Source: Lactobacillus isalae
GTDB lineage: Bacteria > Bacillota > Bacilli > Lactobacillales > Lactobacillaceae
Length of the DNA: 64,000 bases
NCBI RefSeq assembly: GCF_947539375.1
Contig: NZ_OX443569.1
Span: forward strand, 496,001-560,000
Reading direction: 5' to 3'
Position 1 is the first letter of the stretch; every line of letters starts with the position of its first letter. The translations under genes and the position numbers were made by a program. This document shows positions 1-64,000 of the stretch, in pieces. The notes under the pieces were generated by a model. That model did not search any database, was not told the origin of the DNA, and worked only from the letters and a program-made list of their open reading frames with translations.

Positions 1-1
1 A

Positions 2-181
2 AATCCATTGTGCGAAAGATGTTTATTACATAAAAAGCATACTTTAGCAACAGATATACATCATAAGCATGATGTATTTAACCATTGGAACGAACGTTTA
101 CACTTAGAAAATTTGGAAAGCTTATGCAAGCCGTGCCATGAGAAAATTCACAAACTCGGGTATTATAACGGCTTGTTATAA
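2..181 (+). CDS. HNH endonuclease, phage packaging type (3' end only)
   Basis: An open frame runs in from the left edge and stops with TAA at 179-181, giving the last 59 residues. It has a first zinc pair (LCERC), a central ATDIHHK stretch with the catalytic histidines, and a second pair (LCKPCHEKIH), which together are the HNH/zinc signature. In HK97-like cos phages such a nuclease sits just before the small terminase and helps the terminase cut at cos. Position and motifs agree here. The start codon and N-terminus lie outside the window. Confidence 0.85.
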   Translation, partial: NPLCERCLLHKKHTLATDIHHKHDVFNHWNERLHLENLESLCKPCHEKIHKLGYYNGLL

Positions 182-372
182 AATTATAACGGTTACAAAA
201 AGTAAGAGTATCCCAAACATTTGATCCCCCTATGGTTGAGCCATTTCGCTAACCGTCCCGCAGTTTTCCTCACGTAAAATTCCTTAAATGAAAGTTTTTT
301 AGGTTGTAACGGCGTTACGAAAAGCCCGATTTTACGCAGTTTTTACTTTAGAAAGGTCGTGAAAATTCACAA
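182..372. other. Non-coding gap between HNH and terminase; probable cos/packaging region
   Basis: I see no ORF in these 191 bases. The gap lies where cos phages keep the cohesive-end site and terminase binding sites. It contains a perfect 13-bp palindrome at 306-318 (GTAACG-G-CGTTAC). The octamer TATAACGG occurs at 164-171 and 185-192, with TGTAACGG at 305-312. A GC-richer patch at 228-265 stands out from the AT-rich surroundings. The cos role is inferred from location and repeats; the cut positions cannot be read. Confidence 0.45.
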
Positions 373-840
373 ATGGCTGGAAGACCAAGAAAGCATTCCA
401 CACAAGATAAATCTCATAAAACTAAAGCTGAAAAAGAGCTAAGAAAAGAAGAAGAGCAGTTTGCTGGATCAGAAAACTTCAAGCATTTGGGAACTAAGCC
501 ACCTAAATCTTTAATGGATGTAACTGCAAGAAATGAATATAAGCGTGTTGTTCCTTTATTAATTAATTTAGATATCACAGCTTTAGATCAAACGTTGGTG
601 GTTAACTACTGTAATTCCTACTCCCTCTACTTACAAGCGATTAAAGCCGTTAAAAAGGAAGGACTGGTTGTTAATGGCAGAAAGAATCCTGCATACAACA
701 TTTATTTAGATATGCAAAAGGAACTTAGAGCAACAGCTGGTCAACTAGGAATGACTTTAGATAGTCGAATGAAACTTGTTAAGCCTGAAAATCATGAAGA
801 AGAAAAAGATCCATATGCACAGGTAGGTGATGTTCAGTGA
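373..840 (+). CDS. terS: Terminase small subunit (P27 family)
   Basis: 155 aa, the usual size for P27-type (Terminase_4) small subunits. It starts MAGRPRK with a very basic, lysine-rich N-terminus that could contact DNA, followed by a helical core, and ends in an acidic tail (EEEKDP). The family recognises the packaging site on concatemeric phage DNA and hands it to the large subunit. The candidate packaging region lies immediately upstream, and the stop codon overlaps the GTG start of the large terminase (GTGA), which suggests translational coupling. The assignment rests on overall pattern and position. Confidence 0.85.
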   Translation: MAGRPRKHSTQDKSHKTKAEKELRKEEEQFAGSENFKHLGTKPPKSLMDVTARNEYKRVVPLLINLDITALDQTLVVNYCNSYSLYLQAIKAVKKEGLVVNGRKNPAYNIYLDMQKELRATAGQLGMTLDSRMKLVKPENHEEEKDPYAQVGDVQ

Positions 841-2549
841 TTGATGAAACTACCAGATATGCGCAAGAAATTGTGGGTTTAAAGATACCTGCTAATAAAA
901 AAACGCGTCAGGCAGCTAAAAGACACCTAGATGACCTTGAGAAGTCAAAGAATGACGACTATCCGTACTACTTTGACGCTAAAAAGGCAGAGACTGTCAT
1001 TAACTTTATTAGCTCTTTACCTAACCCAGATGATGGTCAGCCTATGAAGTTGGTTAATTTCCAAGCGTTTATTGTTGGTTCATTGTTTGGCTGGAAGAAA
1101 AAGAAAGATGGTCTTAGAAGATTTACCTATGCTGTCATCTCAATGGCACGTAAACAAGGTAAATCAATTATTGTTGCTGGTATTGCATTGTATATGCTGG
1201 TTTACGAAAAGAACCCAGTAATGGCACGCCAGATTTATACTGCTGCAAATAAGCGAGATCAAGCAAAACTTACTTTTAACTATGTGGTTGATTTCTTAAA
1301 ACCACTTAGATACAAGTCGAAATTTTTTAGAAAACGTACTCGAATTAAACGAGACACTATCGAAGATACAGAAAGTAGTTCATTTATTACTCCACTCTCA
1401 AATGATGTTAAAGGAATGCAAGGTTTGAACACGATGCTAGGGATTCTTGATGAGCAGGCCGATTCTACTGATAGATCAGTTCTGGAAGCTATTCAGAAAT
1501 CTCAACGTCAACAGAAACAGCCACTGACTATTATTATTTCAACCGTTTCGGATCAGATTAATGGTTGGTTTCATGAAACAGAATATAAGTACGTTACCAA
1601 GTTACTCAATGGTGATGTGGAAGATGATACTTACTTTGCTGTTTGGTATGAGCAGGACAACGAAGAAGAGCTGGCTGATCCTAAGAATTGGATTAAATCG
1701 AACCCTATTCTTTATGACGAAAAAATCCGTGAACACTTACTTCCAAAACTAAAAGAAGACTGGAAACGTGCCCAGGACATGGAAACTACTACTTCTTCTA
1801 AGATTTATACCTTTAACATGTGGCAACAAGCCAGTGAGAATTCCTACATTAACGTAAAAGATTGGTCAACTATTCGAATTGATAAAACACCTGATTTATA
1901 TGGCAGGGATGTCTACTTAGGCCTTGACTTAGCCCGTGTAGGAGACCTATCAGCTGTGAGCTGGTGCATACCAATTGATGAAGATAGTAAGTTCTATGTT
2001 GGCTCTCACGCGTTTGTTGGTACTCGTGGAGGAATAGAGAACAAGATACAGCGAGATAAGATTGATTATCTTGCTTTACGAAAACGGGGAGAAGTTACCT
2101 TAAGTAACTTGCAGAGTGGCAATATTGATGACCAACAGATCATTGATTACATTTACAACTTCATTGGTCAATATAACTTAAACGTTAGATCAATGTGCTA
2201 TGACCGCTACTCTGCAAATCACATCATAGATACGTTTAATGAAGATGGTTATCTCATGGTTGATGTAGCTCAAGGATTAGCTACTTTGTCTGAACCGACT
2301 AAGCAATTTAGGAAATTTGTTCAGGATAAAACTATTGAACATGGAGATAATCGACTGCTTGAGATTGCGGTTAACAATGCAATTGTTAAAGAGAATAATG
2401 ACGCAGTTATTTTGGATAAAACAATGTATCGCAATAAGATTGACCCTTTAGCAGCATTAATCAATGCGTTTACTCAAGCGTATCTATATGACTTCTCTCT
2501 TGTTCATAAGAGAGACGATGATTTTTATGAAAACGAATTTCACTTTTAA
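837..2549 (+). CDS. terL: Terminase large subunit (ATPase and nuclease)
   Basis: 570 aa, typical for the Terminase_1 family. It starts at GTG 837, overlapping the terS stop by 4 nt. Walker A is ARKQGKS (residues about 104-110) and Walker B is LGILDE (about 201-206). The C-terminal RNase H-like nuclease begins at LGLDLARVGD (about 361-370), and its later acidic motif is probably YDR near 454. The ATPase pumps DNA into the prohead and the nuclease cuts the concatemer. The HNH-TerS-TerL-portal-protease-capsid order is the standard HK97-like head module. All key motifs are intact. Confidence 0.95.
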   Translation: MIDETTRYAQEIVGLKIPANKKTRQAAKRHLDDLEKSKNDDYPYYFDAKKAETVINFISSLPNPDDGQPMKLVNFQAFIVGSLFGWKKKKDGLRRFTYAVISMARKQGKSIIVAGIALYMLVYEKNPVMARQIYTAANKRDQAKLTFNYVVDFLKPLRYKSKFFRKRTRIKRDTIEDTESSSFITPLSNDVKGMQGLNTMLGILDEQADSTDRSVLEAIQKSQRQQKQPLTIIISTVSDQINGWFHETEYKYVTKLLNGDVEDDTYFAVWYEQDNEEELADPKNWIKSNPILYDEKIREHLLPKLKEDWKRAQDMETTTSSKIYTFNMWQQASENSYINVKDWSTIRIDKTPDLYGRDVYLGLDLARVGDLSAVSWCIPIDEDSKFYVGSHAFVGTRGGIENKIQRDKIDYLALRKRGEVTLSNLQSGNIDDQQIIDYIYNFIGQYNLNVRSMCYDRYSANHIIDTFNEDGYLMVDVAQGLATLSEPTKQFRKFVQDKTIEHGDNRLLEIAVNNAIVKENNDAVILDKTMYRNKIDPLAALINAFTQAYLYDFSLVHKRDDDFYENEFHF

Positions 2550-2721
2550 AACTATTAGTCTATGCATTTTAGCTAATATCCATACCTTATTTTGCCTAAT
2601 CGGAATACTACTTGTTTCAGTAGGACTGTTTCTGATTGGAGCACCTGTTGGCTTTATTGGTACTGGAGTTATTTTGGTAACTTTAGCTATCTATATTGAC
2701 CGCACATCAAATTACAAATAG
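2527..2721 (+). CDS. Small phage membrane protein, DUF1056-like
   Basis: 64 aa from ATG 2527. A longer reading from 2464 would bury its first 21 codons inside terL, so the later start is preferred. After a short basic N-terminus there are two hydrophobic segments (about residues 10-30 and 35-57) separated by a Gly/Pro turn, so it is probably a two-pass membrane protein. Small proteins of this look, placed between large terminase and portal in lactobacillus and lactococcus phages, belong to DUF1056 and are sometimes called head-tail joining proteins. No experimental role is known to me. It overlaps the terL 3' end by 23 nt. Confidence 0.6.
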   Translation: MKTNFTFKTISLCILANIHTLFCLIGILLVSVGLFLIGAPVGFIGTGVILVTLAIYIDRTSNYK

Positions 2722-2732
2722 GAGGTGACATA

Positions 2733-4118
2733 ATGACCTTTTTTCGTCCGTTAACAGCGTTTAACGATTCAGGATCTTTTATTGATTTCAATGATAGTAA
2801 TCCGCGATATGTTCCAATTGACAAGTTACGGAATTCAGACGTATTTACAGCCGTCAACGTCATTTCTAACGATATCGCAACTAATCCCATTAAGCTTGAA
2901 AGTGATAATGTCAACCACATTGCAGATGATAATTTTAGTGACTTAAACTACTTGCTTAATGTAAAACCTAATGATTATGTTTCTGCACGAGATTTTAAGT
3001 ATGCATTATGTGCGAACTTGCTACTTACAGGAAATGCCTATGCTAGAATTCTTAGATCAAAGCGTAGAAATAAACCGATGGCTTTAATTCTACTTAGACC
3101 AAGTTGGGTTGATGTAGAAGTGGAAGACCTAACAGGGCAGATTAGATACTACATTCAAGACAATACTCATGATCCGTATTACTTAGATCCTGAGGACATT
3201 ATTCATATAAAAATGCTTACCACTAATGGAATGATAGGAGCTAGTCCTCTTTATTCATTAGTTGATGAGTTATCAATGCAAAGACAAGGAAATAAGTTAC
3301 TTAACGACTTCTTTGGTTCAGGAATTAATGGTTCAGCAATCCTTAAATTGCCAGGAGACCCTACACCTGATTCTAGAGACAATGTGCGAAAAAAATGGCT
3401 TGAAGCAAACACTGGTAACAAAACACACCGAGTAATGGTGCTTAGTTCACGGGAAGAATACACTCCCGTAGAAATCGATACTTCCATTTTAAAAATCGTC
3501 AATTCCAATGATTACACTACCAAGCAGATTGCAAAAGCGTTTGGTATACCAGTTTCTCGTTTAGGACTAGAAAACGCACATACATCACTTCCACAATCAA
3601 ACCTAGATTACATTCAAAACTCATTAGATCACTACTTCAATCGTTTTACTTCTGAATTTAATATCAAACTTCTGTCATTTCAACAAGCTAAGAAGTATCA
3701 CTTTGAGTTTGATGTATCTCGTTTAATGGAGCTTGATACCGAAACAAATATGAAGCAAACACTTGATTGGTATAAGAGTGGATTGCTTGATGACAATGAA
3801 GCTCGTAGAAGACTTGGATATGCACCTTATAAAGATGTCATGTCTGGTACTCGTGTAATTATGAGTAACTTTGTTCCTATTGAAAACATCAGAGAGAATT
3901 TTCCTAATAACGTTATTAAAGGTAATCAATATGACGATAATGGCAAGCCTACTGATGAAGAACATTTTGAACAAACAGGTCAAGGCAATGTCGTAAAGGT
4001 TAAGACGGGAAAAGGCAATGACACTAATGGAGATCAGAAACTTAATTCAGATGCCGAAAGTGGATCAGGAGACAAGAAAGATTCAAGGAACGGCAGTGGT
4101 ATTCAACCAAAGAAGTGA
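2733..4118 (+). CDS. Portal protein (HK97 family)
   Basis: 461 aa. An AGGAGG ribosome binding site lies just upstream (2721-2726). The body has the phage portal family layout: an N-terminal arm, a mixed alpha/beta region (ALILLRPSWVDVEVE, DIIHIKML), the stem/clip region and a C-terminal helical crown. It forms the dodecameric ring through which DNA enters and to which the neck attaches. The last 50-60 residues are hydrophilic, rich in Gly, Asp, Lys and Ser. They are encoded in a segment that overlaps the following protease gene by about 90-100 nt in another frame, a longer overlap than elsewhere in this cluster. Confidence 0.92.
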   Translation: MTFFRPLTAFNDSGSFIDFNDSNPRYVPIDKLRNSDVFTAVNVISNDIATNPIKLESDNVNHIADDNFSDLNYLLNVKPNDYVSARDFKYALCANLLLTGNAYARILRSKRRNKPMALILLRPSWVDVEVEDLTGQIRYYIQDNTHDPYYLDPEDIIHIKMLTTNGMIGASPLYSLVDELSMQRQGNKLLNDFFGSGINGSAILKLPGDPTPDSRDNVRKKWLEANTGNKTHRVMVLSSREEYTPVEIDTSILKIVNSNDYTTKQIAKAFGIPVSRLGLENAHTSLPQSNLDYIQNSLDHYFNRFTSEFNIKLLSFQQAKKYHFEFDVSRLMELDTETNMKQTLDWYKSGLLDDNEARRRLGYAPYKDVMSGTRVIMSNFVPIENIRENFPNNVIKGNQYDDNGKPTDEEHFEQTGQGNVVKVKTGKGNDTNGDQKLNSDAESGSGDKKDSRNGSGIQPKK

Positions 4119-4596
4119 GGACTTAGGTGGTTTTATTGAAGAAATTGAACCTAGTGCTTTCGATAGTGTGGATACATCAGATGTGGTTCTACTTTACAAC
4201 CACAATACGGGAGATGTGCTAGCTAGAACTAGTGCTAATACTTTATTACTCAATATAGATGGTTCTGGAGTCCATTTTGAAGCTGAAATTCCTAAAACTA
4301 CTTTAGGTAATGACACAATGACTAACTTAGAAAATCGTAATGTTCAAGGGATGAGTTTTGGTTTCACAATTGCTGACGATGATTGGCAAGAACAGCCAGA
4401 TGGTTCACTACTGCATATTGTGAGAAAGATTGGAAAACTCTATGAGTTATCATTAACTCCTTTTCCTGCCTATAAAGAAACTGATGTGGCTGTTTCTCAA
4501 CGCTCAATGAAAAACTTTTTAGATAAAAGAAATGAATTAGAAGCCGATAAAGAATGGCTTAAATTACAAAAAGACTTAAATATCAAGGAGATTTAA
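4027..4596 (+). CDS. Prohead maturation protease (HK97 family, peptidase U35)
   Basis: 189 aa from ATG 4027; ATG 4018 three codons earlier is equally possible, with GGGAAAAGG (4009-4015) as ribosome binding site for either. The fold signature is clear: IQGTAVVFNQRSEDLGGFIEEIEPSAF near the N-terminus, catalytic His in LYNHNTGDVLA (about residue 59), catalytic Ser in GMSFGF (about 109), then YELSLTPFPAYKETDV. It cleaves the scaffold (delta) part from the capsid protein during prohead maturation. Its gene overlaps the portal 3' end, and its stop directly abuts the capsid start codon. Confidence 0.92.
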   Translation: MEIRNLIQMPKVDQETRKIQGTAVVFNQRSEDLGGFIEEIEPSAFDSVDTSDVVLLYNHNTGDVLARTSANTLLLNIDGSGVHFEAEIPKTTLGNDTMTNLENRNVQGMSFGFTIADDDWQEQPDGSLLHIVRKIGKLYELSLTPFPAYKETDVAVSQRSMKNFLDKRNELEADKEWLKLQKDLNIKEI

Positions 4597-5742
4597 ATGC
4601 TAAAAGAAAAGATTAAGGAAGCTACAGCTAAATACAATGATTTAGTTCAAAAGCGTAGCGCCTTATTGAAGGATGCAGATACTGCTTCTGAAGTAAAGGA
4701 TATTAAAGAAATTCGTTCTAAGATTACTGGTCTTAATACTGAATTAGATCAAGCTAAAGCTGACCTAGACGATTTAAAAGAACTAGAAAAAGAAGAACAA
4801 CGCTCAATTGCTCCTGAGGTTAATGAAGGGCCTCATCACCGTGGCGGTGGTTCAAGTAAAGATAAGTTGGAAATTCAAAAACGAGCTATTAATGCTTATA
4901 TTCACACTCGTGATGCTTCTAATGCTACTGAAGTTGGATTGAAATCAGAAGATGCTGAAGTAACCATTCCAAAGGATATTCAGTACATTCCTACTGAAGA
5001 AGTTAAAACTGTTACTGATTTATCTAAATTAGTAACTCAATTTACTCCTACTACTGCTTCAGGAACTTATCCAATTGTAAAACGTGCTACTGCTAAATTG
5101 CATACAGTAGCTGAATTAGAAAAGAACCCAGAATTGGCAAAGCCTGAATTTATTAAACGCGAATGGAAAGTAGATACTTACCGTGGCGCTATTCCGCTGT
5201 CACAAGAATCTATTGAAGATTCGGCTGCCGATTTAATTGGTATTGTTTCAAATAACGCAATGGAACAAAAAATTAATACTACTAATGCTGCTATTTCAAC
5301 TATTTTACAAAGTTTTACTGCTAAATCTGTTTCAGGTAGTGATGTAGATGCGATTAAACACATTTTGAATGTAGATTTAGATCCAGCATATCAACGTACT
5401 ATTATTGCATCACAAAGCTTCTATCAATACTTAGATACTTTAAAGGATAAAAACGGTCGCTATTTACTTAATGATCCAATTACTACTGATTCTCCAGCAA
5501 TGTTGTTAGGTGTATCTGTAATTGTAGTTGAAGATAATTTATTAGGTAAGGATGGCGAAGCACATGCCTTTATTGGAGATATTAAACGTGCAGTGCTTTA
5601 TGCTAACCGTTCTGATATTCAAATTAGATGGGTGGATAACGATATTTACGGTACTTATTTACGTGCATCAGTAAGATTCGGAGTAGTTAAAGCTGACGAA
5701 AATGCAGGTTACTTTGTAACCGCTGGTACAGCGGGAAATTAA
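4597..5742 (+). CDS. Major capsid protein (HK97 gp5 family)
   Basis: 381 aa for the in-frame product. Residues 1-70 form a charged coiled coil of scaffold-domain type, then a Gly/His/Ser linker near residues 85-95 where the protease would cut. The mature HK97-fold region starts around 100. The IPKDIQYIP and TYPIVKRATAKLHTVAE stretches and the C-terminal GTYLRASVRFGVV are characteristic. The start follows AAGGAG (4583-4588). The stop TAA (5740-5742) directly follows a canonical -1 slippery heptamer and precedes a GC-rich hairpin, so part of the product may be extended (see next entries). Confidence 0.93.
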   Translation: MLKEKIKEATAKYNDLVQKRSALLKDADTASEVKDIKEIRSKITGLNTELDQAKADLDDLKELEKEEQRSIAPEVNEGPHHRGGGSSKDKLEIQKRAINAYIHTRDASNATEVGLKSEDAEVTIPKDIQYIPTEEVKTVTDLSKLVTQFTPTTASGTYPIVKRATAKLHTVAELEKNPELAKPEFIKREWKVDTYRGAIPLSQESIEDSAADLIGIVSNNAMEQKINTTNAAISTILQSFTAKSVSGSDVDAIKHILNVDLDPAYQRTIIASQSFYQYLDTLKDKNGRYLLNDPITTDSPAMLLGVSVIVVEDNLLGKDGEAHAFIGDIKRAVLYANRSDIQIRWVDNDIYGTYLRASVRFGVVKADENAGYFVTAGTAGN

Positions 5743-5767
5743 ATCCCCCACCAGAAAATGGTGGGGA
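5733..5767 (+). promoter_or_regulatory. Candidate programmed -1 frameshift site at the capsid stop codon
   Basis: The heptamer GGGAAAT at 5733-5739 is read G GGA AAT in the capsid frame, fitting X XXY YYZ, and is followed by the capsid TAA. After a 6-nt spacer an 8-bp stem begins: 5746-5753 (CCCCACCA) pairs with 5759-5766 (TGGTGGGG) around a GAAAA loop. Heptamer, spacer and stem all fall in the usual range for -1 frameshift signals. After slippage, reading continues at 5739 in an open frame to TAA at 5877-5879. The elements are seen; their function is inferred. Confidence 0.6.
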
Positions 5768-5879
5768 CACAAAGCCCATTAATGCTAATACAGTAGCTGA
5801 AATTAAGGCTTACTTGGATAAGCATTCAATTGAGTATCCAGCGTCTGCACCTAAGGACGACTTATTAAAGCTGGTGTAA
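5739..5879 (+). CDS. HeH/LEM-like C-terminal extension of the capsid protein, reached by -1 frameshift
   Basis: 46 codons open in the -1 frame relative to the capsid gene. After a proline-rich linker (LNPPPENGGDTKP) comes a compact helix-extended loop-helix sequence (NTVAEIKAYLDKHSIEYP, then KDDLLKLV), the look of HeH/LEM or Rho-N type mini-domains. No ATG or GTG with a ribosome binding site occurs in this frame, which argues against an independent gene. A frameshifted capsid would be 427 aa instead of 381. Such minor extended capsid subunits could be decorated or bind DNA or host surfaces. Alternatively this is an ATT-started or degenerate ORF. Confidence 0.55.
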   Translation, partial: LNPPPENGGDTKPINANTVAEIKAYLDKHSIEYPASAPKDDLLKLV

Positions 5880-5882
5880 TAA

Positions 5883-6254
5883 ATGGCTGATACTACATTT
5901 GATAAACAACAATTTAAAGATTATTTACGTATCAATTTTGATGAAGATAATGCAGTTATTGAGAATCTGTGGAGGGGTGCAGAGGAAGTAATTTGTACTC
6001 AAGTTTCTAAAACTGCTACTCCAGAAAAGTTATCTAAATATCAAATGTTTACTATTGCAGTTCGATTATTAGCGACACATTGGTATGAGAGTAAAACAAC
6101 TGTTCCACAGACTGCTACGGTTAAAGCAAATACTGCTGAAATTCCATACGGAGTTACTAGATTAATCGACATTATTTACACGAGGTACGTAAATGATCCT
6201 GAATTTAATGAAGACGAAAATTCAGGTAATGAAAAACAAGACGGTCAAGAATAA
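5883..6254 (+). CDS. Head-tail connector protein (gp6-like)
   Basis: 123 aa, an all-helical small protein with the features of the Phage_connect_1/gp6-like family: FKDYLRINFDEDNAVIENL at the N-terminus, a central helix with VRLLATHWYE, and GVTRLIDIIY near the end. The family forms a ring under the portal and starts the neck. It lies directly after the capsid gene, as in HK97-like phages. The acidic tail (EFNEDENSGNEKQ) is encoded where it overlaps the next gene by 62 nt. Confidence 0.85.
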   Translation: MADTTFDKQQFKDYLRINFDEDNAVIENLWRGAEEVICTQVSKTATPEKLSKYQMFTIAVRLLATHWYESKTTVPQTATVKANTAEIPYGVTRLIDIIYTRYVNDPEFNEDENSGNEKQDGQE

Positions 6255-6525
6255 GGAAGACGGGACATATGAAGATAAGCTAGTTCCAATTAAAGAACTA
6301 TGGTGTGATGTCACAAGGTCTACCTTGAAAGAGTATCGCGAAAATAGTGGCTTAGAAGAAGGCAAGGATAACACTATCTTCTTAGTTAACTACATGGATA
6401 GTCGAGAGATTACTAGTGATATGTTCATTCATTTTAACGGCAATGACTACAATATTAAAAATATTCAACGCGATTATGAACGCTTTGATAGCACGAGAAT
6501 AACAGGAAGGTTGGTGGAGAAGTAA
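6193..6525 (+). CDS. Head closure / head-tail joining protein (SPP1 gp16-like)
   Basis: 110 aa. The 6193 start is favoured despite the long overlap with the upstream gene, because GAGG at 6182-6185 sits 7 nt before it; ATG 6208 and 6229 lack a good site. The core is a small beta barrel of the Phage_H_T_join family: KELWCDVTRSTLKEY, then TIFLVNYMDSREI, HFNGNDYNIKNIQRDY and ITGRLV. In the family it plugs the connector channel after DNA packaging. The stop overlaps the next start by 1 nt (TAATG). Confidence 0.8.
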   Translation: MILNLMKTKIQVMKNKTVKNKEDGTYEDKLVPIKELWCDVTRSTLKEYRENSGLEEGKDNTIFLVNYMDSREITSDMFIHFNGNDYNIKNIQRDYERFDSTRITGRLVEK

Positions 6526-6920
6526 TGGTTCAAGGGCTAGAGGATGTCATGAGTAACATTCGTGCCCTTAGAGATAAGGGACAAAGAGCACAGAAAGATG
6601 CTCTTAATAAAATGGGTGATACTTTTGAAAATACCTTACGTGAAAATATACCAGTTGGTATGCAACACGGTTATGAAATTCACTTAGCAGAAGACGTTAA
6701 AAAAGGCACTCCACGAATGAGACAAGGTATTTTGTCTCTTAAGGTCGGACTGGCTGGTTCCGCATCTACTGGTGAATTGCCAGCTTGGTATGCACACTTT
6801 GCTGATACTGGATCAATGAAGAAAGCACCAACATTCTTTTCTGAAAAGTCTCGTGACCAATCAATACCTGAATTAAAACAAGACGTAATCGATCAGTTTA
6901 AGAAAGAGTTAGGATCATGA
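6525..6920 (+). CDS. Tail completion / neck protein (HK97 gp10-like)
   Basis: 131 aa. An N-terminal helix (LEDVMSNIRALRDKGQRAQKDALNKMGDTF) is followed by a beta region with LKVGLAG and a conserved-looking YAHFADTGSMKKAPTFF, a pattern of HK97 gp10 family proteins (around FVEFGT in many members). They join the head neck to the tail terminator. Coupled by a 1-nt overlap upstream and an ATGA overlap downstream. Confidence 0.82.
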   Translation: MVQGLEDVMSNIRALRDKGQRAQKDALNKMGDTFENTLRENIPVGMQHGYEIHLAEDVKKGTPRMRQGILSLKVGLAGSASTGELPAWYAHFADTGSMKKAPTFFSEKSRDQSIPELKQDVIDQFKKELGS

Positions 6921-7342
6921 TTTTTGCAGATCAAAAAGTTTATTCTGCTTTAGCTAATAACGAAAAGCTAACTAAGGCTATGGCTGATATGCAAACCAAT
7001 TCTACAGATGAAGATATGATTTTTAATTTCGATATTCCAGAAGAATATCAAGGAAATAAGTATGCTCCTATTATTCGTGTGAATTACATAGGTAATAAAT
7101 ATCGCAGTTCTGATGACGATGGAGCATACACCAAGCCTAGAGTGTGCGTATCTTTATGGACTAAAACATTTAGTCAAGGGACAAAATTACTTCCTATTAT
7201 ATTAGACGCTTTAAAAGGTATTGGTTTTTATCGGTATGCAGATAGCCACACGAAAGATCCTGACACTGCTGACCAACCTAATAAACAACTTTATATGTTC
7301 CAGCTATACGTTAATGGAATAATTTTTGAAGAAGAGGAATAA
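6917..7342 (+). CDS. Tail terminator-like protein (DUF806)
   Basis: 141 aa, starting at an ATGA overlap with the previous gene. The sequence matches the look of DUF806 proteins of lactobacillus and lactococcus phages: an N-terminal helix, then alternating beta strands with APIIRVNYIG and RVCVSLWTK, and an acidic end. By position (after gp10-like, before the tail tube) it should be the protein capping the tail tube and joining tail to head. Function is inferred from synteny. Confidence 0.75.
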   Translation: MIFADQKVYSALANNEKLTKAMADMQTNSTDEDMIFNFDIPEEYQGNKYAPIIRVNYIGNKYRSSDDDGAYTKPRVCVSLWTKTFSQGTKLLPIILDALKGIGFYRYADSHTKDPDTADQPNKQLYMFQLYVNGIIFEEEE

Positions 7343-7346
7343 ATAA

Positions 7347-7985
7347 ATGGCAGACAAGAAATTCGTGAAAATTGGTGCTAAGAACTTACGCTTTGCCCAA
7401 TTAGACGATGAAGGATTTATTAAGGGCGATATCCTTCAATTACCAGGTACTACTGAAATTGATGTATCTGTTACTTCAGACAATGCAACTATTAATGCCG
7501 ATGATGGTCCTTACATGACTTTATCATCTGGTATTTCTAAGACTACCGCTAAGGTAAGTAATTACTTCTTAACTCCTGAAGCTAAAACAATGCTTTTAGG
7601 AACTAAATATGCAAAGGGAATGGAATTCTACGGGGACGATTCATTACCAAACCACGTTGCTATGATGTTTGAAACACAATTGCAATCTAATGAAGCACAC
7701 CCTCTCTATGTAGGTTTGTTAAATGGTACTTTTAAGTTCCCAGATAACAAGAACAAGACTAAGGGTTCTGGTGCTCCTGATCCTTCTCCTGAAGAACTCG
7801 AAGGAGAATTTGTAATGCAGGAACGTGGCAATAATAAAATTGCTGAAATTAATGGTTTCACTTCTGATCCAGATTTCGATATGGCAACGTATGAATCTGT
7901 GGTATTCCCTAAAGATCAAGCAAGTTTAGATGCAGCATTGAAGAAAGTTTTTGATGCAACTACACCTAGTGGACCTACTGCATAA
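7347..7985 (+). CDS. Major tail (tube) protein
   Basis: 212 aa. Beta-rich sequence with the typical opening of siphophage tail tube proteins (KFVKIGAKNLRFAQLDDEG), an ISKTTAKVSNYFLTPEAKTML core, and a late ALYVGLL/FKFPDN-type strand pair, in the phi13/TP901-1 major tail family. Hexamers stack into the tail tube around the tape measure. A charged, proline-rich insertion lies around residues 130-155 (KNKTKGSGAPDPSPEELEG). It has its own gap downstream, containing a hairpin, before the chaperone gene. Confidence 0.87.
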   Translation: MADKKFVKIGAKNLRFAQLDDEGFIKGDILQLPGTTEIDVSVTSDNATINADDGPYMTLSSGISKTTAKVSNYFLTPEAKTMLLGTKYAKGMEFYGDDSLPNHVAMMFETQLQSNEAHPLYVGLLNGTFKFPDNKNKTKGSGAPDPSPEELEGEFVMQERGNNKIAEINGFTSDPDFDMATYESVVFPKDQASLDAALKKVFDATTPSGPTA

Positions 7986-8008
7986 AGTTAAAACTATAAT
8001 CAGTCGCG

Positions 8009-8048
8009 CTAGAAATAAACAATAGTCACAGACCGCGGCTATTTCTAG
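8009..8048 (+). other. Inverted repeat before the tail chaperone gene
   Basis: CTAGAAATA (8009-8017) and TATTTCTAG (8040-8048) are perfect 9-bp arms around a 22-nt loop. The 3' arm runs into AGGAGA (8047-8052), the ribosome binding site of the gene starting at 8058. No T-run follows, so it is not a simple terminator; control of translation or mRNA processing is possible. Confidence 0.5.
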
Positions 8049-8057
8049 GAGAAAACT

Positions 8058-8411
8058 ATGAAAGAAACAATTAAGTTATATGAAGATGGCGAATACAAAA
8101 CCTACGAACGAGATATGGCTAAGATCCCTTTAACTGTAGAAGATTGGATGAACGCTAATGAATTAGATGTTGCCCAACATAACTATTCAATGAAAACAAC
8201 TAGCGATAAGCCGATGAAAGCCAAAGATGCACAAGACTTAGTTAAAGCTGATGTAAAGTTTGTAGTTAATTACTTTAGAAATCAATTTACACTTGACCAA
8301 GCAATGAAAGGTATTGCACCTAAGGTAATGGTTGAAGAATTTAATAAATGGTATAGCCAATCAGCTGGTGCATTAGACATTGGTAATGAAAAAGGTGACC
8401 AAAAAAAATAA
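8058..8411 (+). CDS. Tail assembly chaperone (gpG-like)
   Basis: 117 aa, mostly helical, between the tail tube and tape measure genes, the position of lambda G or its equivalents. Its last codons are CAA AAA AAA before TAA, a run of eight A that holds the A AAA AAA slippery heptamer. The zero-frame product and a longer frameshifted product together chaperone the tape measure protein in many siphophages. The start at 8058 follows AGGAGAAA. Sequence similarity to lambda G is not visible; the call depends on position and frameshift architecture. Confidence 0.8.
   Translation: MKETIKLYEDGEYKTYERDMAKIPLTVEDWMNANELDVAQHNYSMKTTSDKPMKAKDAQDLVKADVKFVVNYFRNQFTLDQAMKGIAPKVMVEEFNKWYSQSAGALDIGNEKGDQKK
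8402..8408 (+). promoter_or_regulatory. Programmed -1 frameshift heptamer of the tail assembly chaperone
   Basis: A AAA AAA at 8402-8408 lies at the end of the zero frame, immediately before its TAA stop (8409-8411). A -1 slip continues as ATA ACT GTT GAA GAA into the downstream frame. This matches the conserved G/G-T arrangement of long-tailed phages. A strong downstream hairpin is not obvious by eye. Confidence 0.75.
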
Positions 8412-8650
8412 CTGTTGAAGAATTGAAGAAAAGCCGAAAAAAAGTATTAGCTTTATTTCGTGTAATGCAAGAAAAGTTTGGCTACAACATGAAAGATATT
8501 CTTTCAATGCGTGGGCCAGAATTTAAAACTTTTGTTGATTCATTTGGCGAAAACAAAGTCGAAGAAAAACCTAAGCTAACTACTATAGATCAGGCATTCC
8601 CTCAATTCTTTACAGATCCGTTTGCTAAGAGAAAGGGGAGTAAATCTTAA
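8408..8650 (+). CDS. T-domain extension of the tail assembly chaperone (gpGT-like, -1 frame)
   Basis: 80 codons in the -1 frame, joined as QKK-ITVEELKKSRKKVLALF. The only separate start available is a TTG at 8423 without a good ribosome binding site, so the reading as a fusion is better. The frameshifted product would be 197 aa. In lambda the T part binds the major tail protein while G binds the tape measure; this segment is basic at its start and ends in a Phe/Pro-rich patch (FPQFFTDPFAKRKG). Its TAA overlaps the tape measure ATG by 1 nt. Confidence 0.78.
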   Translation: MTVEELKKSRKKVLALFRVMQEKFGYNMKDILSMRGPEFKTFVDSFGENKVEEKPKLTTIDQAFPQFFTDPFAKRKGSKS

Positions 8651-11600
8651 TGGCAGATGAATTAGGTCACATATCTGCGGAGATCGCTCTTGATATTAAT
8701 CCTTTCTTAACAAACCAACGTGTTCTTGAAACTCAAATAGGCAGAACTGGTAAGCTCCTGAATAATATGGAGAACAGCTTTAAAACAGCTGGTTCGAAGA
8801 TTAGTGCTAATAATATTTTTAAAACTCAAGTAGCACAACTGAAAATGCTTGATAAGCAAATGTCTAATTATCAAAGACATATGTCAGAAGTGCAAAAAAG
8901 TATTGCTAATGGAAATAATACTGTAGCTAATCAACGTTCTCTTGCTTCTACTGCTACTCAATTGCAGAATGCGTCAATAAAATATGACCAACTTAGAATG
9001 TCTGCTGCACGTACTCTTCAAGAACAACGTGCTGCAAGTTCTGTTTTCGGTCAAGCGTCTGCAAGAATTGGAGACTATGGCAACAAGATAGAAGAAGCAG
9101 GTCAAAAAATTAAAGGTATGGGTAGCACCTTAGGTTCTGCTGTAATTGGAGCAGGATTATACAATGCTGCTAAAGCTGCAATGAGTTTTAAATCTGAAAT
9201 TCAAGGTATTGGACCATTGCTTTCAGAAGATGGTCGAATTACTAGTCAGGTTACTCAACAGCTAAATCAAATGAGTGCAAGTTCACTTAGATGGTCTAAG
9301 CAATATGGTATTTCAACTCATGAAATCAATAATGCGATGACCGAACTTGTAAGACGTGGATTTACTGCTAACCAAACTCTAGGTTCAATGCCAGCTATTC
9401 TTAATGCTAGTCGTGCATCAGGTGAAAGCTTAGGCATTGTTATGCAGGCTACTGCTAGTTCAATTGAAATGTTTGGACTTAAGGCTAATACTGCTGCTGA
9501 ACAAACTAAGAATACTACCCGAGTTACCGATGTTTTAACAGTTGCCGCTAATAAAACTGCTACTAGTTTTGCAGATATTGCTGCTGCAATGACTTATGTT
9601 GGTCCAACTGCTGCACAAGCTCATATGAGTATTGAACAGATTGCTGCTGCAATTGGTGCATTATCTAACAAGGGTATTGAAGCCTCTACTGCTGGTACTA
9701 CTTTACGTCAGGTATTGAGTAAGTTAACTACTGATACCAAGACTAACCGTGCTAATATGCAAGCAATCGGTGTGGATATTGATGAGATTAAGAAAAAGGG
9801 AGTAGACCTTCCTAAGTTAATTGACCAAATCAATAACAAACTAAAAGATAAGACACCTACTGAAAAGATGGCTTTGCTAAACGCAGCGTTTGGTAAGCTT
9901 GGTCAAGGTGTTATGGCTTTGTTTGAAAAGTCAAATAAGAGTAGTAAATCAGCTGGTGATGAACTTCGTAACTTACAAGGCGAGCTTGAAAAAGCTGGCG
10001 GTACAACTAAACGTATTGCTGACCAGATGAATAATACTCCACAAGCTAAGTGGGAAAGATTTAAACAAACAATGCACGCCACATTAATTGAAATTGGTGG
10101 CAATATGCTTCCTGCTGTAACTGGATTGATGAAAAACATTCAGAACTTAGCTGAAGCATTTAGTCGTTTAGATCCAGCTACTCAATCAGCAATCGTTAAG
10201 TTCTTAGCTTTATATGCTGCAATTAAGCCATTAAGCGCTGTGGTCGGAGCGCCTATTGAAGGCATTGGTAAGCTTACCAATGGTTTTAAGAAATTATTTG
10301 ATTTAGGTGCAAAATTAAAGGCTGGTTCTTTAACATCAGCACTTAAAGAAGTAGACAGTGCATTAGGTAAAGTAAGCGATGCTAAAGGTGCAGTTACTAC
10401 TCTGCAAAGTGTGGGTAGTGCAGCAGAACATTCTGGGACTAAGTTCTTAGGCTTAGCTGGAAAGATAGAAAATACTGCTTCTAAGGGAGCAGAATTGGCA
10501 ACAGCTATTCCTGGAACTGTTAGTGGTTTTACTGCATTAGGTACTGGAGCTACAGAGGCAACTACAGCGACAGCTACTTTAGGTTCAGCATTAGCAACCA
10601 CTGCTATAGGTGTAGGTGCTGTAGCTGGAGTATTGGCAGTGGGATATGGAGCTTATAAACTTTATACGGGAGTAATTCAGCCTGCTATTGATAAAGAACG
10701 TGAACATGAATATGAATTGGCCACTTGGGGAGCAGTTGTTGGCAAAGAAACTTCTGAATCTGCTAATAAATTTAAGAATTTTTCTAGTCAGGCTACTCAA
10801 GCTATGGATAAAGCACAATCTAATGTTAAGCAAAATGCTGATTCAATAAAGAAGGCATTTGAGGGAATGGGCAATGAAGCCAAAAAGAATGCTAAAAAAA
10901 TAGAAGACTCTATTGGATCAACAGCTAAATATTTAGGTGGCGATGCAGGAAAATACTTAAAAGGTGTTGGATCTAAAAGGACTAAAACTGATAATTCATA
11001 TTTAGATAATATTACTGCTGACCAAAAGAAAGCTGATGCAATAATTGCTGCTGCAAAAGCACAAGGCGGGAAGATGTCAGCTGATACTCGTCAAGAATTG
11101 AGTAATATTCAAGCTGATATTACAGCTAATTACGTTGCTACATTAGGAAAGACAAAAAATGCTAGTGTGCGTCTTAGACAAGCACTTGCAGGAACTTTTG
11201 ACAGCTCATCTTCAAAAGCACAATTACAAAAATATGTAAATGATGTTGATGATGCTTTAAATAAAAACTATAGAAATACTCAAAAAGGTATGTCTAAGCT
11301 AAATAGCTTATATAAAAGTGGAAAGATTAGTTATCGAGATTATGCGAAGACTAAGGAACTCTATGAAGACGCAGATAGAGAAAGAACCGATAAATTAATT
11401 GATTCTAATATCAAACTAAAAAGAGCCCAAGGTGAAAGCTGGGATGAAATTAAAAACCAACTTAAAACCGTCGGTCGTGATTGGGGAGTTACAGCTAATC
11501 AAATAGACCGTGCAATTGATAGAGTAAAAAAAGGTCATCAAAGTTTAGGAAAATATGTCATTGATACTACTGGTAAAATGACAAAATCAACTAAAAAAGC

Positions 11601-13428
11601 AAGTGACACATGGAATAGTTGGGTACTTGATCCTAAAACAGGAAAAGTAAGAACTAATTTATCTGAATTTTTAGCACAAAAGTCTAAAAGTCAAAAAGGA
11701 TGGGATCAATTACATTTTGTAATTAAAAATGCCAAGCTTTCTACTAATTCTAAAATGGCTATTGCTGAAGCTGTTAGTGCAAACCATAGATGGAGTTCAT
11801 TAAGTTGGAAAGAACAACAGGCTTTAATTCGCTCTAAAGGCGGTAAAGAAGTACAACAACTTATGTACATTGAGGGACAATGGAATAATTTAGATCCCAA
11901 AATTCAAACATTAATTGCTACTGCTAAAGGAAAAGATGAAATTGTAAATTCTTTAAGCAATATTAAGAATTGGAATTTGCTTAAACCTGAACAGAAGCAA
12001 TTAATTATTAATGAATTTTCTGGTTTTGATAAACTGCGCCTTGAATTAAACAACATTAAAGAATGGAATTCTTTAAGTACCAAAAAGCAAGACGCAATAA
12101 TGAATATTGTAAAACATGGAGGTAGCTTAGAAGATGAGTTAAAGAAGGCTCAAGTGTGGAATTCCCTTCCTAAAAGTATGCAAAAAGAGATTAGAATAGT
12201 TGATAACTCATCAAAAAGAATTAATAGCGTCAAATTAGCTCTTAAAACAATTAATTCATTTACCGCTAAGCCTAAGCTTGAAATGAATACGACTAATGCG
12301 GTTGATCGTATAACGAAGTTCAATACTTTATTGAATGATACTTCTAAGAAACAGCCATTTGTTAAAGTTGATGCACATACGGAAGATGGTCTGGGTAAGG
12401 TTGAAAGACTAAACGATACGATTAATTCAATGACACGCACGCCTAAAACATCTCATGTAGGAATTACTGTTTCAGGTAAGGATAAATTGGATTCTGCTAA
12501 GAATAGTCAAAAGCAATTTAATGCTTTACCTACCTTGCCAAAACATAACAGCATGTCTGTTAGCGGTGCTGGTCAAGTGCAGGACGGAACAAATAAACAA
12601 AAAGGCTTTAATGGTACATCATCATCTAGCAAAAAGAACTCTATGCATACTGATGGAGTAGGACAAGTACAAGATGGTACTAATAAGCAAAAGAATTTTA
12701 ATGGCACAAGATCAAGTAGTAAGCATAATCATATGAGTGCTAGTGGTCGTGGTGAAGTAGCAGACGCTACTTCAAAACAACAAGCTTTCAGGAGACAGCG
12801 TGGTCATACTATTCAAAACACTATAAGAACCGTATATGAAACCGTAAAGAAATTTATTACTGGCCATAAAGCCACAGGAACAGCTGGAGCATGGAGATTT
12901 AAGCACTTTGCTTATGGAACTCCTAATGACGGCTGGGAAGGTGGTCCAGTAGTTGTAGGCGATGGTCATCGACAAGAAGTTGTATATGACCCCCAAGTAG
13001 GACTATTTAAAACTCCTGCTACTGATACTGTAATGGATTTATCTAAGGGGTCTGTTGTATGGCGTTCTGTAGAAGCGTTTGAGACAGCAATGGAACATGC
13101 AGGGATTAATAATTATCCGAAGTTTGCTTACGGAACTGCTAGTCAAGACTTAGTAGCATTAGCTAATAGATTGCCTGATGATATGGAGCAACAACTTAAA
13201 ACAGTTAACCCACAATCGTCTAGCTTGAGTGGTTTTAATGAAACTCAAATGCAAACTAATGAACTAATTGCAACATTGATCGAACAGAATGCAATGCTAG
13301 TTCGATTATTTAAGAACTTAGGCATGAACGTAAACATTGATGGCAAACAGCTAGCAAAAGCACAGGTAGAAAATAATTCCAGTGCATTGAATGAATTTGT
13401 TAAGCAAACAGGAATGGGGTTTAGTTAA
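8650..13428 (+). CDS. Tail tape measure protein (TP901 family)
   Basis: 1592 aa. N-terminal coiled coil (about 1-150), then a TP901-type core (from SFKSEIQGIGPLL near 177, through ATSFADIAAAMTYVGPTA, to about 500). A hydrophobic segment lies at about 640-672 (ATTAIGVGAVAGVLAVGYGAYKL), then long charged helices. Near residues 1299-1380 there are three imperfect repeats of about 28 residues built on MSVSGAGQVQDGTNKQKGFNG. The C-terminus includes the Gly/Tyr-rich FAYGTP motif seen twice. The length fixes the tail length, which at about 1.5 angstrom per residue would be near 240 nm. No catalytic wall-lysis domain is evident. Confidence 0.95.
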   Translation: MADELGHISAEIALDINPFLTNQRVLETQIGRTGKLLNNMENSFKTAGSKISANNIFKTQVAQLKMLDKQMSNYQRHMSEVQKSIANGNNTVANQRSLASTATQLQNASIKYDQLRMSAARTLQEQRAASSVFGQASARIGDYGNKIEEAGQKIKGMGSTLGSAVIGAGLYNAAKAAMSFKSEIQGIGPLLSEDGRITSQVTQQLNQMSASSLRWSKQYGISTHEINNAMTELVRRGFTANQTLGSMPAILNASRASGESLGIVMQATASSIEMFGLKANTAAEQTKNTTRVTDVLTVAANKTATSFADIAAAMTYVGPTAAQAHMSIEQIAAAIGALSNKGIEASTAGTTLRQVLSKLTTDTKTNRANMQAIGVDIDEIKKKGVDLPKLIDQINNKLKDKTPTEKMALLNAAFGKLGQGVMALFEKSNKSSKSAGDELRNLQGELEKAGGTTKRIADQMNNTPQAKWERFKQTMHATLIEIGGNMLPAVTGLMKNIQNLAEAFSRLDPATQSAIVKFLALYAAIKPLSAVVGAPIEGIGKLTNGFKKLFDLGAKLKAGSLTSALKEVDSALGKVSDAKGAVTTLQSVGSAAEHSGTKFLGLAGKIENTASKGAELATAIPGTVSGFTALGTGATEATTATATLGSALATTAIGVGAVAGVLAVGYGAYKLYTGVIQPAIDKEREHEYELATWGAVVGKETSESANKFKNFSSQATQAMDKAQSNVKQNADSIKKAFEGMGNEAKKNAKKIEDSIGSTAKYLGGDAGKYLKGVGSKRTKTDNSYLDNITADQKKADAIIAAAKAQGGKMSADTRQELSNIQADITANYVATLGKTKNASVRLRQALAGTFDSSSSKAQLQKYVNDVDDALNKNYRNTQKGMSKLNSLYKSGKISYRDYAKTKELYEDADRERTDKLIDSNIKLKRAQGESWDEIKNQLKTVGRDWGVTANQIDRAIDRVKKGHQSLGKYVIDTTGKMTKSTKKASDTWNSWVLDPKTGKVRTNLSEFLAQKSKSQKGWDQLHFVIKNAKLSTNSKMAIAEAVSANHRWSSLSWKEQQALIRSKGGKEVQQLMYIEGQWNNLDPKIQTLIATAKGKDEIVNSLSNIKNWNLLKPEQKQLIINEFSGFDKLRLELNNIKEWNSLSTKKQDAIMNIVKHGGSLEDELKKAQVWNSLPKSMQKEIRIVDNSSKRINSVKLALKTINSFTAKPKLEMNTTNAVDRITKFNTLLNDTSKKQPFVKVDAHTEDGLGKVERLNDTINSMTRTPKTSHVGITVSGKDKLDSAKNSQKQFNALPTLPKHNSMSVSGAGQVQDGTNKQKGFNGTSSSSKKNSMHTDGVGQVQDGTNKQKNFNGTRSSSKHNHMSASGRGEVADATSKQQAFRRQRGHTIQNTIRTVYETVKKFITGHKATGTAGAWRFKHFAYGTPNDGWEGGPVVVGDGHRQEVVYDPQVGLFKTPATDTVMDLSKGSVVWRSVEAFETAMEHAGINNYPKFAYGTASQDLVALANRLPDDMEQQLKTVNPQSSSLSGFNETQMQTNELIATLIEQNAMLVRLFKNLGMNVNIDGKQLAKAQVENNSSALNEFVKQTGMGFS

Positions 13429-14171
13429 TGGATTACACAATTAAATATAATGGTAAGACTAATCTTGACTTTGATATGTATTGGGATACTGATGGTAACT
13501 TTGAATTAGGAACAGGTACACCAGATATTGATACAACCGATATTCCTGGAGTAAGTGGGACAATTTTAGACTTCAATAATTCTTATAAGAACTTTGAGCA
13601 AAAATTTGTTTTTTACGCAGTTACTAAAGAAATGACAGCTAATGAATTAAAAACTAGATTAACAAGCTGGCTTTTAAAAGATCCTACTTATCATCAATTG
13701 TCTTTTAGCAATGATCCTGATTATTACTATATTGCAGCACCTAACCCAAGTTCTGTTCTTAAGTTTCCAGCTTTTAACAAACATTATTCTAAAGTTGAAA
13801 TTTCATTCACTGTTAAGCCATTTAAATATCGCTTAGATGGTAGAAGTGAATATTCCATTCCTACTACTTTAATTAATCCTGAACAATGGCTTAGCTATCC
13901 TCTTATTCATATTGTAGGCAATGAGGGTGTAACGCTTAATATCAATGACCAAAAATATCAATTAACTAGTATTGATGGAGAAGTATTTATTGATAGTGAA
14001 CCAGTGAAAAACATTGTTTACCATGACTTAAGCGAACAAGGAATGAGAAATGCAACTGCTATTTTCCCAGACCATTCATTCCCAGTTCTGGATGCTGGTG
14101 AAAATCAAATTAGTATAACTGGTAACTATCAGTCAGCCACCATCATACCGAGGTGGAAAACGCTATGTTAG
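13428..14171 (+). CDS. Distal tail protein (Dit)
   Basis: 247 aa, overlapping the tape measure stop by 1 nt (TAATG). N-terminal beta-sandwich typical of siphophage Dit (about 1-135, with FSNDPDYYYIAAPNPSSV and ISFTVKPFKYRLDG), followed by a galectin-like C-terminal domain (YPLIHIVGNEGVTLNINDQKYQL, IDSEPVKNI, FPVLDAGENQISITG). Dit forms the hexameric hub between tail tube and adhesion device. The length shows a classical Dit without added carbohydrate-binding modules. It overlaps the Tal gene by 19 nt. Confidence 0.9.
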   Translation: MDYTIKYNGKTNLDFDMYWDTDGNFELGTGTPDIDTTDIPGVSGTILDFNNSYKNFEQKFVFYAVTKEMTANELKTRLTSWLLKDPTYHQLSFSNDPDYYYIAAPNPSSVLKFPAFNKHYSKVEISFTVKPFKYRLDGRSEYSIPTTLINPEQWLSYPLIHIVGNEGVTLNINDQKYQLTSIDGEVFIDSEPVKNIVYHDLSEQGMRNATAIFPDHSFPVLDAGENQISITGNYQSATIIPRWKTLC

Positions 14172-17100
14172 CTAGACCAATATTATTTAAGAGTGCAAGT
14201 GATCCTACTAATACGTTAGGCTTAGGTGTAATGACTGGTTTTAAAGACTGGCGAGTTAAGACTGAGAAAAACATGATCCCTAAGTTGACTGGAACTTACA
14301 GCTTGAATAATTATTTAAGTTCTTTCATTAATAATGATTGCGTGATTATGGCTGATGCTAGTCAACACAGGCTTAACCAGATTTTTAAGATTGACAAGTT
14401 AAGTCAAAAAGTTGATGAGCATGGTAAAGGAACAATTGATATTGAAGCTCATCACATAGCTGGTGAACTAATCAAAAATTCAATTGCTCATGACATTTTC
14501 TTAGTTAATGCAAGTCCGCAAAAGCTTTGGGACACATTAATGGCTAACTTGACGGCTAGCGATTTTAAAAAGTTTCACTTTCATACAGATATAGTGAGTG
14601 TAGCTAATATTAGTATTCAGTGGAAAGAAGTTACTACCTTACAAGATATTCTCTTTGGAGATAGCAATTCTTCTACTGATTCATTTACTAAGTTATGGAA
14701 CGGTCAATGGTATTTTGACAATTATGATATCTATTTCTTGCAAAAAATCGGATCAGGTAACAAATTATCAGTTACCTATGGCCAGAATTTAAAGACACTA
14801 TCACAAGATCTGTCTATTCAGAATACTTATACAGCCGTTCAAGGATACGCAAGCAAGAAAGAAGAATACACTCCTACAACCACAATTACTATAACTACTA
14901 CTGAAAATAAGAATACCGATCAGCCAAAAGGCCAAACTCATCCAGTTAATGGAGACTGGGGTCCTGTTATCAAATATGCTGCAAAAGTTATGGGCGTAAC
15001 CTGTGATGACGATTATGTAGCTAAAATTAAAAACATGATTCAAGGCGAATCCAGTGGCAATGAAAAGGCAGTCAATAATTGGGATGCAAATGCAAAGGCT
15101 GGCCACCCAACGCTCGGGTTGATTCAGTTTAGACAAGACACTTTTGATAGATATAAAGTAAAGCCTTATACAAATATCTGGGCTGGTTTCGATCAATTGT
15201 GTGCGTTATTCAATATGTCTGACTGGAAGAGTCAAGTTAACTCATGGCAAAAAGTCAGAGCTTGGTCACCTAATGGTAAGAAACGAATGGATGAAGTCAA
15301 AAATACTTCGGCAATTCAGATTTCATGGGGCTGGCCTTTTCCTAGTGTTGGTGAAGGTAAGTTTACTGGTGGTCAATTATTCGGAATTAACCCAGGTGGC
15401 GAGTTTCGAACTAATAACTTCCACGATGGATTAGATTTTGGTAGCGTAGACCACCCTGGTAATGAAGTTCATGCAATCCACGATGGTAAAGTAACGATTA
15501 TTGGAAATGATAGTTATATCGGTTGGCATGTAGTAACACATTCAAACGATGGGTATGACATTGTATACCAAGAAGCATTTTCTAACCGTGGAAATATCAA
15601 AGTTAGTCAAGGTCAAGAGGTTAAAACTGGTGATGTAATCGGTATTCGTGATACTAATCATGTGCACATTGGTGTGACTAATAAATCGTGGGTGGAAGGA
15701 TATAACGGGCACAGCTTTGACCCTAACTGGGGCTGGCTTGATCCTCTTAAACTTATCAAAGATGGTAGTAAACCTGGAGAACTCGTTGTTTCACAGAAAA
15801 CTGTAGAGATTGGTCAAGAATGTGATATTGGTTTAGTCCAATATATAGGATCAGGTAGAGTTGCGACTTATAGTTCTCCAATCGATAAAAGAACATCGGG
15901 TCAATACATTAAGCCAGGACAGCACATTAGGATTATCAGAAAATACACTGGTAATGGAACAGATTGGTATAAGATCACAGACAACAACTGGATCAATGCT
16001 GACTTTATTAATGTAAATAATGGTAGCAAGTATTTATTTAATAGTATTCAAGGTAAAGGACATATTAAGTGGGACGAAAGCGTAAAGATACCGTCTCTTG
16101 AAGTGTTTAAAAGAACCTTAAAAACTAAATACTTATATAGCAAAATACCAGTTCATTTATATCCTAATGTGAATAGTCCGACTGAATCTTCCTTAGATAC
16201 ATCTAGCGATGAAAAAATTATTTATCGAACTAAAGATGACGATGGAATAGATTGGTACGGGCTTAGTAACAAGCAATGGATTAATAGCCAGAATTTAGTT
16301 TTAGGTGCCTATGCTTATCAACCTGCTAAAGGAATAGGTAAGACTAATAAAACTGCAAGCATTTTTGCAGAACCTGGAAATAGCAATATTGGGACAGTAA
16401 ATCAGAATACTGAATGTAAAGTATTCATGATTGCTAAGAATCAAGGTAAGACTTGGTACAACATAGGTGGTCAGCGATGGATTAATTCGCAGGATATTTC
16501 TTTTACTACTGCTCCATTACCGATTGCAGAAGTAGTTAATGGAAAAGATTTACCACCTAACTATACTGACAAATTGACTGTTTATGATAGCCCTGCTTGG
16601 GATAGAAAAGTGAATGGTAAATATGTTGGTAAGAATGAATTAGTGAACATTTCAGGTCAAGCTAACTCAGATAATCAGGTATGGTATCGAGTTGAAAAAG
16701 GCTGGATAAATGGTAAATATGTAGACTTTTCTCAAAAAGGCGATGTTAAGCCTTATGATCCTAAAGCAAAGTCAATTCCTAATAATGACGATAATGCGAT
16801 TGTTTTAAAAGAAGTTTATTTAAAAGCCCCTAATGCTAACAAGTTTGAGAATGAAAAGATTTTAAAACATGATTTTTCTGAATATAATATTAATTCTTCT
16901 GACCAATTAAAAGGGTTAGTTCAATCTTATATCTATGACAAACGTGTGGGAGAAGTAGAAGTTAATTTAACTATTGATTTCTATCAAATGAAAAATGAAC
17001 TCGCACAATTGAAATCCTGTGATGTGGGCTATGAAGCGTCAGTATTTTTTAAGAAATTAGACATTAATGAAGCTACAGAGATTACATCACTTGAATGGAA

Positions 17101-17476
17101 TGGACCTAAGCAAAGAATTGAAAATGTTCACCTAGGTAAAAAAGAAGAAACCTTGCGTGATACCATGAACCAATTCTTAGCTGTAGCCGATGCTAATAGT
17201 CAAAAGAATGCGAGTGAAAGTGCAAGTTCCAGCGAAAGCGCAAATGCGGAAGCTATCAATCAGATTAAATCAAAAGTTTATAAACAGTTAGATGACTTCA
17301 AAGTAGATTGGGAAGCTTACAAGAAAAACGTGCCTACACAAACCGATTTTCAAAATCAATTACAGGCAATGCAAACCAATTTAAGTAAATCTATGGAAGA
17401 GAAGTTTCAAGAACTCGAAGAAAGGATCAAGAATGATAAATCGGATAATTCTGGATCTAAGCAAGAAAAACAATAG
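14153..17476 (+). CDS. Tail-associated lysin (Tal): split gp27-like hub with transglycosylase, M23 peptidase and four SH3-like repeats
   Basis: 1107 aa. Residues 1-240 are the N-terminal part of the prophage endopeptidase-tail hub. A SLT-like domain follows (about 265-370; MIQGESSGNE with the likely catalytic Glu, HPTLGLIQF). Next is an M23 zinc peptidase (about 415-530) with HDGLD and HVHIG metal ligands. Four repeats near 569-623, 660-720, 731-785 and 806-865 each end in a W-Y/N-W-I-N type motif and look like SH3-type wall-binding modules. The hub sequence resumes at about 885 (YLKAPNANKFENEKILKHDFS) to 1010, then a coiled coil. The protein would open the peptidoglycan at infection. The M23 ligands are complete. 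Confidence 0.88.
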   Translation: MENAMLARPILFKSASDPTNTLGLGVMTGFKDWRVKTEKNMIPKLTGTYSLNNYLSSFINNDCVIMADASQHRLNQIFKIDKLSQKVDEHGKGTIDIEAHHIAGELIKNSIAHDIFLVNASPQKLWDTLMANLTASDFKKFHFHTDIVSVANISIQWKEVTTLQDILFGDSNSSTDSFTKLWNGQWYFDNYDIYFLQKIGSGNKLSVTYGQNLKTLSQDLSIQNTYTAVQGYASKKEEYTPTTTITITTTENKNTDQPKGQTHPVNGDWGPVIKYAAKVMGVTCDDDYVAKIKNMIQGESSGNEKAVNNWDANAKAGHPTLGLIQFRQDTFDRYKVKPYTNIWAGFDQLCALFNMSDWKSQVNSWQKVRAWSPNGKKRMDEVKNTSAIQISWGWPFPSVGEGKFTGGQLFGINPGGEFRTNNFHDGLDFGSVDHPGNEVHAIHDGKVTIIGNDSYIGWHVVTHSNDGYDIVYQEAFSNRGNIKVSQGQEVKTGDVIGIRDTNHVHIGVTNKSWVEGYNGHSFDPNWGWLDPLKLIKDGSKPGELVVSQKTVEIGQECDIGLVQYIGSGRVATYSSPIDKRTSGQYIKPGQHIRIIRKYTGNGTDWYKITDNNWINADFINVNNGSKYLFNSIQGKGHIKWDESVKIPSLEVFKRTLKTKYLYSKIPVHLYPNVNSPTESSLDTSSDEKIIYRTKDDDGIDWYGLSNKQWINSQNLVLGAYAYQPAKGIGKTNKTASIFAEPGNSNIGTVNQNTECKVFMIAKNQGKTWYNIGGQRWINSQDISFTTAPLPIAEVVNGKDLPPNYTDKLTVYDSPAWDRKVNGKYVGKNELVNISGQANSDNQVWYRVEKGWINGKYVDFSQKGDVKPYDPKAKSIPNNDDNAIVLKEVYLKAPNANKFENEKILKHDFSEYNINSSDQLKGLVQSYIYDKRVGEVEVNLTIDFYQMKNELAQLKSCDVGYEASVFFKKLDINEATEITSLEWNGPKQRIENVHLGKKEETLRDTMNQFLAVADANSQKNASESASSSESANAEAINQIKSKVYKQLDDFKVDWEAYKKNVPTQTDFQNQLQAMQTNLSKSMEEKFQELEERIKNDKSDNSGSKQEKQ

Positions 17477-17867
17477 TTTAAACGAAATAATCAGACTTCG
17501 GCAGGGAGAGAACAATTCAACTGAAATCCAAGCTACTGTTACAGCTAATAACCAAGCTTATAACTTGAATGGATCAACAGCTGAATTACATATGAAGAAA
17601 CCTGATTACGAAGTATATGTAACAAAAGCAACAATCAATAATAACGAAATTATTTGTAAATTAACTAGTGATGCAGTTAAGTTTTCTGGAAAGGCTACAG
17701 CTTACTTTCAGATTACTAATGGAAATTCTGTAGTTACAACAGAAGATTTTAAGTTGGAGATCTTACCTGCATTAAACCTAGTTAAGAAAAAAGATCCAAA
17801 CGAACCACAACCAATTGATTTACAAGTAATGAATAATAATGATGAAAGGAAAGCAGAATGGGTGTAA
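17433..17867 (+). CDS. Baseplate upper protein-like, short (BppU N-terminal domain)
   Basis: 144 aa. The start at 17433 has AAAGGA 6 nt upstream and overlaps Tal by 44 nt. It looks like a BppU_N beta domain: IILDLSKKNNSLNEIIRLRQGENNSTEIQATVTANNQAYNL, then NGSTAELHMKKPDYEVYV and ATAYFQIT. In lactococcal phages this domain clips the adhesion device onto Dit. It is nearly a bare domain without a host-binding part, followed by a second, long BppU-like protein, so it may be an adaptor. Ends 10 nt inside the next gene. Confidence 0.75.
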   Translation: MINRIILDLSKKNNSLNEIIRLRQGENNSTEIQATVTANNQAYNLNGSTAELHMKKPDYEVYVTKATINNNEIICKLTSDAVKFSGKATAYFQITNGNSVVTTEDFKLEILPALNLVKKKDPNEPQPIDLQVMNNNDERKAEWV

Positions 17868-20548
17868 ACATCGTAAACAATGGCAAGCCATACTTCTTTA
17901 GATTCGACATTTCTAAAGAAGGCGGCATGTCTGCTAGAATTACGGATTACCTTAAAACAAGAGTAAATGACAATGGTAAGAAAGTACCCGTTAAATGGTT
18001 TGACCAAGGGATGGTGATGAACGTCCACGGGATGTCGCCATTTATTCAGGGTGGTGTAGGACACTACACACCAGATGAAAACAATGAATTATTACCAGGA
18101 CCTGATGTGGTATATCGTGACTGGCAAGGTACACCAGCTGACGTAACTGATGATGGAATGGTTTACTACACTTTAGAAGACCAGTTTTTCTGCAAACAAG
18201 GTCAATTTAAGGGTATCTTTGGTTTACGTGATAGTAATGGCAATGTATTTAGTTCTGTAAACATTATTTTTGAAATCCAAGGCAATGACTTCCGTATTCA
18301 TCAAACTACTGAATACTACAGCTCTGAATTAGAGAAGATGAAGGCTAAATTTGCAAATGATACTGGGCAAGCGATTAATGACTTACATGAAAGATATAAG
18401 AACAAAGCTCAAAAATCAGAAGACACATTAGATAATATTCAAAAAAGTCTTGATACCATAGACGCATCTTTTAAATCAGCTTCAACATCTGCTAAAGCAA
18501 TTCAGGATAGAATTGATAGTGAAGATATTATAACTACTGCTCGTTTTAATGACGTTACTAAGGGGTTAACCAAAGATATTACTGCTAAACTGTCTGAAAT
18601 TTCGTCAACTATTCCCTGGCTAAAAAATGTAAAAGCAATTGAAGAGAAGTATCCTAATGGTTATTCTGGAGCTGTTATTGCAACTGATACGATGCACAAG
18701 TGGCTATATTATGATGGACGCTGGAATGATGCTGGACTGTATACAGAATCAATTACTAAAGATGGGGATATCGTTGCATATTTAGATGAAGGAAAAGTGC
18801 TAAATTGGGATCCTAACAGTTCAGATTGTAAGCTGGATTTATCAGATATGACTACAGGTATTACTATTCGTGGTGCAGTTGATATTTCTTTTACTAAAGA
18901 AGAAATCTATAAAACATTTAATTCTTCTCCTGAAACTAAATTAAATGGAGATATTGTCACTGGTAAATCTTTTGCATTGATCTTTTACTTTTCAACAAAC
19001 AAACTCGGTATTATTAACCCATCAGATGATCTTATTACACAAGATGCAAAGATTTTATTTTTACATCACTATACCAGTACTAATGATGGACTATTAGTAA
19101 GTACACAACGCTATTTAGATCAATTGAAAAAACTTCAAATTAATGATGCCAACACTCCTTATGCGTATGTAGCAGAGGGCAAAAACCTAAATTATGATTA
19201 CTGGGATAATGAGTGCAATTTAAAATTTGATGGTGATTGGGTTGAAGTTTGGTTTAATAAATGGAAATGGGACGTTAAGGTTTCTGATATTTTAGAATCA
19301 GCTAAAAATTCTAAGGTTGTTACTGTTACAGATGATAATGTTATTAAAGGCGCGCAATTCATCATGTACTTTGATGGCAATGACAAAAAAATAAAATTCT
19401 CTAAAGATAAAGATGGAGTCCCAATTGGTGGTATTGCATTGTTTACACATCAATACAATTCTTATAATGTTGGACCATTAGTCGATTTTTATGTACATAA
19501 ACAAGCTCAAGAATTTATTCGAAAATATGAAAAAGCTGAGCAAAAAAACAACAAAGTTCCAGCATATTTTAAAGATAACTTAACTCAAGGAATTGATAGA
19601 GTTAACCAAAATATGGGTGAAGCAGGTCCGAATTCAATGTCATTCCTGTTCATTACTGATATGCACTGGGGTGGAAATGCAAAGCATTCACCAGCTTTAG
19701 TTCATGAAGTAATGAAACATACAGGATTACCACTTATGGTAAACGGTGGAGATTTATTTGACCAAGGTGAAAAATCTGCTATGCGAAATGAAGTGACTAC
19801 GGCTATTAATACTGTTCAATATCCTGGAACTTTTATGGCAACTGTAAGAGGTAATCATGATGGTAACTGGAACAATTGGGGAGGACAACATGACCATCCT
19901 GATTGGAAGTTCTCATATAGTGACATTTATGGTTATGAATTTGCATATATGATGCGCAATAAAAATTTGGTCAATGATTTCCATTACTTAAATATAGGTA
20001 ATGATTTCACTTATACATTTACAACTAGTGATGGAAGTGGGCAAGTTTGGCGTTTCATTTGTGTAGACACACTTGACCTAGATGGTGGTACAAATATAAA
20101 CATAGATAGCTTTAAGAAAATTTGTGATTTACTTAAAGAATCCAAGCATGAAAATATTATTTTTGTAGCACACATTTTCAGCAACAATCACGTCCATACT
20201 GATTTTGAAAAAGATCTTGAAAAGGTAATTGATGCTCGTAACTCACAAGGTACAACTACAGTGTCATGGGGATCAGTAGATTTTTCACAAACAGACAATA
20301 CTTCTAAAATTATTGTATGTTTTGGTGGCCATGAACATGAAGATTATGATTGGACTACTCCTAATGGCGTACCATTCATCTTAACTGACAGTGATAACGC
20401 ACCAAGAACAGAAACAACTAAATATGGTCACGATTATGGAACGATCGGTGAACAATGTTTTGATATTATGACAATTAATCCTTCTGCAAAAAAAATTAAA
20501 GCAGTTCGTATTGGAAGAGGTATCGACAGGAGTTGGAATCTACGATGA
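17858..20548 (+). CDS. Baseplate / receptor-binding protein with C-terminal metallophosphoesterase
   Basis: 896 aa. Residues 1-150 are BppU-like. A coiled coil follows (about 160-250), then two beta-rich segments (about 265-560) with a repeated NWDPNSSDCKLDL / NYDYWDNECNLKF pattern. From about 590 comes a calcineurin-like phosphoesterase: DMHWGG (598), GGDLFD (about 630), GNHD (about 665), a lone His in VAHIF (about 771) and GGHEH (about 823). All metal-ligand motifs are present. A plausible job is cutting phosphodiester bonds in teichoic acid at the host surface, but the substrate is inferred. GAAAGG precedes the start. Confidence 0.85.
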   Translation: MGVNIVNNGKPYFFRFDISKEGGMSARITDYLKTRVNDNGKKVPVKWFDQGMVMNVHGMSPFIQGGVGHYTPDENNELLPGPDVVYRDWQGTPADVTDDGMVYYTLEDQFFCKQGQFKGIFGLRDSNGNVFSSVNIIFEIQGNDFRIHQTTEYYSSELEKMKAKFANDTGQAINDLHERYKNKAQKSEDTLDNIQKSLDTIDASFKSASTSAKAIQDRIDSEDIITTARFNDVTKGLTKDITAKLSEISSTIPWLKNVKAIEEKYPNGYSGAVIATDTMHKWLYYDGRWNDAGLYTESITKDGDIVAYLDEGKVLNWDPNSSDCKLDLSDMTTGITIRGAVDISFTKEEIYKTFNSSPETKLNGDIVTGKSFALIFYFSTNKLGIINPSDDLITQDAKILFLHHYTSTNDGLLVSTQRYLDQLKKLQINDANTPYAYVAEGKNLNYDYWDNECNLKFDGDWVEVWFNKWKWDVKVSDILESAKNSKVVTVTDDNVIKGAQFIMYFDGNDKKIKFSKDKDGVPIGGIALFTHQYNSYNVGPLVDFYVHKQAQEFIRKYEKAEQKNNKVPAYFKDNLTQGIDRVNQNMGEAGPNSMSFLFITDMHWGGNAKHSPALVHEVMKHTGLPLMVNGGDLFDQGEKSAMRNEVTTAINTVQYPGTFMATVRGNHDGNWNNWGGQHDHPDWKFSYSDIYGYEFAYMMRNKNLVNDFHYLNIGNDFTYTFTTSDGSGQVWRFICVDTLDLDGGTNINIDSFKKICDLLKESKHENIIFVAHIFSNNHVHTDFEKDLEKVIDARNSQGTTTVSWGSVDFSQTDNTSKIIVCFGGHEHEDYDWTTPNGVPFILTDSDNAPRTETTKYGHDYGTIGEQCFDIMTINPSAKKIKAVRIGRGIDRSWNLR

Positions 20549-20946
20549 AAAATAAACTAAAAAAGCTCCTGCACTCTGAACACCCACAGCATGAGATCCT
20601 AGCTTTTGCAATGATAGGTATAGGATTAATTCTTATCTGCAATGACTTCTACTTTTTCTGGCCACCTTTTGCGGTCGGTTTCCTGAATGATGACTTAGTT
20701 GGAGGTATCTTCTTAGTTGATGGCATTCTACTTTTAAAATGGGCACTTAGTACATCAAGTAAGATCTATGCAAATCGTAATTTGCTGGTTATAACAGCTG
20801 GACTACTAGCATTTGAAGCAACCGCTGAGTTCAGTCATGGCTATGTTTCAGGAAGACCACATATGCTTATGGCTGGCTTTCTTGAAATTATCGTTTTACT
20901 CTTTGTATTTTCCATCATAGGAAAAACTAAGAAGCACAATTACTAG
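20545..20946 (+). CDS. Phage membrane protein of unknown function
   Basis: 133 aa from ATG 20545, which overlaps the previous stop as ATGA and has AGGAG at 20529-20533; a TTG four codons earlier is less likely. Four probable membrane segments (about 20-36, 45-67, 77-93 and 103-122) follow a basic N-terminus (MKNKLKKLLHSEH). It ends in a basic KTKKHNY. I do not recognise the family. It lies between the receptor-binding protein and the lysis genes, where lactobacillus prophages often carry small membrane proteins; a role in lysis or superinfection control is possible but unsupported. Confidence 0.7.
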   Translation: MKNKLKKLLHSEHPQHEILAFAMIGIGLILICNDFYFFWPPFAVGFLNDDLVGGIFLVDGILLLKWALSTSSKIYANRNLLVITAGLLAFEATAEFSHGYVSGRPHMLMAGFLEIIVLLFVFSIIGKTKKHNY

Positions 20947-20960
20947 TAGGAGGTGGTGCT

Positions 20961-21176
20961 GTGGAATTCATTAAAGCACTACCTTATATAGTAGGTATAT
21001 TGGCAACCGTAGGAGCTGGCATTAAGTGGTTATACGGAGAACTAAAGGAAGAAAAGAAACACTATGAAGAGCTTTACCAGCAAAAAGAAGCTGAAGTTGA
21101 AAGCTTAAAAGATAAAATCAATCAGTTGAAAATCAAGATTATTAAATTGGAGACCGAAAATGAAACTAGACATTAA
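20961..21176 (+). CDS. Small membrane-anchored coiled-coil protein near the lysis cassette
   Basis: 71 aa from GTG 20961, preceded by a strong GGAGG (20949-20953). An N-terminal hydrophobic helix (about 5-25) is followed by a charged coiled coil (KEEKKHYEELYQQKEAEVESLKDKINQL). Gene order membrane protein, coil protein, holin, lysin suggests an accessory lysis role (holin partner or antiholin), similar to short proteins annotated as hypothetical in other lactobacillus phages. It overlaps the holin start by 17 nt. Confidence 0.7.
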   Translation: MEFIKALPYIVGILATVGAGIKWLYGELKEEKKHYEELYQQKEAEVESLKDKINQLKIKIIKLETENETRH

Positions 21177-21504
21177 TTTAATTTGGGGCGTTGTTGTATT
21201 AATTGTTGCAGGAATGGCAACTGCCTATAGTGTAAATAAACAAAAGTTGGAAAAATTAAAGCTTACTCATCCTAAACTTGCAACTGTCCTTGAAACTGCT
21301 GGAGCACTAGCATTAAAAGCGACTGTATACCAAGCTTCTTTAGGCGATAATAAAGAGGGCGCTAAGAAACTGTATGATGCAACCGATGAGGTTTACTACC
21401 AAATTCAAAAGTTGTATCCAAACATTCCTATTGATAGAGCAACTGTAAGGAATGTAGTTCAACATGAATATGAAAAGATGTTAACTAATACGAAAGAAGG
21501 TTAA
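21160..21504 (+). CDS. Phage holin, LLH family
   Basis: 114 aa. One N-terminal membrane helix (LIWGVVVLIVAGMATAY, about 7-24), then an amphipathic helical domain (KLTHPKLATVLETAGALALKATVYQA, GAKKLYDATDEVYYQIQ). This is the layout of the holin superfamily named after Lactobacillus phage LL-H. The holin permeabilises the membrane at the end of the lytic cycle so the endolysin can reach the wall. It precedes the lysin by 2 nt. Confidence 0.87.
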   Translation: MKLDINLIWGVVVLIVAGMATAYSVNKQKLEKLKLTHPKLATVLETAGALALKATVYQASLGDNKEGAKKLYDATDEVYYQIQKLYPNIPIDRATVRNVVQHEYEKMLTNTKEG

Positions 21505-21506
21505 CC

Positions 21507-22451
21507 ATGACGCAAGCAATTAAAGACCGTAGTTACGGTATTGATGAAGCAAGCTATCAAAGCGAAAACATTGCTAGTTATCCAGGCTCTAAGTTTGCTA
21601 TTGTTAAGACTACAGAAGGATTAAGTTATCAAAACCCTAAAGCTAGAAATCAAGTAATTACCGCTAAGCAAGCAGGTGTTGTAGTAGGTGGATACCACTA
21701 TGCACACTTTAGTGGCAACGTAAATCAAGCTATTCAAGAAGGTAATTTCGCAGTCCAAGTTGCAAAGAATACTGGTATTCCACTAGGGTCACTTTTTGCA
21801 GCCGACTGGGAAACAGGAAGTGGTAATATCACTAATGGCAATAAGGTAGATAATACGAACGCTATCTTAGCCTTTATGGACGTGGTAGCTAAAGCTGGAT
21901 ATAAGCCTTTCCTATATTCAGGTAAAGAGCTACTTGAAAACAATATTGATACAAAGCGAATTACTGATAAATATGGAGATTGCTTATGGGTAGCCTACTA
22001 CAAGGTTGAAGGACGGCAAGACACCGCCGACTTTAATTGGTTTCCTACAATGGACCATGTAGCTATATGGCAATTTACGGATAACTGGAAAGGTATGGGA
22101 ATTGATGGCAATATTGCCGTTAAGAAATTAACTTTCAATGCGGAAGAACCTAAAGCAACAATAGAGCCTATTAAGGCTTCCACACAGCCTAAGACATGGA
22201 CTGATGTTCAAGGCATGACCTGGCACGAAGAACACGGTACATTTATCACTGGCGGAGTAATTAATTTACGCTGGGGTGCTAATACCCAAAGCACAATTAT
22301 TACTACATTACCTGCTGGATCGGTAGTTAAGTACAATGCCTGGGCTAGAGATGGTGTAGGTCGTGTATGGTTACAACAACCACGCGAAAACGGTCACGAT
22401 GGATATTTAGTCGGACGTGTTGGTACAGAAGCATGGGGAACTTTTAAATAG
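21507..22451 (+). CDS. lys: Endolysin: GH25 lysozyme with C-terminal SH3-type wall-binding domain
   Basis: 314 aa. Residues 1-210 are a glycoside hydrolase family 25 muramidase: YGIDEASYQ (Asp near 13), the catalytic AADWETG (Asp and Glu near 100-102), and WQFTDNWKGMGIDGN near the end. Residues about 245-314 form a bacterial SH3 module (VINLRWGANTQSTIITTLPAGSVVKY). There is no signal peptide, so export depends on the holin. It is the last phage gene and is followed by a rho-independent terminator. Confidence 0.93.
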   Translation: MTQAIKDRSYGIDEASYQSENIASYPGSKFAIVKTTEGLSYQNPKARNQVITAKQAGVVVGGYHYAHFSGNVNQAIQEGNFAVQVAKNTGIPLGSLFAADWETGSGNITNGNKVDNTNAILAFMDVVAKAGYKPFLYSGKELLENNIDTKRITDKYGDCLWVAYYKVEGRQDTADFNWFPTMDHVAIWQFTDNWKGMGIDGNIAVKKLTFNAEEPKATIEPIKASTQPKTWTDVQGMTWHEEHGTFITGGVINLRWGANTQSTIITTLPAGSVVKYNAWARDGVGRVWLQQPRENGHDGYLVGRVGTEAWGTFK

Positions 22452-22469
22452 AAAATTTAAAACAATAGA

Positions 22470-22509
22470 AAAGCCACTCTGGAGATTAAGTTCTCTGGGG
22501 TGGCTTTTG
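22470..22509 (+). terminator. Terminator after the prophage lysis genes
   Basis: AAAGCCAC...GGTGGCTTT arms enclose a loop with a smaller GGAGA/TCTCT pairing and end in a T-run. It closes the late operon. Confidence 0.8.
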
Positions 22510-22738
22510 TTATATACTATGTTTAGAATAATAAAGTATGTTTACCGCATTTTAGTATGGGATAAAAGGGACAAAAAAGGGACAGACTAATGACGATAAG
22601 TGACTTTTATTGGCATTTATTGGCAACTAATTGATGCTCTAAAACATTGATAAAACAACGTCTTTTCATAAATATCAATATCGGAACACATTTATGCTAT
22701 CTTCAGTCTTGTAAAGTACCACGGTGCTTAAATTTAAG
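22510..22738. other. Prophage right boundary region (attR expected here)
   Basis: No ORF is visible. AAAAGGGACA occurs twice in tandem around 22565-22586, which could be integrase arm-type sites. The chromosome should resume between here and the terminator at 22739-22758. The left end and integrase are outside the window, so the att core cannot be identified by repeat comparison, and no tRNA 3' end is recognisable. Confidence 0.4.
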
Positions 22739-22758
22739 AAGGCCATTAGGCCTTTTTT
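22739..22758 (+). terminator. Terminator at the prophage-chromosome junction
   Basis: AAGGCC-ATTA-GGCCTT followed by TTTT. No complete gene in the window ends into it from the left, so it probably belongs to a host transcript whose body lies on the other side of the prophage. Confidence 0.65.
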
Positions 22759-22781
22759 ATTTTGCCCAATTTTAATCTATT

Positions 22782-22810
22782 TTGTATTAATTTGAGAAAA
22801 AGCGCATAAT
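22782..22810 (+). promoter_or_regulatory. Candidate promoter of the amino acid permease
   Basis: TTGTAT (22782-22787), 17-nt spacer, CATAAT (22805-22810), 41 nt before the start codon. Confidence 0.5.
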
Positions 22811-22850
22811 AGTTAATGTTTGTATGAAAGAGGGAGTGTTTTAGTTTTTT

Positions 22851-24359
22851 ATGAAAAAAGACAAATCCGTCAAGATTGGACTAAAAAGTTTAGTTTTGAT
22901 GATCTTTTCAGCCATTTTTGGCTTTAGCAATTCGTTAACTGCCTATTATCAAATGGGTTATGCAAGTATCGTTTGGTATATTATTACCGCGATTTTGTTC
23001 TTTTTACCTTCTGCTTTAATCTTTGCAGAATATGGAGCAGCCTTTAAGGGTGTTAAGGGTGGAATCTTTTCCTGGCTTAAAGGCTCAGTTAGCGAAAAAA
23101 CAGCATTTATTGGAACATTTATTTGGTTAGCTGCCTGGGTAGTTTGGTTAGTATCTTCGACACAATTCTTTTTGGTTTCAGTTTCAACAGCTATTTCTGG
23201 TCATGATACTACTCAAAGTTGGCATTTTTTAAACTTATCTTCTACCCAGTTACTTGGTATTTTAGAAGTAGTATTTTTAGTAATCGTAACATTTTTTGCG
23301 GCTAAAGGCGTTGATAAGATCACTGCTGTAAGTAATGTGGGAGGATTCTTCACTTTAGCTATTACAATTGGTTTTACTTTAGTATCAATTTTGGTTTTCT
23401 TTTTAAATCATGGGCATTTAGCAGAACCGTTAACTGCCCAGTCTTTGGTTCATTCACCTAATCCTGCCTTTCAATCTCCTATTGCTGTTGTATCATTTAT
23501 TGTTTATGCATTATTTGCTTATGGCGGTTTAGAGACTTCAGCTGGGGTAATTGATTCTGTTGATAAACCTGAGAAGACTTTCCCTAAGGCTTTGATTACT
23601 GCTATGATTTGGATGACAGCTTTATATGTGTTAAATATTTTAATGTGTGGAGTTGCTGCAAATTGGAGTAGTGAGTTAAGTGGTAAAAATGTTGACTTGG
23701 CCAATGTTGAATATGTTTTAATTAATAATCTAGGAGTTGAAACTGGTAAGGCATTTGGCCTTTCTCATTCAGCTTCGTTAACATTAGGTGCGGCATTTTC
23801 TCGTTTTGCTGGATTAGCCGATGTATTAGCTGGTATTTCTGCAGCATTTTTGATGGTCTATTCGCCAGTTAAGTCATTTATCGAGGGCTGTGACCCCAAA
23901 CTTTTACCTAAAAATTTGGTTAAATTAAATAAGCATGGTATGCCAGAACGATCTATGTGGCTTCAAGCTGCTATTGTCAGTGTTATTATCTTATTTATTT
24001 CCTTTGGTGGTAATGCAGCAGGTCAATTCTATACTATCTTAATGGACATGATGAACGTATCATCATCTGCACCATACTTATTCTTAATTGGAGCATATCC
24101 TTTCTTTAAGATGAAGAAAGATATCGATCGTCCATTTGTTTTTATTGAAGGTAAAAAACGTGTTTGGGCAGTAACTATTGTTGTTTGGCTAGTAGTGGCA
24201 ATTGGTATTGTCTTTACTTGTATTGAGCCGCTATTTACTGGCGATTATGCAACATCCTTCTGGACTGCTATTGGACCTGTAGCCTTTGGAATTATGGCTT
24301 GGGTATATTATGCCTATCAAGAAAGAAAAAGCTCTACTATAGTTGAGGAAGAAGAATAA
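22851..24359 (+). CDS. APC-superfamily amino acid permease (YjeM-like)
   Basis: 502 aa with about 12 membrane helices. The opening KIGLKSLVLMIFSAIFGFSNSLTAYYQMGYASI, the Gly-rich GVKGGIFSW, and ALFAYGGLETSAGVIDSVDKPEKTFPKALI are typical of the glutamate/GABA-type branch of the APC superfamily, resembling E. coli YjeM. It is an inner-membrane amino acid transporter or antiporter, but the substrate cannot be read. It stands alone, with its own promoter and a shared bidirectional terminator. Upstream is the prophage end. Confidence 0.85.
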   Translation: MKKDKSVKIGLKSLVLMIFSAIFGFSNSLTAYYQMGYASIVWYIITAILFFLPSALIFAEYGAAFKGVKGGIFSWLKGSVSEKTAFIGTFIWLAAWVVWLVSSTQFFLVSVSTAISGHDTTQSWHFLNLSSTQLLGILEVVFLVIVTFFAAKGVDKITAVSNVGGFFTLAITIGFTLVSILVFFLNHGHLAEPLTAQSLVHSPNPAFQSPIAVVSFIVYALFAYGGLETSAGVIDSVDKPEKTFPKALITAMIWMTALYVLNILMCGVAANWSSELSGKNVDLANVEYVLINNLGVETGKAFGLSHSASLTLGAAFSRFAGLADVLAGISAAFLMVYSPVKSFIEGCDPKLLPKNLVKLNKHGMPERSMWLQAAIVSVIILFISFGGNAAGQFYTILMDMMNVSSSAPYLFLIGAYPFFKMKKDIDRPFVFIEGKKRVWAVTIVVWLVVAIGIVFTCIEPLFTGDYATSFWTAIGPVAFGIMAWVYYAYQERKSSTIVEEEE

Positions 24360-24373
24360 AAGTTAATAAATAG

Positions 24374-24413
24374 AAAAAGACATCTTTAGTTATAAACTGA
24401 AGATGTCTTTTTT
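24374..24413. terminator. Bidirectional terminator between permease and cls
   Basis: AAAAAGACATCTTTAGT pairs with ACTGAAGATGTCTTTTT across a short TATAA loop, with T-runs on both strands for two converging genes. Confidence 0.85.
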
Positions 24414-25901
24414 CTACAAAATTGGTGAAAGCAATCTTGAGAAGTATTGTTTAAATTTACGCCAGTGTGATTGTTGGTCGAAGTACTGCTTAGTTAATAA
24501 AGTGGATTTTTTTAGATCCTTTTCAAAAATTTCTTTTAATTCTTTTGCAAGAACAGGACTGTACGTAAAAGCATTTACTTCAAAATTAAGTTGGTAACTC
24601 CGAAAATCTTGGTTAGCCGAGCCAACTGAGGCGATATTAGAACCACTAACAATAGTTTTAGCATGTATAAAGCCATTATCATATTTGTAAACCTTAACTC
24701 CGTGATTAACGAGATATTTAGCATAATACTCGGTTGCTCGATAAACAAAGGGATGATCAGGCATAGAAGGAATCATAATTCTAACGTCTACGCCACTTTT
24801 GGCAGAAATGATTAATGCTTCTAAGATAGAATCACCTGGAATTAAATAAGGGGTTTGAATATAGACATAATTTTGGGCTTGAGCAATGATTTCTTCATAA
24901 GCTCGACGAATACCAAAGTTACTGTTATCAGGTCCTGAAGAAACAATTTGCATTGGAACTAAATTTTTATCTCGAACAACTTTTAGCTTAAAGTTTCCAA
25001 TTAAATTGTCGACATTATAGATAGGAAGATTTGACTTGCGGCAACTCGTATTCCAATCCATTGCAAAGCGAATTTCCATCAATAGAGCAGCTTGTCCTAC
25101 AACTCTTAGGTGAGTATCACGCCAATGTCCAAATTTTTTACTTCGATCAACGTATTGATCTCCAATATTGAAACCGCCAATATAACCAATCTGATTATCG
25201 ATAATAACTAATTTACGATGTAGATGATAATTAGCACGAGGAGTAGTGAAGAGACGATTACCAGCTGTTGAAATAAAAGGTTGGGCACTTCCTCCTAATT
25301 TCCTAAGCTTATTAAAAAACGATGGTCTTGTTCCACGAGAGCCCCCAACATCATATAAAACTCTAACTTTAACGCCACGTTCGGCTGCATTTTCTAAAGC
25401 TCGTAAAACTTGATTACCAAGTTGGTCATCATAAAAAGTATAAAATTCTACATTAATACTAGTTTTAGCTTGATTAATATTTTCAATAAGATTTTTGAAT
25501 AGAACTTTTCCTTCAATAAAAGTTTTCACTTCATTATTAAAGGTAAGAAGGGCATCATCGTTGTTTAAATTCATTTCAACGAGTCTGCGCGTTCTAGGAT
25601 TTCGATCTTTGTTAGGCAATAAATCATGTAATTTTAATAGCTTATTTTGTTGATTTAAAAATTGATCACGAAACTTTTGCTGTTCTGCCTTAATTGAAAA
25701 AATATCATCATGAGATAATTGTCGACCAGTAAATAAATATAGGATAAAGCCCACATAGGGTAAAATCGATAAGATTAAAAGCCAAGCCCATGTGGATGCA
25801 ATATCGCGATGGCTACGAAAGACAGTCCAAATTGCTAAACCGACATTAATTAGCCAAAGTACTTCGATAATCCGTCGAATGATATCCCAGGTTAAAATCA
25901 T
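24414..25901 (-). CDS. cls: Cardiolipin synthase
   Basis: 495 aa. Two N-terminal membrane helices (about 8-28 and 37-58) precede two phospholipase D domains with complete HKD motifs: HLHRKLVIID (about 226-235) followed by GYIGGFNIGD, and IHAKTIVSGS (about 408-417) followed by SVGSANQDFRS. It joins two phosphatidylglycerols to form cardiolipin at the membrane. Length and layout match bacterial ClsA-type enzymes. GGAGG lies just upstream of the ATG. It is monocistronic on the minus strand. Confidence 0.95.
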   Translation of the reverse strand: MILTWDIIRRIIEVLWLINVGLAIWTVFRSHRDIASTWAWLLILSILPYVGFILYLFTGRQLSHDDIFSIKAEQQKFRDQFLNQQNKLLKLHDLLPNKDRNPRTRRLVEMNLNNDDALLTFNNEVKTFIEGKVLFKNLIENINQAKTSINVEFYTFYDDQLGNQVLRALENAAERGVKVRVLYDVGGSRGTRPSFFNKLRKLGGSAQPFISTAGNRLFTTPRANYHLHRKLVIIDNQIGYIGGFNIGDQYVDRSKKFGHWRDTHLRVVGQAALLMEIRFAMDWNTSCRKSNLPIYNVDNLIGNFKLKVVRDKNLVPMQIVSSGPDNSNFGIRRAYEEIIAQAQNYVYIQTPYLIPGDSILEALIISAKSGVDVRIMIPSMPDHPFVYRATEYYAKYLVNHGVKVYKYDNGFIHAKTIVSGSNIASVGSANQDFRSYQLNFEVNAFTYSPVLAKELKEIFEKDLKKSTLLTKQYFDQQSHWRKFKQYFSRLLSPIL

Positions 25902-25971
25902 TAAAATTCCTCCAAATTGTGTGATAATTTATTCTACCATATCTTAAAACACACAAAATATAGTATTTGTA

Positions 25972-25999
25972 TTTACCAAAGCACTAAATATATGATAAT
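25972..25999 (+). promoter_or_regulatory. Candidate thyA promoter
   Basis: TTTACC (25972-25977), 16-nt spacer, GATAAT (25994-25999), 37 nt upstream of the start codon. Confidence 0.55.
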
Positions 26000-26036
26000 T
26001 TAAAATGGAATATGCGCAATAGAAAGAAGAAAGATA

Positions 26037-26993
26037 ATGGCAACTTTAGAGCAACCATATTTAGACTTATTAAATAAAATTATGACTGAAGGTCATGATA
26101 AAGAAGATAGAACTGGAACAGGAACTAGAAGTTTATTTGGAGCACAAATGCGCTTTGATTTGAGTGAAGGTTTTCCAATCTTAACAAACAAAAGAGTTCC
26201 GTTTGGTTTGATCAAAAGTGAGTTATTGTGGTTTTTAAGAGGAGACACTAATATTCGTTTTTTACTAGAACACAATAATCATATTTGGGACGAATGGGCA
26301 TTTAAAAATTGGGTTGAAAGCAGCAAATATCAAGGCCCTGACATGACTGACTTTGGTCTTAGAAGTCAAAAAGATCCTGACTTTAAAAAAGTTTATCAAG
26401 AAGAAATGAAGAAATTTGATGAGCGAATCTTAGCTGATCAAGATTTTGCAAAAAAGTTCGGCAATCTTGGGGATGTTTATGGTGCACAATGGCGTCACTG
26501 GCAAAAACGTGAGGGCGGCTTTATTGATCAAATTCAAAATGTAATTGATCAGATTAAGAAAACACCATATTCTAGACGCCTAATTGTTAGTGCCTGGAAC
26601 CCTGAAGATGTACCAACTTCTGCATTGCCACCTTGCCATGTTTTATTTCAGTTTTATGTTAATGATGGCAAATTAAGTGTGCAGCTTTATCAACGGTCTG
26701 GAGATATGTTCTTAGGAGTACCATTCAATATTGCTAGTTACTCTTTATTGGTTAATTTGATTGCTAGAGAAACTGGTCTTAAACCTGGTGAATTTATTCA
26801 TACACTAGGAGATGCTCATATTTATAAGAATCACTTTGATCAAGTGAATGAACTTTTGACGAGAAAGCCGTATGATTCGCCAAGTCTTTGGTTGAATCCT
26901 GATAAGAAAAAAATTGAAGACTTTGAAATGTCAGACATTAAATTAATAGATTATAAGCACCATGGGACAATTAAAGCTCCTGTTGCGGTTTAA
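26037..26993 (+). CDS. thyA: Thymidylate synthase
   Basis: 318 aa. Full ThyA signature: [12 protein letters not shown] near the N-terminus, [32 protein letters not shown] with the nucleophilic Cys near 200, and [17 protein letters not shown]. It converts dUMP to dTMP using methylene-tetrahydrofolate and makes dihydrofolate. The next gene, 12 nt on, is the dihydrofolate reductase that recycles that product, so the two form a functional operon. The length corresponds to the long ThyA form with the roughly 50-residue insertion. Confidence 0.97.
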
Positions 26994-27005
26994 GGATAAA
27001 AAGAA

Positions 27006-27515
27006 ATGATAAGATTTATTTGGGCAGAGGATGAAGCTGGGCATATCGGTTATCAAGGGACATTGCCTTGGCATTTACCAGCAGATTTAAAACACTTTAA
27101 AGAATTAACTGCTAGTCATTTTATTGTGATGGGAAGGAAAACTTTTGATAGTTTTCCAGGATTATTGCCAAAGAGACAACATATTATTCTTTCAACTAAT
27201 CCAATTTTGCAACGTAAATATCAAGATGAAACTCGAGTTAAAGTTTTTTCTCAGCTTCAACAGTTGAAAAATTGGATTGAGGATCATAGAGAAGAAACAA
27301 TTGACATTATTGGTGGCGCAAGAGTATTTGAAGAATTTAAAGATGATGTAGATATTCTTGAAAAGACGAAAATTTATCATATTTTTAAGGGTGATACAAC
27401 AATGCCAGATATAAATTATGGTGGTTTTAGTCAAGCTAAAATTGAGCATCATAAGTCCGATGATAAGAATAAATATGACTATGATTTTTTAGAATATAAA
27501 AGAGTAGAAAATTAG
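27006..27515 (+). CDS. dfrA: Dihydrofolate reductase
   Basis: 169 aa, the usual DHFR length. It starts MIRFIWAEDEAGHIGYQGTLPWHLPADLKHFK, with the LPW substrate loop and the acidic Asp in PADLKHF. HFIVMGRKTFDSFPG is the NADPH-binding strand, and IIGGARVFEEF is the late Gly-Gly motif. It reduces dihydrofolate to tetrahydrofolate with NADPH. It is in an operon with thyA and ends before a non-coding AT-rich stretch and a bidirectional terminator. Confidence 0.96.
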   Translation: MIRFIWAEDEAGHIGYQGTLPWHLPADLKHFKELTASHFIVMGRKTFDSFPGLLPKRQHIILSTNPILQRKYQDETRVKVFSQLQQLKNWIEDHREETIDIIGGARVFEEFKDDVDILEKTKIYHIFKGDTTMPDINYGGFSQAKIEHHKSDDKNKYDYDFLEYKRVEN

Positions 27516-27664
27516 TAATTTATTGGATATTGTAAGGAATTTTTAGCGTTGCTTAATATAAATTAGTTTATTTTACTATTTGTTTTAATTGGGATAATGA
27601 ATACTTATCTTTCAAATAACTTTATTAAAATTAAGTTGCTTTCAATTGCTAATTTATAGTAAAC

Positions 27665-27704
27665 AAAAAGCAGGTTACTATCTTTGTTAAGTAACCTGCT
27701 TTTT
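27665..27704. terminator. Bidirectional terminator between dfrA and the H+-ATPase
   Basis: Perfect 15-bp arms, AAAAAGCAGGTTACT and AGTAACCTGCTTTTT, around a 10-nt loop, serving both converging genes. The 150 bases before it (27516-27664) hold nothing I recognise. Confidence 0.9.
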
Positions 27705-27709
27705 GTTAA

Positions 27710-29977
27710 TTATTTATTTTTCATAATAGGTTGGTATAATAGATCAATTATTACGGCAGCAAATAAGGCAACAATGATTGTTAAACCAAGATTTATAAAG
27801 TTGATTTGTGTCATTGCCAAACCTAATAGTGCCAAGGCAAAAGTAAGTAAGACATCAATGATCTGCACAATTGCAACTGATTTTGATGGAACTGATTGCC
27901 AGAAGAATTTTCTCGTTCTGGTAATCAAAACGATTAACATAGCACTTAAAACAAGATAAACATAGACCATTGTTGAGACGGTACCTTGAGCATAGTTGTG
28001 AGCTACTAGATACCAAACAAAAGCAAAACCGATTACAGTCCAGCCTGCAGCTAGTGAAAAGGCAATTTTTGCTAGTTTAAGCATGTTCCAGCTTTCAGGC
28101 TTGTAAGTAATATGAGTGTTATCAGTACCAATCATCATAGTTACCATGTTATTCATAATTGTATAAATAACCATTGCGTTTAGAGCCATTGGGATGTAGT
28201 TGAAGCAGAGATAACCAAATGTTAATAGCATAGTTAATTCTGCAGTACGAGATAATTTAGTTAAGGACCAAGTAGTCATTCTTTGGTAAACTCGATGACC
28301 AGCATCGAGGATTTTTACAATTGGAGTTAATCCATCTTCTAGTAGCACCATCTTACCGCTTCTCTTGGCAACGTCGGCCGCGTTTGAAACAGCGATTCCA
28401 ACTTCAGCTTGTTTTAAGGCAGGTGCGTCGTTAACGCCATCCCCAGTCATACCAACTATATAGCCATCTTTTTGGAAGAGCTTAACCATCCTTAATTTGT
28501 CTTCTGGTAAAACGTCAGCAATTCCAGCTAAATCATTAACGTCAGTTTTATCGTTAAAGTCATGAATAGAAATAACTTTTCCAGTTAAACCAACTTCTTT
28601 AGCAACTGCTTCAGCAGTTCTTCTGTTGTCTCCAGTTAACATAATTGGTTTGATACCACGTTTTTTTAATTCTTCTAAAGCCTTTTTAGAATCTGATCTG
28701 ACCTTGTCACGTAAAATGAAGACGCCGGCGAGTTTATCATTAATTAAAACAGCCACAGAACGACCAGCTGTAAAGTCGATATCCTTAGCTTCTTGATCTG
28801 CATTTTTATCTATTAAAGATAATTGCTTGAAAGAACCTAGTTTAACGTTGTATTTTCCGACTTCTGCCATAGAATAACCAGTATCTGAGGTAAAAGGCGT
28901 GAACGCTTTAGGAGTATCTGGGGTAATTTTCTTTTCTTTTAGATACTCATCGATTGCTGAATCAATGATGCTTGGACTGCGTTTGTCAGTAGCGGCGCCA
29001 ACTAAGGCGAGAACTTCTTTATTTGGAAGTTTGCTTACATTTTCCCAGAGAGAGACAGCAGTTTTGTTTTCAGTAATTGTTCCAGTTTTATCTAGTAACA
29101 GTAAGTTTAAGTTGGCAGCATCTTGGATACCAGTTAAATCTGATGTCAAAACGCCTTCTTTGCTTAGACGAGTTGCTTCAAATGAATTCGATAAGGCAAA
29201 GGTAGATGGCATAGCAACTGGAATTGATGCAATGAACATCATAGCTAAGAATGGCAGCATTTCGATGACATTTTGTCCTCTAATTAGGGCAGCAATTACT
29301 AAAATTAAGGTTAAAACTCCGTCTAATAAGCAAAGATAGTAAATAATTCTAGTAAGTAATTGCTGCAAGTGACCAGGAGCAGCAGAATTGTTAATTAAGT
29401 TAATAGTCTTACCTGAGCGAGAATTGCTTCCTGTTGCTACTACTGTAGCTAATGCATCGCCATCGACTACAGTAGTGCCAGCATAAGCTGTATCACCAAC
29501 AGTTTTTTTGATTGCTTTTGACTCACCAGTGATTGAACTTTCATCAACCGTAATTTGTCCTTGAGCAATTTTGACGTCAGCTGCTAAGACATCACCACGT
29601 TTTAAGCTAATTAAGTCACCAACAGCTAAGAATTTAGAATTTATTTGTTTCCATTTCCCACTTCGCTTAACCGATACTGTTGGAGTTAATTCATGAGAAA
29701 TTGTATTTAAAACTCGGCGTGACTTTTTCTTTTGAGTAGCTCCATTAAATGCCGCAAATAAAAGCATCAATAAAACAAATAAAGACTGAATCCATTTCCC
29801 TAAAATACATTCTAATAATAGGGCAGCTTCTAAGATCCAAGCAGACAAGTTCCATAATTTAGACATGAATTCTTTAAAAAAGTTGAATTCGGGTTCAGGA
29901 ACTTCATTTAGACCATCTTTTTTTAGACGCTCTTCTGCCTGAGCATTACTTAGCCCTTGCAGTTCTTTATCTTCCAT
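27710..29977 (-). CDS. Plasma-membrane proton-efflux P-type ATPase (type III)
   Basis: 755 aa. All P-type ATPase motifs are present: TGES (ITGESKAI), the phosphorylation site DKTGTIT (Asp near 296), MLTGDNRRTAEAVA and MTGDGVNDAPALKQAEVGIAVSNAADVAK. The short N-terminus and the overall length, with the cytoplasmic end right after the last membrane helix, resemble the H+-ATPases of fungi, plants and some bacteria rather than Ca2+ or heavy-metal pumps. A likely role is proton export and acid tolerance. Transcribed alone, with GGAGG upstream of the ATG. Confidence 0.87.
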   Translation of the reverse strand: MEDKELQGLSNAQAEERLKKDGLNEVPEPEFNFFKEFMSKLWNLSAWILEAALLLECILGKWIQSLFVLLMLLFAAFNGATQKKKSRRVLNTISHELTPTVSVKRSGKWKQINSKFLAVGDLISLKRGDVLAADVKIAQGQITVDESSITGESKAIKKTVGDTAYAGTTVVDGDALATVVATGSNSRSGKTINLINNSAAPGHLQQLLTRIIYYLCLLDGVLTLILVIAALIRGQNVIEMLPFLAMMFIASIPVAMPSTFALSNSFEATRLSKEGVLTSDLTGIQDAANLNLLLLDKTGTITENKTAVSLWENVSKLPNKEVLALVGAATDKRSPSIIDSAIDEYLKEKKITPDTPKAFTPFTSDTGYSMAEVGKYNVKLGSFKQLSLIDKNADQEAKDIDFTAGRSVAVLINDKLAGVFILRDKVRSDSKKALEELKKRGIKPIMLTGDNRRTAEAVAKEVGLTGKVISIHDFNDKTDVNDLAGIADVLPEDKLRMVKLFQKDGYIVGMTGDGVNDAPALKQAEVGIAVSNAADVAKRSGKMVLLEDGLTPIVKILDAGHRVYQRMTTWSLTKLSRTAELTMLLTFGYLCFNYIPMALNAMVIYTIMNNMVTMMIGTDNTHITYKPESWNMLKLAKIAFSLAAGWTVIGFAFVWYLVAHNYAQGTVSTMVYVYLVLSAMLIVLITRTRKFFWQSVPSKSVAIVQIIDVLLTFALALLGLAMTQINFINLGLTIIVALFAAVIIDLLYQPIMKNK

Positions 29978-30101
29978 AAAAATCCTCCATTAATTCTCTA
30001 TTTTCCTAAAATATTTTAGCGCAGTTCTTGCTATTAAGAAAATATCAAATTAAGATAGGAGATATTAAAAATATAGATAATGATCTAAATGGGTATTAAT
30101 A

Positions 30102-30950
30102 ATGAATATTAAACAATTAAAGTATTTTTTAGTGGTAGCTGAAGAAAGACAGATTACTTCTGCTGCTAAAAAGTTATACATTGCGCAACCGCCTTTAAGT
30201 TATCAATTGAAACAATTAGAAAAAGAAGTTGGCGCTCAACTTTTTATTAGGAATGCTCATGGAATGGAATTAACTGAAGAAGGGCGCGCATTTCAAAAAT
30301 ATGCGGAGAAAATTGTCGAGTTAAGTTTGACAGCGACAAGTCAAATTCATCAAATTAAAGAAGGAGAACTTGGCAAGATTAGAATTGGGGTTATTTCTTC
30401 TTGCGGCGGAGTAGTACCAAATAAAGAGTTCAAAGAATTAATAAAATATTATCCGAATATCTCTTTTGAAATACATGAAGCAAATACTTTTGGTATCGTT
30501 GAACAGTTGCAGGATGGAATAGTGGATCTTGGAATTGTGAGAACTCCTTTTAATCTTGAAGGATTAAATTTTAAAGATTTTTACCAAGAGCCAATGGTTG
30601 CAGTTGCAAATGCAGATATTTTCCAAGGAAATAAAATTGCTCATCTTAAACAGTTAAAAAACAAGCCGATAATCTTGTATCGCCGTTTTCAAGAAATATT
30701 TAATCGAAGTTTTCGTCATCAGGGAATTAGACCTTTTTATGCAGTAACATGTGATGATGCTCGAACAGCAATTCATTGGGCGGATGAAGGATTAGGAATT
30801 GCTTTAGTTCCAGAATCAATTGCTTTAACGTATGCAAAGAGCAATATTATTCCAGTTAAACATGCTCACTGGGTTACTCATTTAAATTTGGTTTGGCGTA
30901 AAGACCGACAGGTAACCCCATTAATGGAAAAGATTATTGAAATGTTTTAA
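30102..30950 (+). CDS. LysR-type transcriptional regulator
   Basis: 282 aa. N-terminal winged helix-turn-helix (about 1-60: MNIKQLKYFLVVAEERQITSAAKKLYIAQPPLSYQLKQLEKEVGAQLF) and a two-lobed periplasmic-binding-like effector domain (about 85-280). It diverges from the proton ATPase gene, with a 124-nt gap between the two starts. LysR proteins often control the divergent neighbour, so the ATPase is a candidate target. The effector is unknown. Confidence 0.92.
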   Translation: MNIKQLKYFLVVAEERQITSAAKKLYIAQPPLSYQLKQLEKEVGAQLFIRNAHGMELTEEGRAFQKYAEKIVELSLTATSQIHQIKEGELGKIRIGVISSCGGVVPNKEFKELIKYYPNISFEIHEANTFGIVEQLQDGIVDLGIVRTPFNLEGLNFKDFYQEPMVAVANADIFQGNKIAHLKQLKNKPIILYRRFQEIFNRSFRHQGIRPFYAVTCDDARTAIHWADEGLGIALVPESIALTYAKSNIIPVKHAHWVTHLNLVWRKDRQVTPLMEKIIEMF

Positions 30951-30952
30951 TT

Positions 30953-30978
30953 AAAAAAGCCAACCGAAGTGGTTGGCT
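30953..30978. terminator. Terminator shared by the LysR gene and a minus-strand small ORF
   Basis: AGCCAACC-GAAGT-GGTTGGCT. The strong T-run (TTTTTT) lies on the minus-strand side, so it terminates leftward transcription best. Confidence 0.8.
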
Positions 30979-30984
30979 ATAAAT

Positions 30985-31080
30985 TTAGTTGTTTTTGATA
31001 ATTTTATGGTTTAGGTAACGCTCAATAGCCTGGCGCATCAACTTAATCTTGCGGGGCTTGTAAATAATGATCTTTGCCAT
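30985..31080 (-). CDS. Small basic protein of 31 aa, unknown function
   Basis: ATG at 31080, stop at 30985-30987. The protein begins MAKIIIYKPRKIKLMRQAIE and is strongly basic (9 Lys/Arg of 31), with one amphipathic helix and no signal peptide. AAAGGA lies about 9 nt before the ATG. Its stop is 6 nt from a hairpin whose T-run points in the same direction. Ribosome binding site, start, ORF and terminator make a complete small unit between two plus-strand genes. It could instead be the body of a small RNA. I know no named family for it. Confidence 0.55.
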   Translation of the reverse strand: MAKIIIYKPRKIKLMRQAIERYLNHKIIKNN

Positions 31081-31184
31081 AATACGAGTCCTTTCATTGT
31101 CAATCGGTATATTTTTAAGATACAAGAAAATTATGAAATAATAGTGACTTTTTGAAGATTAATTCTAGAATTAGGTATTTTTTA

Positions 31185-31213
31185 TTTACCATTTATTTTT
31201 TAATTGCTATAAT
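31185..31213 (+). promoter_or_regulatory. Promoter of tRNA-Ser
   Basis: TTTACC (31185-31190), 17-nt spacer, TATAAT (31208-31213), 15 nt before the tRNA 5' end. Confidence 0.8.
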
Positions 31214-31228
31214 AAAGGCGTTGTGAAT

Positions 31229-31316
31229 GGAAAGTTGGCAGAGTGGTAATGCACCGGACTCGAAATCCGGCGAACCGGCTTATACCGGCGCGCAGGTTCA
31301 AATCCTGTACTTTCCT
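31229..31316 (+). tRNA. tRNA-Ser (anticodon CGA)
   Basis: Seven-bp acceptor stem GGAAAGT/ACTTTCC and D arm GCAGAGTGGTAATGC. Anticodon arm CCGGA-CTCGAAA-TCCGG gives anticodon CGA. A long variable arm (about 31271-31292) is typical of class II serine tRNAs, and the T arm is GCAGG-TTCAAAT-CCTGT. The 3' CCA is not encoded. The base after the acceptor stem is T, whereas serine tRNAs usually have G73. Confidence 0.93.
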
Positions 31317-31326
31317 TAGCGTTAGC

Positions 31327-31368
31327 GGCGTATTAGTATTTTTTAATATTAATATGCCGTTATTTTTA
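31327..31368 (+). terminator. Terminator of tRNA-Ser
   Basis: GGCGTATTAGTATT pairs with AATATTAATATGCC (one wobble) over a TTTT loop, followed by a T-rich tract. Confidence 0.75.
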
Positions 31369-31461
31369 TCTTAATTTGTTAAATAAAATTTAAAAACGTA
31401 CGTCTTTTATTTTTTTGCTGTTACAATGATCATTAGCACATTTGATTGAGGTTAAGTAAAA

Positions 31462-32046
31462 GTGAAACTGCATTGTTTAATTCAATTAATGATTTCGGCG
31501 TTGATTCTATTAGGATTAATCTTCAATATTAGGAATTCGCGTCTATTTAATTTTTATGATCATTTATTGCACCATAAGCTTGTTAAAAATAGAGAAGGCA
31601 AGATCTGGAAAGTTATTACGGTTTTAAATGAACCGAAAGTAATTGTAGTATGGGACTTTTTATTAGCAGGCTTATTAGTTTTGTTTAATCATCCCTGGCT
31701 TGCTATTTGGTCTCTTGGAACTTTAGCTGTAACTGATGCAATTGGAATCTTTTTGAAACATTCCGTAAAAAGAAGAAGACCTTTATCAATGAGAACGTAT
31801 CGCGATGGATATAGTTTCCCTAGTGGCCATGTCTTAAGCGCTACAATTATGTCATTAATGCTTTGGCAAATTTTTGGACATATAATGGGAATTTGGTTAC
31901 TTATAACTTTGATAATTGCATGGGGATTGGTAGTAATTTCACGATTAAATATGAGAGCACATTACCCGTCTGATGTTTTAGGAGCAACCAGCTTAGCCTT
32001 ATTTTGTTTTACAATCGCACAGCAACTTTTAGGATTAGCCTTTTAA
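31462..32046 (+). CDS. PAP2-family membrane phosphatase
   Basis: 194 aa, GTG start with GAGG upstream. Five or six membrane helices. The three acid phosphatase motifs are present: KHSVKRRRP (about 103-111), PSGH (about 125-128) and SRLNMRAHYPSDVLG (about 160-174) with the catalytic His. This family removes phosphates from lipid carriers such as undecaprenyl pyrophosphate or phosphatidylglycerophosphate; which one is used here cannot be told. It is a single gene before enolase. Confidence 0.9.
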   Translation: MKLHCLIQLMISALILLGLIFNIRNSRLFNFYDHLLHHKLVKNREGKIWKVITVLNEPKVIVVWDFLLAGLLVLFNHPWLAIWSLGTLAVTDAIGIFLKHSVKRRRPLSMRTYRDGYSFPSGHVLSATIMSLMLWQIFGHIMGIWLLITLIIAWGLVVISRLNMRAHYPSDVLGATSLALFCFTIAQQLLGLAF

Positions 32047-32087
32047 AAGGTTAATCTTTTTTTGTAAAAAATAATTGCTTTCTTTAG

Positions 32088-32116
32088 TTTACATACTCAC
32101 AAAGTTGCTTTAAAAT
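32088..32116 (+). promoter_or_regulatory. Enolase promoter
   Basis: TTTACA (32088-32093), 17-nt spacer, TAAAAT (32111-32116). It leaves an untranslated leader of about 100 nt (32123-32223) ending in a strong AAGGAGG. Confidence 0.75.
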
Positions 32117-32223
32117 AAATCTGTAGTCAAAAGGGCTATGCCTAAAAGCGACGAAAGACACTGACTAGATGCCAATTCGGTTAGTTTGTATTTTTCGCCA
32201 CAAATTTAAGGAGGATTTTTTTA

Positions 32224-33510
32224 ATGCTCAAATCAGTTATTGAGAATGTACATGCACTTGAAATCTTTGATTCACGTGGTAACCCAACTGTTGAAGTTTT
32301 CGTTACCCTTTCAAACGGTGTCGTAGGTAAGGCTGAAGTTCCATCAGGTGCTTCAACTGGTGAAAACGAAGCTGTTGAATTACGTGATGGTGGTTCACGT
32401 CTTGGTGGTAAAGGTGTTATGAACGCTGTTAACAACGTTAACACTGAAATCAACGATGCTTTAAAGGGATTAGATCCACACGATCAACCAAACATCGACG
32501 CAACTATGATCGCTTTAGACGGTACTCCAAACAAGGGTCGTCTTGGTGCTAACGCTATCTTGGGTGTATCTATGGCTACTGCTGCTGCAGCTGCTAAGGA
32601 TAACCACCAACCATTATACCGTTACCTTGGTGGTACTGACCTTGAAATGCCTCAAACTTTCCACAACGTTATTAACGGTGGTGAACACGCAGACAACGGT
32701 ATCGATATTCAAGAATTCATGATTACTCCAGTTGCTAAGACTTCATTCCGTGATGGTTTTGAAAAGATCGTTAACGTATACCACACTTTGAAGAAAGTTC
32801 TTGAAGACATGGGTTACGAAACTGGTTTAGGTGACGAAGGTGGTTTCGCTCCTAACATGAAGAACTCAGAAGAAGCTTTAAAGGCATTACATGAATCAAT
32901 TATCAAGGCTGGTTACAAGCCAGGTGAAGATATTGCCATTGCATGTGACTGTGCTGCTTCATACTTCTACAACAAAGAAGATGGCAAGTACCACCTTGAA
33001 GGTAAAGTTCTTACTGACGAAGAATTGGCAGACTACTACGACAAGTTACTTGACGAATTCCCAGAATTAATTTCTATGGAAGATCCATACGATGAAAACG
33101 ATGTTGAAGGTATGGTTAAGTTTACTGAAAGCCACAAGGACCGTATCCAAATCGTTCTTGACGACTTCATTTGTACTAACCCTAAGCTTTTGAACAAGGC
33201 TATTCACGAAGGTGCTGGTAACGCTTCATTAATTAAGTTGAACCAAATCGGTACTGTTACTGAAACTCTTGAAACTATTCGTCTTTCACGTAAGAATGGT
33301 TACAACACTATGATTTCTCACCGTTCAGGTGAAACTGGTGATACTTTCATCGCCGACTTCGCAGTTGCTGTTAACGGTGGTCAATTGAAGACCGGTGCTC
33401 CAGCTCGTTCAGAACGTGTTGAAAAGTACAACCGTTTACTTGAAATCGAAGAAGAACTTGGTAAGGGTGAACGTTTAGCATTCTTCCCAGACAACGTTGA
33501 CTTAGACTAA
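32224..33510 (+). CDS. eno: Enolase
   Basis: 428 aa. Opens with ALEIFDSRGNPTVEV and has SGASTGENEAVELRD, GLGDEGGFAP, the metal-binding SMEDPYDEND and LDDF, LIKLNQIGT, and SHRSGETGDTFIADFAV, the enolase signature. It converts 2-phosphoglycerate to phosphoenolpyruvate in glycolysis. Codon use is sharply biased (AAC, TTC, CGT, GGT), unlike neighbouring genes, as expected for a very highly expressed protein. It has its own strong promoter, a strong ribosome binding site and a terminator. Confidence 0.98.
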   Translation: MLKSVIENVHALEIFDSRGNPTVEVFVTLSNGVVGKAEVPSGASTGENEAVELRDGGSRLGGKGVMNAVNNVNTEINDALKGLDPHDQPNIDATMIALDGTPNKGRLGANAILGVSMATAAAAAKDNHQPLYRYLGGTDLEMPQTFHNVINGGEHADNGIDIQEFMITPVAKTSFRDGFEKIVNVYHTLKKVLEDMGYETGLGDEGGFAPNMKNSEEALKALHESIIKAGYKPGEDIAIACDCAASYFYNKEDGKYHLEGKVLTDEELADYYDKLLDEFPELISMEDPYDENDVEGMVKFTESHKDRIQIVLDDFICTNPKLLNKAIHEGAGNASLIKLNQIGTVTETLETIRLSRKNGYNTMISHRSGETGDTFIADFAVAVNGGQLKTGAPARSERVEKYNRLLEIEEELGKGERLAFFPDNVDLD

Positions 33511-33527
33511 TTAAGTTAATATTCTAT

Positions 33528-33562
33528 AAAAAGAGATTGATTTTTAATCAATCTCTTTTTTT
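33528..33562 (+). terminator. Enolase terminator
   Basis: AAAAAGAGATTGAT pairs with ATCAATCTCTTTTT, with a long T-run after it. Confidence 0.9.
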
Positions 33563-33623
33563 GTGCTTGAGTTAGTTATGGAAAGTAAGTACACTAGATA
33601 CTATAGGTAGAAAGGAAGATTAG

Positions 33624-33905
33624 TTGAAAAAGAAAATTAGATCTTTTGATAATAAAACTGTATTAATGATTGGTCGTATTGGATCTGTTTTGTCTGTATT
33701 GATGTATGTTTCTTACATTCCTCAGATTATGAATAATTTACAGGGAAATTATGGCAATCCAATTCAGCCACTAGTAGCAGCTATTAACTGCTTAATTTGG
33801 GTTTTATATGCTTTATTAAGAGAAAAAAAGGATTGGCCTTTATTTGTAGCTAACTTTCCAGGAATTCTATTTGGACTTGCTACATTTATAACTAGTTTGC
33901 ACTAA
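33624..33905 (+). CDS. SemiSWEET-like transporter (MtN3/PQ-loop family)
   Basis: 93 aa from TTG 33624 with AAAGGA upstream. Three membrane helices and a PQ-like motif in SVLMYVSYIPQI (about 22-35). Then come AAINCLIWVLYALLREKKDWPLFVANFPGIL and a last helix (GLATFITSL). This is the half-transporter size of bacterial SemiSWEETs, which dimerise to move sugars by facilitated diffusion. Substrate unknown. It is separate from enolase by a terminator. Confidence 0.8.
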   Translation: MKKKIRSFDNKTVLMIGRIGSVLSVLMYVSYIPQIMNNLQGNYGNPIQPLVAAINCLIWVLYALLREKKDWPLFVANFPGILFGLATFITSLH

Positions 33906-33971
33906 TTTTGACATTCAATCACTTTCTATATGTTCTATAACTAAAGATTAGATGTAAGAGGGGAAAATAAT

Positions 33972-35594
33972 TTGATTACTGTCTCAGATTTAAGTTTAAA
34001 TTTGTCTGGTCGTACTTTATACGAAGATGTTAACTTGAAATTTACTCCCGGTAATTGTTATGGAGTAATTGGCGCTAATGGTGCTGGTAAATCTACTTTC
34101 TTAAAATTGTTAGAAGGGAAAATTGAACCTACTACAGGAAATATTTCTATTGATGCTAATGAAAGAATGTCTAGTTTAAATCAGGATCACTTTGCATTTG
34201 AAGATTTTACTGTCTTAGATACAGTGATTCAGGGACATAAAGAACTTTATCAAGTAATGAAAGATAAAGATGAACTTTATTCTAAACCTGATTTTAGCGA
34301 TGAAGATGGTGTTAAAGCAGCTGAACTTGAAGCAAAGTTTGCAGAACTTGATGGTTGGAATGCAGAAGCAGATGCTTCTAAGTTATTGCAATCACTTGGA
34401 ATTCCTGAAGATATGCATCAAAGTAAAATGAGTGAATTACCAGAAGCAGAGAAGGTTAAAGTTCTTTTGGCTCAAGCCTTATTTGGTAATCCAGATATTC
34501 TTTTGCTTGATGAACCGACTAACGGTTTAGACGTTCACACCGTAAATTGGCTTGAAGATTTTTTAGCTGATTATCCAAATATTGTTATTGTTGTATCTCA
34601 CGATCGTCACTTCTTAAACCAAGTATGTACACAAATGTGTGATGTTGATTACGGCAAAATTCAACTCTATATGGGTAATTATGACTTTTGGTATGAATCC
34701 AGTAAGCTAGCTTCAGAATTAGCAGCTAATCAAAATGCTAAGAAAGAAGAAAAAATTAAAGAGCTTCAAGAGTTTATTGCTCGTTTTTCAGCAAATGCAT
34801 CTAAGTCTAAGCAGGCTACATCAAGAAAGAAACAATTAGAAAAAATCACGCTTGACGATATCAAACCATCTTCTCGTAAATATCCTTATGTTAAGTTCGA
34901 AATGCATCGAGATTTGGGAAACGATTTATTAAAGGTTGAAGATGTATCTTACAGCATTGATGGCGAAAAAATCTTAGACCATGTTTCATTTATTGTGCGG
35001 CCTGGCGACAAGGTTGCTTTCTTATCACGTAATACTTTGGCAACTACAGCTTTAATGGATATTATTGCTGGCAAGATTAAGCCAGAGAGTGGAACAGTAA
35101 CTTGGGGACAAACGACTGCCTTTAACTACATGTCACGCGATTTGAACGCTAACTTCAATAATGATGAACTTACAATTTTAGACTGGCTTCGACAATATGC
35201 TACGAAGGAACAAGATGATAATACATTCTTACGTGGCTTTTTAGGCCGGATGCTCTTTTCAGGTGAAGAAATTGATAAAAAGATAAAAGTACTTTCTGGG
35301 GGAGAAAAAGTGCGTTGTCAGCTTTCTAGAATGATGCTTGAGCCAGCTAATGTGTTGGTAATGGATGATCCGACTAACCACTTGGATTTAGAGTCAATTA
35401 CATCTCTTAATGACGCATTAAAGGACTATCAGGGATCAATCCTATTTACTTCTCATGATCATGAATTTATTCAAACTATTGCAGATCATATTATCGAAAT
35501 AGGTCCTAAAGGAATTGTCAGTCGTGCAGATACTAGTTATGATGAATTTTTAAATAATCAAAATATTCAAGATCAAGTTGAAAAAATTTACTAA
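33972..35594 (+). CDS. ABC-F family ATPase (YkpA/YbiT-like), second site degenerate
   Basis: 540 aa, TTG start, GAGGGG upstream. Two ABC domains without membrane segments. The first has GANGAGKST (34-42), LLLDEPTNGLD and the usual linker with charged helices. Its signature is altered to ELPEAEKVKV in place of LSGGEKVKV. The second domain has a good signature (VLSGGEKVRCQLSRMML) and LVMDDPTNHLD. Its Walker A region, however, reads FLSRNTLATTAL (350-361), with Thr358 where the invariant Lys should be. ABC-F proteins act on the ribosome at the E site. Interdomain linker at about 230-310. Confidence 0.88.
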   Translation: MITVSDLSLNLSGRTLYEDVNLKFTPGNCYGVIGANGAGKSTFLKLLEGKIEPTTGNISIDANERMSSLNQDHFAFEDFTVLDTVIQGHKELYQVMKDKDELYSKPDFSDEDGVKAAELEAKFAELDGWNAEADASKLLQSLGIPEDMHQSKMSELPEAEKVKVLLAQALFGNPDILLLDEPTNGLDVHTVNWLEDFLADYPNIVIVVSHDRHFLNQVCTQMCDVDYGKIQLYMGNYDFWYESSKLASELAANQNAKKEEKIKELQEFIARFSANASKSKQATSRKKQLEKITLDDIKPSSRKYPYVKFEMHRDLGNDLLKVEDVSYSIDGEKILDHVSFIVRPGDKVAFLSRNTLATTALMDIIAGKIKPESGTVTWGQTTAFNYMSRDLNANFNNDELTILDWLRQYATKEQDDNTFLRGFLGRMLFSGEEIDKKIKVLSGGEKVRCQLSRMMLEPANVLVMDDPTNHLDLESITSLNDALKDYQGSILFTSHDHEFIQTIADHIIEIGPKGIVSRADTSYDEFLNNQNIQDQVEKIY

Positions 35595-35649
35595 TATTGT
35601 ATAAAAAAGAATTTGTAAATTCCTTTTTAGTTTACTCTTTAAATAAAAG

Positions 35650-35707
35650 AAAAAACTTTGACAAATAGAACACAAAATTGTAATTCTAAATGTCAAAGTT
35701 TTTTTAT
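35650..35707. terminator. Bidirectional terminator between ABC-F and XRE genes
   Basis: AAAAAACTTTGACA pairs with TGTCAAAGTTTTTT around a 27-nt loop; T-runs lie on both strands. Confidence 0.8.
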
Positions 35708-36072
35708 TTATCTTCTTTAGCAAAAGTGTTAATTATGGTAATAAAACTCTTAGCTAAAGCCTCTTCCTGGGCGACAGGAAGCTTTTTCATGTCATTTGTA
35801 AGTTTGTCAAGAAAAACACGGTCATTACTTAACTTATTTACAAATGGCTGTGATTCAGGAGTTTTGGAGGATTCATCAATTAAAGTAATTACGGATGTTT
35901 GTAGTGCCTTTGCAATCGCATCTAATTTTTGAATACTGATATTTTGATTACCTGTTCTTTCAATTTTAGAGATGAAATTTACTGATAGACTACTGAATTC
36001 CGCAAGGTCTTCTTGAGTCATTCTCAAACTCCTGCGTCTTTTTTTGATCGCAGCTCCTAAGTTGTCTATCAC
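35704..36072 (-). CDS. XRE-family transcriptional regulator
   Basis: 122 aa from GTG 36072 (MIDNLGAAIKKRRR). Earlier GTG codons at 36081 and 36093 are open, but the ribosome binding site AAAGGA (36085-36090) lies between them, so the start is uncertain. The helix-turn-helix lies at about 5-60 (LRMTQEDLAEFSSLSVNFISKIERTGNQNISIQKLDAIAKAL). The rest is a helical, acidic C-terminus. It probably represses its own promoter, given the inverted repeat upstream. Confidence 0.87.
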   Translation of the reverse strand: MIDNLGAAIKKRRRSLRMTQEDLAEFSSLSVNFISKIERTGNQNISIQKLDAIAKALQTSVITLIDESSKTPESQPFVNKLSNDRVFLDKLTNDMKKLPVAQEEALAKSFITIINTFAKEDK

Positions 36073-36136
36073 TTCAATCACAATTCCTTTCACACAGATT
36101 CTGCCTGCGCTTTTTAGAATAAAGTTAAACTGTAAT

Positions 36137-36173
36137 TAAATGAAGAATTTATAATATTATCTTCCTTCATTTA
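36137..36173. promoter_or_regulatory. Candidate operator of the XRE regulator
   Basis: Nine-base arms TAAATGAAG (36137-36145) and CTTCATTTA (36165-36173) flank a 19-nt AT-rich centre containing TATAAT-like sequence, about 65 nt upstream of the XRE start. The remainder of the gap up to 36320 shows nothing else I can name. Confidence 0.5.
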
Positions 36174-36320
36174 GTATATTCATACACCTAAACTAGTTGG
36201 ACAAACGCTAATTTTATGGGCGTTATGAAGTACAAGCATAGGTTTAAACTTAGGAAATTTGAGAGAGACTAGGGAAGTATAACAAATATCGTAATTTTAA
36301 TGTAGTTATTTTATTGAAAT

Positions 36321-37172
36321 TTAAGAAATTTTACTATTTCCAGTAGAATAATCAAGTTTTACGCCTTTTTGAACATTGAAAATGTAAACATGAAAATGAA
36401 CATCATTTGAATTAACTGATTGTCCTTCCATTTCCACTCCGCGAGCTAGCAACTCATTATTTCTAAAAATTGGCGTTACTCGGTAACGTACATAATTAGA
36501 TGGGGATGCTTTTAGATAAGTAGCAACTTCATTTTCATAAATCAACATATCGGGATCATTCAGGTGTCTAGTTCCGGTCATTAAATTTTTCCAATTATTA
36601 TTTTGACCAGTAAGTTGATAGCCAATTAAGTGAGAACGATTAAAAAGCCAATGATGATTTACTTTTTTATTATGCCAGCCTGTTGGATTAACATGAAGTG
36701 CCTCTCTTTTTGTTTTAGGCATTAAAGACTTATTCAAAAGCGCGTTAGCTGCTGTTACACGATTTTGAGAGTCAAGATCACCATATTTTTGCCAAGCGCC
36801 ATGACTTGTATCTAAATCCTCTTTTGAAAAATCTGGATTATTATTGTTTACATTAACGACACTTTTTCCATCGTAATCAAGAGTAGCTAATTTTTGTTTG
36901 CTTAAAGATTCAACTGCGTTTGGATTAGTATAATTTTTTAGTTGTTGTTGAAGATCAGCAATTTTTTTATCTAAAGAGCTAATTTTCTTTTCGACTTTTT
37001 GATTTTTCTTCTTTAAACGACTAGCTTCTTTTTGATCACTGTAGTCGTATTTATAATTTTTAACTATCTTAGTGTCGTTGTTTGAGCTAGCTTCTACAGT
37101 GCATATTTGACAAGCTCTTAATGAAAACAGGAGGGAAGCTGCTAAAAACTTAGTGAAATTTTTGTGTTTCAT
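36321..37172 (-). CDS. Secreted DNA/RNA non-specific endonuclease (EndA/NUC1-like)
   Basis: 283 aa. Signal peptide about 1-28 (NFTKFLAASLLFSLRA), with a Cys at 21 in a weak lipobox-like setting. A lysine-rich coiled coil lies at about 48-80, then the nuclease domain (about 95-275). The catalytic motif is NRSHLIGY (His181), where the family usually has DRGH. Asn residues in NNNWKNLMTGTRHLN supply the metal site. VRYRVTPIFRNNELLARGVEMEG is also family-typical. Related proteins degrade extracellular DNA or take part in DNA uptake. Its ATG overlaps the stop of the upstream gene (TAATG). Confidence 0.85.
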   Translation of the reverse strand: MKHKNFTKFLAASLLFSLRACQICTVEASSNNDTKIVKNYKYDYSDQKEASRLKKKNQKVEKKISSLDKKIADLQQQLKNYTNPNAVESLSKQKLATLDYDGKSVVNVNNNNPDFSKEDLDTSHGAWQKYGDLDSQNRVTAANALLNKSLMPKTKREALHVNPTGWHNKKVNHHWLFNRSHLIGYQLTGQNNNWKNLMTGTRHLNDPDMLIYENEVATYLKASPSNYVRYRVTPIFRNNELLARGVEMEGQSVNSNDVHFHVYIFNVQKGVKLDYSTGNSKIS

Positions 37173-37885
37173 TATCTCTTTGCCTTTCTATAGCCAGCAT
37201 TGATTGCGTCTTGTTCACTATTGAAGTAGACTGCGTTTGCGGAATTCATATGATATCCCGCCTGTCCTGGAACGTGATAGATCATTGAATTACGGTTTCC
37301 TACAATTGTTCCTTGACTCGCAGTATATAGATCACCTTGACTTTGACTAGATGAGTCATTATTGTTTGTTTCTTGATTTTGCTTAGCTTTTTTCTGCTCT
37401 TCTTCAATTTCTTTCTTTTTAGCAGCAGCTTCTTTTTGAGCTTGAGCTTCAGCGGCCTTTCTTTCCCATTCAGCTTCTTGTTTTTGCTTTTCTTCTTTTT
37501 CTTGATAATCATCAAGTTGCCTTTTTAGTTTATTGTATTCAGTTTGCTTGTTTTTTTCTTCCTGCTTTAAGACTTTAGTTCTAGCTTTTTCTTTATTAAG
37601 TTCCTTTGTTCCTACTTTTTTAGTAATTGTCTTAGTAATAGTTTTGTGGGTTACTTTTTTACTTTTAGTTAAAGTAATTTTTTGAGTAGATTGTCGGCTT
37701 GTATTATGCGAACTAGGAGAGGTGACCAATCCTAATACGAAGAATAAGCCAATTGTGACACAGTTGGCCCAAAGGATCGGATGAGCTGCTTTTTTGAATA
37801 AAATTTTTTTAACAAGATAATATGGAATTAGGTAGAACCAAAAGAGGATCCACATTATTATTTTGACAATATTATTTTTCATCAT
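37172..37885 (-). CDS. Membrane-anchored coiled-coil protein with cysteine-free Ada-like C-terminal domain
   Basis: 237 aa from ATG 37885, which has GGAGAAAG just upstream; an earlier ATG at 37912 overlaps that site. Two membrane helices (about 8-26 and 37-55), then a Thr/Lys-rich stretch, a long Lys/Glu/Gln/Ala coiled coil (about 85-170), a Ser/Asn/Gln linker, and a terminal domain of about 45 residues (TIVGNRNSMIYHVPG, AVYFNSEQDAINAGYRKAKR). The domain follows the Ada zinc-binding pattern found on many surface nucleases but without its cysteines. It is co-transcribed with the nuclease, so it may tether or assist it. Confidence 0.75.
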   Translation of the reverse strand: MMKNNIVKIIMWILFWFYLIPYYLVKKILFKKAAHPILWANCVTIGLFFVLGLVTSPSSHNTSRQSTQKITLTKSKKVTHKTITKTITKKVGTKELNKEKARTKVLKQEEKNKQTEYNKLKRQLDDYQEKEEKQKQEAEWERKAAEAQAQKEAAAKKKEIEEEQKKAKQNQETNNNDSSSQSQGDLYTASQGTIVGNRNSMIYHVPGQAGYHMNSANAVYFNSEQDAINAGYRKAKR

Positions 37886-37965
37886 TCTTTCTCCATTCTT
37901 CAATATCCTCATGTATCAGGATAATATAATGGTTTCGATAAGAAAATAAAAAATTAAAAAAAGAC

Positions 37966-37994
37966 TTGACGAAATTTGATTAAGATTATAATAT
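37966..37994 (+). promoter_or_regulatory. Promoter of the methionine T-box operon
   Basis: TTGACG (37966-37971) followed by TATAATAT (37987-37994), giving 15- or 17-nt spacing depending on the -10 register. Confidence 0.65.
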
Positions 37995-38029
37995 ATTTTT
38001 AACAATTAACTTAAACATTTTGCTAGTTG

Positions 38030-38285
38030 AGTAAATTAGTGATGTTCTTTTAGAGAGTCTATGTGTGGTGGAAGTAGACAGAGCAGCTGATTGAAGATGG
38101 ACTAGAGATTAAAATGGTGATAACGAATTTTAAGAATAAGTTATCAACGGAGTTGCGATCGTTAAAAACGCAAGGTAATTCCTAATTAATTTAGGAGCTA
38201 CTTACTAAGGTTATTTATGTGAGTAAATAACAAATTAAAGGTGGTAACGCGAGCACTCGTCCTTTTTAGGGATGAGTGCTTTTTT
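38030..38285 (+). promoter_or_regulatory. T-box riboswitch, methionine-type, upstream of metQNI
   Basis: A long leader carries the T-box core AAAGGTGGTAACGCG (38237-38251-) followed by the terminator arms GAGCACTC and GAGTGCTTTTTT (38251-38285). Stem I has a distal GTCTA/TAGAC stem with a TGGTGG loop (38057-38079). The specifier region GAAGATGGAC puts ATG (Met) at 38097-38099. Uncharged tRNA-Met should stabilise the antiterminator. The specificity agrees with the downstream methionine transporter. Confidence 0.85.
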
Positions 38286-38303
38286 GTTTGGGAGGAAAGC
38301 ATA

Positions 38304-39158
38304 ATGCATAAGAAGAGAATTAGAAATCGGATAATTTGGTCAGTAGTGGCCGTTTTAATTTTAGTTGCTGGTTGGTTTAGTTTTGGCCCGACAAGTAACA
38401 CTGCTAAAAATCAAAAAGAGGTAGTGGTTGGTGTAGTTGGTCAAACCAAGCAAGATGCAGAGATTTGGAAGAGTGTAGCAGAAACAGCTGAAGAAGAATA
38501 TGGTATAAAAATTAAAATTAAAAACTTTACGGATTATAACCAGCCAAATAAGGCTCTTCAAAATGGAGATATTGATCTAAATGCTTTTCAGCATTATACA
38601 TTCTTAAATGCTTGGAATAAGGCAAACCATGGTTCATTAGTGGCTATTGGAAATACTTATATTGCTCCAATCAGATTGTATTCAAAGAAGTACAAAAATA
38701 TTAATGAGTTGCCACAAGGAGCAACAATTGCGGTTCCAAATGATGCTTCTAATGAATCAAGAGCTTTATATGTATTAAAAAATGCTGGCTTAATTAAATT
38801 AAGAAAAGGCGTCAAGTTAGCAACAGTTGCTGATATCACTTCAAATCCTAAAGGTCTAAAGATTAAAGAGGTTAGTGCCGAGCAAACAGCTAGAGTAATT
38901 GATGATGTTGATGCAAGTATTGTTAATAATACTTATGCAGTTCCAGCTAAGTTAGGCGACAAGCAGACAATTTATGTTGAACCTTTGAATAAAGATTCTG
39001 AGCAATGGATTAACATTATCGTTGCAAACAAGAAAGATAAAAATAATAAGATTTACAAGGACTTAGTTAAGGCATATCAAACCGAAAAGACTAAGAAATT
39101 ATCTGAAAAACTTTACGGTAAGACTGAAGTTGCAGCTTGGGGATTGAAATTAAAGTAA
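38304..39158 (+). CDS. metQ: Methionine ABC transporter substrate-binding protein
   Basis: 284 aa from ATG 38304, with GGAGG 8 nt upstream; the frame is open further left, but only through the T-box. It belongs to the NlpA/MetQ family: [97 protein letters not shown]. It captures methionine outside the membrane. Anchoring is unusual: one N-terminal hydrophobic helix (about 10-27) without the lipobox Cys of most MetQ lipoproteins. First gene of metQNI. Confidence 0.92.
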
Positions 39159-39174
39159 GAGAGGAGAAAGTCTG

Positions 39175-40224
39175 ATGACAGCACAAATTGATTTAAAAGA
39201 CATTACTGTTCAATTTGGACAAAATAAGGCAGTAAATAATGTAAGTTTAGAAATAAATAAAGGTGATATTTATGGTGTAATTGGTTTCTCTGGTGCAGGA
39301 AAATCTACCTTAGTTAGAACAATCAATTTATTGCAATATCCGACTGCTGGGTCTGTAGAAGTTAACGGTACAGTTTTATTTAAAGATAATAAACTTCAAG
39401 TCAATAAAAAACAGCTCCAAGAAAAAAGAAGAAAGATCGGAATGATTTTTCAAAACTTCAATCTTTTAAATGAAGAAACTGTAATTGAGAATGTTGCTTT
39501 TGCCTTGCAGCATACACATTTATCTGATAAAGAGTTAGAAGAAAAATCACTTCATTTATTAGAACTGGTGGGTCTAAAAGATAAGGCAGATTTTTATCCA
39601 GCTCAGTTATCTGGAGGTCAGCAGCAACGTGTTGCAATTGCCCGCGCATTAGCTAATGACCCAGATATTTTAATTTCTGATGAAGCAACTAGTGCACTGG
39701 ATCCTAAAACTACCAATCAAATCCTAGATTTACTATATGATTTGAACAAAAAATTAGGCTTAACAATTGTATTAATTACTCATGAAATGGATGCCGTAAA
39801 ACGAGTAGCAAATAAAATTGCCGTAATGGAAAAAGGAAAAATCATTGAAAAAGGTGATTTAAGAGAAGTATTCTTACATCCGCAAAAACAACTAACTCGT
39901 CAATTTGTTGGTGGAGCTTTGCAGGCACAGCATATTTTGAATACTTATAATTTTGATAAATTAGCCGATAATGCTGAACTTTATCAATTGGTTTACAGCA
40001 TTAATGATGTTACTAAGTCAGTAGTTGCTGATTTGGATGTTTCCTTAAATACTAAGGCAAGCATTTTATATGGAAATGTTGAAGTCTTAAGTGGCGAACC
40101 AATTGGGACGTTAGCAATCTTGTTGAATTTAGATGAGCAAAAGCAAAAAGAAGCAATTGAATTCTTGGAGAGTAAGAATGTTGTAGTAACGAAGTTAGAT
40201 AAAGGAGTGCTGACTAATGATTAG
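39175..40224 (+). CDS. metN: Methionine ABC transporter ATPase
   Basis: 349 aa. Walker [10 protein letters not shown] (about 38-46), Q-loop IFQNFNLL, signature [15 protein letters not shown], Walker [14 protein letters not shown] and the H-loop in LITHEMD. Residues about 265-345 form the C-terminal NIL/ACT-type domain that senses methionine and inhibits transport when it is plentiful. It powers MetI. It starts 16 nt after metQ and overlaps metI by 8 nt. Confidence 0.96.
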
Positions 40225-40918
40225 TTTTTTTACCAAAAACTTTCCTAATGTAGTTGCCCTAGGTTGGGGCGGAGATGCTGGCTGGGGAACAGCTATTTTC
40301 CAAACTTTATTTATGACTTTTTGGTCAGCAATTTTTGGAGGAATTCTTGGGTTGATCTTTGGTTTGTTATTAGTTTTGACAAAGCCAAAGGGAATTCTAG
40401 CAAATAAAGTTGTTTACTGGATAGTTGATAAAATAGTATCAATTTTTAGAGCCGTTCCATTTATTATTTTGTTAGCATTTGTTGCTCCAGTTACGCAAAA
40501 AATTGTTGGAACTCAAATCGGAATGAAGGCAGCCTTAGTACCATTAACTTTGGGAGTATTTCCATTCTTTGCTAGACAGGTTCAAGTGGCACTTGAAAGT
40601 GTAGATAACGGAAAAATCGAAGCAGCTGAAGCTTTAGGTGCTTCTACAAAAGATATTATTTTTGATGTATACCTAAGAGAAAGTAGATCTGAATTAGCTA
40701 GAGTCTCTACAGTAACGTTAATTAGTTTAATTGGCCTAACAGCAATGGCCGGTGCGGTTGGTGCTGGTGGATTAGGTAACACAGCTATTTCTTATGGATA
40801 TAACCGATTTAATAATGATGTTACTCTAATTGCAACTTTATTGGTTTTATTATTAGTCCTAGTCGTACAAGTAGTGGGAGATTTAGTAGCAAAGAAGTTA
40901 AATCACCAAGAGCGCTAA
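40217..40918 (+). CDS. metI: Methionine ABC transporter permease
   Basis: 233 aa with about five membrane helices. The binding-protein-dependent permease motif [22 protein letters not shown] is the loop contacting MetN. The N-terminal [27 protein letters not shown] and the late [25 protein letters not shown] are typical of MetI. The last gene of the T-box operon, followed by a terminator at 40971-40996. Confidence 0.95.
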
Positions 40919-40970
40919 TCGTATAGCATTGAAAAAATATTTTTAGTATAATTTAATACAATTGATATTA

Positions 40971-40996
40971 GCGAAGAATGACATTCTCCGCTTTTT
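40971..40996 (+). terminator. Terminator of metQNI
   Basis: GCGAAGAAT and ATTCTCCGC arms (one mismatch) around a GAC loop, followed by TTTTT. Confidence 0.7.
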
Positions 40997-41058
40997 GTAT
41001 GCCCTTTCATTTAAATGTAGCTTATAATGAAGATAATGAAAACGGAGGACAAAAAAAT

Positions 41059-42465
41059 ATGGTAAAAAAAGGTTATCGTGTTGAAAGTGATACATTAGGT
41101 CCTGTAGAAATTCCTGAGAAGGCATTATGGGGACCACAAACTCAAAGAAGTAAGGATAATTTCCACACTGGAGCATTAATGCCAATTGGTATTATTCGTG
41201 CGCTTCTTCAAATAAAACTTGCTGCTGCTCAAGCTAACATTGAAGCAGGAACTGAAACGGAAGAAAAAGGGCGCGCAATTATTGAAGCAATTCACCAATT
41301 GCTTGATTTAAATAATGAAGAATTGCAACCTTACTTTCCACTTCATGTTTACCAAACTGGTTCTGGTACTCAAACAAACATGAATGTCAATGAAGTTGTA
41401 GCTAATCTTGCTAATCATAATCATCCTGGTTTAAATATTCTACCTAATGATGATGTGAATATGGGACAATCATCAAATGATACTTTTCCAACTGCGATGA
41501 ATTTAGTTGCAACGCAAGCACTTGATGATTTAAAGCCATCAATTAAGCACTTGATTAAGGAATTAAAAGTTAAGCAAGATGAGTATTGGACAACAGTTAA
41601 AGTAGGTAGAACTCACTTGCAAGACGCTGTACCATTGACTTTTGGTCAAGAATTATCTGGCTATATTTCAGCTCTCAATCATGATTTATCTTATATTAAT
41701 GAATTAGAAGAAACTTTATACGAACTGCCAATTGGAGGAACAGCTGTTGGAACAGGGCTTAACGCAGCTCCTGGGATGGCAGAAGACATAGCTGAACGTT
41801 TATCAAGAAAATATGGTCATCAATTTGACGTAAAAACTAATAAATTCTTTGGATTAGCAAATCACTCCGGCTTAAATGTAGTTCATGGTGCCTTAAAAGC
41901 TCTAGCAGCTGATATGTTCAAGATTGCCCAAGATATTCGTTTCTTAGGTTCTGGGCCAAGAGCTGGTTTAGGAGAATTAAATTTACCCGCAAATGAGCCT
42001 GGTTCATCAATTATGCCTGGTAAAGTAAATCCAACTCAAGCAGAAGCAGTTACAATGGCAGCTTTACGTGTATTTGGTAACGATACGACAATTACTATGG
42101 CTGCTTCTCAGGGAAATTTTGAAATGAATGTTTTTAAACCTGTCATGATTGCTGCATTTTTAGAGTCAGCCAATGTTTTATCAGGGACTATTTCTGGCTT
42201 CGCTGATAAGATGATCCATGGTATGACTGTCAATAAAGAAAGAATGGCAAAAGATGTCACAGATTCCTTAATGACTGTTACTGCACTTTCACCTCATATT
42301 GGTTACCATGAAGCTGCTACTATTGCGCAAACTGCTGCTAAAGAAAAAACTACTTTACGTACTGCTGCCTTAAAGAGTGGTTTAGTAACTAAAGAGCAGT
42401 ACGATAAGTGGATGAAGCCAATTACGATGACAAATGCAATGAATACTAAACCAATTGATGATTAA
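41059..42465 (+). CDS. fumC: Fumarate hydratase, class II
   Basis: 468 aa from ATG 41059, which has GGAGG (41044-41048) upstream and TATAAT at 41023-41028; the 27-codon extension to the left runs over the metI terminator and is not real. Class II signatures: GSGTQTNMNVNEV, NMGQSSNDTFPTAM, KVGRTHLQDAVPLTFGQE, PIGGTAVGTGLN and the catalytic loop GSSIMPGKVNPTQAE. It interconverts malate and fumarate. It is followed after 14 nt by a fumarate reductase gene, which points to the reductive direction. Confidence 0.96.
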   Translation: MVKKGYRVESDTLGPVEIPEKALWGPQTQRSKDNFHTGALMPIGIIRALLQIKLAAAQANIEAGTETEEKGRAIIEAIHQLLDLNNEELQPYFPLHVYQTGSGTQTNMNVNEVVANLANHNHPGLNILPNDDVNMGQSSNDTFPTAMNLVATQALDDLKPSIKHLIKELKVKQDEYWTTVKVGRTHLQDAVPLTFGQELSGYISALNHDLSYINELEETLYELPIGGTAVGTGLNAAPGMAEDIAERLSRKYGHQFDVKTNKFFGLANHSGLNVVHGALKALAADMFKIAQDIRFLGSGPRAGLGELNLPANEPGSSIMPGKVNPTQAEAVTMAALRVFGNDTTITMAASQGNFEMNVFKPVMIAAFLESANVLSGTISGFADKMIHGMTVNKERMAKDVTDSLMTVTALSPHIGYHEAATIAQTAAKEKTTLRTAALKSGLVTKEQYDKWMKPITMTNAMNTKPIDD

Positions 42466-42479
42466 AAGAAGGAGAAAAC

Positions 42480-43853
42480 ATGGCATATAAATTTCCAACG
42501 CAAACAGTAGATAACTTAAATGAAAATTATGATGCAATTATTGTAGGTAGCGGTGGTACTGGTTTAGCAGCTGCTATTCAAGCTCAGCAATATGGGCTTA
42601 AAGTTGCTATTTTAGAAAAAAATGCTTTTTTGGGTGGAAATACCATGAGAGCTAGTTCGGGGATGAATGCTGCTGAGAGTATTGTTCAAGCTCGTTTAGG
42701 AGTAAACGACAATATGCAGAAGTTTTATGATGAAACTCTCAAAGGCGGCGGTTACATGAACGACCGTGAAATGCTTCATTATTTTGTTGAACATGCTCCT
42801 TTAGCTATTGCTTGGCTTGAAGACCTAGGAATTAAAGTAGATGATTTAACAATTACCGGTGGTATGTCTAAGAAACGTACTCACCGCCCATCGTCAATGG
42901 CTCCAATTGGTGCATTTTTAGTTAATAATTTACTTAAAATTGCGGATGAACGTAATATTCCAATTTTTACAGACGCTAAAGTTACTAAATTATTGCAAGC
43001 TGAAGATAAAAAAATAGTTGGTGTTGAGGTTAATAACGAACATCAAGTAAGAGCTAAAGCAGTGTTACTTGCAACAGGAGGCTTTGGTGCTTCTAAGGAT
43101 CTAATTGCTAAATATCGCCCTGATTTACGTAATTATAAAACTACTAATCAAGCTGGAGCTACTGGGGATGGTTTGAAACTGGCTGACAAGGTCGGTGCAC
43201 AATTAGAGCAACTGGAATTAGTTCAGGTTCACCCAACAGTTCAGCAAGATACAGATCATGCATATTTGATCGGTGAAGCTGTTCGCGGCGAAGGTGCGAT
43301 TTTAGTTGATCATGAAGGTAAAAGATTTATTAATGAATTAAGCACTCGCAAAATTGTGTCTAATGCGATTACTGAAACTCCAGAGCATTCTGCATACTTA
43401 ATCTTTGATCAAGGGGTTAGAGACAGAGTTAAGGCTATCGAATTTTATGACTCGATTAATCTAGTTGTTCATGGAAATACAATTGAAGAATTGGCCGAAA
43501 ACATTAAAGTTCCAGCTGAAAATCTTGAAAAGACACTCCAAGATTGGAATCAAGCAGTTGAAAAGCATGATGATGTGAAGTTTGGTCGTACGACTGGTAT
43601 GGCTAATTTAGATCATGCACCATATTACGCTATTCATATTGCACCTGCTATTCACTACACAATGGGCGGAATTCATATTGCTCCTGATACCCGTGTTTAT
43701 GACACTAATGGTAATTTTATTGATGGCTTATATGCTGCTGGTGAAGTTAGTGGCGGCTTGCATGGCAATAATAGAATTGGTGGTAATTCTATTGCTGAAA
43801 CAATTATTTTTGGCCGTGAAGCAGGAAAAGCAATGGCAGATTTAATTAAATAA
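42480..43853 (+). CDS. Fumarate reductase flavoprotein subunit (FrdA/FccA-like, soluble type)
   Basis: 457 aa. FAD-binding Rossmann motif IVGSGGTGLAAAIQA (about 22-36), then FLGGNTMRASSGMNA, LATGGFGAS, QVHPTVQQ, GEAVRGEGAILVDHEGKRFINEL with the active-site Arg region, and GLYAAGEVSGGLHGNNRIGGNSI at the C-terminus. It reduces fumarate to succinate. There is no signal peptide, no heme motif and no FMN-binding domain, so it is probably a cytoplasmic NADH- or flavin-linked enzyme. Operon with fumC. Confidence 0.9.
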   Translation: MAYKFPTQTVDNLNENYDAIIVGSGGTGLAAAIQAQQYGLKVAILEKNAFLGGNTMRASSGMNAAESIVQARLGVNDNMQKFYDETLKGGGYMNDREMLHYFVEHAPLAIAWLEDLGIKVDDLTITGGMSKKRTHRPSSMAPIGAFLVNNLLKIADERNIPIFTDAKVTKLLQAEDKKIVGVEVNNEHQVRAKAVLLATGGFGASKDLIAKYRPDLRNYKTTNQAGATGDGLKLADKVGAQLEQLELVQVHPTVQQDTDHAYLIGEAVRGEGAILVDHEGKRFINELSTRKIVSNAITETPEHSAYLIFDQGVRDRVKAIEFYDSINLVVHGNTIEELAENIKVPAENLEKTLQDWNQAVEKHDDVKFGRTTGMANLDHAPYYAIHIAPAIHYTMGGIHIAPDTRVYDTNGNFIDGLYAAGEVSGGLHGNNRIGGNSIAETIIFGREAGKAMADLIK

Positions 43854-43858
43854 AGCGC

Positions 43859-43887
43859 TTTCAACAGATGGCTTATTTGTGTATACT
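43859..43887 (+). promoter_or_regulatory. Candidate promoter of the malate/lactate dehydrogenase
   Basis: TTTCAA (43859-43864), 17-nt spacer, TATACT (43882-43887). It overlaps the end of the frd gene region, so the dehydrogenase may have its own start besides read-through. Confidence 0.5.
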
Positions 43888-43933
43888 TAAAGTGTAGAAT
43901 TTAAGTTTTCATTCAAAGGAGTTATATATAAAA

Positions 43934-44860
43934 ATGAGTCGTAGAAAAGTATTTTTAGTTGGTGACGGTCGTGTTGGCTCAACTTTTGCAAATGACTTAT
44001 TGCAAAATGTAAAAATTGATGAATTGGTAATTTGTGATGTGGTTAAAAAAATTACTGAAGGGGATGCCTTAGACTTAGAAGATTTAGCACCATTTGTAGG
44101 TCAATGTACAGTAAAGAGCGGTGATTATAGCGATGCTAAAGATGCAGATATTGCTGTAATTACTGCAGGTGCAGCAAGAAAACCTGGAATGACAAGATTA
44201 GACTTAGTGAAGACCAATGTTAAAATTCTAGAATCAATCATAAAACCAATTGTTGATTCTGGATTTAATGGTATTTTTGTTGTTTCTGCTAACCCCGTTG
44301 ATATTTTGACTACTTTAACACAAAAATTGTCTGGCTTTCCGAAGAACAAGGTTATTGGAACAGGTACATCACTTGATACAGCACGCTTGCGGGTGGCATT
44401 ATCACACAAGACTGGCGTAAATGTTGATCATATTGATGCCTATGTTTTAGGCGAACACGGGGATACTTCTTTTGAAAACTTTGATGAAGCCATTATCGAT
44501 CATAAGCCACTTCGTTCTTACAAAGAATTAGATGAACAAACTTTAGTTGAATTAGAAACTGACGTCCGTAAAAAGGGTGGTAAGATTATTGCTAACAAAG
44601 GCGCAACATTCTATGGCGTTGCAATGTGCTTAACGCAAATTTGCAAAGCAATTTTAGAAAATACCGCACGCGTTATGCCATTATCAGCTCCAATGACTGG
44701 TGAATATGGTATTCACGATCTTTACCTTGGCAGTCCTGCAGTTATTACTGCTAACGGAATTAGCAATGTAATTGAGCTTCATTTATCAGAAGATGAAAAG
44801 AAAAAAATGACTTATTCAGCAACTAAGATGAAAGAAGTTGTTGATGGAATTGAACTGTAG
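43934..44860 (+). CDS. LDH/MDH-family 2-hydroxyacid dehydrogenase, probably malate dehydrogenase
   Basis: 308 aa. Rossmann motif VGDGRVGS (9-16) with Asp35 for NADH. Catalytic Arg88, substrate-binding Arg151 and catalytic His175 (LGEHGDTS) are all present. The specificity loop reads GAARKPGMTR: Arg82 occupies the position that is Gln102 in lactate dehydrogenases and Arg in malate dehydrogenases. Many databases would call this L-lactate dehydrogenase, but Arg82 and the fumC-frdA neighbours favour oxaloacetate to malate. AAAGGAG precedes the ATG. Confidence is high for the family, moderate for the substrate. Confidence 0.85.
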   Translation: MSRRKVFLVGDGRVGSTFANDLLQNVKIDELVICDVVKKITEGDALDLEDLAPFVGQCTVKSGDYSDAKDADIAVITAGAARKPGMTRLDLVKTNVKILESIIKPIVDSGFNGIFVVSANPVDILTTLTQKLSGFPKNKVIGTGTSLDTARLRVALSHKTGVNVDHIDAYVLGEHGDTSFENFDEAIIDHKPLRSYKELDEQTLVELETDVRKKGGKIIANKGATFYGVAMCLTQICKAILENTARVMPLSAPMTGEYGIHDLYLGSPAVITANGISNVIELHLSEDEKKKMTYSATKMKEVVDGIEL

Positions 44861-44883
44861 ACATTATAGTTTGTAAATAAAAA

Positions 44884-44924
44884 GGTCTTGCACTTACTTA
44901 AGTTAAGAGTGCAAGACTTTTTTT
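44884..44924 (+). terminator. Terminator after the dehydrogenase
   Basis: GTCTTGCACT and AGTGCAAGAC arms flank a loop; TTTTTTT follows. Confidence 0.85.
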
Positions 44925-44979
44925 CTGTGATAAAATTTTAAAGGTATGATATTTAATCAAAGTTTGGGGACTATGAAAA

Positions 44980-46356
44980 TTGAAAAACACAGAAAGTAAA
45001 AATGAACGCGTCAATCAGTTGCATCATCAGCATACCTTGTCGCATCATCATCATATGCGTATTCGCTGGCAGGAATTTTTCACAAGCGATAATATTACTC
45101 CAGCAAAAAATGCCACTTTAGCTGAACGATCGGTAATTGTCGGTCATATTGGTATGATGCTCTTGTCATATGGAACAGGAGCTTGGCGAGTAAGATCAGC
45201 AATGAACACGATTGCTCGTTGTTTGGATATGACTTGCAGCACAGATATTGGTTTAGTTTCAATTGAATATACTTGCGTTGATGCTGATGGTAAAAGCTAC
45301 ACTCAGGCCTTAAGCTTACCATCAACTGGAGTCAATACAACGAAGTTAGATCGAATGGAAAACTTTGTCAATCAGTTTAAAAAAGATAATGGTAATTGGA
45401 CGATTGGACAAATTCATAATCGGTTAGAAGAAATTTCGACTATGAAGTCTCAATATTCACCATGGCAAGTTGGTTTAGCTGCTGGATTAGCTTGTGGTGG
45501 ATTTATATTTTTACTTGGTGGAGGAATTTTCGAAGTTATTTGTGCGTTTTTAGGTGCTAGTTGCGGAAATTATGTGCGTCGTAAAATGGCTGATCTCCAC
45601 CTTACAATTTTGGCAAACACTACTGTAGCTGTAGCAGTTGCCTGTGCGGTATATGTTGGTAGCTTTTATTTAATTAGATTATTTTATCCAGTTAGTTTGC
45701 ATCACTTAGATGGATATATTGGGGCGATGCTATTTGTGATTCCTGGATTTCCTTTTATTACGTCTGGACTGGATATTTCTAAACTTGATATGCGATCAGG
45801 ATTAGAGCGGATGGCCTATGCAATTATGATTATTGTCGTTGCAACTGCTGTTGGTTGGGTAATGGCTTTAATTTTAAACTTACATCCGCAGAATTTTGAA
45901 AAACTTGGATTGACACCAGTAGTTTTAACACTATTGAGATTAGTAGCTAGTTTTTGTGGAGTCTTTGGTTTCTCAATTATGTTTAATTCTAAGATTTCAA
46001 TGGCAACAGTTGCTGGTTTGTCAGGAGCAGTTGCAAATACTTTACGTTTGAGCTTAGTTGATTGGTCAAATGTTCCGCCGGCAGTAGCTGCCTTTATCGG
46101 AGCTTTTGTTGCTGGAATGCTTGCATCAATTATTAGACGTAAAATTGGTTTCCCAAGAATTGCGATTACTGTGCCTTCAATCGTAATTATGGTTCCTGGA
46201 CTGTATATGTATCGAGCAATGTTTAATTTGGGATTAACTTCATTAAATGCTGGAGCATTATGGATGGTTCAGGCTTTAATGATTGTCATTTGTTTACCAT
46301 TAGGATTGATTGCAGCTAGAATTTTAATGGACAAAGATTGGCGTCATGCAGGATAA
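44980..46356 (+). CDS. Threonine/serine exporter family protein (ThrE-like, fused halves)
   Basis: 458 aa from TTG 44980, with GGGGA 9 nt upstream; the nearby ATG at 44973 is in a frame that stops at once. An N-terminal soluble part (about 30-150) is followed by ten membrane helices in two sets, the ThrE/DUF1212 plus DUF3815 arrangement in one chain. Typical elements are YGTGAWRVRSAM and IARCLDM early, and PGFPFITSGLDISKLD and VMVPGLYMYRAMFNLG later. A His-rich stretch sits at 15-26 (LHHQHTLSHHHHMR). Likely export of small amino acids; substrate not proven. Confidence 0.83.
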   Translation: MKNTESKNERVNQLHHQHTLSHHHHMRIRWQEFFTSDNITPAKNATLAERSVIVGHIGMMLLSYGTGAWRVRSAMNTIARCLDMTCSTDIGLVSIEYTCVDADGKSYTQALSLPSTGVNTTKLDRMENFVNQFKKDNGNWTIGQIHNRLEEISTMKSQYSPWQVGLAAGLACGGFIFLLGGGIFEVICAFLGASCGNYVRRKMADLHLTILANTTVAVAVACAVYVGSFYLIRLFYPVSLHHLDGYIGAMLFVIPGFPFITSGLDISKLDMRSGLERMAYAIMIIVVATAVGWVMALILNLHPQNFEKLGLTPVVLTLLRLVASFCGVFGFSIMFNSKISMATVAGLSGAVANTLRLSLVDWSNVPPAVAAFIGAFVAGMLASIIRRKIGFPRIAITVPSIVIMVPGLYMYRAMFNLGLTSLNAGALWMVQALMIVICLPLGLIAARILMDKDWRHAG

Positions 46357-46365
46357 ATTTTTATG

Positions 46366-46406
46366 AAAAAAAGTTGCTATAGAATTTAAACTATAGCAAC
46401 TTTTTT
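46366..46406 (+). terminator. Terminator after the exporter gene
   Basis: AAAAAAGTTGCTATAG pairs with CTATAGCAACTTTTTT around an 8-nt loop. Confidence 0.9.
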
Positions 46407-46456
46407 CGTATAATTAATAGAACGATAGAATAGAAAATGAAGAATGAGTGACGATT

Positions 46457-47473
46457 ATGCAAAAGAAAATCTTATTGCTTTCTACTGGTGGAACAATTGC
46501 TTCAGTTGTATCAGATGCAGGTCTAGTTCCTAAAGAATCTGGAGAACAATTAATTAATATGTTGGGTGAGTTGCCGTATGATATTACGGTTGAAGATATT
46601 TTGCAATTAGATTCTTCTAATATTCAACCAGAAGAGTGGAAGTTAATTGCAGAGAAGATATTTGAAAATCGAAATAAGTATGATGGAATTGTAGTTTCTC
46701 ACGGAACAGATACAATGGCATATACTGCCTCAATGCTTGCTTTTATGCTTCAAAATATTAATATCCCGGTTGTTCTGACTGGAAGCCAGGTTCCGATTAA
46801 CGTAATTTTGAGTGATGCACCTGATAATTTGAAATTAGCTTTTGCTGCAGCAGCAAGTTGCCATCCAAATATTTATCTGGCTTTTGATCAAAAGGTAATG
46901 CTTGGATGCCGTAGTGTAAAGGTTAGAACAATAAATTTTGACGCTTTTGAAAGTGTGAATGTTCCACCTGTTGCAAGAGTTACATCTGATGGACTTGTTT
47001 TTTCTGAACAAAATTTACCAAAAAACACTAAAGAATGTACTTTAAATACAGAAATTAACCCACAGGTTTCTTTAGTAAAATTATTCCCTGGATTTGATCC
47101 TAATTTGCTATTTGCTATGGTTGATAGTGGATGTCAAGGAATTGTAATTGAAGCTTACGGTTTAGGTGGTATGAATTACATTAGAAGAAATATGGTGGCT
47201 GCTGTTGGAAAACTAATCCGCAAGGGTATCCCAATTATTGCTACTAGTCAATGTTTATATGAAAGAAGCGATCTTACTAAGTACGAAGTAGGTAGAGAGG
47301 CTCTTCTTGAAGGTGCAATTAGTGCTCGAGATATGACTTCTGAGAGTGCAATCACTAAGTTAATGTGGGGACTTGGGCAAGGCTGGAATGTTCACGAAAT
47401 TTCTGAGTTCTTTAACACTGATATAGCTGGTGAAGTCACTATTGAAAAAGATGATAACCTACACGTAGATTGA
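46457..47473 (+). CDS. ansA: Asparaginase, type I (cytoplasmic)
   Basis: 338 aa from ATG 46457; a GTG three codons earlier is possible. N-terminal STGGTIASV with the nucleophilic Thr, VSHGTDTMAYTASML with the second catalytic Thr-Asp pair, then LTGSQVP and IEAYGLGGMNY. No signal peptide, consistent with the EcAI type. It hydrolyses asparagine to aspartate and ammonia. It is followed after 15 nt by a P-type ATPase and probably shares its transcript. Confidence 0.93.
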   Translation: MQKKILLLSTGGTIASVVSDAGLVPKESGEQLINMLGELPYDITVEDILQLDSSNIQPEEWKLIAEKIFENRNKYDGIVVSHGTDTMAYTASMLAFMLQNINIPVVLTGSQVPINVILSDAPDNLKLAFAAAASCHPNIYLAFDQKVMLGCRSVKVRTINFDAFESVNVPPVARVTSDGLVFSEQNLPKNTKECTLNTEINPQVSLVKLFPGFDPNLLFAMVDSGCQGIVIEAYGLGGMNYIRRNMVAAVGKLIRKGIPIIATSQCLYERSDLTKYEVGREALLEGAISARDMTSESAITKLMWGLGQGWNVHEISEFFNTDIAGEVTIEKDDNLHVD

Positions 47474-47488
47474 TTTTTAAGGATAGAA

Positions 47489-49915
47489 ATGAAAGAAAAT
47501 TTTAAGCAACCAATTGGGTTAACGAGTGCAGAGGTTGACCAAAGAACTAAAGAAGGTAAAGTAAACCGTGCTGTTAATGATCAAGCGAAGACAACATGGC
47601 AAATTATTAAAGAAAATACTTTTACCTATTTCAACTTGATTTTTTTAGTATTAGCAATTCTTTTGGTAATTGTTGGTGAGTATAAAGATCTAACTTTTTT
47701 GCCTGTAATTATTGCTAATATGATCATTGGTATTGTTCAAGAATTAAGGGCCAAAAGTGTTTTAGACAAATTAAATGTAATGAATACGACAAAGATTGCC
47801 GTAATTCGTAATCAAAAAGAAGAAGTTATTCCCATCGAAGATTTAGTCTTAGGTGATGTAATTGTGCTTCAAACCGGTGATCAAATCCCGGCTGATGGTC
47901 AGGTGATTTCTGGAACATTACGCGTAAATGAGTCTTTATTAACTGGAGAAGCTGACGAAATAGAGAAAGACGCTGGGGCAGATTTGATGTCCGGAAGCTT
48001 CGTAGTTGCCGGCAAAGCCTATGCTCGTCTTGAAAAAGTTGGGAAGAACTCTTATGTTTCTAAGTTAACTTTAGAAGCTAAGGCAATGAATTCAAAAGAA
48101 GGATCAGAAATGGTCCGTTCAATTAATAAGTTAATTAAATGGGTTGGAATCATTATTATCCCATGTGGAATTGCGCTTTTTATTGTGGCTAGATATGTAA
48201 ACCACCTGAATTTAGCTGATAGCGTGGTATCGATGGAAGCAGCAGTAATTGGGATGATCCCAGAAGGGCTATATTTGTTAACAACTATAGCTTTGGCTTT
48301 AGCTGCAATGCGTTTAGCTCGTTCCCAGGTAATGCTTCATGATATGAAAAGTGTTGAAACTTTAGCAAGAGTTAATGTTTTATGTGTCGATAAAACTGGA
48401 ACTATTACCGAGCCAAAGATGGAAGTTGAAAAGATTATTCCAGTCAATATAAGTAAGAATGATTTAGCAAAAGATATTTCTGTTTTTGCTCAAAACATGC
48501 CACATGATAATGCCACAATTAAAGCTGTGGCGAAGACTTTTAATCAGAAGTTTAATATCCAAGCAGAGAGAATTATTCCCTTCACGTCAGTGAATAAGTA
48601 TAGTGGCGCTATTATTGGTAAAGATACGTTGTTAATGGGTGCGCCTGAATTTGTATTGCGTGGACAATTTAAAAACTATGAAAAAGATATAAACCAGTAT
48701 ACTAGTCAAGGCTATCGTGTTTTAGCTTTTGCAAAATATCCAGAAGCTTTGGAGGATGAAAAGCAGCAACTTTCTAAAGAAGTTGAACTACTTGGCTATA
48801 TTTTGATTTCTAATCCAATTCGAAAAGAAGCTAAGAGCACCTTTAAGTACTTTGAACGTCAAGGAGTAAATGTCAAGGTTATTTCAGGTGACAATCCGTT
48901 AACAGTAGCTAGAGTAGCTAAGCAAGCTGGAATTAAGGATGCTGATAAACTAATTGATGCTACTGAAATTGGTGAAGGTGACTACGAAGAAGTTGTTAGA
49001 AAATATAATGTTTTTGGTCGAGTTAAGCCAGATCAAAAGAAGAAGTTAATTAAGGCACTTCAAAAAAATGGTAATACAGTTGCCATGACTGGAGACGGTG
49101 TTAACGATATTTTGGCGATGAAGAGCGCAGATTGCTCAATTGCGATGGCATCGGGAAATAGTGCAGCGGTTCAGGCTTCTCAAGTAGTATTGCTTGATTC
49201 TGATTTTGCTAGAATGCCCAAGGTTGTTGATGAAGGTAGAAAAGTAGTTAATAACATTGAAAGATCAGCTAGCTTATTCCTAGTTAAAAATATTTTTTCA
49301 TTCTTAATGGCTATTTTCTCTTTAGCATTTGCAATGTCCTATCCATTAAGACCAGCACAAATTGCTTTGATTTCTGCCTTTACGATTGGGCTACCATCAT
49401 TTTTACTTGCTCTTGAAAATAACTATAACCGAATTCGTGGGAAATTTATTCCAAATGTGTTGTCACGTGCAATCCCAGGTGGAATTACAGATATGTTAGC
49501 TGTATCAATTTTGGTAGTCGCAGATATGGTGTTAGCTTTAGGACGACAAGAAGTTGCTACAACAGCAACGATGCTTTTAGTAGCTGTAGGGATGATGGTT
49601 CTATACCATATTTCAAGGCCACTAAATAAATTCAGATGGACTGTCTTAGGTGGTTCGTTCTTAGCGCTAGTCTTAGCTGTTATTTTCTTCCATAATTTAT
49701 TTGCTCTTTCACGCATCTCGGCAACGGCAGTATTTTTACTATTAGTATTATTCTTTGCGGAAATTACTATTTTTAGACTCTTAAGTAAATTTGCAGATGG
49801 AGTAAGAGAGGTCTTAGTGGTATATGACCAAAAAGGAAAAGATTTGACTTTAAACGATATCAAACAGGCATATCGTAAGGGAAGAAACTTGGTAAATATG
49901 CCAGCAGTAAAATAA
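47489..49915 (+). CDS. Cation-translocating P-type ATPase (type II-like)
   Basis: 808 aa. LTGEADEI is the actuator loop (TGES type); VDKTGTITEPK carries the phosphorylated Asp near 301. VISGDNPLTVARVAKQAG and MTGDGVNDILAMKSADCSIAMASGN follow. IGMIPEGLYLL in the fourth membrane helix is the PEGL form found in type II (Ca2+ and related) pumps. Ten membrane helices are likely. It is distinct from the proton pump at 27710-29977 (different length, longer C-terminal membrane part). Ion unknown. Operon with ansA. Confidence 0.87.
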   Translation: MKENFKQPIGLTSAEVDQRTKEGKVNRAVNDQAKTTWQIIKENTFTYFNLIFLVLAILLVIVGEYKDLTFLPVIIANMIIGIVQELRAKSVLDKLNVMNTTKIAVIRNQKEEVIPIEDLVLGDVIVLQTGDQIPADGQVISGTLRVNESLLTGEADEIEKDAGADLMSGSFVVAGKAYARLEKVGKNSYVSKLTLEAKAMNSKEGSEMVRSINKLIKWVGIIIIPCGIALFIVARYVNHLNLADSVVSMEAAVIGMIPEGLYLLTTIALALAAMRLARSQVMLHDMKSVETLARVNVLCVDKTGTITEPKMEVEKIIPVNISKNDLAKDISVFAQNMPHDNATIKAVAKTFNQKFNIQAERIIPFTSVNKYSGAIIGKDTLLMGAPEFVLRGQFKNYEKDINQYTSQGYRVLAFAKYPEALEDEKQQLSKEVELLGYILISNPIRKEAKSTFKYFERQGVNVKVISGDNPLTVARVAKQAGIKDADKLIDATEIGEGDYEEVVRKYNVFGRVKPDQKKKLIKALQKNGNTVAMTGDGVNDILAMKSADCSIAMASGNSAAVQASQVVLLDSDFARMPKVVDEGRKVVNNIERSASLFLVKNIFSFLMAIFSLAFAMSYPLRPAQIALISAFTIGLPSFLLALENNYNRIRGKFIPNVLSRAIPGGITDMLAVSILVVADMVLALGRQEVATTATMLLVAVGMMVLYHISRPLNKFRWTVLGGSFLALVLAVIFFHNLFALSRISATAVFLLLVLFFAEITIFRLLSKFADGVREVLVVYDQKGKDLTLNDIKQAYRKGRNLVNMPAVK

Positions 49916-49994
49916 ATTATTAAATAAGTATAAATTTTTTACTACTTGAATGATACAATTAAGCAGTTAAGTCAATATTTATCAGAGGTTAAAA

Positions 49995-51686
49995 ATGAAA
50001 ACTAGTAATATAGAAAAGTATAAGAATAAATTAATAGATTATCTTATCCCGATAATTTTAAGTTTAGTAATTGCAACTATCTTAATTTGGACAGAACTAA
50101 GTACTAGGTCGGGGCTTACTTTAGATGATACTGCTTTTCATTTTCATCGCTTTTATGATACCTATCAGCAAATACAAAACCATAATTTCTCTTATTTTCA
50201 AATGAATTATGGAATGGGAGCAAGTGGTCGAATAGTTAATGCACTCTATGGACCATTTTTAGCGTATATAATGGGTTTTTTACTCCTATTTTGTAGCTCA
50301 TGGCTTCGCTTCCAAGTTGTCATAACATATCTAATTTTTATAATTGGTGGATTGGGAATTTACCATTTAGGAAGAAAAGTAAAGATGTCAAGAATGGTTG
50401 CTTCAGTAATTACAGCCTTATTTTTGACAACTGGATACATTGCATATTGGCCGAGATCAAATGCTTTTAATTCCTGGGGAGCTATTTTAATACCTTTTAT
50501 TTTGATTCAAGGTATTAACTTGCTAAATAATCATAAAAAACGATTTAGTTGGATTAGTTTAGGCGTTGTAATGGCGATTGTGGCTCAAATTCATTTGTTG
50601 AGTACATTCTTTGCTATTTTAGCTTTAATTCCATTCTTTATTTATGGCCTGGTTTTAACTGAAAATAAGCGTCAAATGTGGTTTGACGTATTTAAAGCTG
50701 TTGGTTTATTTGTTGTGTTGACTGCAAATGTCTGGGGCGCATTTTTATTACTGTATCCAACTAATCAAATGGCGTCGCCAATAGACTATTCTCCAGTTTT
50801 AACTTCTGTTAACTTATCAGTTGCTGGAACAAGCACAATGTGGACGTCAATAACTGAAGTTACCTTGCTTTTGTTTATTGTTCAACTAATCTATATTGTA
50901 TTTAACTTTAAATCTTCAAGAATCAATACTCTTGTAACGCTTGAGGGCTGGGTATTTCTTTATCTCAGTTCAAACTTATTCCCATGGCAATTTGTTAAAG
51001 ATAATTTTCCAGCTGTAACAGGATATCTGCAGTTTCCTAACCGTTTTACTGTTGTAGCATATCCGTTATTATTTATTGGCATTGGTTTAACGATTACAGA
51101 GCTAATTAAGAATCATGGTAAGAAGCTTGGCATGCTAGCTAGTGCATTGGCTGTTGTGGTAGTTTTATTCAATGTTAGAGCTGATTTTAATGAAATCAAC
51201 AACAATATTTCTTATAACAAAGGAATTACCAGTAATGTTGCAGAAATGCAAGAAAAGGGACTAAAAGCATATATTGATAAGATTGAAATCAATAGTCCAG
51301 ATTATCTTCCTGTTCAAAAGAAAATTAAATCTGGTGATATCACAGGGATGCTAATGAGTATGGCAGAGCAGAGAAAAGGATTTAGCAAGACGGCCTTAAC
51401 TGGTGGACGCTTAGAAATTAAGTGGAATGGAAAGAATGCTAAGTCAACTACACTACCAATTTTCCTTTATCGTCAATCTGAACTAATAGTAAACGGCAAA
51501 AAGACAAATCCAAAGCTCAATGAAATTGGGATGCCGATTGTTAAGTCAAAACAGGGGAAAAATACTGCAATTCTTTCGTTCAAAACTCCAACTTGGTTTA
51601 TAATTCTACTTTACATTTCAATCCTTGGTTGGGTAGTAATGTTAGTTTATTGCGTGTTTAGATTAGTTAAAATAGCTAAAAAATAA
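49995..51686 (+). CDS. Polytopic membrane protein, PTPS-related / GT-C-like
   Basis: 563 aa with about 11-12 membrane helices. The first outer loop has GLTLDDTAFHFHRFY, an acidic pair followed by aromatic and His residues, as in GT-C type glycosyltransferases and the PTPS-related membrane family. A soluble extracellular region at about 420-525 is followed by a final helix and a basic end. A role in transfer of a lipid-linked sugar or other wall-polymer group is plausible but not shown. It stands alone with its own terminator. Confidence 0.65.
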   Translation: MKTSNIEKYKNKLIDYLIPIILSLVIATILIWTELSTRSGLTLDDTAFHFHRFYDTYQQIQNHNFSYFQMNYGMGASGRIVNALYGPFLAYIMGFLLLFCSSWLRFQVVITYLIFIIGGLGIYHLGRKVKMSRMVASVITALFLTTGYIAYWPRSNAFNSWGAILIPFILIQGINLLNNHKKRFSWISLGVVMAIVAQIHLLSTFFAILALIPFFIYGLVLTENKRQMWFDVFKAVGLFVVLTANVWGAFLLLYPTNQMASPIDYSPVLTSVNLSVAGTSTMWTSITEVTLLLFIVQLIYIVFNFKSSRINTLVTLEGWVFLYLSSNLFPWQFVKDNFPAVTGYLQFPNRFTVVAYPLLFIGIGLTITELIKNHGKKLGMLASALAVVVVLFNVRADFNEINNNISYNKGITSNVAEMQEKGLKAYIDKIEINSPDYLPVQKKIKSGDITGMLMSMAEQRKGFSKTALTGGRLEIKWNGKNAKSTTLPIFLYRQSELIVNGKKTNPKLNEIGMPIVKSKQGKNTAILSFKTPTWFIILLYISILGWVVMLVYCVFRLVKIAKK

Positions 51687-51690
51687 TGCA

Positions 51691-51735
51691 AAAAAACTTC
51701 CTAAAACTAGAATTTCTAGTCTGAGGAAGTTTTTT
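51691..51735. terminator. Bidirectional terminator between the membrane protein and ybaK-like genes
   Basis: AAAAAACTTCCT pairs with AGGAAGTTTTTT; an inner ACTAG/CTAGT pair strengthens the stem. Confidence 0.85.
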
Positions 51736-51736
51736 A

Positions 51737-52240
51737 TTACTCTAATAAATCAACAAAAGTAGCATCCGTAACTTTTTGTAAATCTTCTGGATTAATCATA
51801 ATACTGCGTCCAACTTCACCACTTGAAACGGCAATTTGATCGTGATCCTTCATACTGCTATCTAAGTAGATGGGAAAGTGATGCTTTTGATAAATACCGA
51901 TCGGTGTGTTTGCGCCGTGAACATAACCAGTTGTTGCCACTAACTTCTTGAGAGGAAGCAGTTCACATTTTTTATTACCAGAAGCTTTAGCAAGTTTTTT
52001 CATACTCAAATGTTCAGTGACTGGTACAACGCCAACTACTGGACTATTTTTATTTCCTTCACATACTAAGGTTTTGTAGACCAAAGCCTCTTCATCGTCT
52101 AAAATGGAAGTATCCATTTGTTTAACATCACCTTTTTGAATGGTGTTAAATGATAATTGTTTATATGGAATTTTTTGTTGGTCGAGCATTTTTTCGACTA
52201 ACGTCTTATTAAGTTTTTTCTTTTTATTTTTTTTCGACAT
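51737..52240 (-). CDS. ybaK: Cys-tRNA(Pro) deacylase (YbaK/EbsC family)
   Basis: 167 aa from ATG 52240; a GTG three codons earlier lies inside the AAGGTGAG ribosome binding site. Lysine-rich N-terminus (MSKKNKKKKLNK), then the YbaK fold: VYKTLVCEG with the key Lys, VVGVVPVTEHLSMKKLAKA, TGYVHGANTPIGI with the GxxSP/GANTP region, and ISSGEVGRSIMINPEDL. It removes cysteine wrongly attached to tRNA-Pro. Monocistronic, divergent from prmA. Confidence 0.92.
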   Translation of the reverse strand: MSKKNKKKKLNKTLVEKMLDQQKIPYKQLSFNTIQKGDVKQMDTSILDDEEALVYKTLVCEGNKNSPVVGVVPVTEHLSMKKLAKASGNKKCELLPLKKLVATTGYVHGANTPIGIYQKHHFPIYLDSSMKDHDQIAVSSGEVGRSIMINPEDLQKVTDATFVDLLE

Positions 52241-52301
52241 TTTTCTCACCTTTTAATATCATAAACGTGGGAATTTAACATGTCAAAAGGGGACAAGTGT
52301 A

Positions 52302-53249
52302 GTGAAATTATTAGCAATAAAAATTGAATGTAGTCATGAATTAGAAGACGGCTTAAGTTTTTTCGTCCAAGATGAATTAAATGCACAAGGAATTGAGAGT
52401 CGCAAGCGAAGTGATTTTATTGCTGAAGGCGAGAAACACGACAGTAGCTTAGTTGAACTTGGTGATATTGAAAACTTGCCAAAGGATTTAGAATTAACAG
52501 TATATTTTGATTATGAAAATGCTGATAAAAAAGAGTTAGTTAAAAAGATTACTGATAAGATTGCTGAGATGAAGAGCTATGGTTTAAATAGTGGCGAAGT
52601 TTCAATTAGCAGTAAAGAAGTAGCAGACAAAGACTGGAATACTGCTTGGCAAAAATACTATCACGTGATCGATTTTTCTCGTCATTTGGCTATTGTTCCT
52701 GAATGGGAAGATTATCAACCAGTCTTTTCAGATCAAAAATTGATTCGCTTAGATCCTGGTCTTGCTTTTGGAACAGGCGGTCATACTACAACGCAACTGG
52801 TATTACTTGCAATGGAGCGAGCATTAGTTAAACCGATGTCAGTTTTAGATGTTGGAACTGGGTCAGGTATTTTAGCTATTGCTGCTAGCAAATTGGGTGC
52901 AAGTCACGTTTTAGGAACTGATATTTCCGATGAAGCAGTTACTGCTGCTAAAGAAAATATTGCGTTAAATGATGTAGATAATATTGATGTACGCAAGGCT
53001 AACTTATTAAAAGATATTGATGATAAATATGATTTAATTGTGGCCAATATTTTAGCAGATATTTTGTTAGAATTAATTCCAGACTTAGATAGTCATTTGA
53101 ATGAAGAAGGAAAGGTTATTTTCTCAGGAATTGATTATTTGCAATTGCCAAAAATTGAAAAAGCACTTGCAGAAAATGGTTTTGAAATTAAGATGAAAAT
53201 GCAAGAAGGACGCTGGATTGGTCTATTAATTTCTAGAAAGCCAGATTAA
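52302..53249 (+). CDS. prmA: Ribosomal protein L11 methyltransferase
   Basis: 315 aa, GTG start with AAAGGGGA upstream. N-terminal substrate-recruiting domain, then the SAM-dependent methyltransferase core: RLDPGLAFGTGGHTTTQL, VLDVGTGSGILAIAASKLGA, the acidic GTDISDEAV, and VANILADILLELIPDL with the NILA active-site motif. It trimethylates L11. Followed by a small membrane protein gene and then rel. Confidence 0.96.
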   Translation: MKLLAIKIECSHELEDGLSFFVQDELNAQGIESRKRSDFIAEGEKHDSSLVELGDIENLPKDLELTVYFDYENADKKELVKKITDKIAEMKSYGLNSGEVSISSKEVADKDWNTAWQKYYHVIDFSRHLAIVPEWEDYQPVFSDQKLIRLDPGLAFGTGGHTTTQLVLLAMERALVKPMSVLDVGTGSGILAIAASKLGASHVLGTDISDEAVTAAKENIALNDVDNIDVRKANLLKDIDDKYDLIVANILADILLELIPDLDSHLNEEGKVIFSGIDYLQLPKIEKALAENGFEIKMKMQEGRWIGLLISRKPD

Positions 53250-53280
53250 AATAATTTATTAAAAGAAAAGGTAAGCAAAA

Positions 53281-53661
53281 ATGAAGAAAAATAGTGAAGA
53301 AAAGAAAAATTTTAATTTTAAGGCTTGGTGGAGTAAAATAAATGAAAAATCATTTATGCCACTTATTTGGTTAACTTTATTAGGAGTAATTGTCTGGATT
53401 ATTTGTCCGCTAGTCCACTTAAGTCGTGTTTGGCGAATTGGATTGGTTTTCTTTATTTTTAATAGTTATTTAAGTTATCAAATTGGTCGTATTATGCAAA
53501 TTAGAAAATTAAGTTATTGGTGGCTTCTTCTTTTCCCAATAGTTTTTGCCATTGCAGTCTTGATTCATTTTGCAAAATATAACTTCTTACTCTGCTTAGT
53601 ATATTTAAGTTTTGAATTATTTGGTCTCTGGCATGATGATTTTTACAAAGAAAAGAAATAA
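53281..53661 (+). CDS. Small membrane protein of unknown function
   Basis: 126 aa, with an AAAGGTAAG site upstream. A charged N-terminus (about 1-25) is followed by three or four membrane segments (about 27-48, 52-70, 80-98 and 100-118) rich in Trp, Leu and Ile. I do not recognise the family. It sits in the translation and stress cluster prmA-rel-dtd, 31 nt after prmA and 17 nt before rel, so it is probably co-transcribed. No catalytic motif is visible. Confidence 0.75.
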   Translation: MKKNSEEKKNFNFKAWWSKINEKSFMPLIWLTLLGVIVWIICPLVHLSRVWRIGLVFFIFNSYLSYQIGRIMQIRKLSYWWLLLFPIVFAIAVLIHFAKYNFLLCLVYLSFELFGLWHDDFYKEKK

Positions 53662-53678
53662 AGAATAGGTGATGCTTT

Positions 53679-55931
53679 ATGTCAAAATATCGTGAGATGA
53701 CTCATGAAGAAGTTCTTGCTGAATGCAAGAAATATATGAATGATGAACACTTAGCTTTTGTTGAATCAGCATATGAATTTGCTAAGAATGCTCATGAAGG
53801 TCAATTTAGAGTTTCTGGTCAGCCATATATCATTCACCCCACTCAAGTTGCAGGTACTTTAGCAACTTTGCGCTTAGATCCTGATACAGTGGCTGCTGGG
53901 TATCTTCATGATACGGTAGAAGATACACCAGTCACTAATGACGATATTAAAGAAAAATTCGGTAAAGACGTTGCTTTTATTGTTGATGGCGTAACTAAGC
54001 TAAGTAAAATTCAATACAAGTCAAAAAGCCATGAGGAATATTTAGCGGATAACCACCGCAAAATGCTAATTGCGATGGCAAAAGACTTACGTGTAATCAT
54101 GGTTAAGCTTGCTGACCGTTTACATAATATGCATACTTTGGATCACTTACGACCTGACAAGCAAAGACGAATTGCTGATGAAACTTTAGATATTTATGCA
54201 CCCCTTGCTGATCGTTTGGGTATTGGAACAATTAAGTGGGAACTTGAAGACATGAGTTTGCACTACTTGAACCCACAACAATACTACCGAATTGTTAACT
54301 TAATGCAGTCTAAGCGCAGTGAGCGAGAAGGATATATTGCAGATGCAATTACAACTTTGAAGCAAACGCTTGATGGTTTGGGGATTAAGTATGAAATTTA
54401 TGGTCGTCCAAAGCATATTTATTCAATTTATAAAAAAATGGTTAATAAGCATAAGGACTTTAGTGAAATTTACGACTTATTAGCTGTTAGAGTAATTGTA
54501 AAATCAGTTCGTGATTGCTATGCCGTTTTAGGTGCTGTTCATACTAAATGGAAGCCAATGCCTGGTCGATTTAAAGACTATATTGCTGTTCCAAAAGTAA
54601 ATGGTTATCAATCATTACATACAACGATTATTGGACCTGGTGGTAAACCTCTTGAAATCCAGATCAGAACTGAAGCAATGCACCAAGTAGCTGAATATGG
54701 TGTTGCTGCTCACTGGGCATATAAAGAGGGCGTTAAGGGCGAAGTTGAGCAAACAGATGCAAACAAAAAGCTCAACATGTTCCAAGAAATTCTTGAACTT
54801 CAAAATGAAACTAAAGACTCTCATGAATTTATGAAGAGCGTCAAAACTGACATTTTTTCAGATCGAGTATATGTTTTTACTCCTAAAGGCGACGTTTATG
54901 AACTTCCTAAGGGATCAGTGCCTTTAGATTTTGCTTATATGGTTCACTCTGAAGTTGGTGCACATTCTGTTGGAGCTAGAATTAACGGCAAAATTGTGCC
55001 ACTAGACTATAAGCTTAAAAATGGTGATGTAGTTGAGATGCTAACTCAAGCTTCAGCTCGACCATCCCGTGATTGGGTTAACTTAGTCAAGACCTCAAGA
55101 GCGAGAAATAAGATTAAGCGTTTCTTTAAAGCTGAAGATCGCGAAGAAAATATTGAAAAAGGTCAGAACTTTATTGAACAAGAATTACTTAACCGTGATT
55201 TAGCTCCAAAAGAGTTCATGGATAAAGAACATATTCAAAAGGTAATTGACCATTTTAATTACCATAATGAAGAAGAAATGTTAGCAGCCGTGGGTTACGG
55301 GGAAGTCTCGGCATCAACTGTTGCTAACCGTTTAACAGAAGATTTGCGTAAGAAAGCTGAAGATGAAAAGCAACGTCAACTTGAAGAAAAGATTATGAAT
55401 GCAGGGCAGCAAAGTTCAGCAGAAGAAGATGATAATTCTGATGCTCCAGCTGATATTATGCGAGTTAAGCATAATAATGGAGTTATGGTACAGGGCGTTT
55501 CTGACCTAATGCTTCATTTAGCTAAATGCTGTAATCCTGTTCCAGGAGATCCGATTATTGGCTATGTGACTAAGGGACGTGGTGTAACAATTCACCGCGC
55601 AGATTGTCCTAACATTACAGAAGAAGCTAAGAAACAAGGTCGATTGATTGATGTAGCTTGGGAAAATATCGCTAAAGATAAGGATAAGGAAAATTACAAT
55701 GCAGATATTGAAATTTATGGTTTCAATCGTTCTCGTCTTTTAAGCGATGTAATTAATGCTCTTAACTCGAAGACTAAAAATATTGTTAATATTTCTGGAA
55801 AAGTTGATAGCAATAATATGGCTCATATCTATGCGACTGTTTCTGTTAGAGATGCGGCTCATCTTGAAGATATTTTAAGTCGGATGAGGGATGTGTCAAA
55901 TGTTTATGAAGCAAAGAGGTCAATTAATTAA
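53679..55931 (+). CDS. rel: Bifunctional (p)ppGpp synthetase/hydrolase
   Basis: 750 aa. HD hydrolase domain (about 25-200) with YIIHPTQVA and the metal-binding [21 protein letters not shown]; synthetase domain (about 230-350) with [10 protein letters not shown]. The TGS domain (about 395-455) has [27 protein letters not shown]; a zinc-finger-like and ACT region make up the C-terminus ([29 protein letters not shown]). It makes and degrades the stringent-response alarmone. Hydrolase residues are intact, so it is the bifunctional Rel type. Overlaps dtd by 1 nt. Confidence 0.96.
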
Positions 55932-56368
55932 TGCGTGTTGTTATTCAGAGAGTAAATAAAGCCCAAGTGGCTATTGATGATGAAATAGTTGGTAAAATTA
56001 AACGCGGTTTTCTTTTATTAGTTGGATTACGCGAAGGTGACGAATTAGACCAGGTAAAGAAAGCAGCTGATAAAATTGCTAAAATGCGTATTTTTGAAGA
56101 TGAAAATGGTAAAACTAATTTATCTTTAAAGGACGTTAATGGAGAAATTTTAAGCGTTAGTCAATTTACTTTACTGGCTAATACTAAAAAAGGAAATCGT
56201 CCAAGCTTTGTTGAAGCAATGCGACCACCTAAATCTAAAGAATTGTGGGAAGACTTCAATCAAGAACTTGAAAGTAAAGGATTTCACGTTGAAACAGGCG
56301 AATTTGGTGCAGATATGCAGGTTAGCCTAGAAAACGATGGTCCGTTTACGATTGTATTAGATATTTAA
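55931..56368 (+). CDS. dtd: D-aminoacyl-tRNA deacylase
   Basis: 145 aa. [16 protein letters not shown] opening, [20 protein letters not shown] with the SQFTL motif, and the cis Gly-Pro motif in [11 protein letters not shown] at the end: both DTD signatures. It removes D-amino acids and glycine from tRNAs. Translationally coupled to rel (TAATG), the usual rel-dtd order of Firmicutes. Confidence 0.97.
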
Positions 56369-56393
56369 TTCTTTAAGTAAAGGCTTACAAAGG

Positions 56394-56420
56394 TTGACTT
56401 TACTGACTGAAAAATATAAG
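56394..56420 (+). promoter_or_regulatory. Candidate promoter of the hisS-aspS leader
   Basis: TTGACT (56394-56399) and TATAAG (56415-56420), 15-nt spacing, at the front of the T-box leader. Confidence 0.55.
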
Positions 56421-56429
56421 CTAAAAAGG

Positions 56430-56625
56430 AATTATCGATGACGAAGAATGTAGATTAGCATGATCTATCTCAGAGACCGCTCAGTTGGTGAGAGAGCGGA
56501 TAGATTGCGATCTGTGACACCTTTAGCAGATAATAGATCGTTTCGCGAGCGTTAATCGCAGCAACCAAAAGGTGGTACCGTGCTAATTTATTGCGCCCTT
56601 GATTTAGTTCAAGGGCGCTTTTTTT
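56430..56625 (+). promoter_or_regulatory. T-box riboswitch of hisS-aspS with overlapping Asp/His specifier
   Basis: The T-box core AAAGGTGGTACCGTGCT lies at 56568-56584, followed by a strong terminator GCGCCCTTG/CAAGGGCGC and seven T (56593-56625). Stem I has CCGCTC/GAGCGG and ATCTATC/GATAGAT pairing (about 56463-56505). The specifier region holds GACAC at 56516-56520, which contains both GAC (Asp) and CAC (His). Uncharged tRNA should favour read-through into the two synthetase genes. TGGT in the core would pair better with the G73 of tRNA-Asp than the C73 of tRNA-His. Confidence 0.88.
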
Positions 56626-56649
56626 ATTAATATATTAAAGGATGATTAA

Positions 56650-57936
56650 ATGAAAGTTCAAAGACCAAAAGGTACAGTCGATATTTTGCCAGCAGATTCT
56701 GGTTCATGGGAAAAAGTAGAAAAAATCGCAAGAGATTTCTTTAAGCGTGCAAATTATCGCGAAATTCGTACACCAAGTTTTGAAAATTACGAGGTCTTTT
56801 CTCGCTCGTCTGGTGAAAGTTCAGATGTTGTAGAAAAAGAAATGTATGATTTTAACGATAAGGGTGGTCGTCATATTGCGCTTCGTCCTGAAGGAACAGC
56901 TGGCGTAGTTAGAGCATACGTTGAAAATAAATTATATGGTCCAGATGTAGTAAAGCCCTTTAATGTTTACTATATCGATAACACCTTCAGATATGAAAGA
57001 CCTCAAGCTGGTCGCCAGCGTGAATTTCACCAAATTGGTGTTGAAAGTTTTGGCTCAAATAGTCCACTATCTGATGTTGAAACCATTATGATGGGACATG
57101 ACTTACTTGCTGAACTTGGTGTTAAGAACTATGAATTACACATCAATACTTTAGGTAATGAACAAGTTAGAAAAGATTATCATGATGCTTTAGTAAATTA
57201 CTTTACTCCACTTAAGGATCAGCTTTCAGAAGATTCACAAAGACGCTTGTCAATGAATCCACTTCGTATTCTTGACTCAAAGGCAGAAGAAGATAAGCAA
57301 TTTTTACCTGATGCACCAAGAATTGTTGACTACTTGGACGAAGATTCTAAGAAGAACTTTGAAACCATTACTGATATGCTTGAACAATTAGGCATTAATT
57401 ACGTTTTGGATGATGACTTAGTTCGTGGTCTTGATTACTATACTGGAGTAATCTTTGAATTCGAAGTTGAAGATAAGAATTTATGGGAATCAGCAACTAC
57501 GATTTTAGGCGGTGGACGTTATAACCACTTAGTTGAAGAATTTGATGGTCCAGAAACGCCAGCAGTTGGCTTTGGTATTGGTGAAGAAAGATTGATGCTC
57601 GTTCTTAAAGAACAAAATCCTGCATTATTTGAAGATGAAGGAATTGATTTCTTTATTACTAATATTGGTGCTGGTACTGAAATGAAGACTGTTGAAATTG
57701 CCCGTTCTCTTCGCAAACAAGGATTTAAGGCACAATACGATGTTGATCAAAAGAAATTAAAGCAACAATTTAGAAAAGCTGATCGTGTTCATGCAAAATT
57801 TGTAATTACATTGGGTGCTAAAGAACTTGAAAATGGTGTTCTTAATATTAAGCGTTTAGCTGATGGAAAGACTCTAGACTTAAGTTTAGAAGACTTAAAT
57901 GATATGAAATCTGTAATGAAAAAGATAGAGGATTAA
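56650..57936 (+). CDS. hisS: Histidyl-tRNA synthetase
   Basis: 428 aa. Class II synthetase with [13 protein letters not shown] at the N-terminus. Motif 1 is near [11 protein letters not shown], motif 2 is [21 protein letters not shown], and the histidine-specific [14 protein letters not shown] and [15 protein letters not shown] follow. Motif 3 is [13 protein letters not shown]. The C-terminal anticodon-binding domain starts near 330. It sits directly downstream of the T-box terminator and 5 nt before aspS. No deviation is seen. Confidence 0.97.
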
Positions 57937-57941
57937 AAATT

Positions 57942-59795
57942 ATGATGAATATGGAAAAAAGAACAGACTATGCTGGTAATATTACTAGTGAATATGAAGG
58001 ACAAGAAGTAACCCTTTATGGTTGGGTACAACGTGTTCGTAATTTAGGCAATTTAGTATTTATTGATCTTCGTGATCGTGAAGGTATTGTTCAAGTTGTT
58101 GTTAACAAAGACTCTGGTAAAGAATTAATGGATATTGCAGATTCTCTTAATAATGAAGATGTAATTGAAGTTAAGGGAAAAGTTGTTAAACGTTCCAGCG
58201 TAAATCCAGACATGAAAACTGGTGAAGTTGAAGTTGATGCAACAGAAATTGATATTTTAAATAAGTCAAAGGTTCCACCTTTTGAAATCAAAGATGACAT
58301 TAAAGCAGCTGAGCAAACTAGATTAAAGTATCGTTACCTTGATCTACGTCGCCCAACTTTACAAAAGGCAATTATGCTTCGCTCAAAGATCTTAAAGGCT
58401 ACTCATGAATACTTTGACGAAAATGGATTTATTGATATTGAAACTCCAATTTTAGGTAAGTCTTCTCCAGAAGGTGCTCGTGACTACTTAGTTCCATCAA
58501 GAATTTATCCAGGTAGTTTTTATGCACTTCCTCAATCACCACAATTGTTTAAGCAATTGTTAATGGGTGCTGGTTTTGATAAGTACTACCAATTAGCACG
58601 TTGTTTCCGTGACGAAGATTTGCGTGGTGACCGTCAACCTGAATTTACCCAAATTGATATGGAAACATCATTTACTGATGAAAAGCAAGTTCAAGACTAT
58701 ACTGAAGGTCTTTTGAAGAAGATCATGAAAGATGTAATGGGAATTGACTTGAAGACACCAATCAAGCGTATTACTTGGGATGAAGCAATGAACAAGTACG
58801 GTTCTGATAAGCCAGATACTCGTTACGAAATGTTTATTCATGACTTAAGTCCAATCTTTAAAGATTCTGATTTCAAAGTTTTCTCTGGTGCAATTGCTGA
58901 TGGTGGCTACGTAAAGGGAATTGCTGTCAAGAATGGTGCTAAGCAATATTCACGTAAGAAGATTGAAGAAAAACAAGATTACATCAAACGCTATCACGCT
59001 AAAGGATTGGCATGGGTTAAGTACGAAGATGGCGAATTCTCAGGTCCTGTTTCTCGGTTCTTAACTGATGAAAATAAAGAAGCTTTAAAGAAGGAATTCG
59101 AACTTGAAGGTGGCGAATTAGTAGTATTTGTTGCTGATAAGTGGAAGGTTGTAACTGATTCGCTTGACCATTTGCGTCGTGAATTTGCTAAAGAAACTGG
59201 AATTATTCCAGAAAATGTTTACGACTTTGTTTGGGTTGTTGACTGGCCATTATTTGAATATGATGAAGGCTTGGGTCGCTGGATTGCCGCTCACCACCCA
59301 TTTACTATGCCAGATGATGAAGGAATTAAGTTACTTGATACTGATCCGCATAAAGCTCATGCGCGTTCATACGATATTGTTATGAATGGGGATGAAATGG
59401 GTGGTGGATCAATCCGTATTCACAAACGTTCAATTCAAGAAAAGATGTTTAAGGCACTTGGCTTTACTAAGAAGCGTGCTTATGAACAATTTGGATATTT
59501 ACTTGACGCTTTAGATATGGGATTCCCACCACATGCTGGTCTTGCAATTGGATTAGACAGATTTGCTATGATGTTAGCTCAAAAGGACAACATTCGTGAC
59601 GTAACTGCCTTTCCAAAGAATGCTTCTGCTTCAGAACCAATGATGCACGCTCCAGCACCTGTTGCCGATCAACAATTAGATGATATTGGTATCAAAGTAG
59701 AAGACAAGTATGAAGACAGCGTTAAAGAAATTGAAGCACGCCTTGAAAAGGAAGCTCAAGAAGACGCTGATAAGAATTCAACTTGGGATGAATAA
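57942..59795 (+). CDS. aspS: Aspartyl-tRNA synthetase
   Basis: 617 aa, bacterial type. OB-fold anticodon domain (about 1-110; [25 protein letters not shown]), [25 protein letters not shown], motif 2 [21 protein letters not shown], the bacterial GAD insertion domain (about 285-430), and motif 3 [13 protein letters not shown]. It charges tRNA-Asp, and in organisms without AsnRS also tRNA-Asn; specificity on that point is not readable here. Last gene of the operon, with a terminator at 59815-59853. Confidence 0.97.
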
Positions 59796-59814
59796 AAATT
59801 AGTTTAATTAAAAA

Positions 59815-59853
59815 GAGTAAGGATTATTTTTAAAAGATAGTCTTTACTTTTTT
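59815..59853 (+). terminator. Terminator of hisS-aspS
   Basis: GAGTAAGGA and TCTTTACT arms (with wobble) around a loop, followed by TTTTTT. Confidence 0.65.
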
Positions 59854-59924
59854 GTTTGTTCAAAACTAAATGAAAATGATAATATTAGCTATGAAGAATG
59901 TTATGATGACGGGATTTTTTTAGT
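59854..59924 (+). other. Probable CRISPR leader
   Basis: AT-rich stretch directly left of the first repeat, ending in a T-run (GATTTTTTTAGT). The degenerate repeat at the opposite end of the array supports this side as the leader. Confidence 0.55.
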
Positions 59925-60862
59925 GTATTCTCCACGTATGTGGAGATGATCCCACTTCACGGGTCGGTCATCACTCTGACCAATCGTATTCTCCACGTAT
60001 GTGGAGATGATCCTATTACGGGCTTAGATTTCTCAAAAGTTCCGGGGTATTCTCCACGTATGTGGAGATGATCCCTATGGCTATGAAATTTTAACTAAGG
60101 AGAAAAAGTATTCTCCACGTATGTGGAGATGATCCTCAATATGCCTTTTCTGATGATCTAAACTAAGAGTATTCTCCACGTATGTGGAGATGATCCTATT
60201 TGATGTATCGATATCTTTACTATCCTTAAGTATTCTCCACGTATGTGGAGATGATCCTAAAATTGGGTGCATGGGATACAGAACATAAGCGTATTCTCCA
60301 CGTATGTGGAGATGATCCCGTCAATCTCTGTATCTTCTGTAGTAATTTCACGTATTCTCCACGTATGTGGAGATGATCCTCCACTAGTACTAATAGTCTT
60401 TAATGTAAAAGAGTATTCTCCACGTATGTGGAGATGATCCTTTTTTACTGAATTTAAATTTCCACTAAAAACAGTATTCTCCACGTATGTGGAGATGATC
60501 CTTAAAGGAATCTCTTTTGGAAAGCTGGGACGATAGTATTCTCCACGTATGTGGAGATGATCCTGATAAGGTAGAAAAGGCAATGCAAGAACTTGAGTAT
60601 TCTCCACGTATGTGGAGATGATCCTTGCTTCGTAAGATTGCTAATAAGGATAATACAGTATTCTCCACGTATGTGGAGATGATCCCTACAACTAAACCTT
60701 GCCAAGTTACTTTTGCAAGTATTCTCCACGTATGTGGAGATGATCCCCAATTGCTGCACCAGCCGGTCCACCAAAGAATAGTATTCTCCACGTATGTGGA
60801 GATGATCCCTTAGGAAAGACATTCTGGATTGACATCATATCGTATTCTCCACGTATGTGGAG
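59925..60862 (+). CRISPR. CRISPR array, type I-E-like, 15 full repeats plus one degenerate, 15 spacers
   Basis: 28-nt repeats begin GTATTCTCC and end GATGATCC, with inverted arms TCTCCAC/GTGGAGA. Full copies start at 59925, 59986, 60047, 60108, 60169, 60230, 60291, 60352, 60413, 60474, 60536, 60597, 60658, 60719 and 60781. All 15 are identical by eye. Spacers are 33 nt, except 34 nt at 60502-60535 and 60747-60780. The last copy (60842-60862) keeps the first 21 bases, then diverges. Repeat length, 61-nt period and repeat sequence match type I-E arrays of lactobacilli. No cas gene lies in the window. By eye no spacer matches the prophage here. Confidence 0.97.
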
Positions 60863-61067
60863 GACTTCTTATAAACGAATGTATTAGGTTTAACAAGAGG
60901 CATATCATTTTAGACAAAGAATGATTACTTTATAAAATGATCAATAATAGTGGAGAAGGTTATTTGTGTTCAAAGGTCAACCTTGCTGTTAATTCATCTA
61001 CTAGATAGTAGTTCAAAGGGTGGGTATGCAGGGATTGGAATAAAGTTGAATATTGAAAAATCATAAT
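60863..61067. other. Non-coding stretch after the CRISPR array
   Basis: About 205 bases without a convincing ORF or RNA gene. Short open stretches exist, but none has both a start codon and a ribosome binding site. It may be decayed flanking sequence of a lost cas or mobile segment, which cannot be shown here. Confidence 0.4.
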
Positions 61068-61111
61068 AAAAAAATCACTTCAAGTTGAATTTAACCTGAA
61101 GTGATTTTTTT
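61068..61111 (-). terminator. Terminator of the aminotransferase gene
   Basis: AAATCACTTCA and TGAAGTGATTT arms, with A/T runs on both sides; it serves the minus-strand gene that ends at 61120. Confidence 0.85.
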
Positions 61112-61119
61112 GTATAATT

Positions 61120-62304
61120 TTAAATATTTTCAACAAATTTAGCGATTCTTTTTAATGCTTCTTTTAACTGTTCAGTTGAAGAAGCATATGACATTCTTAC
61201 GTAGCCTTGGCCACCTTGACCAAAATAGCGACCAGGAGTCACACCAACTTTTGCTTTTGTAGCTAATTCATTTGCAAATGCTTCATCATCAGTACCAAAA
61301 GAATCTGGAATTTTAGCAAAAATATAGAAAGCTCCTTGTGGAGTAGACATTTCAAAGCCTAATTTTTCTAATCCAGCCTTCATAAATTTAAGCCGATCTT
61401 CGTAAATCTTTCTAGATTCAAGTGGATCAGCTTGACCATTATTTAACGCTTCAATTGCTGCTGCTTGCACATTATCGGTGACAGAAGTAACTAAAAAGGC
61501 ATTTACTTTTTGAATTGTTTTCATGATATCTGCTGGAGCGGCGATGTATCCTAATCTCCATCCGGTCATTGCGTAGGCCTTTGAGAGACCTGAAATCAAA
61601 ATATTACGTTCAGGGATATATTGAGATAGAGAATGATGAACGTTATTGTCGTAAACTAATTCTCCATAAATTTCGTCAGTTACAGAGAATAGATGGTATT
61701 CAGTAATAACCTCTGCAAGTGCTTTTAAAGTTGTTTCTGGATATACTCGACCAGTAGGATTTGATGGATCAGTCAAAATAATTGCTTTGGCACCTTTTCC
61801 CTCATTTTGTAGAACACTTTTAAGATGTTCTGGGGTGAGAATAAATCCATCTTTTGAAGTATCAATTTGAACTGGAATAGCACGGGTCAATTTAATCAAT
61901 TGGAAATAGAGCGCCCAAACAGGTGTAGGAACTAGAATTTTATCTCCTGGGTTTAAAATGGACATGAAAACATCATTTAAAGCACCAGTAGCACCTACAG
62001 TTACGCAAATTTCAGTTTTTGGATCATATTTCACGTCAAGACTGCGTTCAAGGTATTTACTAATTGCGTCTAATAATTCTGGTTTACCAGCTTGTGGAGC
62101 ATAGTGAGAATCGTTAGCTTCAATATCAGCAATAGCTGCATTTTTAACATGGTCTGGCGTGTTTAAATCAGGTTCGCCAATAGTTAACTTGATAATCCCT
62201 GGAATTTGAGAAGCTTTTTCATCAAAAGCTCTAATTTTTGATGGTCCTAGAGAATTTAATCGTGTATTTTTTGTAAGTGATAAGTCATTTGCTAATTTCG
62301 GCAT
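61120..62304 (-). CDS. Pyridoxal-phosphate aminotransferase, class I (AraT/PatA-like)
   Basis: 394 aa. Fold type I aminotransferase: KLTIGEPDLNTPDHV, VTVGATGALNDVFMSILNPGDKILVPTPVWALY, LTDPSNPTGRVY, VTDEIYGELVYD, and the PLP-binding Lys in SGLSKAYAMTGWRLGYIA (about 237). C-terminal GYVRMSYASSTEQLKEALKRI with the substrate-carboxylate Arg. Such enzymes act on aromatic amino acids, aspartate or N-acetyl-diaminopimelate; the precise substrate cannot be assigned. GGAGGG precedes the ATG. Monocistronic. Confidence 0.9.
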   Translation of the reverse strand: MPKLANDLSLTKNTRLNSLGPSKIRAFDEKASQIPGIIKLTIGEPDLNTPDHVKNAAIADIEANDSHYAPQAGKPELLDAISKYLERSLDVKYDPKTEICVTVGATGALNDVFMSILNPGDKILVPTPVWALYFQLIKLTRAIPVQIDTSKDGFILTPEHLKSVLQNEGKGAKAIILTDPSNPTGRVYPETTLKALAEVITEYHLFSVTDEIYGELVYDNNVHHSLSQYIPERNILISGLSKAYAMTGWRLGYIAAPADIMKTIQKVNAFLVTSVTDNVQAAAIEALNNGQADPLESRKIYEDRLKFMKAGLEKLGFEMSTPQGAFYIFAKIPDSFGTDDEAFANELATKAKVGVTPGRYFGQGGQGYVRMSYASSTEQLKEALKRIAKFVENI

Positions 62305-62408
62305 AATAAATCCCTCCGCTAATATTATAGATTATTGTATAGAAACAAAAATCATGAAACAACATTTTTCTACTAAAATTTGATATGTTTAAAACAGAAG
62401 GTGAAAAA

Positions 62409-62840
62409 ATGTTTAATAAAGAAGAAGCACTTAAGAAATTAAATTCGGAGCAATATGAAGTCACACAACATGCGGCCACTGAATATCCTTTTACTGGAAA
62501 GTATGACAAATTTAATCAAAAAGGAATATATGTTGATGTGGTATCTGGTGAGCCATTGTTTTCAAGTGAGGATAAGTATGATGCTGGTTGTGGCTGGCCA
62601 AGTTTTACTAAGCCGATCGAAAAGCTTGTTTATCACCGAGATCAATCTCATGGGATGGAGCGAACTGAAGTAAAGAGCCCAGTAGCTGATTCTCATTTAG
62701 GTCATGTTTTTACAGATGGTCCCGTTGATCAAGGCGGATTAAGATATTGTATTAATTCTGCTGCGTTAAAGTTCATTCCATATGATAAGCTAGAGGAGGA
62801 AGGTTATGAAGAGTATAAGAAGTTATTCAAAGGACGATAA
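62409..62840 (+). CDS. msrB: Peptide-methionine (R)-S-oxide reductase
   Basis: 143 aa from ATG 62409, with AGAAGGTG upstream; an ATG eight codons earlier lies before that site. MsrB signatures are [24 protein letters not shown] and the catalytic Cys in [13 protein letters not shown]. The zinc-binding CxxC pairs of many MsrBs are missing ([15 protein letters not shown]), so it is the zinc-free subtype. It repairs the R form of oxidised methionine. Spaced 2 nt from the next gene and near msrA. Confidence 0.95.
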
Positions 62841-62842
62841 AA

Positions 62843-63601
62843 ATGAATTTTGAAGAAGAACTTTATAATTTAGATGTACCTGAAGAACATATTCCAGAAT
62901 TATTGAAATTTGGAAAGAATAATCCTGAATTTTTAACTAAGGCAATTAAGGCTGAAGGAAATGCTAAAAAGTATAGTGTTGCTCAAACTAAGATGGAACC
63001 CAATGATTTAATTAATAATCAGATTGCTTTTTTGGGTAGTTCAGTGACCTATGGTGCTGGTGCTTTAGGTGAGTCTTTTGTTGATTATTTAAGTAAAAAA
63101 GATAATATTTGCGCTTTTAAAGATGCGGTCTCAGGGACAACATTAGTTGATAATGGTTCTGATTCATACATTGGTCGTTTAGGAAGATTACCAGTTTTAG
63201 AAAAATTAACAGCATTTGTCCTGCAGCTTTCGACTAATGATGCAGTTAAAGGAGAAGAGAAGCTGGGTGAAATTGCACAAGATGATAATTTTGATACGCA
63301 AACAGTCACTGGTGCAATTGAATATATTTTAAATTATGTAAAGCAAAACTGGAATTGTCCTGTTCTAATCTTTAGTAATCCAAAATTTGATTCTGATTTT
63401 TATGGTCAAATGGTTGAGAGGGTTAAAGAATTACAAAGTAAATGGGGCTTTGATTTTCTTAATATGTGGGATGATGATTCTTTTAATTATAGTGAAAAGG
63501 ACAGAGAACTTTATATGCTTGATCCGATTCATCCAACACGTGCTGGCTATAAATTAAGCTGGCTACCAGTGGTTGAAAAAGAATTATTAGAGATAAAATA
63601 A
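62843..63601 (+). CDS. SGNH/GDSL-type hydrolase
   Basis: 252 aa. Block I is FLGSSVTYGAG (nucleophilic Ser near 59), a Gly in the DAVSGTTLVDNG block, an Asn in LQLSTNDAVKG, and the Asp-His pair in LDPIHPTRAGY near the C-terminus. All four SGNH blocks are visible. A helical N-terminus (about 1-45) precedes the catalytic domain. No signal peptide, so probably a cytoplasmic esterase or lipase-like enzyme of unknown substrate. It is in an operon with msrB. Confidence 0.85.
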   Translation: MNFEEELYNLDVPEEHIPELLKFGKNNPEFLTKAIKAEGNAKKYSVAQTKMEPNDLINNQIAFLGSSVTYGAGALGESFVDYLSKKDNICAFKDAVSGTTLVDNGSDSYIGRLGRLPVLEKLTAFVLQLSTNDAVKGEEKLGEIAQDDNFDTQTVTGAIEYILNYVKQNWNCPVLIFSNPKFDSDFYGQMVERVKELQSKWGFDFLNMWDDDSFNYSEKDRELYMLDPIHPTRAGYKLSWLPVVEKELLEIK

Positions 63602-63628
63602 TAGTAAATATTAAGTAAATAATTTAAG

Positions 63629-63676
63629 CTGAATAGTGAATTGATTATGGTCTAAATAATTGATTCGCTATTTTTC
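63629..63676 (+). terminator. Terminator between the SGNH hydrolase gene and msrA
   Basis: AATAGTGAATTGATT and AATTGATTCGCTATT arms with wobble pairs, then TTTTT. Confidence 0.6.
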
Positions 63677-63742
63677 GATATATAGTGAAAAAGGCCGGAA
63701 ATAATCCATAATTATTCGAATTTAGAAAGAAGTGCTAATAAA

Positions 63743-64000
63743 ATGAAAGACGTTAAATCCCTTGATAACACTAAAGAATCGCCCTATGATACAGCTATCT
63801 TTGCTGGCGGATGTTTCTGGTGCATGGTAGAGCCTTTCGATACTTATCCAGGCATTGTCAGTGTTGTCTCTGGCTATACTAGCGGTCATGTTGAAAACCC
63901 TAGCTATGAAGAAGTCTGTACTGGGACAACAGGTCATGTTGAAGCTGTAGAGATAACATTTGATCCTAAAATCATTTCATATAAGAAACTAGTTGATATT
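63743..64000 (+). CDS. msrA: Peptide-methionine (S)-S-oxide reductase (5' part, cut by window edge)
   Basis: ATG 63743; 86 codons are visible, with no stop. The MsrA active site is [13 protein letters not shown] (catalytic Cys24), followed by [10 protein letters not shown]-like [21 protein letters not shown] and [11 protein letters not shown]. It reduces the S form of methionine sulfoxide, complementing msrB 1.3 kb upstream. The 3' half lies outside the window. Confidence 0.95.

Follow-up and report, generated by a model that had tools for sequence, protein, structure and literature searches.

Probable −1 frameshifting at the major capsid stop codon of a Lactobacillus isalae prophage, with addition of a HeH/LEM-like tail

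The window analyzed here, a stretch of 64,000 nucleotides from Lactobacillus isalae (contig NZ_OX443569.1, positions 496,001 to 560,000 of the forward strand), starts in the head and tail operon of a prophage, in which the S78 protease, the capsid, and the connector were named by family search and the terminase and the portal from reading alone. At the end of the major capsid gene, a −1 frame runs open across the stop codon, and the question that this locus raises is whether ribosomes are programmed to enter that frame. As judged from the sequence, programmed −1 ribosomal frameshifting that adds a HeH/LEM-like tail to the capsid is the best reading, with a probability of about 0.92; it had already been put forward in a sequence-only reading of this DNA, and it is now backed by the anatomy of the site, its conservation, and selection on the −1 frame. 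The features concerned are the following.

4597–5742, + strand: major capsid gene, HK97-type, zero-frame product of 381 aa (PF05065, E 4e-23; phrog_10 major head protein, E 2.4e-63)
5733–5739, + strand: slippery heptamer GGGAAAT in the register G_GGA_AAT, an in-frame X_XXY_YYZ (from the sequence)
5740–5742, + strand: zero-frame stop TAA, immediately 3' of the heptamer (from the sequence)
5740–5745, + strand: 6-nt spacer TAAATC between heptamer and stem (from the sequence)
5746–5766, + strand: stem-loop of 8 bp with a 5-nt loop, presumed frameshift stimulator (RNA fold; stem position conserved in relatives)
5739–5879, + strand: −1 frame extension of 46 codons plus stop (5877–5879), with a linker of ~16 residues followed by a HeH/LEM-like two-helix domain
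5787–5876, + strand: HeH/LEM-like domain proper, extension residues 17–46 (PF12949 match to residues 18–46; AlphaFold2 model)
5883–6254, + strand: next gene, a head-tail connector (Ad1) with its own ATG, separate from the extension (PF05135, E 4.3e-8; phrog_40)

The capsid gene ends GCG GGA AAT TAA. Its −1 frame is already open upstream of the heptamer and continues as far as the stop at 5877–5879. RNA structures that stimulate −1 frameshifting lie about 5–9 nt downstream of the heptamer, and the stem found here, in which CCCCACCA (5746–5753) pairs with TGGTGGGG (5759–5766), falls within this range at 6 nt. The fold of 5740–5780 has an energy of −16.6 kcal/mol (z −3.71) and that of 5740–5800 a z of −3.98; in both cases, none of 200 shuffles was equally stable. 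The heptamer, the TAA, the 6-nt spacer, the 8-bp stem, and the 46-codon −1 frame had all been described in the sequence-only reading, and each is borne out by sequence and fold. So is its remark that the −1 frame lacks a usable start: the sole ATG, GTG, or TTG in the tail frame is a TTG at 5814, inside the domain, which would leave 21 residues. A predicted 6-bp hairpin (5720–5734; 4 bp in the relative L014) abuts the heptamer upstream and overlaps its first two bases. No Rfam family matched 5500–6100 at E 1.

According to the proposed mechanism, most ribosomes would stop at TAA 5740 and release the 381-residue capsid. When tRNA-Gly (GGA) and tRNA-Asn (AAT) occupy the heptamer, with the stop codon to follow and the stem-loop 6 nt downstream, a minority would re-pair one base back, on GGG and AAA, and continue for another 46 codons. 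The product would be a capsid of 427 residues, extended at its C-terminus by a linker and the HeH/LEM-like domain. Both forms would enter the head, so that the domain would be carried by a fraction of the subunits, as is reported of the homologous phage A2 with its Ig-like tail. We infer the slippage itself, its frequency, the co-assembly of both forms, the location on the shell, and the function of the tail, which would presumably be displayed on the shell exterior. What counts against the −1 slip is that GGGAAAT leaves tRNA-Asn on AAA with a wobble mismatch; XXXAAAT slip sites are modest in E. coli.

Among 58 ORFs of the window (ATG-started, at least 80 aa, both strands), two have an in-frame X_XXY_YYZ that ends 0–9 nt before the stop. 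The −1 frame stays open for at least 25 codons in both, and a stem of at least 6 bp is present at the capsid only. ORF 8058–8411 ends AAAAAAA (8402–8408) TAA, with a −1 frame open at 8399–8650. By its position this ORF resembles the tail assembly chaperone G/GT, where a −1 shift is to be expected in a phage, and its sequence makes a second −1 frameshift of the same prophage probable; the −1 part of the 8058–8650 region had no Pfam match at E 0.1. Further along the window, 17858–20548 encodes a large tail-region protein whose C-terminal half, in the translation read by eye, is metallophosphoesterase-like, and a tRNA-Ser (cga) lies at 31229–31316, in the host part.

The HeH, LEM, SAP, and Rho_N domains are small and helical, and several of them bind nucleic acid or protein. 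The window tail matches PF12949 at E 1.2e-6 with 28.6 bits, the Pfam cutoff being narrowly higher (28.9), and 25 of 28 aligned tails match it at E 0.01 or better (best 8.6e-12). AlphaFold2, applied to 22 tails, predicts for the window tail a helix – extended loop – helix fold, with helices at extension residues 19–28 and 39–45 (mean pLDDT 82.3) and a less certain linker. The profile match, narrowly below the cutoff, and the two predicted helices agree with the HeH/LEM-like character first assigned to the extension by inspection. In addition, the tail profile matches chain A of PDB 2OUT (FluMu gp35; E 6e-6), and Foldseek found no PDB structure similar to the 46-residue model at E ≤ 0.001. In the genome, the tail has a single occurrence.

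Relatives were gathered through the capsid; bacterial genomes contributed 12 loci and viral contigs 54. Matches were present in 14 of 75 genomes of the genus and 148 of 397 of the family; at most 30 loci were taken per search, which gave 43 new loci altogether, and 20 regions of named phages, hand-chosen from the match lists, were added. Tails were sought behind the capsid stop of 126 loci with our own iterated HeH and Ig profiles, and 80 of these loci, the window included, formed the set for the capsid tree; loci were dropped if the stretch held no capsid stop, if the best capsid query belonged to another family, if identity was below 38% or fewer than 200 residues were matched, or if rows were identical. 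The 80 distinct capsids comprise 20 with a HeH tail at −1, 13 with a HeH tail at +1, 9 with an Ig tail at −1, and 38 tailless ones, L102 being ambiguous in class as the Ig profile matches it in two frames, and L009 and L042 being scored as tailless although their next ORF holds a HeH domain; since the rows are related, these counts are not independent events.

A slip site is present in all 20 HeH −1 capsids (8 canonical heptamers, 12 A_AAA_stop), a canonical heptamer in 8 of the 9 Ig −1 capsids, and an in-frame CCC codon, within the overlap, in 13/13 HeH +1 capsids. The capsid bodies hold 27,518 codons, of which 50 are CCC; this codon also precedes the stop in three further +1 records (L127, L129, L130). 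Among the 38 tailless capsids, three have a slip site and one has CCC. It counts somewhat against the frameshift reading that in the 12 HeH −1 capsids without a canonical heptamer (e.g., GTCAAAATAA) the shift would be a slip of a single tRNA. The three tailless capsids with a slip site (L090, L048, L093) have a −1 extension of merely ~17–21 codons with no domain by our profiles; these are possibly lost or shortened tails. Three other capsids (L013, L043, L047) end GGGGGAATAA, with a −1 frame behind them; in L013, its product matches Rho_N (PF07498, E 7.4e-6). From the sequence, this would perhaps be a third tail type; an ATG near the start of the Rho_N frame makes a separate gene possible in L013.

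The sequence-only reading had suggested that related prophages be searched for conservation of the heptamer, the spacer, and the stem, and in these relatives slip site, stem position, and tail do go together. The capsid of L014 is 86% identical to that of the window, and its heptamer, spacer, and stem are unchanged; in more distant capsids the sequences differ, but a slip site, the position of the stem, and the tail are all retained. The same reading had named two kinds of homologue that would speak against it, those that keep the capsid and lose the heptamer or hairpin, and those with a start codon for the extension. On the first point, L014 keeps all elements, and in L068, from the genus of the window's genome, tail and slip site are both absent. 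On the second point, two members of the window's capsid family, L009 and L042, speak to some extent against the reading, since their HeH domain is encoded by an ORF of its own whose ATG stands 20 nt past the capsid stop. At the DNA level, window 5680–5890 had no match among phage records, and window 1–20000 had a single 82-base match.

In the −1 frame, the tail evolves under purifying selection. Between the window and L014, this frame has four synonymous and three nonsynonymous changes, and in four pairs pooled, pS is 0.354 (47.5/134 sites) and pN 0.097 (42.5/439). This excess of pS over pN indicates that the tail is read as protein in that frame.

A second search, made with six tails, confirmed 104 viral loci; the best 80 of them were considered, and 58 were left once identical contexts had been removed. 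Within this sample, the tail lies at −1 in 40 loci, at +1 in 12, in frame in 2, and in its own or another arrangement in 4. A slip site is present in 40/40 of these −1 loci (15 canonical heptamers, 25 A_AAA_stop) and CCC in 10 of the 12 +1 loci. PHROGs identified major head proteins in 10/10 proteins bearing or adjoining a tail. Out-of-frame tails follow capsids of phrog_10, phrog_247, phrog_840, phrog_544, and phrog_29, and in-frame tails occur on phrog_544 and phrog_422 capsids. In phrog_544, another family than that of the window, the HeH tail is found at −1 in L133, where GGGAAAT also stands before the capsid stop, and in frame in P7.1 (L128); L168, of the same BLASTP cluster as L133, is +1. 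One exceptional locus, L147, has its slip site and HeH tail behind a 253-aa portal-like ORF with a capsid-like C-terminus and looks like a deletion remnant of a prophage.

The in-frame tails, which occur in phi jlb1 (L126), P7.1, L151, and L190, lend some substance to the idea that the window holds a decayed fusion, that is, a HeH domain once in frame with the capsid that a recent indel, or a sequencing error, has left untranslated. We consider this very improbable. Out-of-frame tails turn up repeatedly, in separate assemblies and different genera, the −1 class always comes with a slip site, the tail is under the selection described above, and the capsids of the tree set yielded no in-frame HeH. 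The existence of in-frame fusions does, on the other hand, weaken any claim that partial display is always required.

That the HeH peptide is the product of a separate small gene, made from its own start or by reinitiation past the capsid stop, is hardly to be expected in the window either, and we rate it no higher than decay. Such arrangements do exist: besides the HeH ORF of L009, a separate HeH/LEM gene adjoins the major capsid gene of Streptococcus phage vB_Sags-UPM1, according to the consulted part of PMC10221047. Moreover, start codons stand just before the tail in L177 and L200, the two +1 loci without CCC, and possible starts were found in the tail frame of 4/40 −1 loci (L134, L136, L143, L145) and further up in that of five +1 loci with CCC (L156, L158, L160, L168, L173), all within the best 80 of 104. 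In these four −1 loci and several +1 loci, the sequence thus allows for possible expression of the tail from its own start. Against this stand the 36 of 40 −1 loci, from the same best 80, with no start before the matched region, and the window itself, whose one candidate start falls within the domain. A separate peptide would, furthermore, need neither slip site nor stem.

The stem was compared across dereplicated rows by anchoring it at the slip site and searching for its start 4–8 nt downstream; pairs were counted on these slip-anchored stems, because the MAFFT alignment of the region misplaced 3' arms. All 19 HeH −1 rows have an uninterrupted stem of at least 6 bp that starts 4–7 nt after the slip site, with p of 0.05 or less against shuffles in 14 of them and between 0.058 and 0.138 in the remaining five. 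Eleven rows with the stem at offset 6 display five different 5-bp stems, with changes on both sides of the pairs (T-A/C-G, G-C/C-G). None of seven Ig −1 rows had a simple stem of at least 6 bp at 4–8 nt. A looser free-energy scan near the stop, free of the position rule, was a poor guide to which rows have a tail (one or none of 20 shuffles equally stable in 13/24 HeH −1 rows vs. 20/49 tailless rows), and the case for the stem is therefore one of position and pairing rather than of stability alone.

This positional regularity bears on whether the hairpin could be a transcription terminator or an mRNA-stability element unrelated to frameshifting. A GC-rich stem past a stop codon is typical of terminators, and the minus strand scores as terminator-like here (5767–5745). 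None is called on the + strand, however, where the head genes continue downstream, the offset of the stem is tied to the slip site, and the minus-strand call fits the A-rich slip site 5' of the stem; the terminator reading is accordingly the least credible of the three. Two other routes to the tail can be set aside: stop-codon readthrough was rejected, as the zero frame past TAA 5740 differs from the HeH frame and meets a TAG, and transcriptional slippage was thought unlikely, the longest run in GGGAAAT being of three bases.

Alongside programmed frameshifting as the best account of the window, comparison of close relatives suggests a possible exchange of the tails themselves. L024 (Ig, −1, CCCAAAA) and L026 (HeH, +1, CCC) align at 89.5% identity in the 4137 columns that lead up to the capsid end, and the match resumes at 82.7% from ~37 and ~20 nt past their tails, the tails being uncovered by any match. 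Likewise, identity between L002 (Ig, −1) and L026 is 94.9% in the 1155 columns up to the end of the capsid gene and 95.1% in 1934 columns further on, with ~0.7 kb extra in L002 between the tail and the resumed identity. Other pairs have CCCAAAA in both members and different tails: L007 and L008 (79% identity before the tail, 70% after) and L089 and A2 (70% before, 69% after). On the capsid tree, which is unrooted, quick, and long-branched, the four tail labels need 13 changes, for a minimum of 3 and an average of 37.2 in 200 shuffles.

These comparisons give an even chance, in our estimation, that capsid tails are exchangeable recoding cassettes, in which the capsid 3' end with its shift site and a tail domain (HeH, Ig-like, perhaps Rho_N) would recombine between phages while the remaining head genes stayed much as they were. 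Domain and slip site could then be replaced at once, along with even the direction of the shift (−1 at GGGAAAN, CCCAAAA, or A_AAA_stop; +1 at CCC), what is retained in this capsid family being the partial display of some small domain and not a particular domain or mechanism, and HeH would be a second widespread module beside Ig, often unannotated. Among the HeH-matching phage records listed (60 of 131), 26 have no annotated feature under the match, and so long capsid forms have probably been missed. This is an annotation gap of practical weight for frameshifted long capsid forms in phage records. More broadly, homologous capsids carry a quite different domain at the same site, and close relatives would arrive at their different tails through shifts in opposite directions, which raises the testable question of whether partial display itself is selected and which partners capsid-borne HeH domains have.

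The sequence-only reading had regarded the arrangement as unfamiliar. That view does not stand with respect to the principle, which is known from the homologous capsids of A2, J-1, and PL-1, with an Ig-like tail in A2 and J-1; what appears to be new is the HeH tail, its spread over several capsid families, and the swaps of tail and direction among close relatives. In the open PMC literature, we found no frameshifted HeH capsid tail and no description of HeH behind several capsid families or of close relatives (90–95% identical head genes) that differ in tail and shift direction. In its consulted part, PMC5009743 treats frameshifted phage capsid tails mainly as Ig-like domains; it covers the capsid frameshifts of A2, T3/T7, A118, A500, and PSA together with Ig-like tails, presents shift direction as seemingly indifferent, and offers domain movement by recombination as an explanation. 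Major and minor capsids are also listed among the genes known to hold a frameshift in the part consulted of PMC10885494 (PRFect).

The likeness to small helical domains (HeH/LEM, SAP, Rho_N) consists in the profile matches of the tails to PF12949 and 2OUT. FluMu gp35 is a stand-alone protein, whereas the domain of the window would be a capsid extension reached via a frameshift. Listeria phages PSA and A118/A500 and gene 10 of T3 and T7 share with the window recoding near the end of the capsid gene that leads to a second, extended product; their tails are other than that of the window, and the likeness is one of description. PSA had been named in the sequence-only reading as an example of a frameshifted capsid, and this it is, but in the other direction: its shift is +1, those of A2, T3, A118, and A500 being −1 (PMC5009743, in the part consulted). 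From the same source, PSA uses a CCC codon, which is also present in frame in the 13/13 HeH +1 rows here, and differs from the window in having a pseudoknot as stimulator.

The closest known systems are phages of the same capsid family. In the annotation of J-1 (L112), a major capsid S stands beside a major capsid L that is joined, and the J-1 tail is Ig-like by our own profile; for PL-1, the names major capsid S and major capsid L both appear. The frameshift of the A2 major head protein is credited to Garcia et al. (2004) in the consulted part of PMC5009743. The capsid of A2 (L111) is of HK97 type and homologous to that of the window (tblastn, 53% identity over residues 95–375, E 5e-100), and the two fall together in a set of 63 rows on the capsid tree (branch 98*). 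A2, like J-1, belongs to the Ig −1 class with a CCCAAAA site. In A2, as proposed for the window, a −1 shift just before the capsid stop places a C-terminal domain on part of the subunits. The two differ in the slip site, CCCAAAA in A2 with the stop 3 nt further on, in the stem, A2 being without a simple 6-bp stem that starts 4–8 nt after the slip, and in the tail itself, which is Ig-like in A2 (Big_2, E 2.1e-7) and HeH-like in the window.
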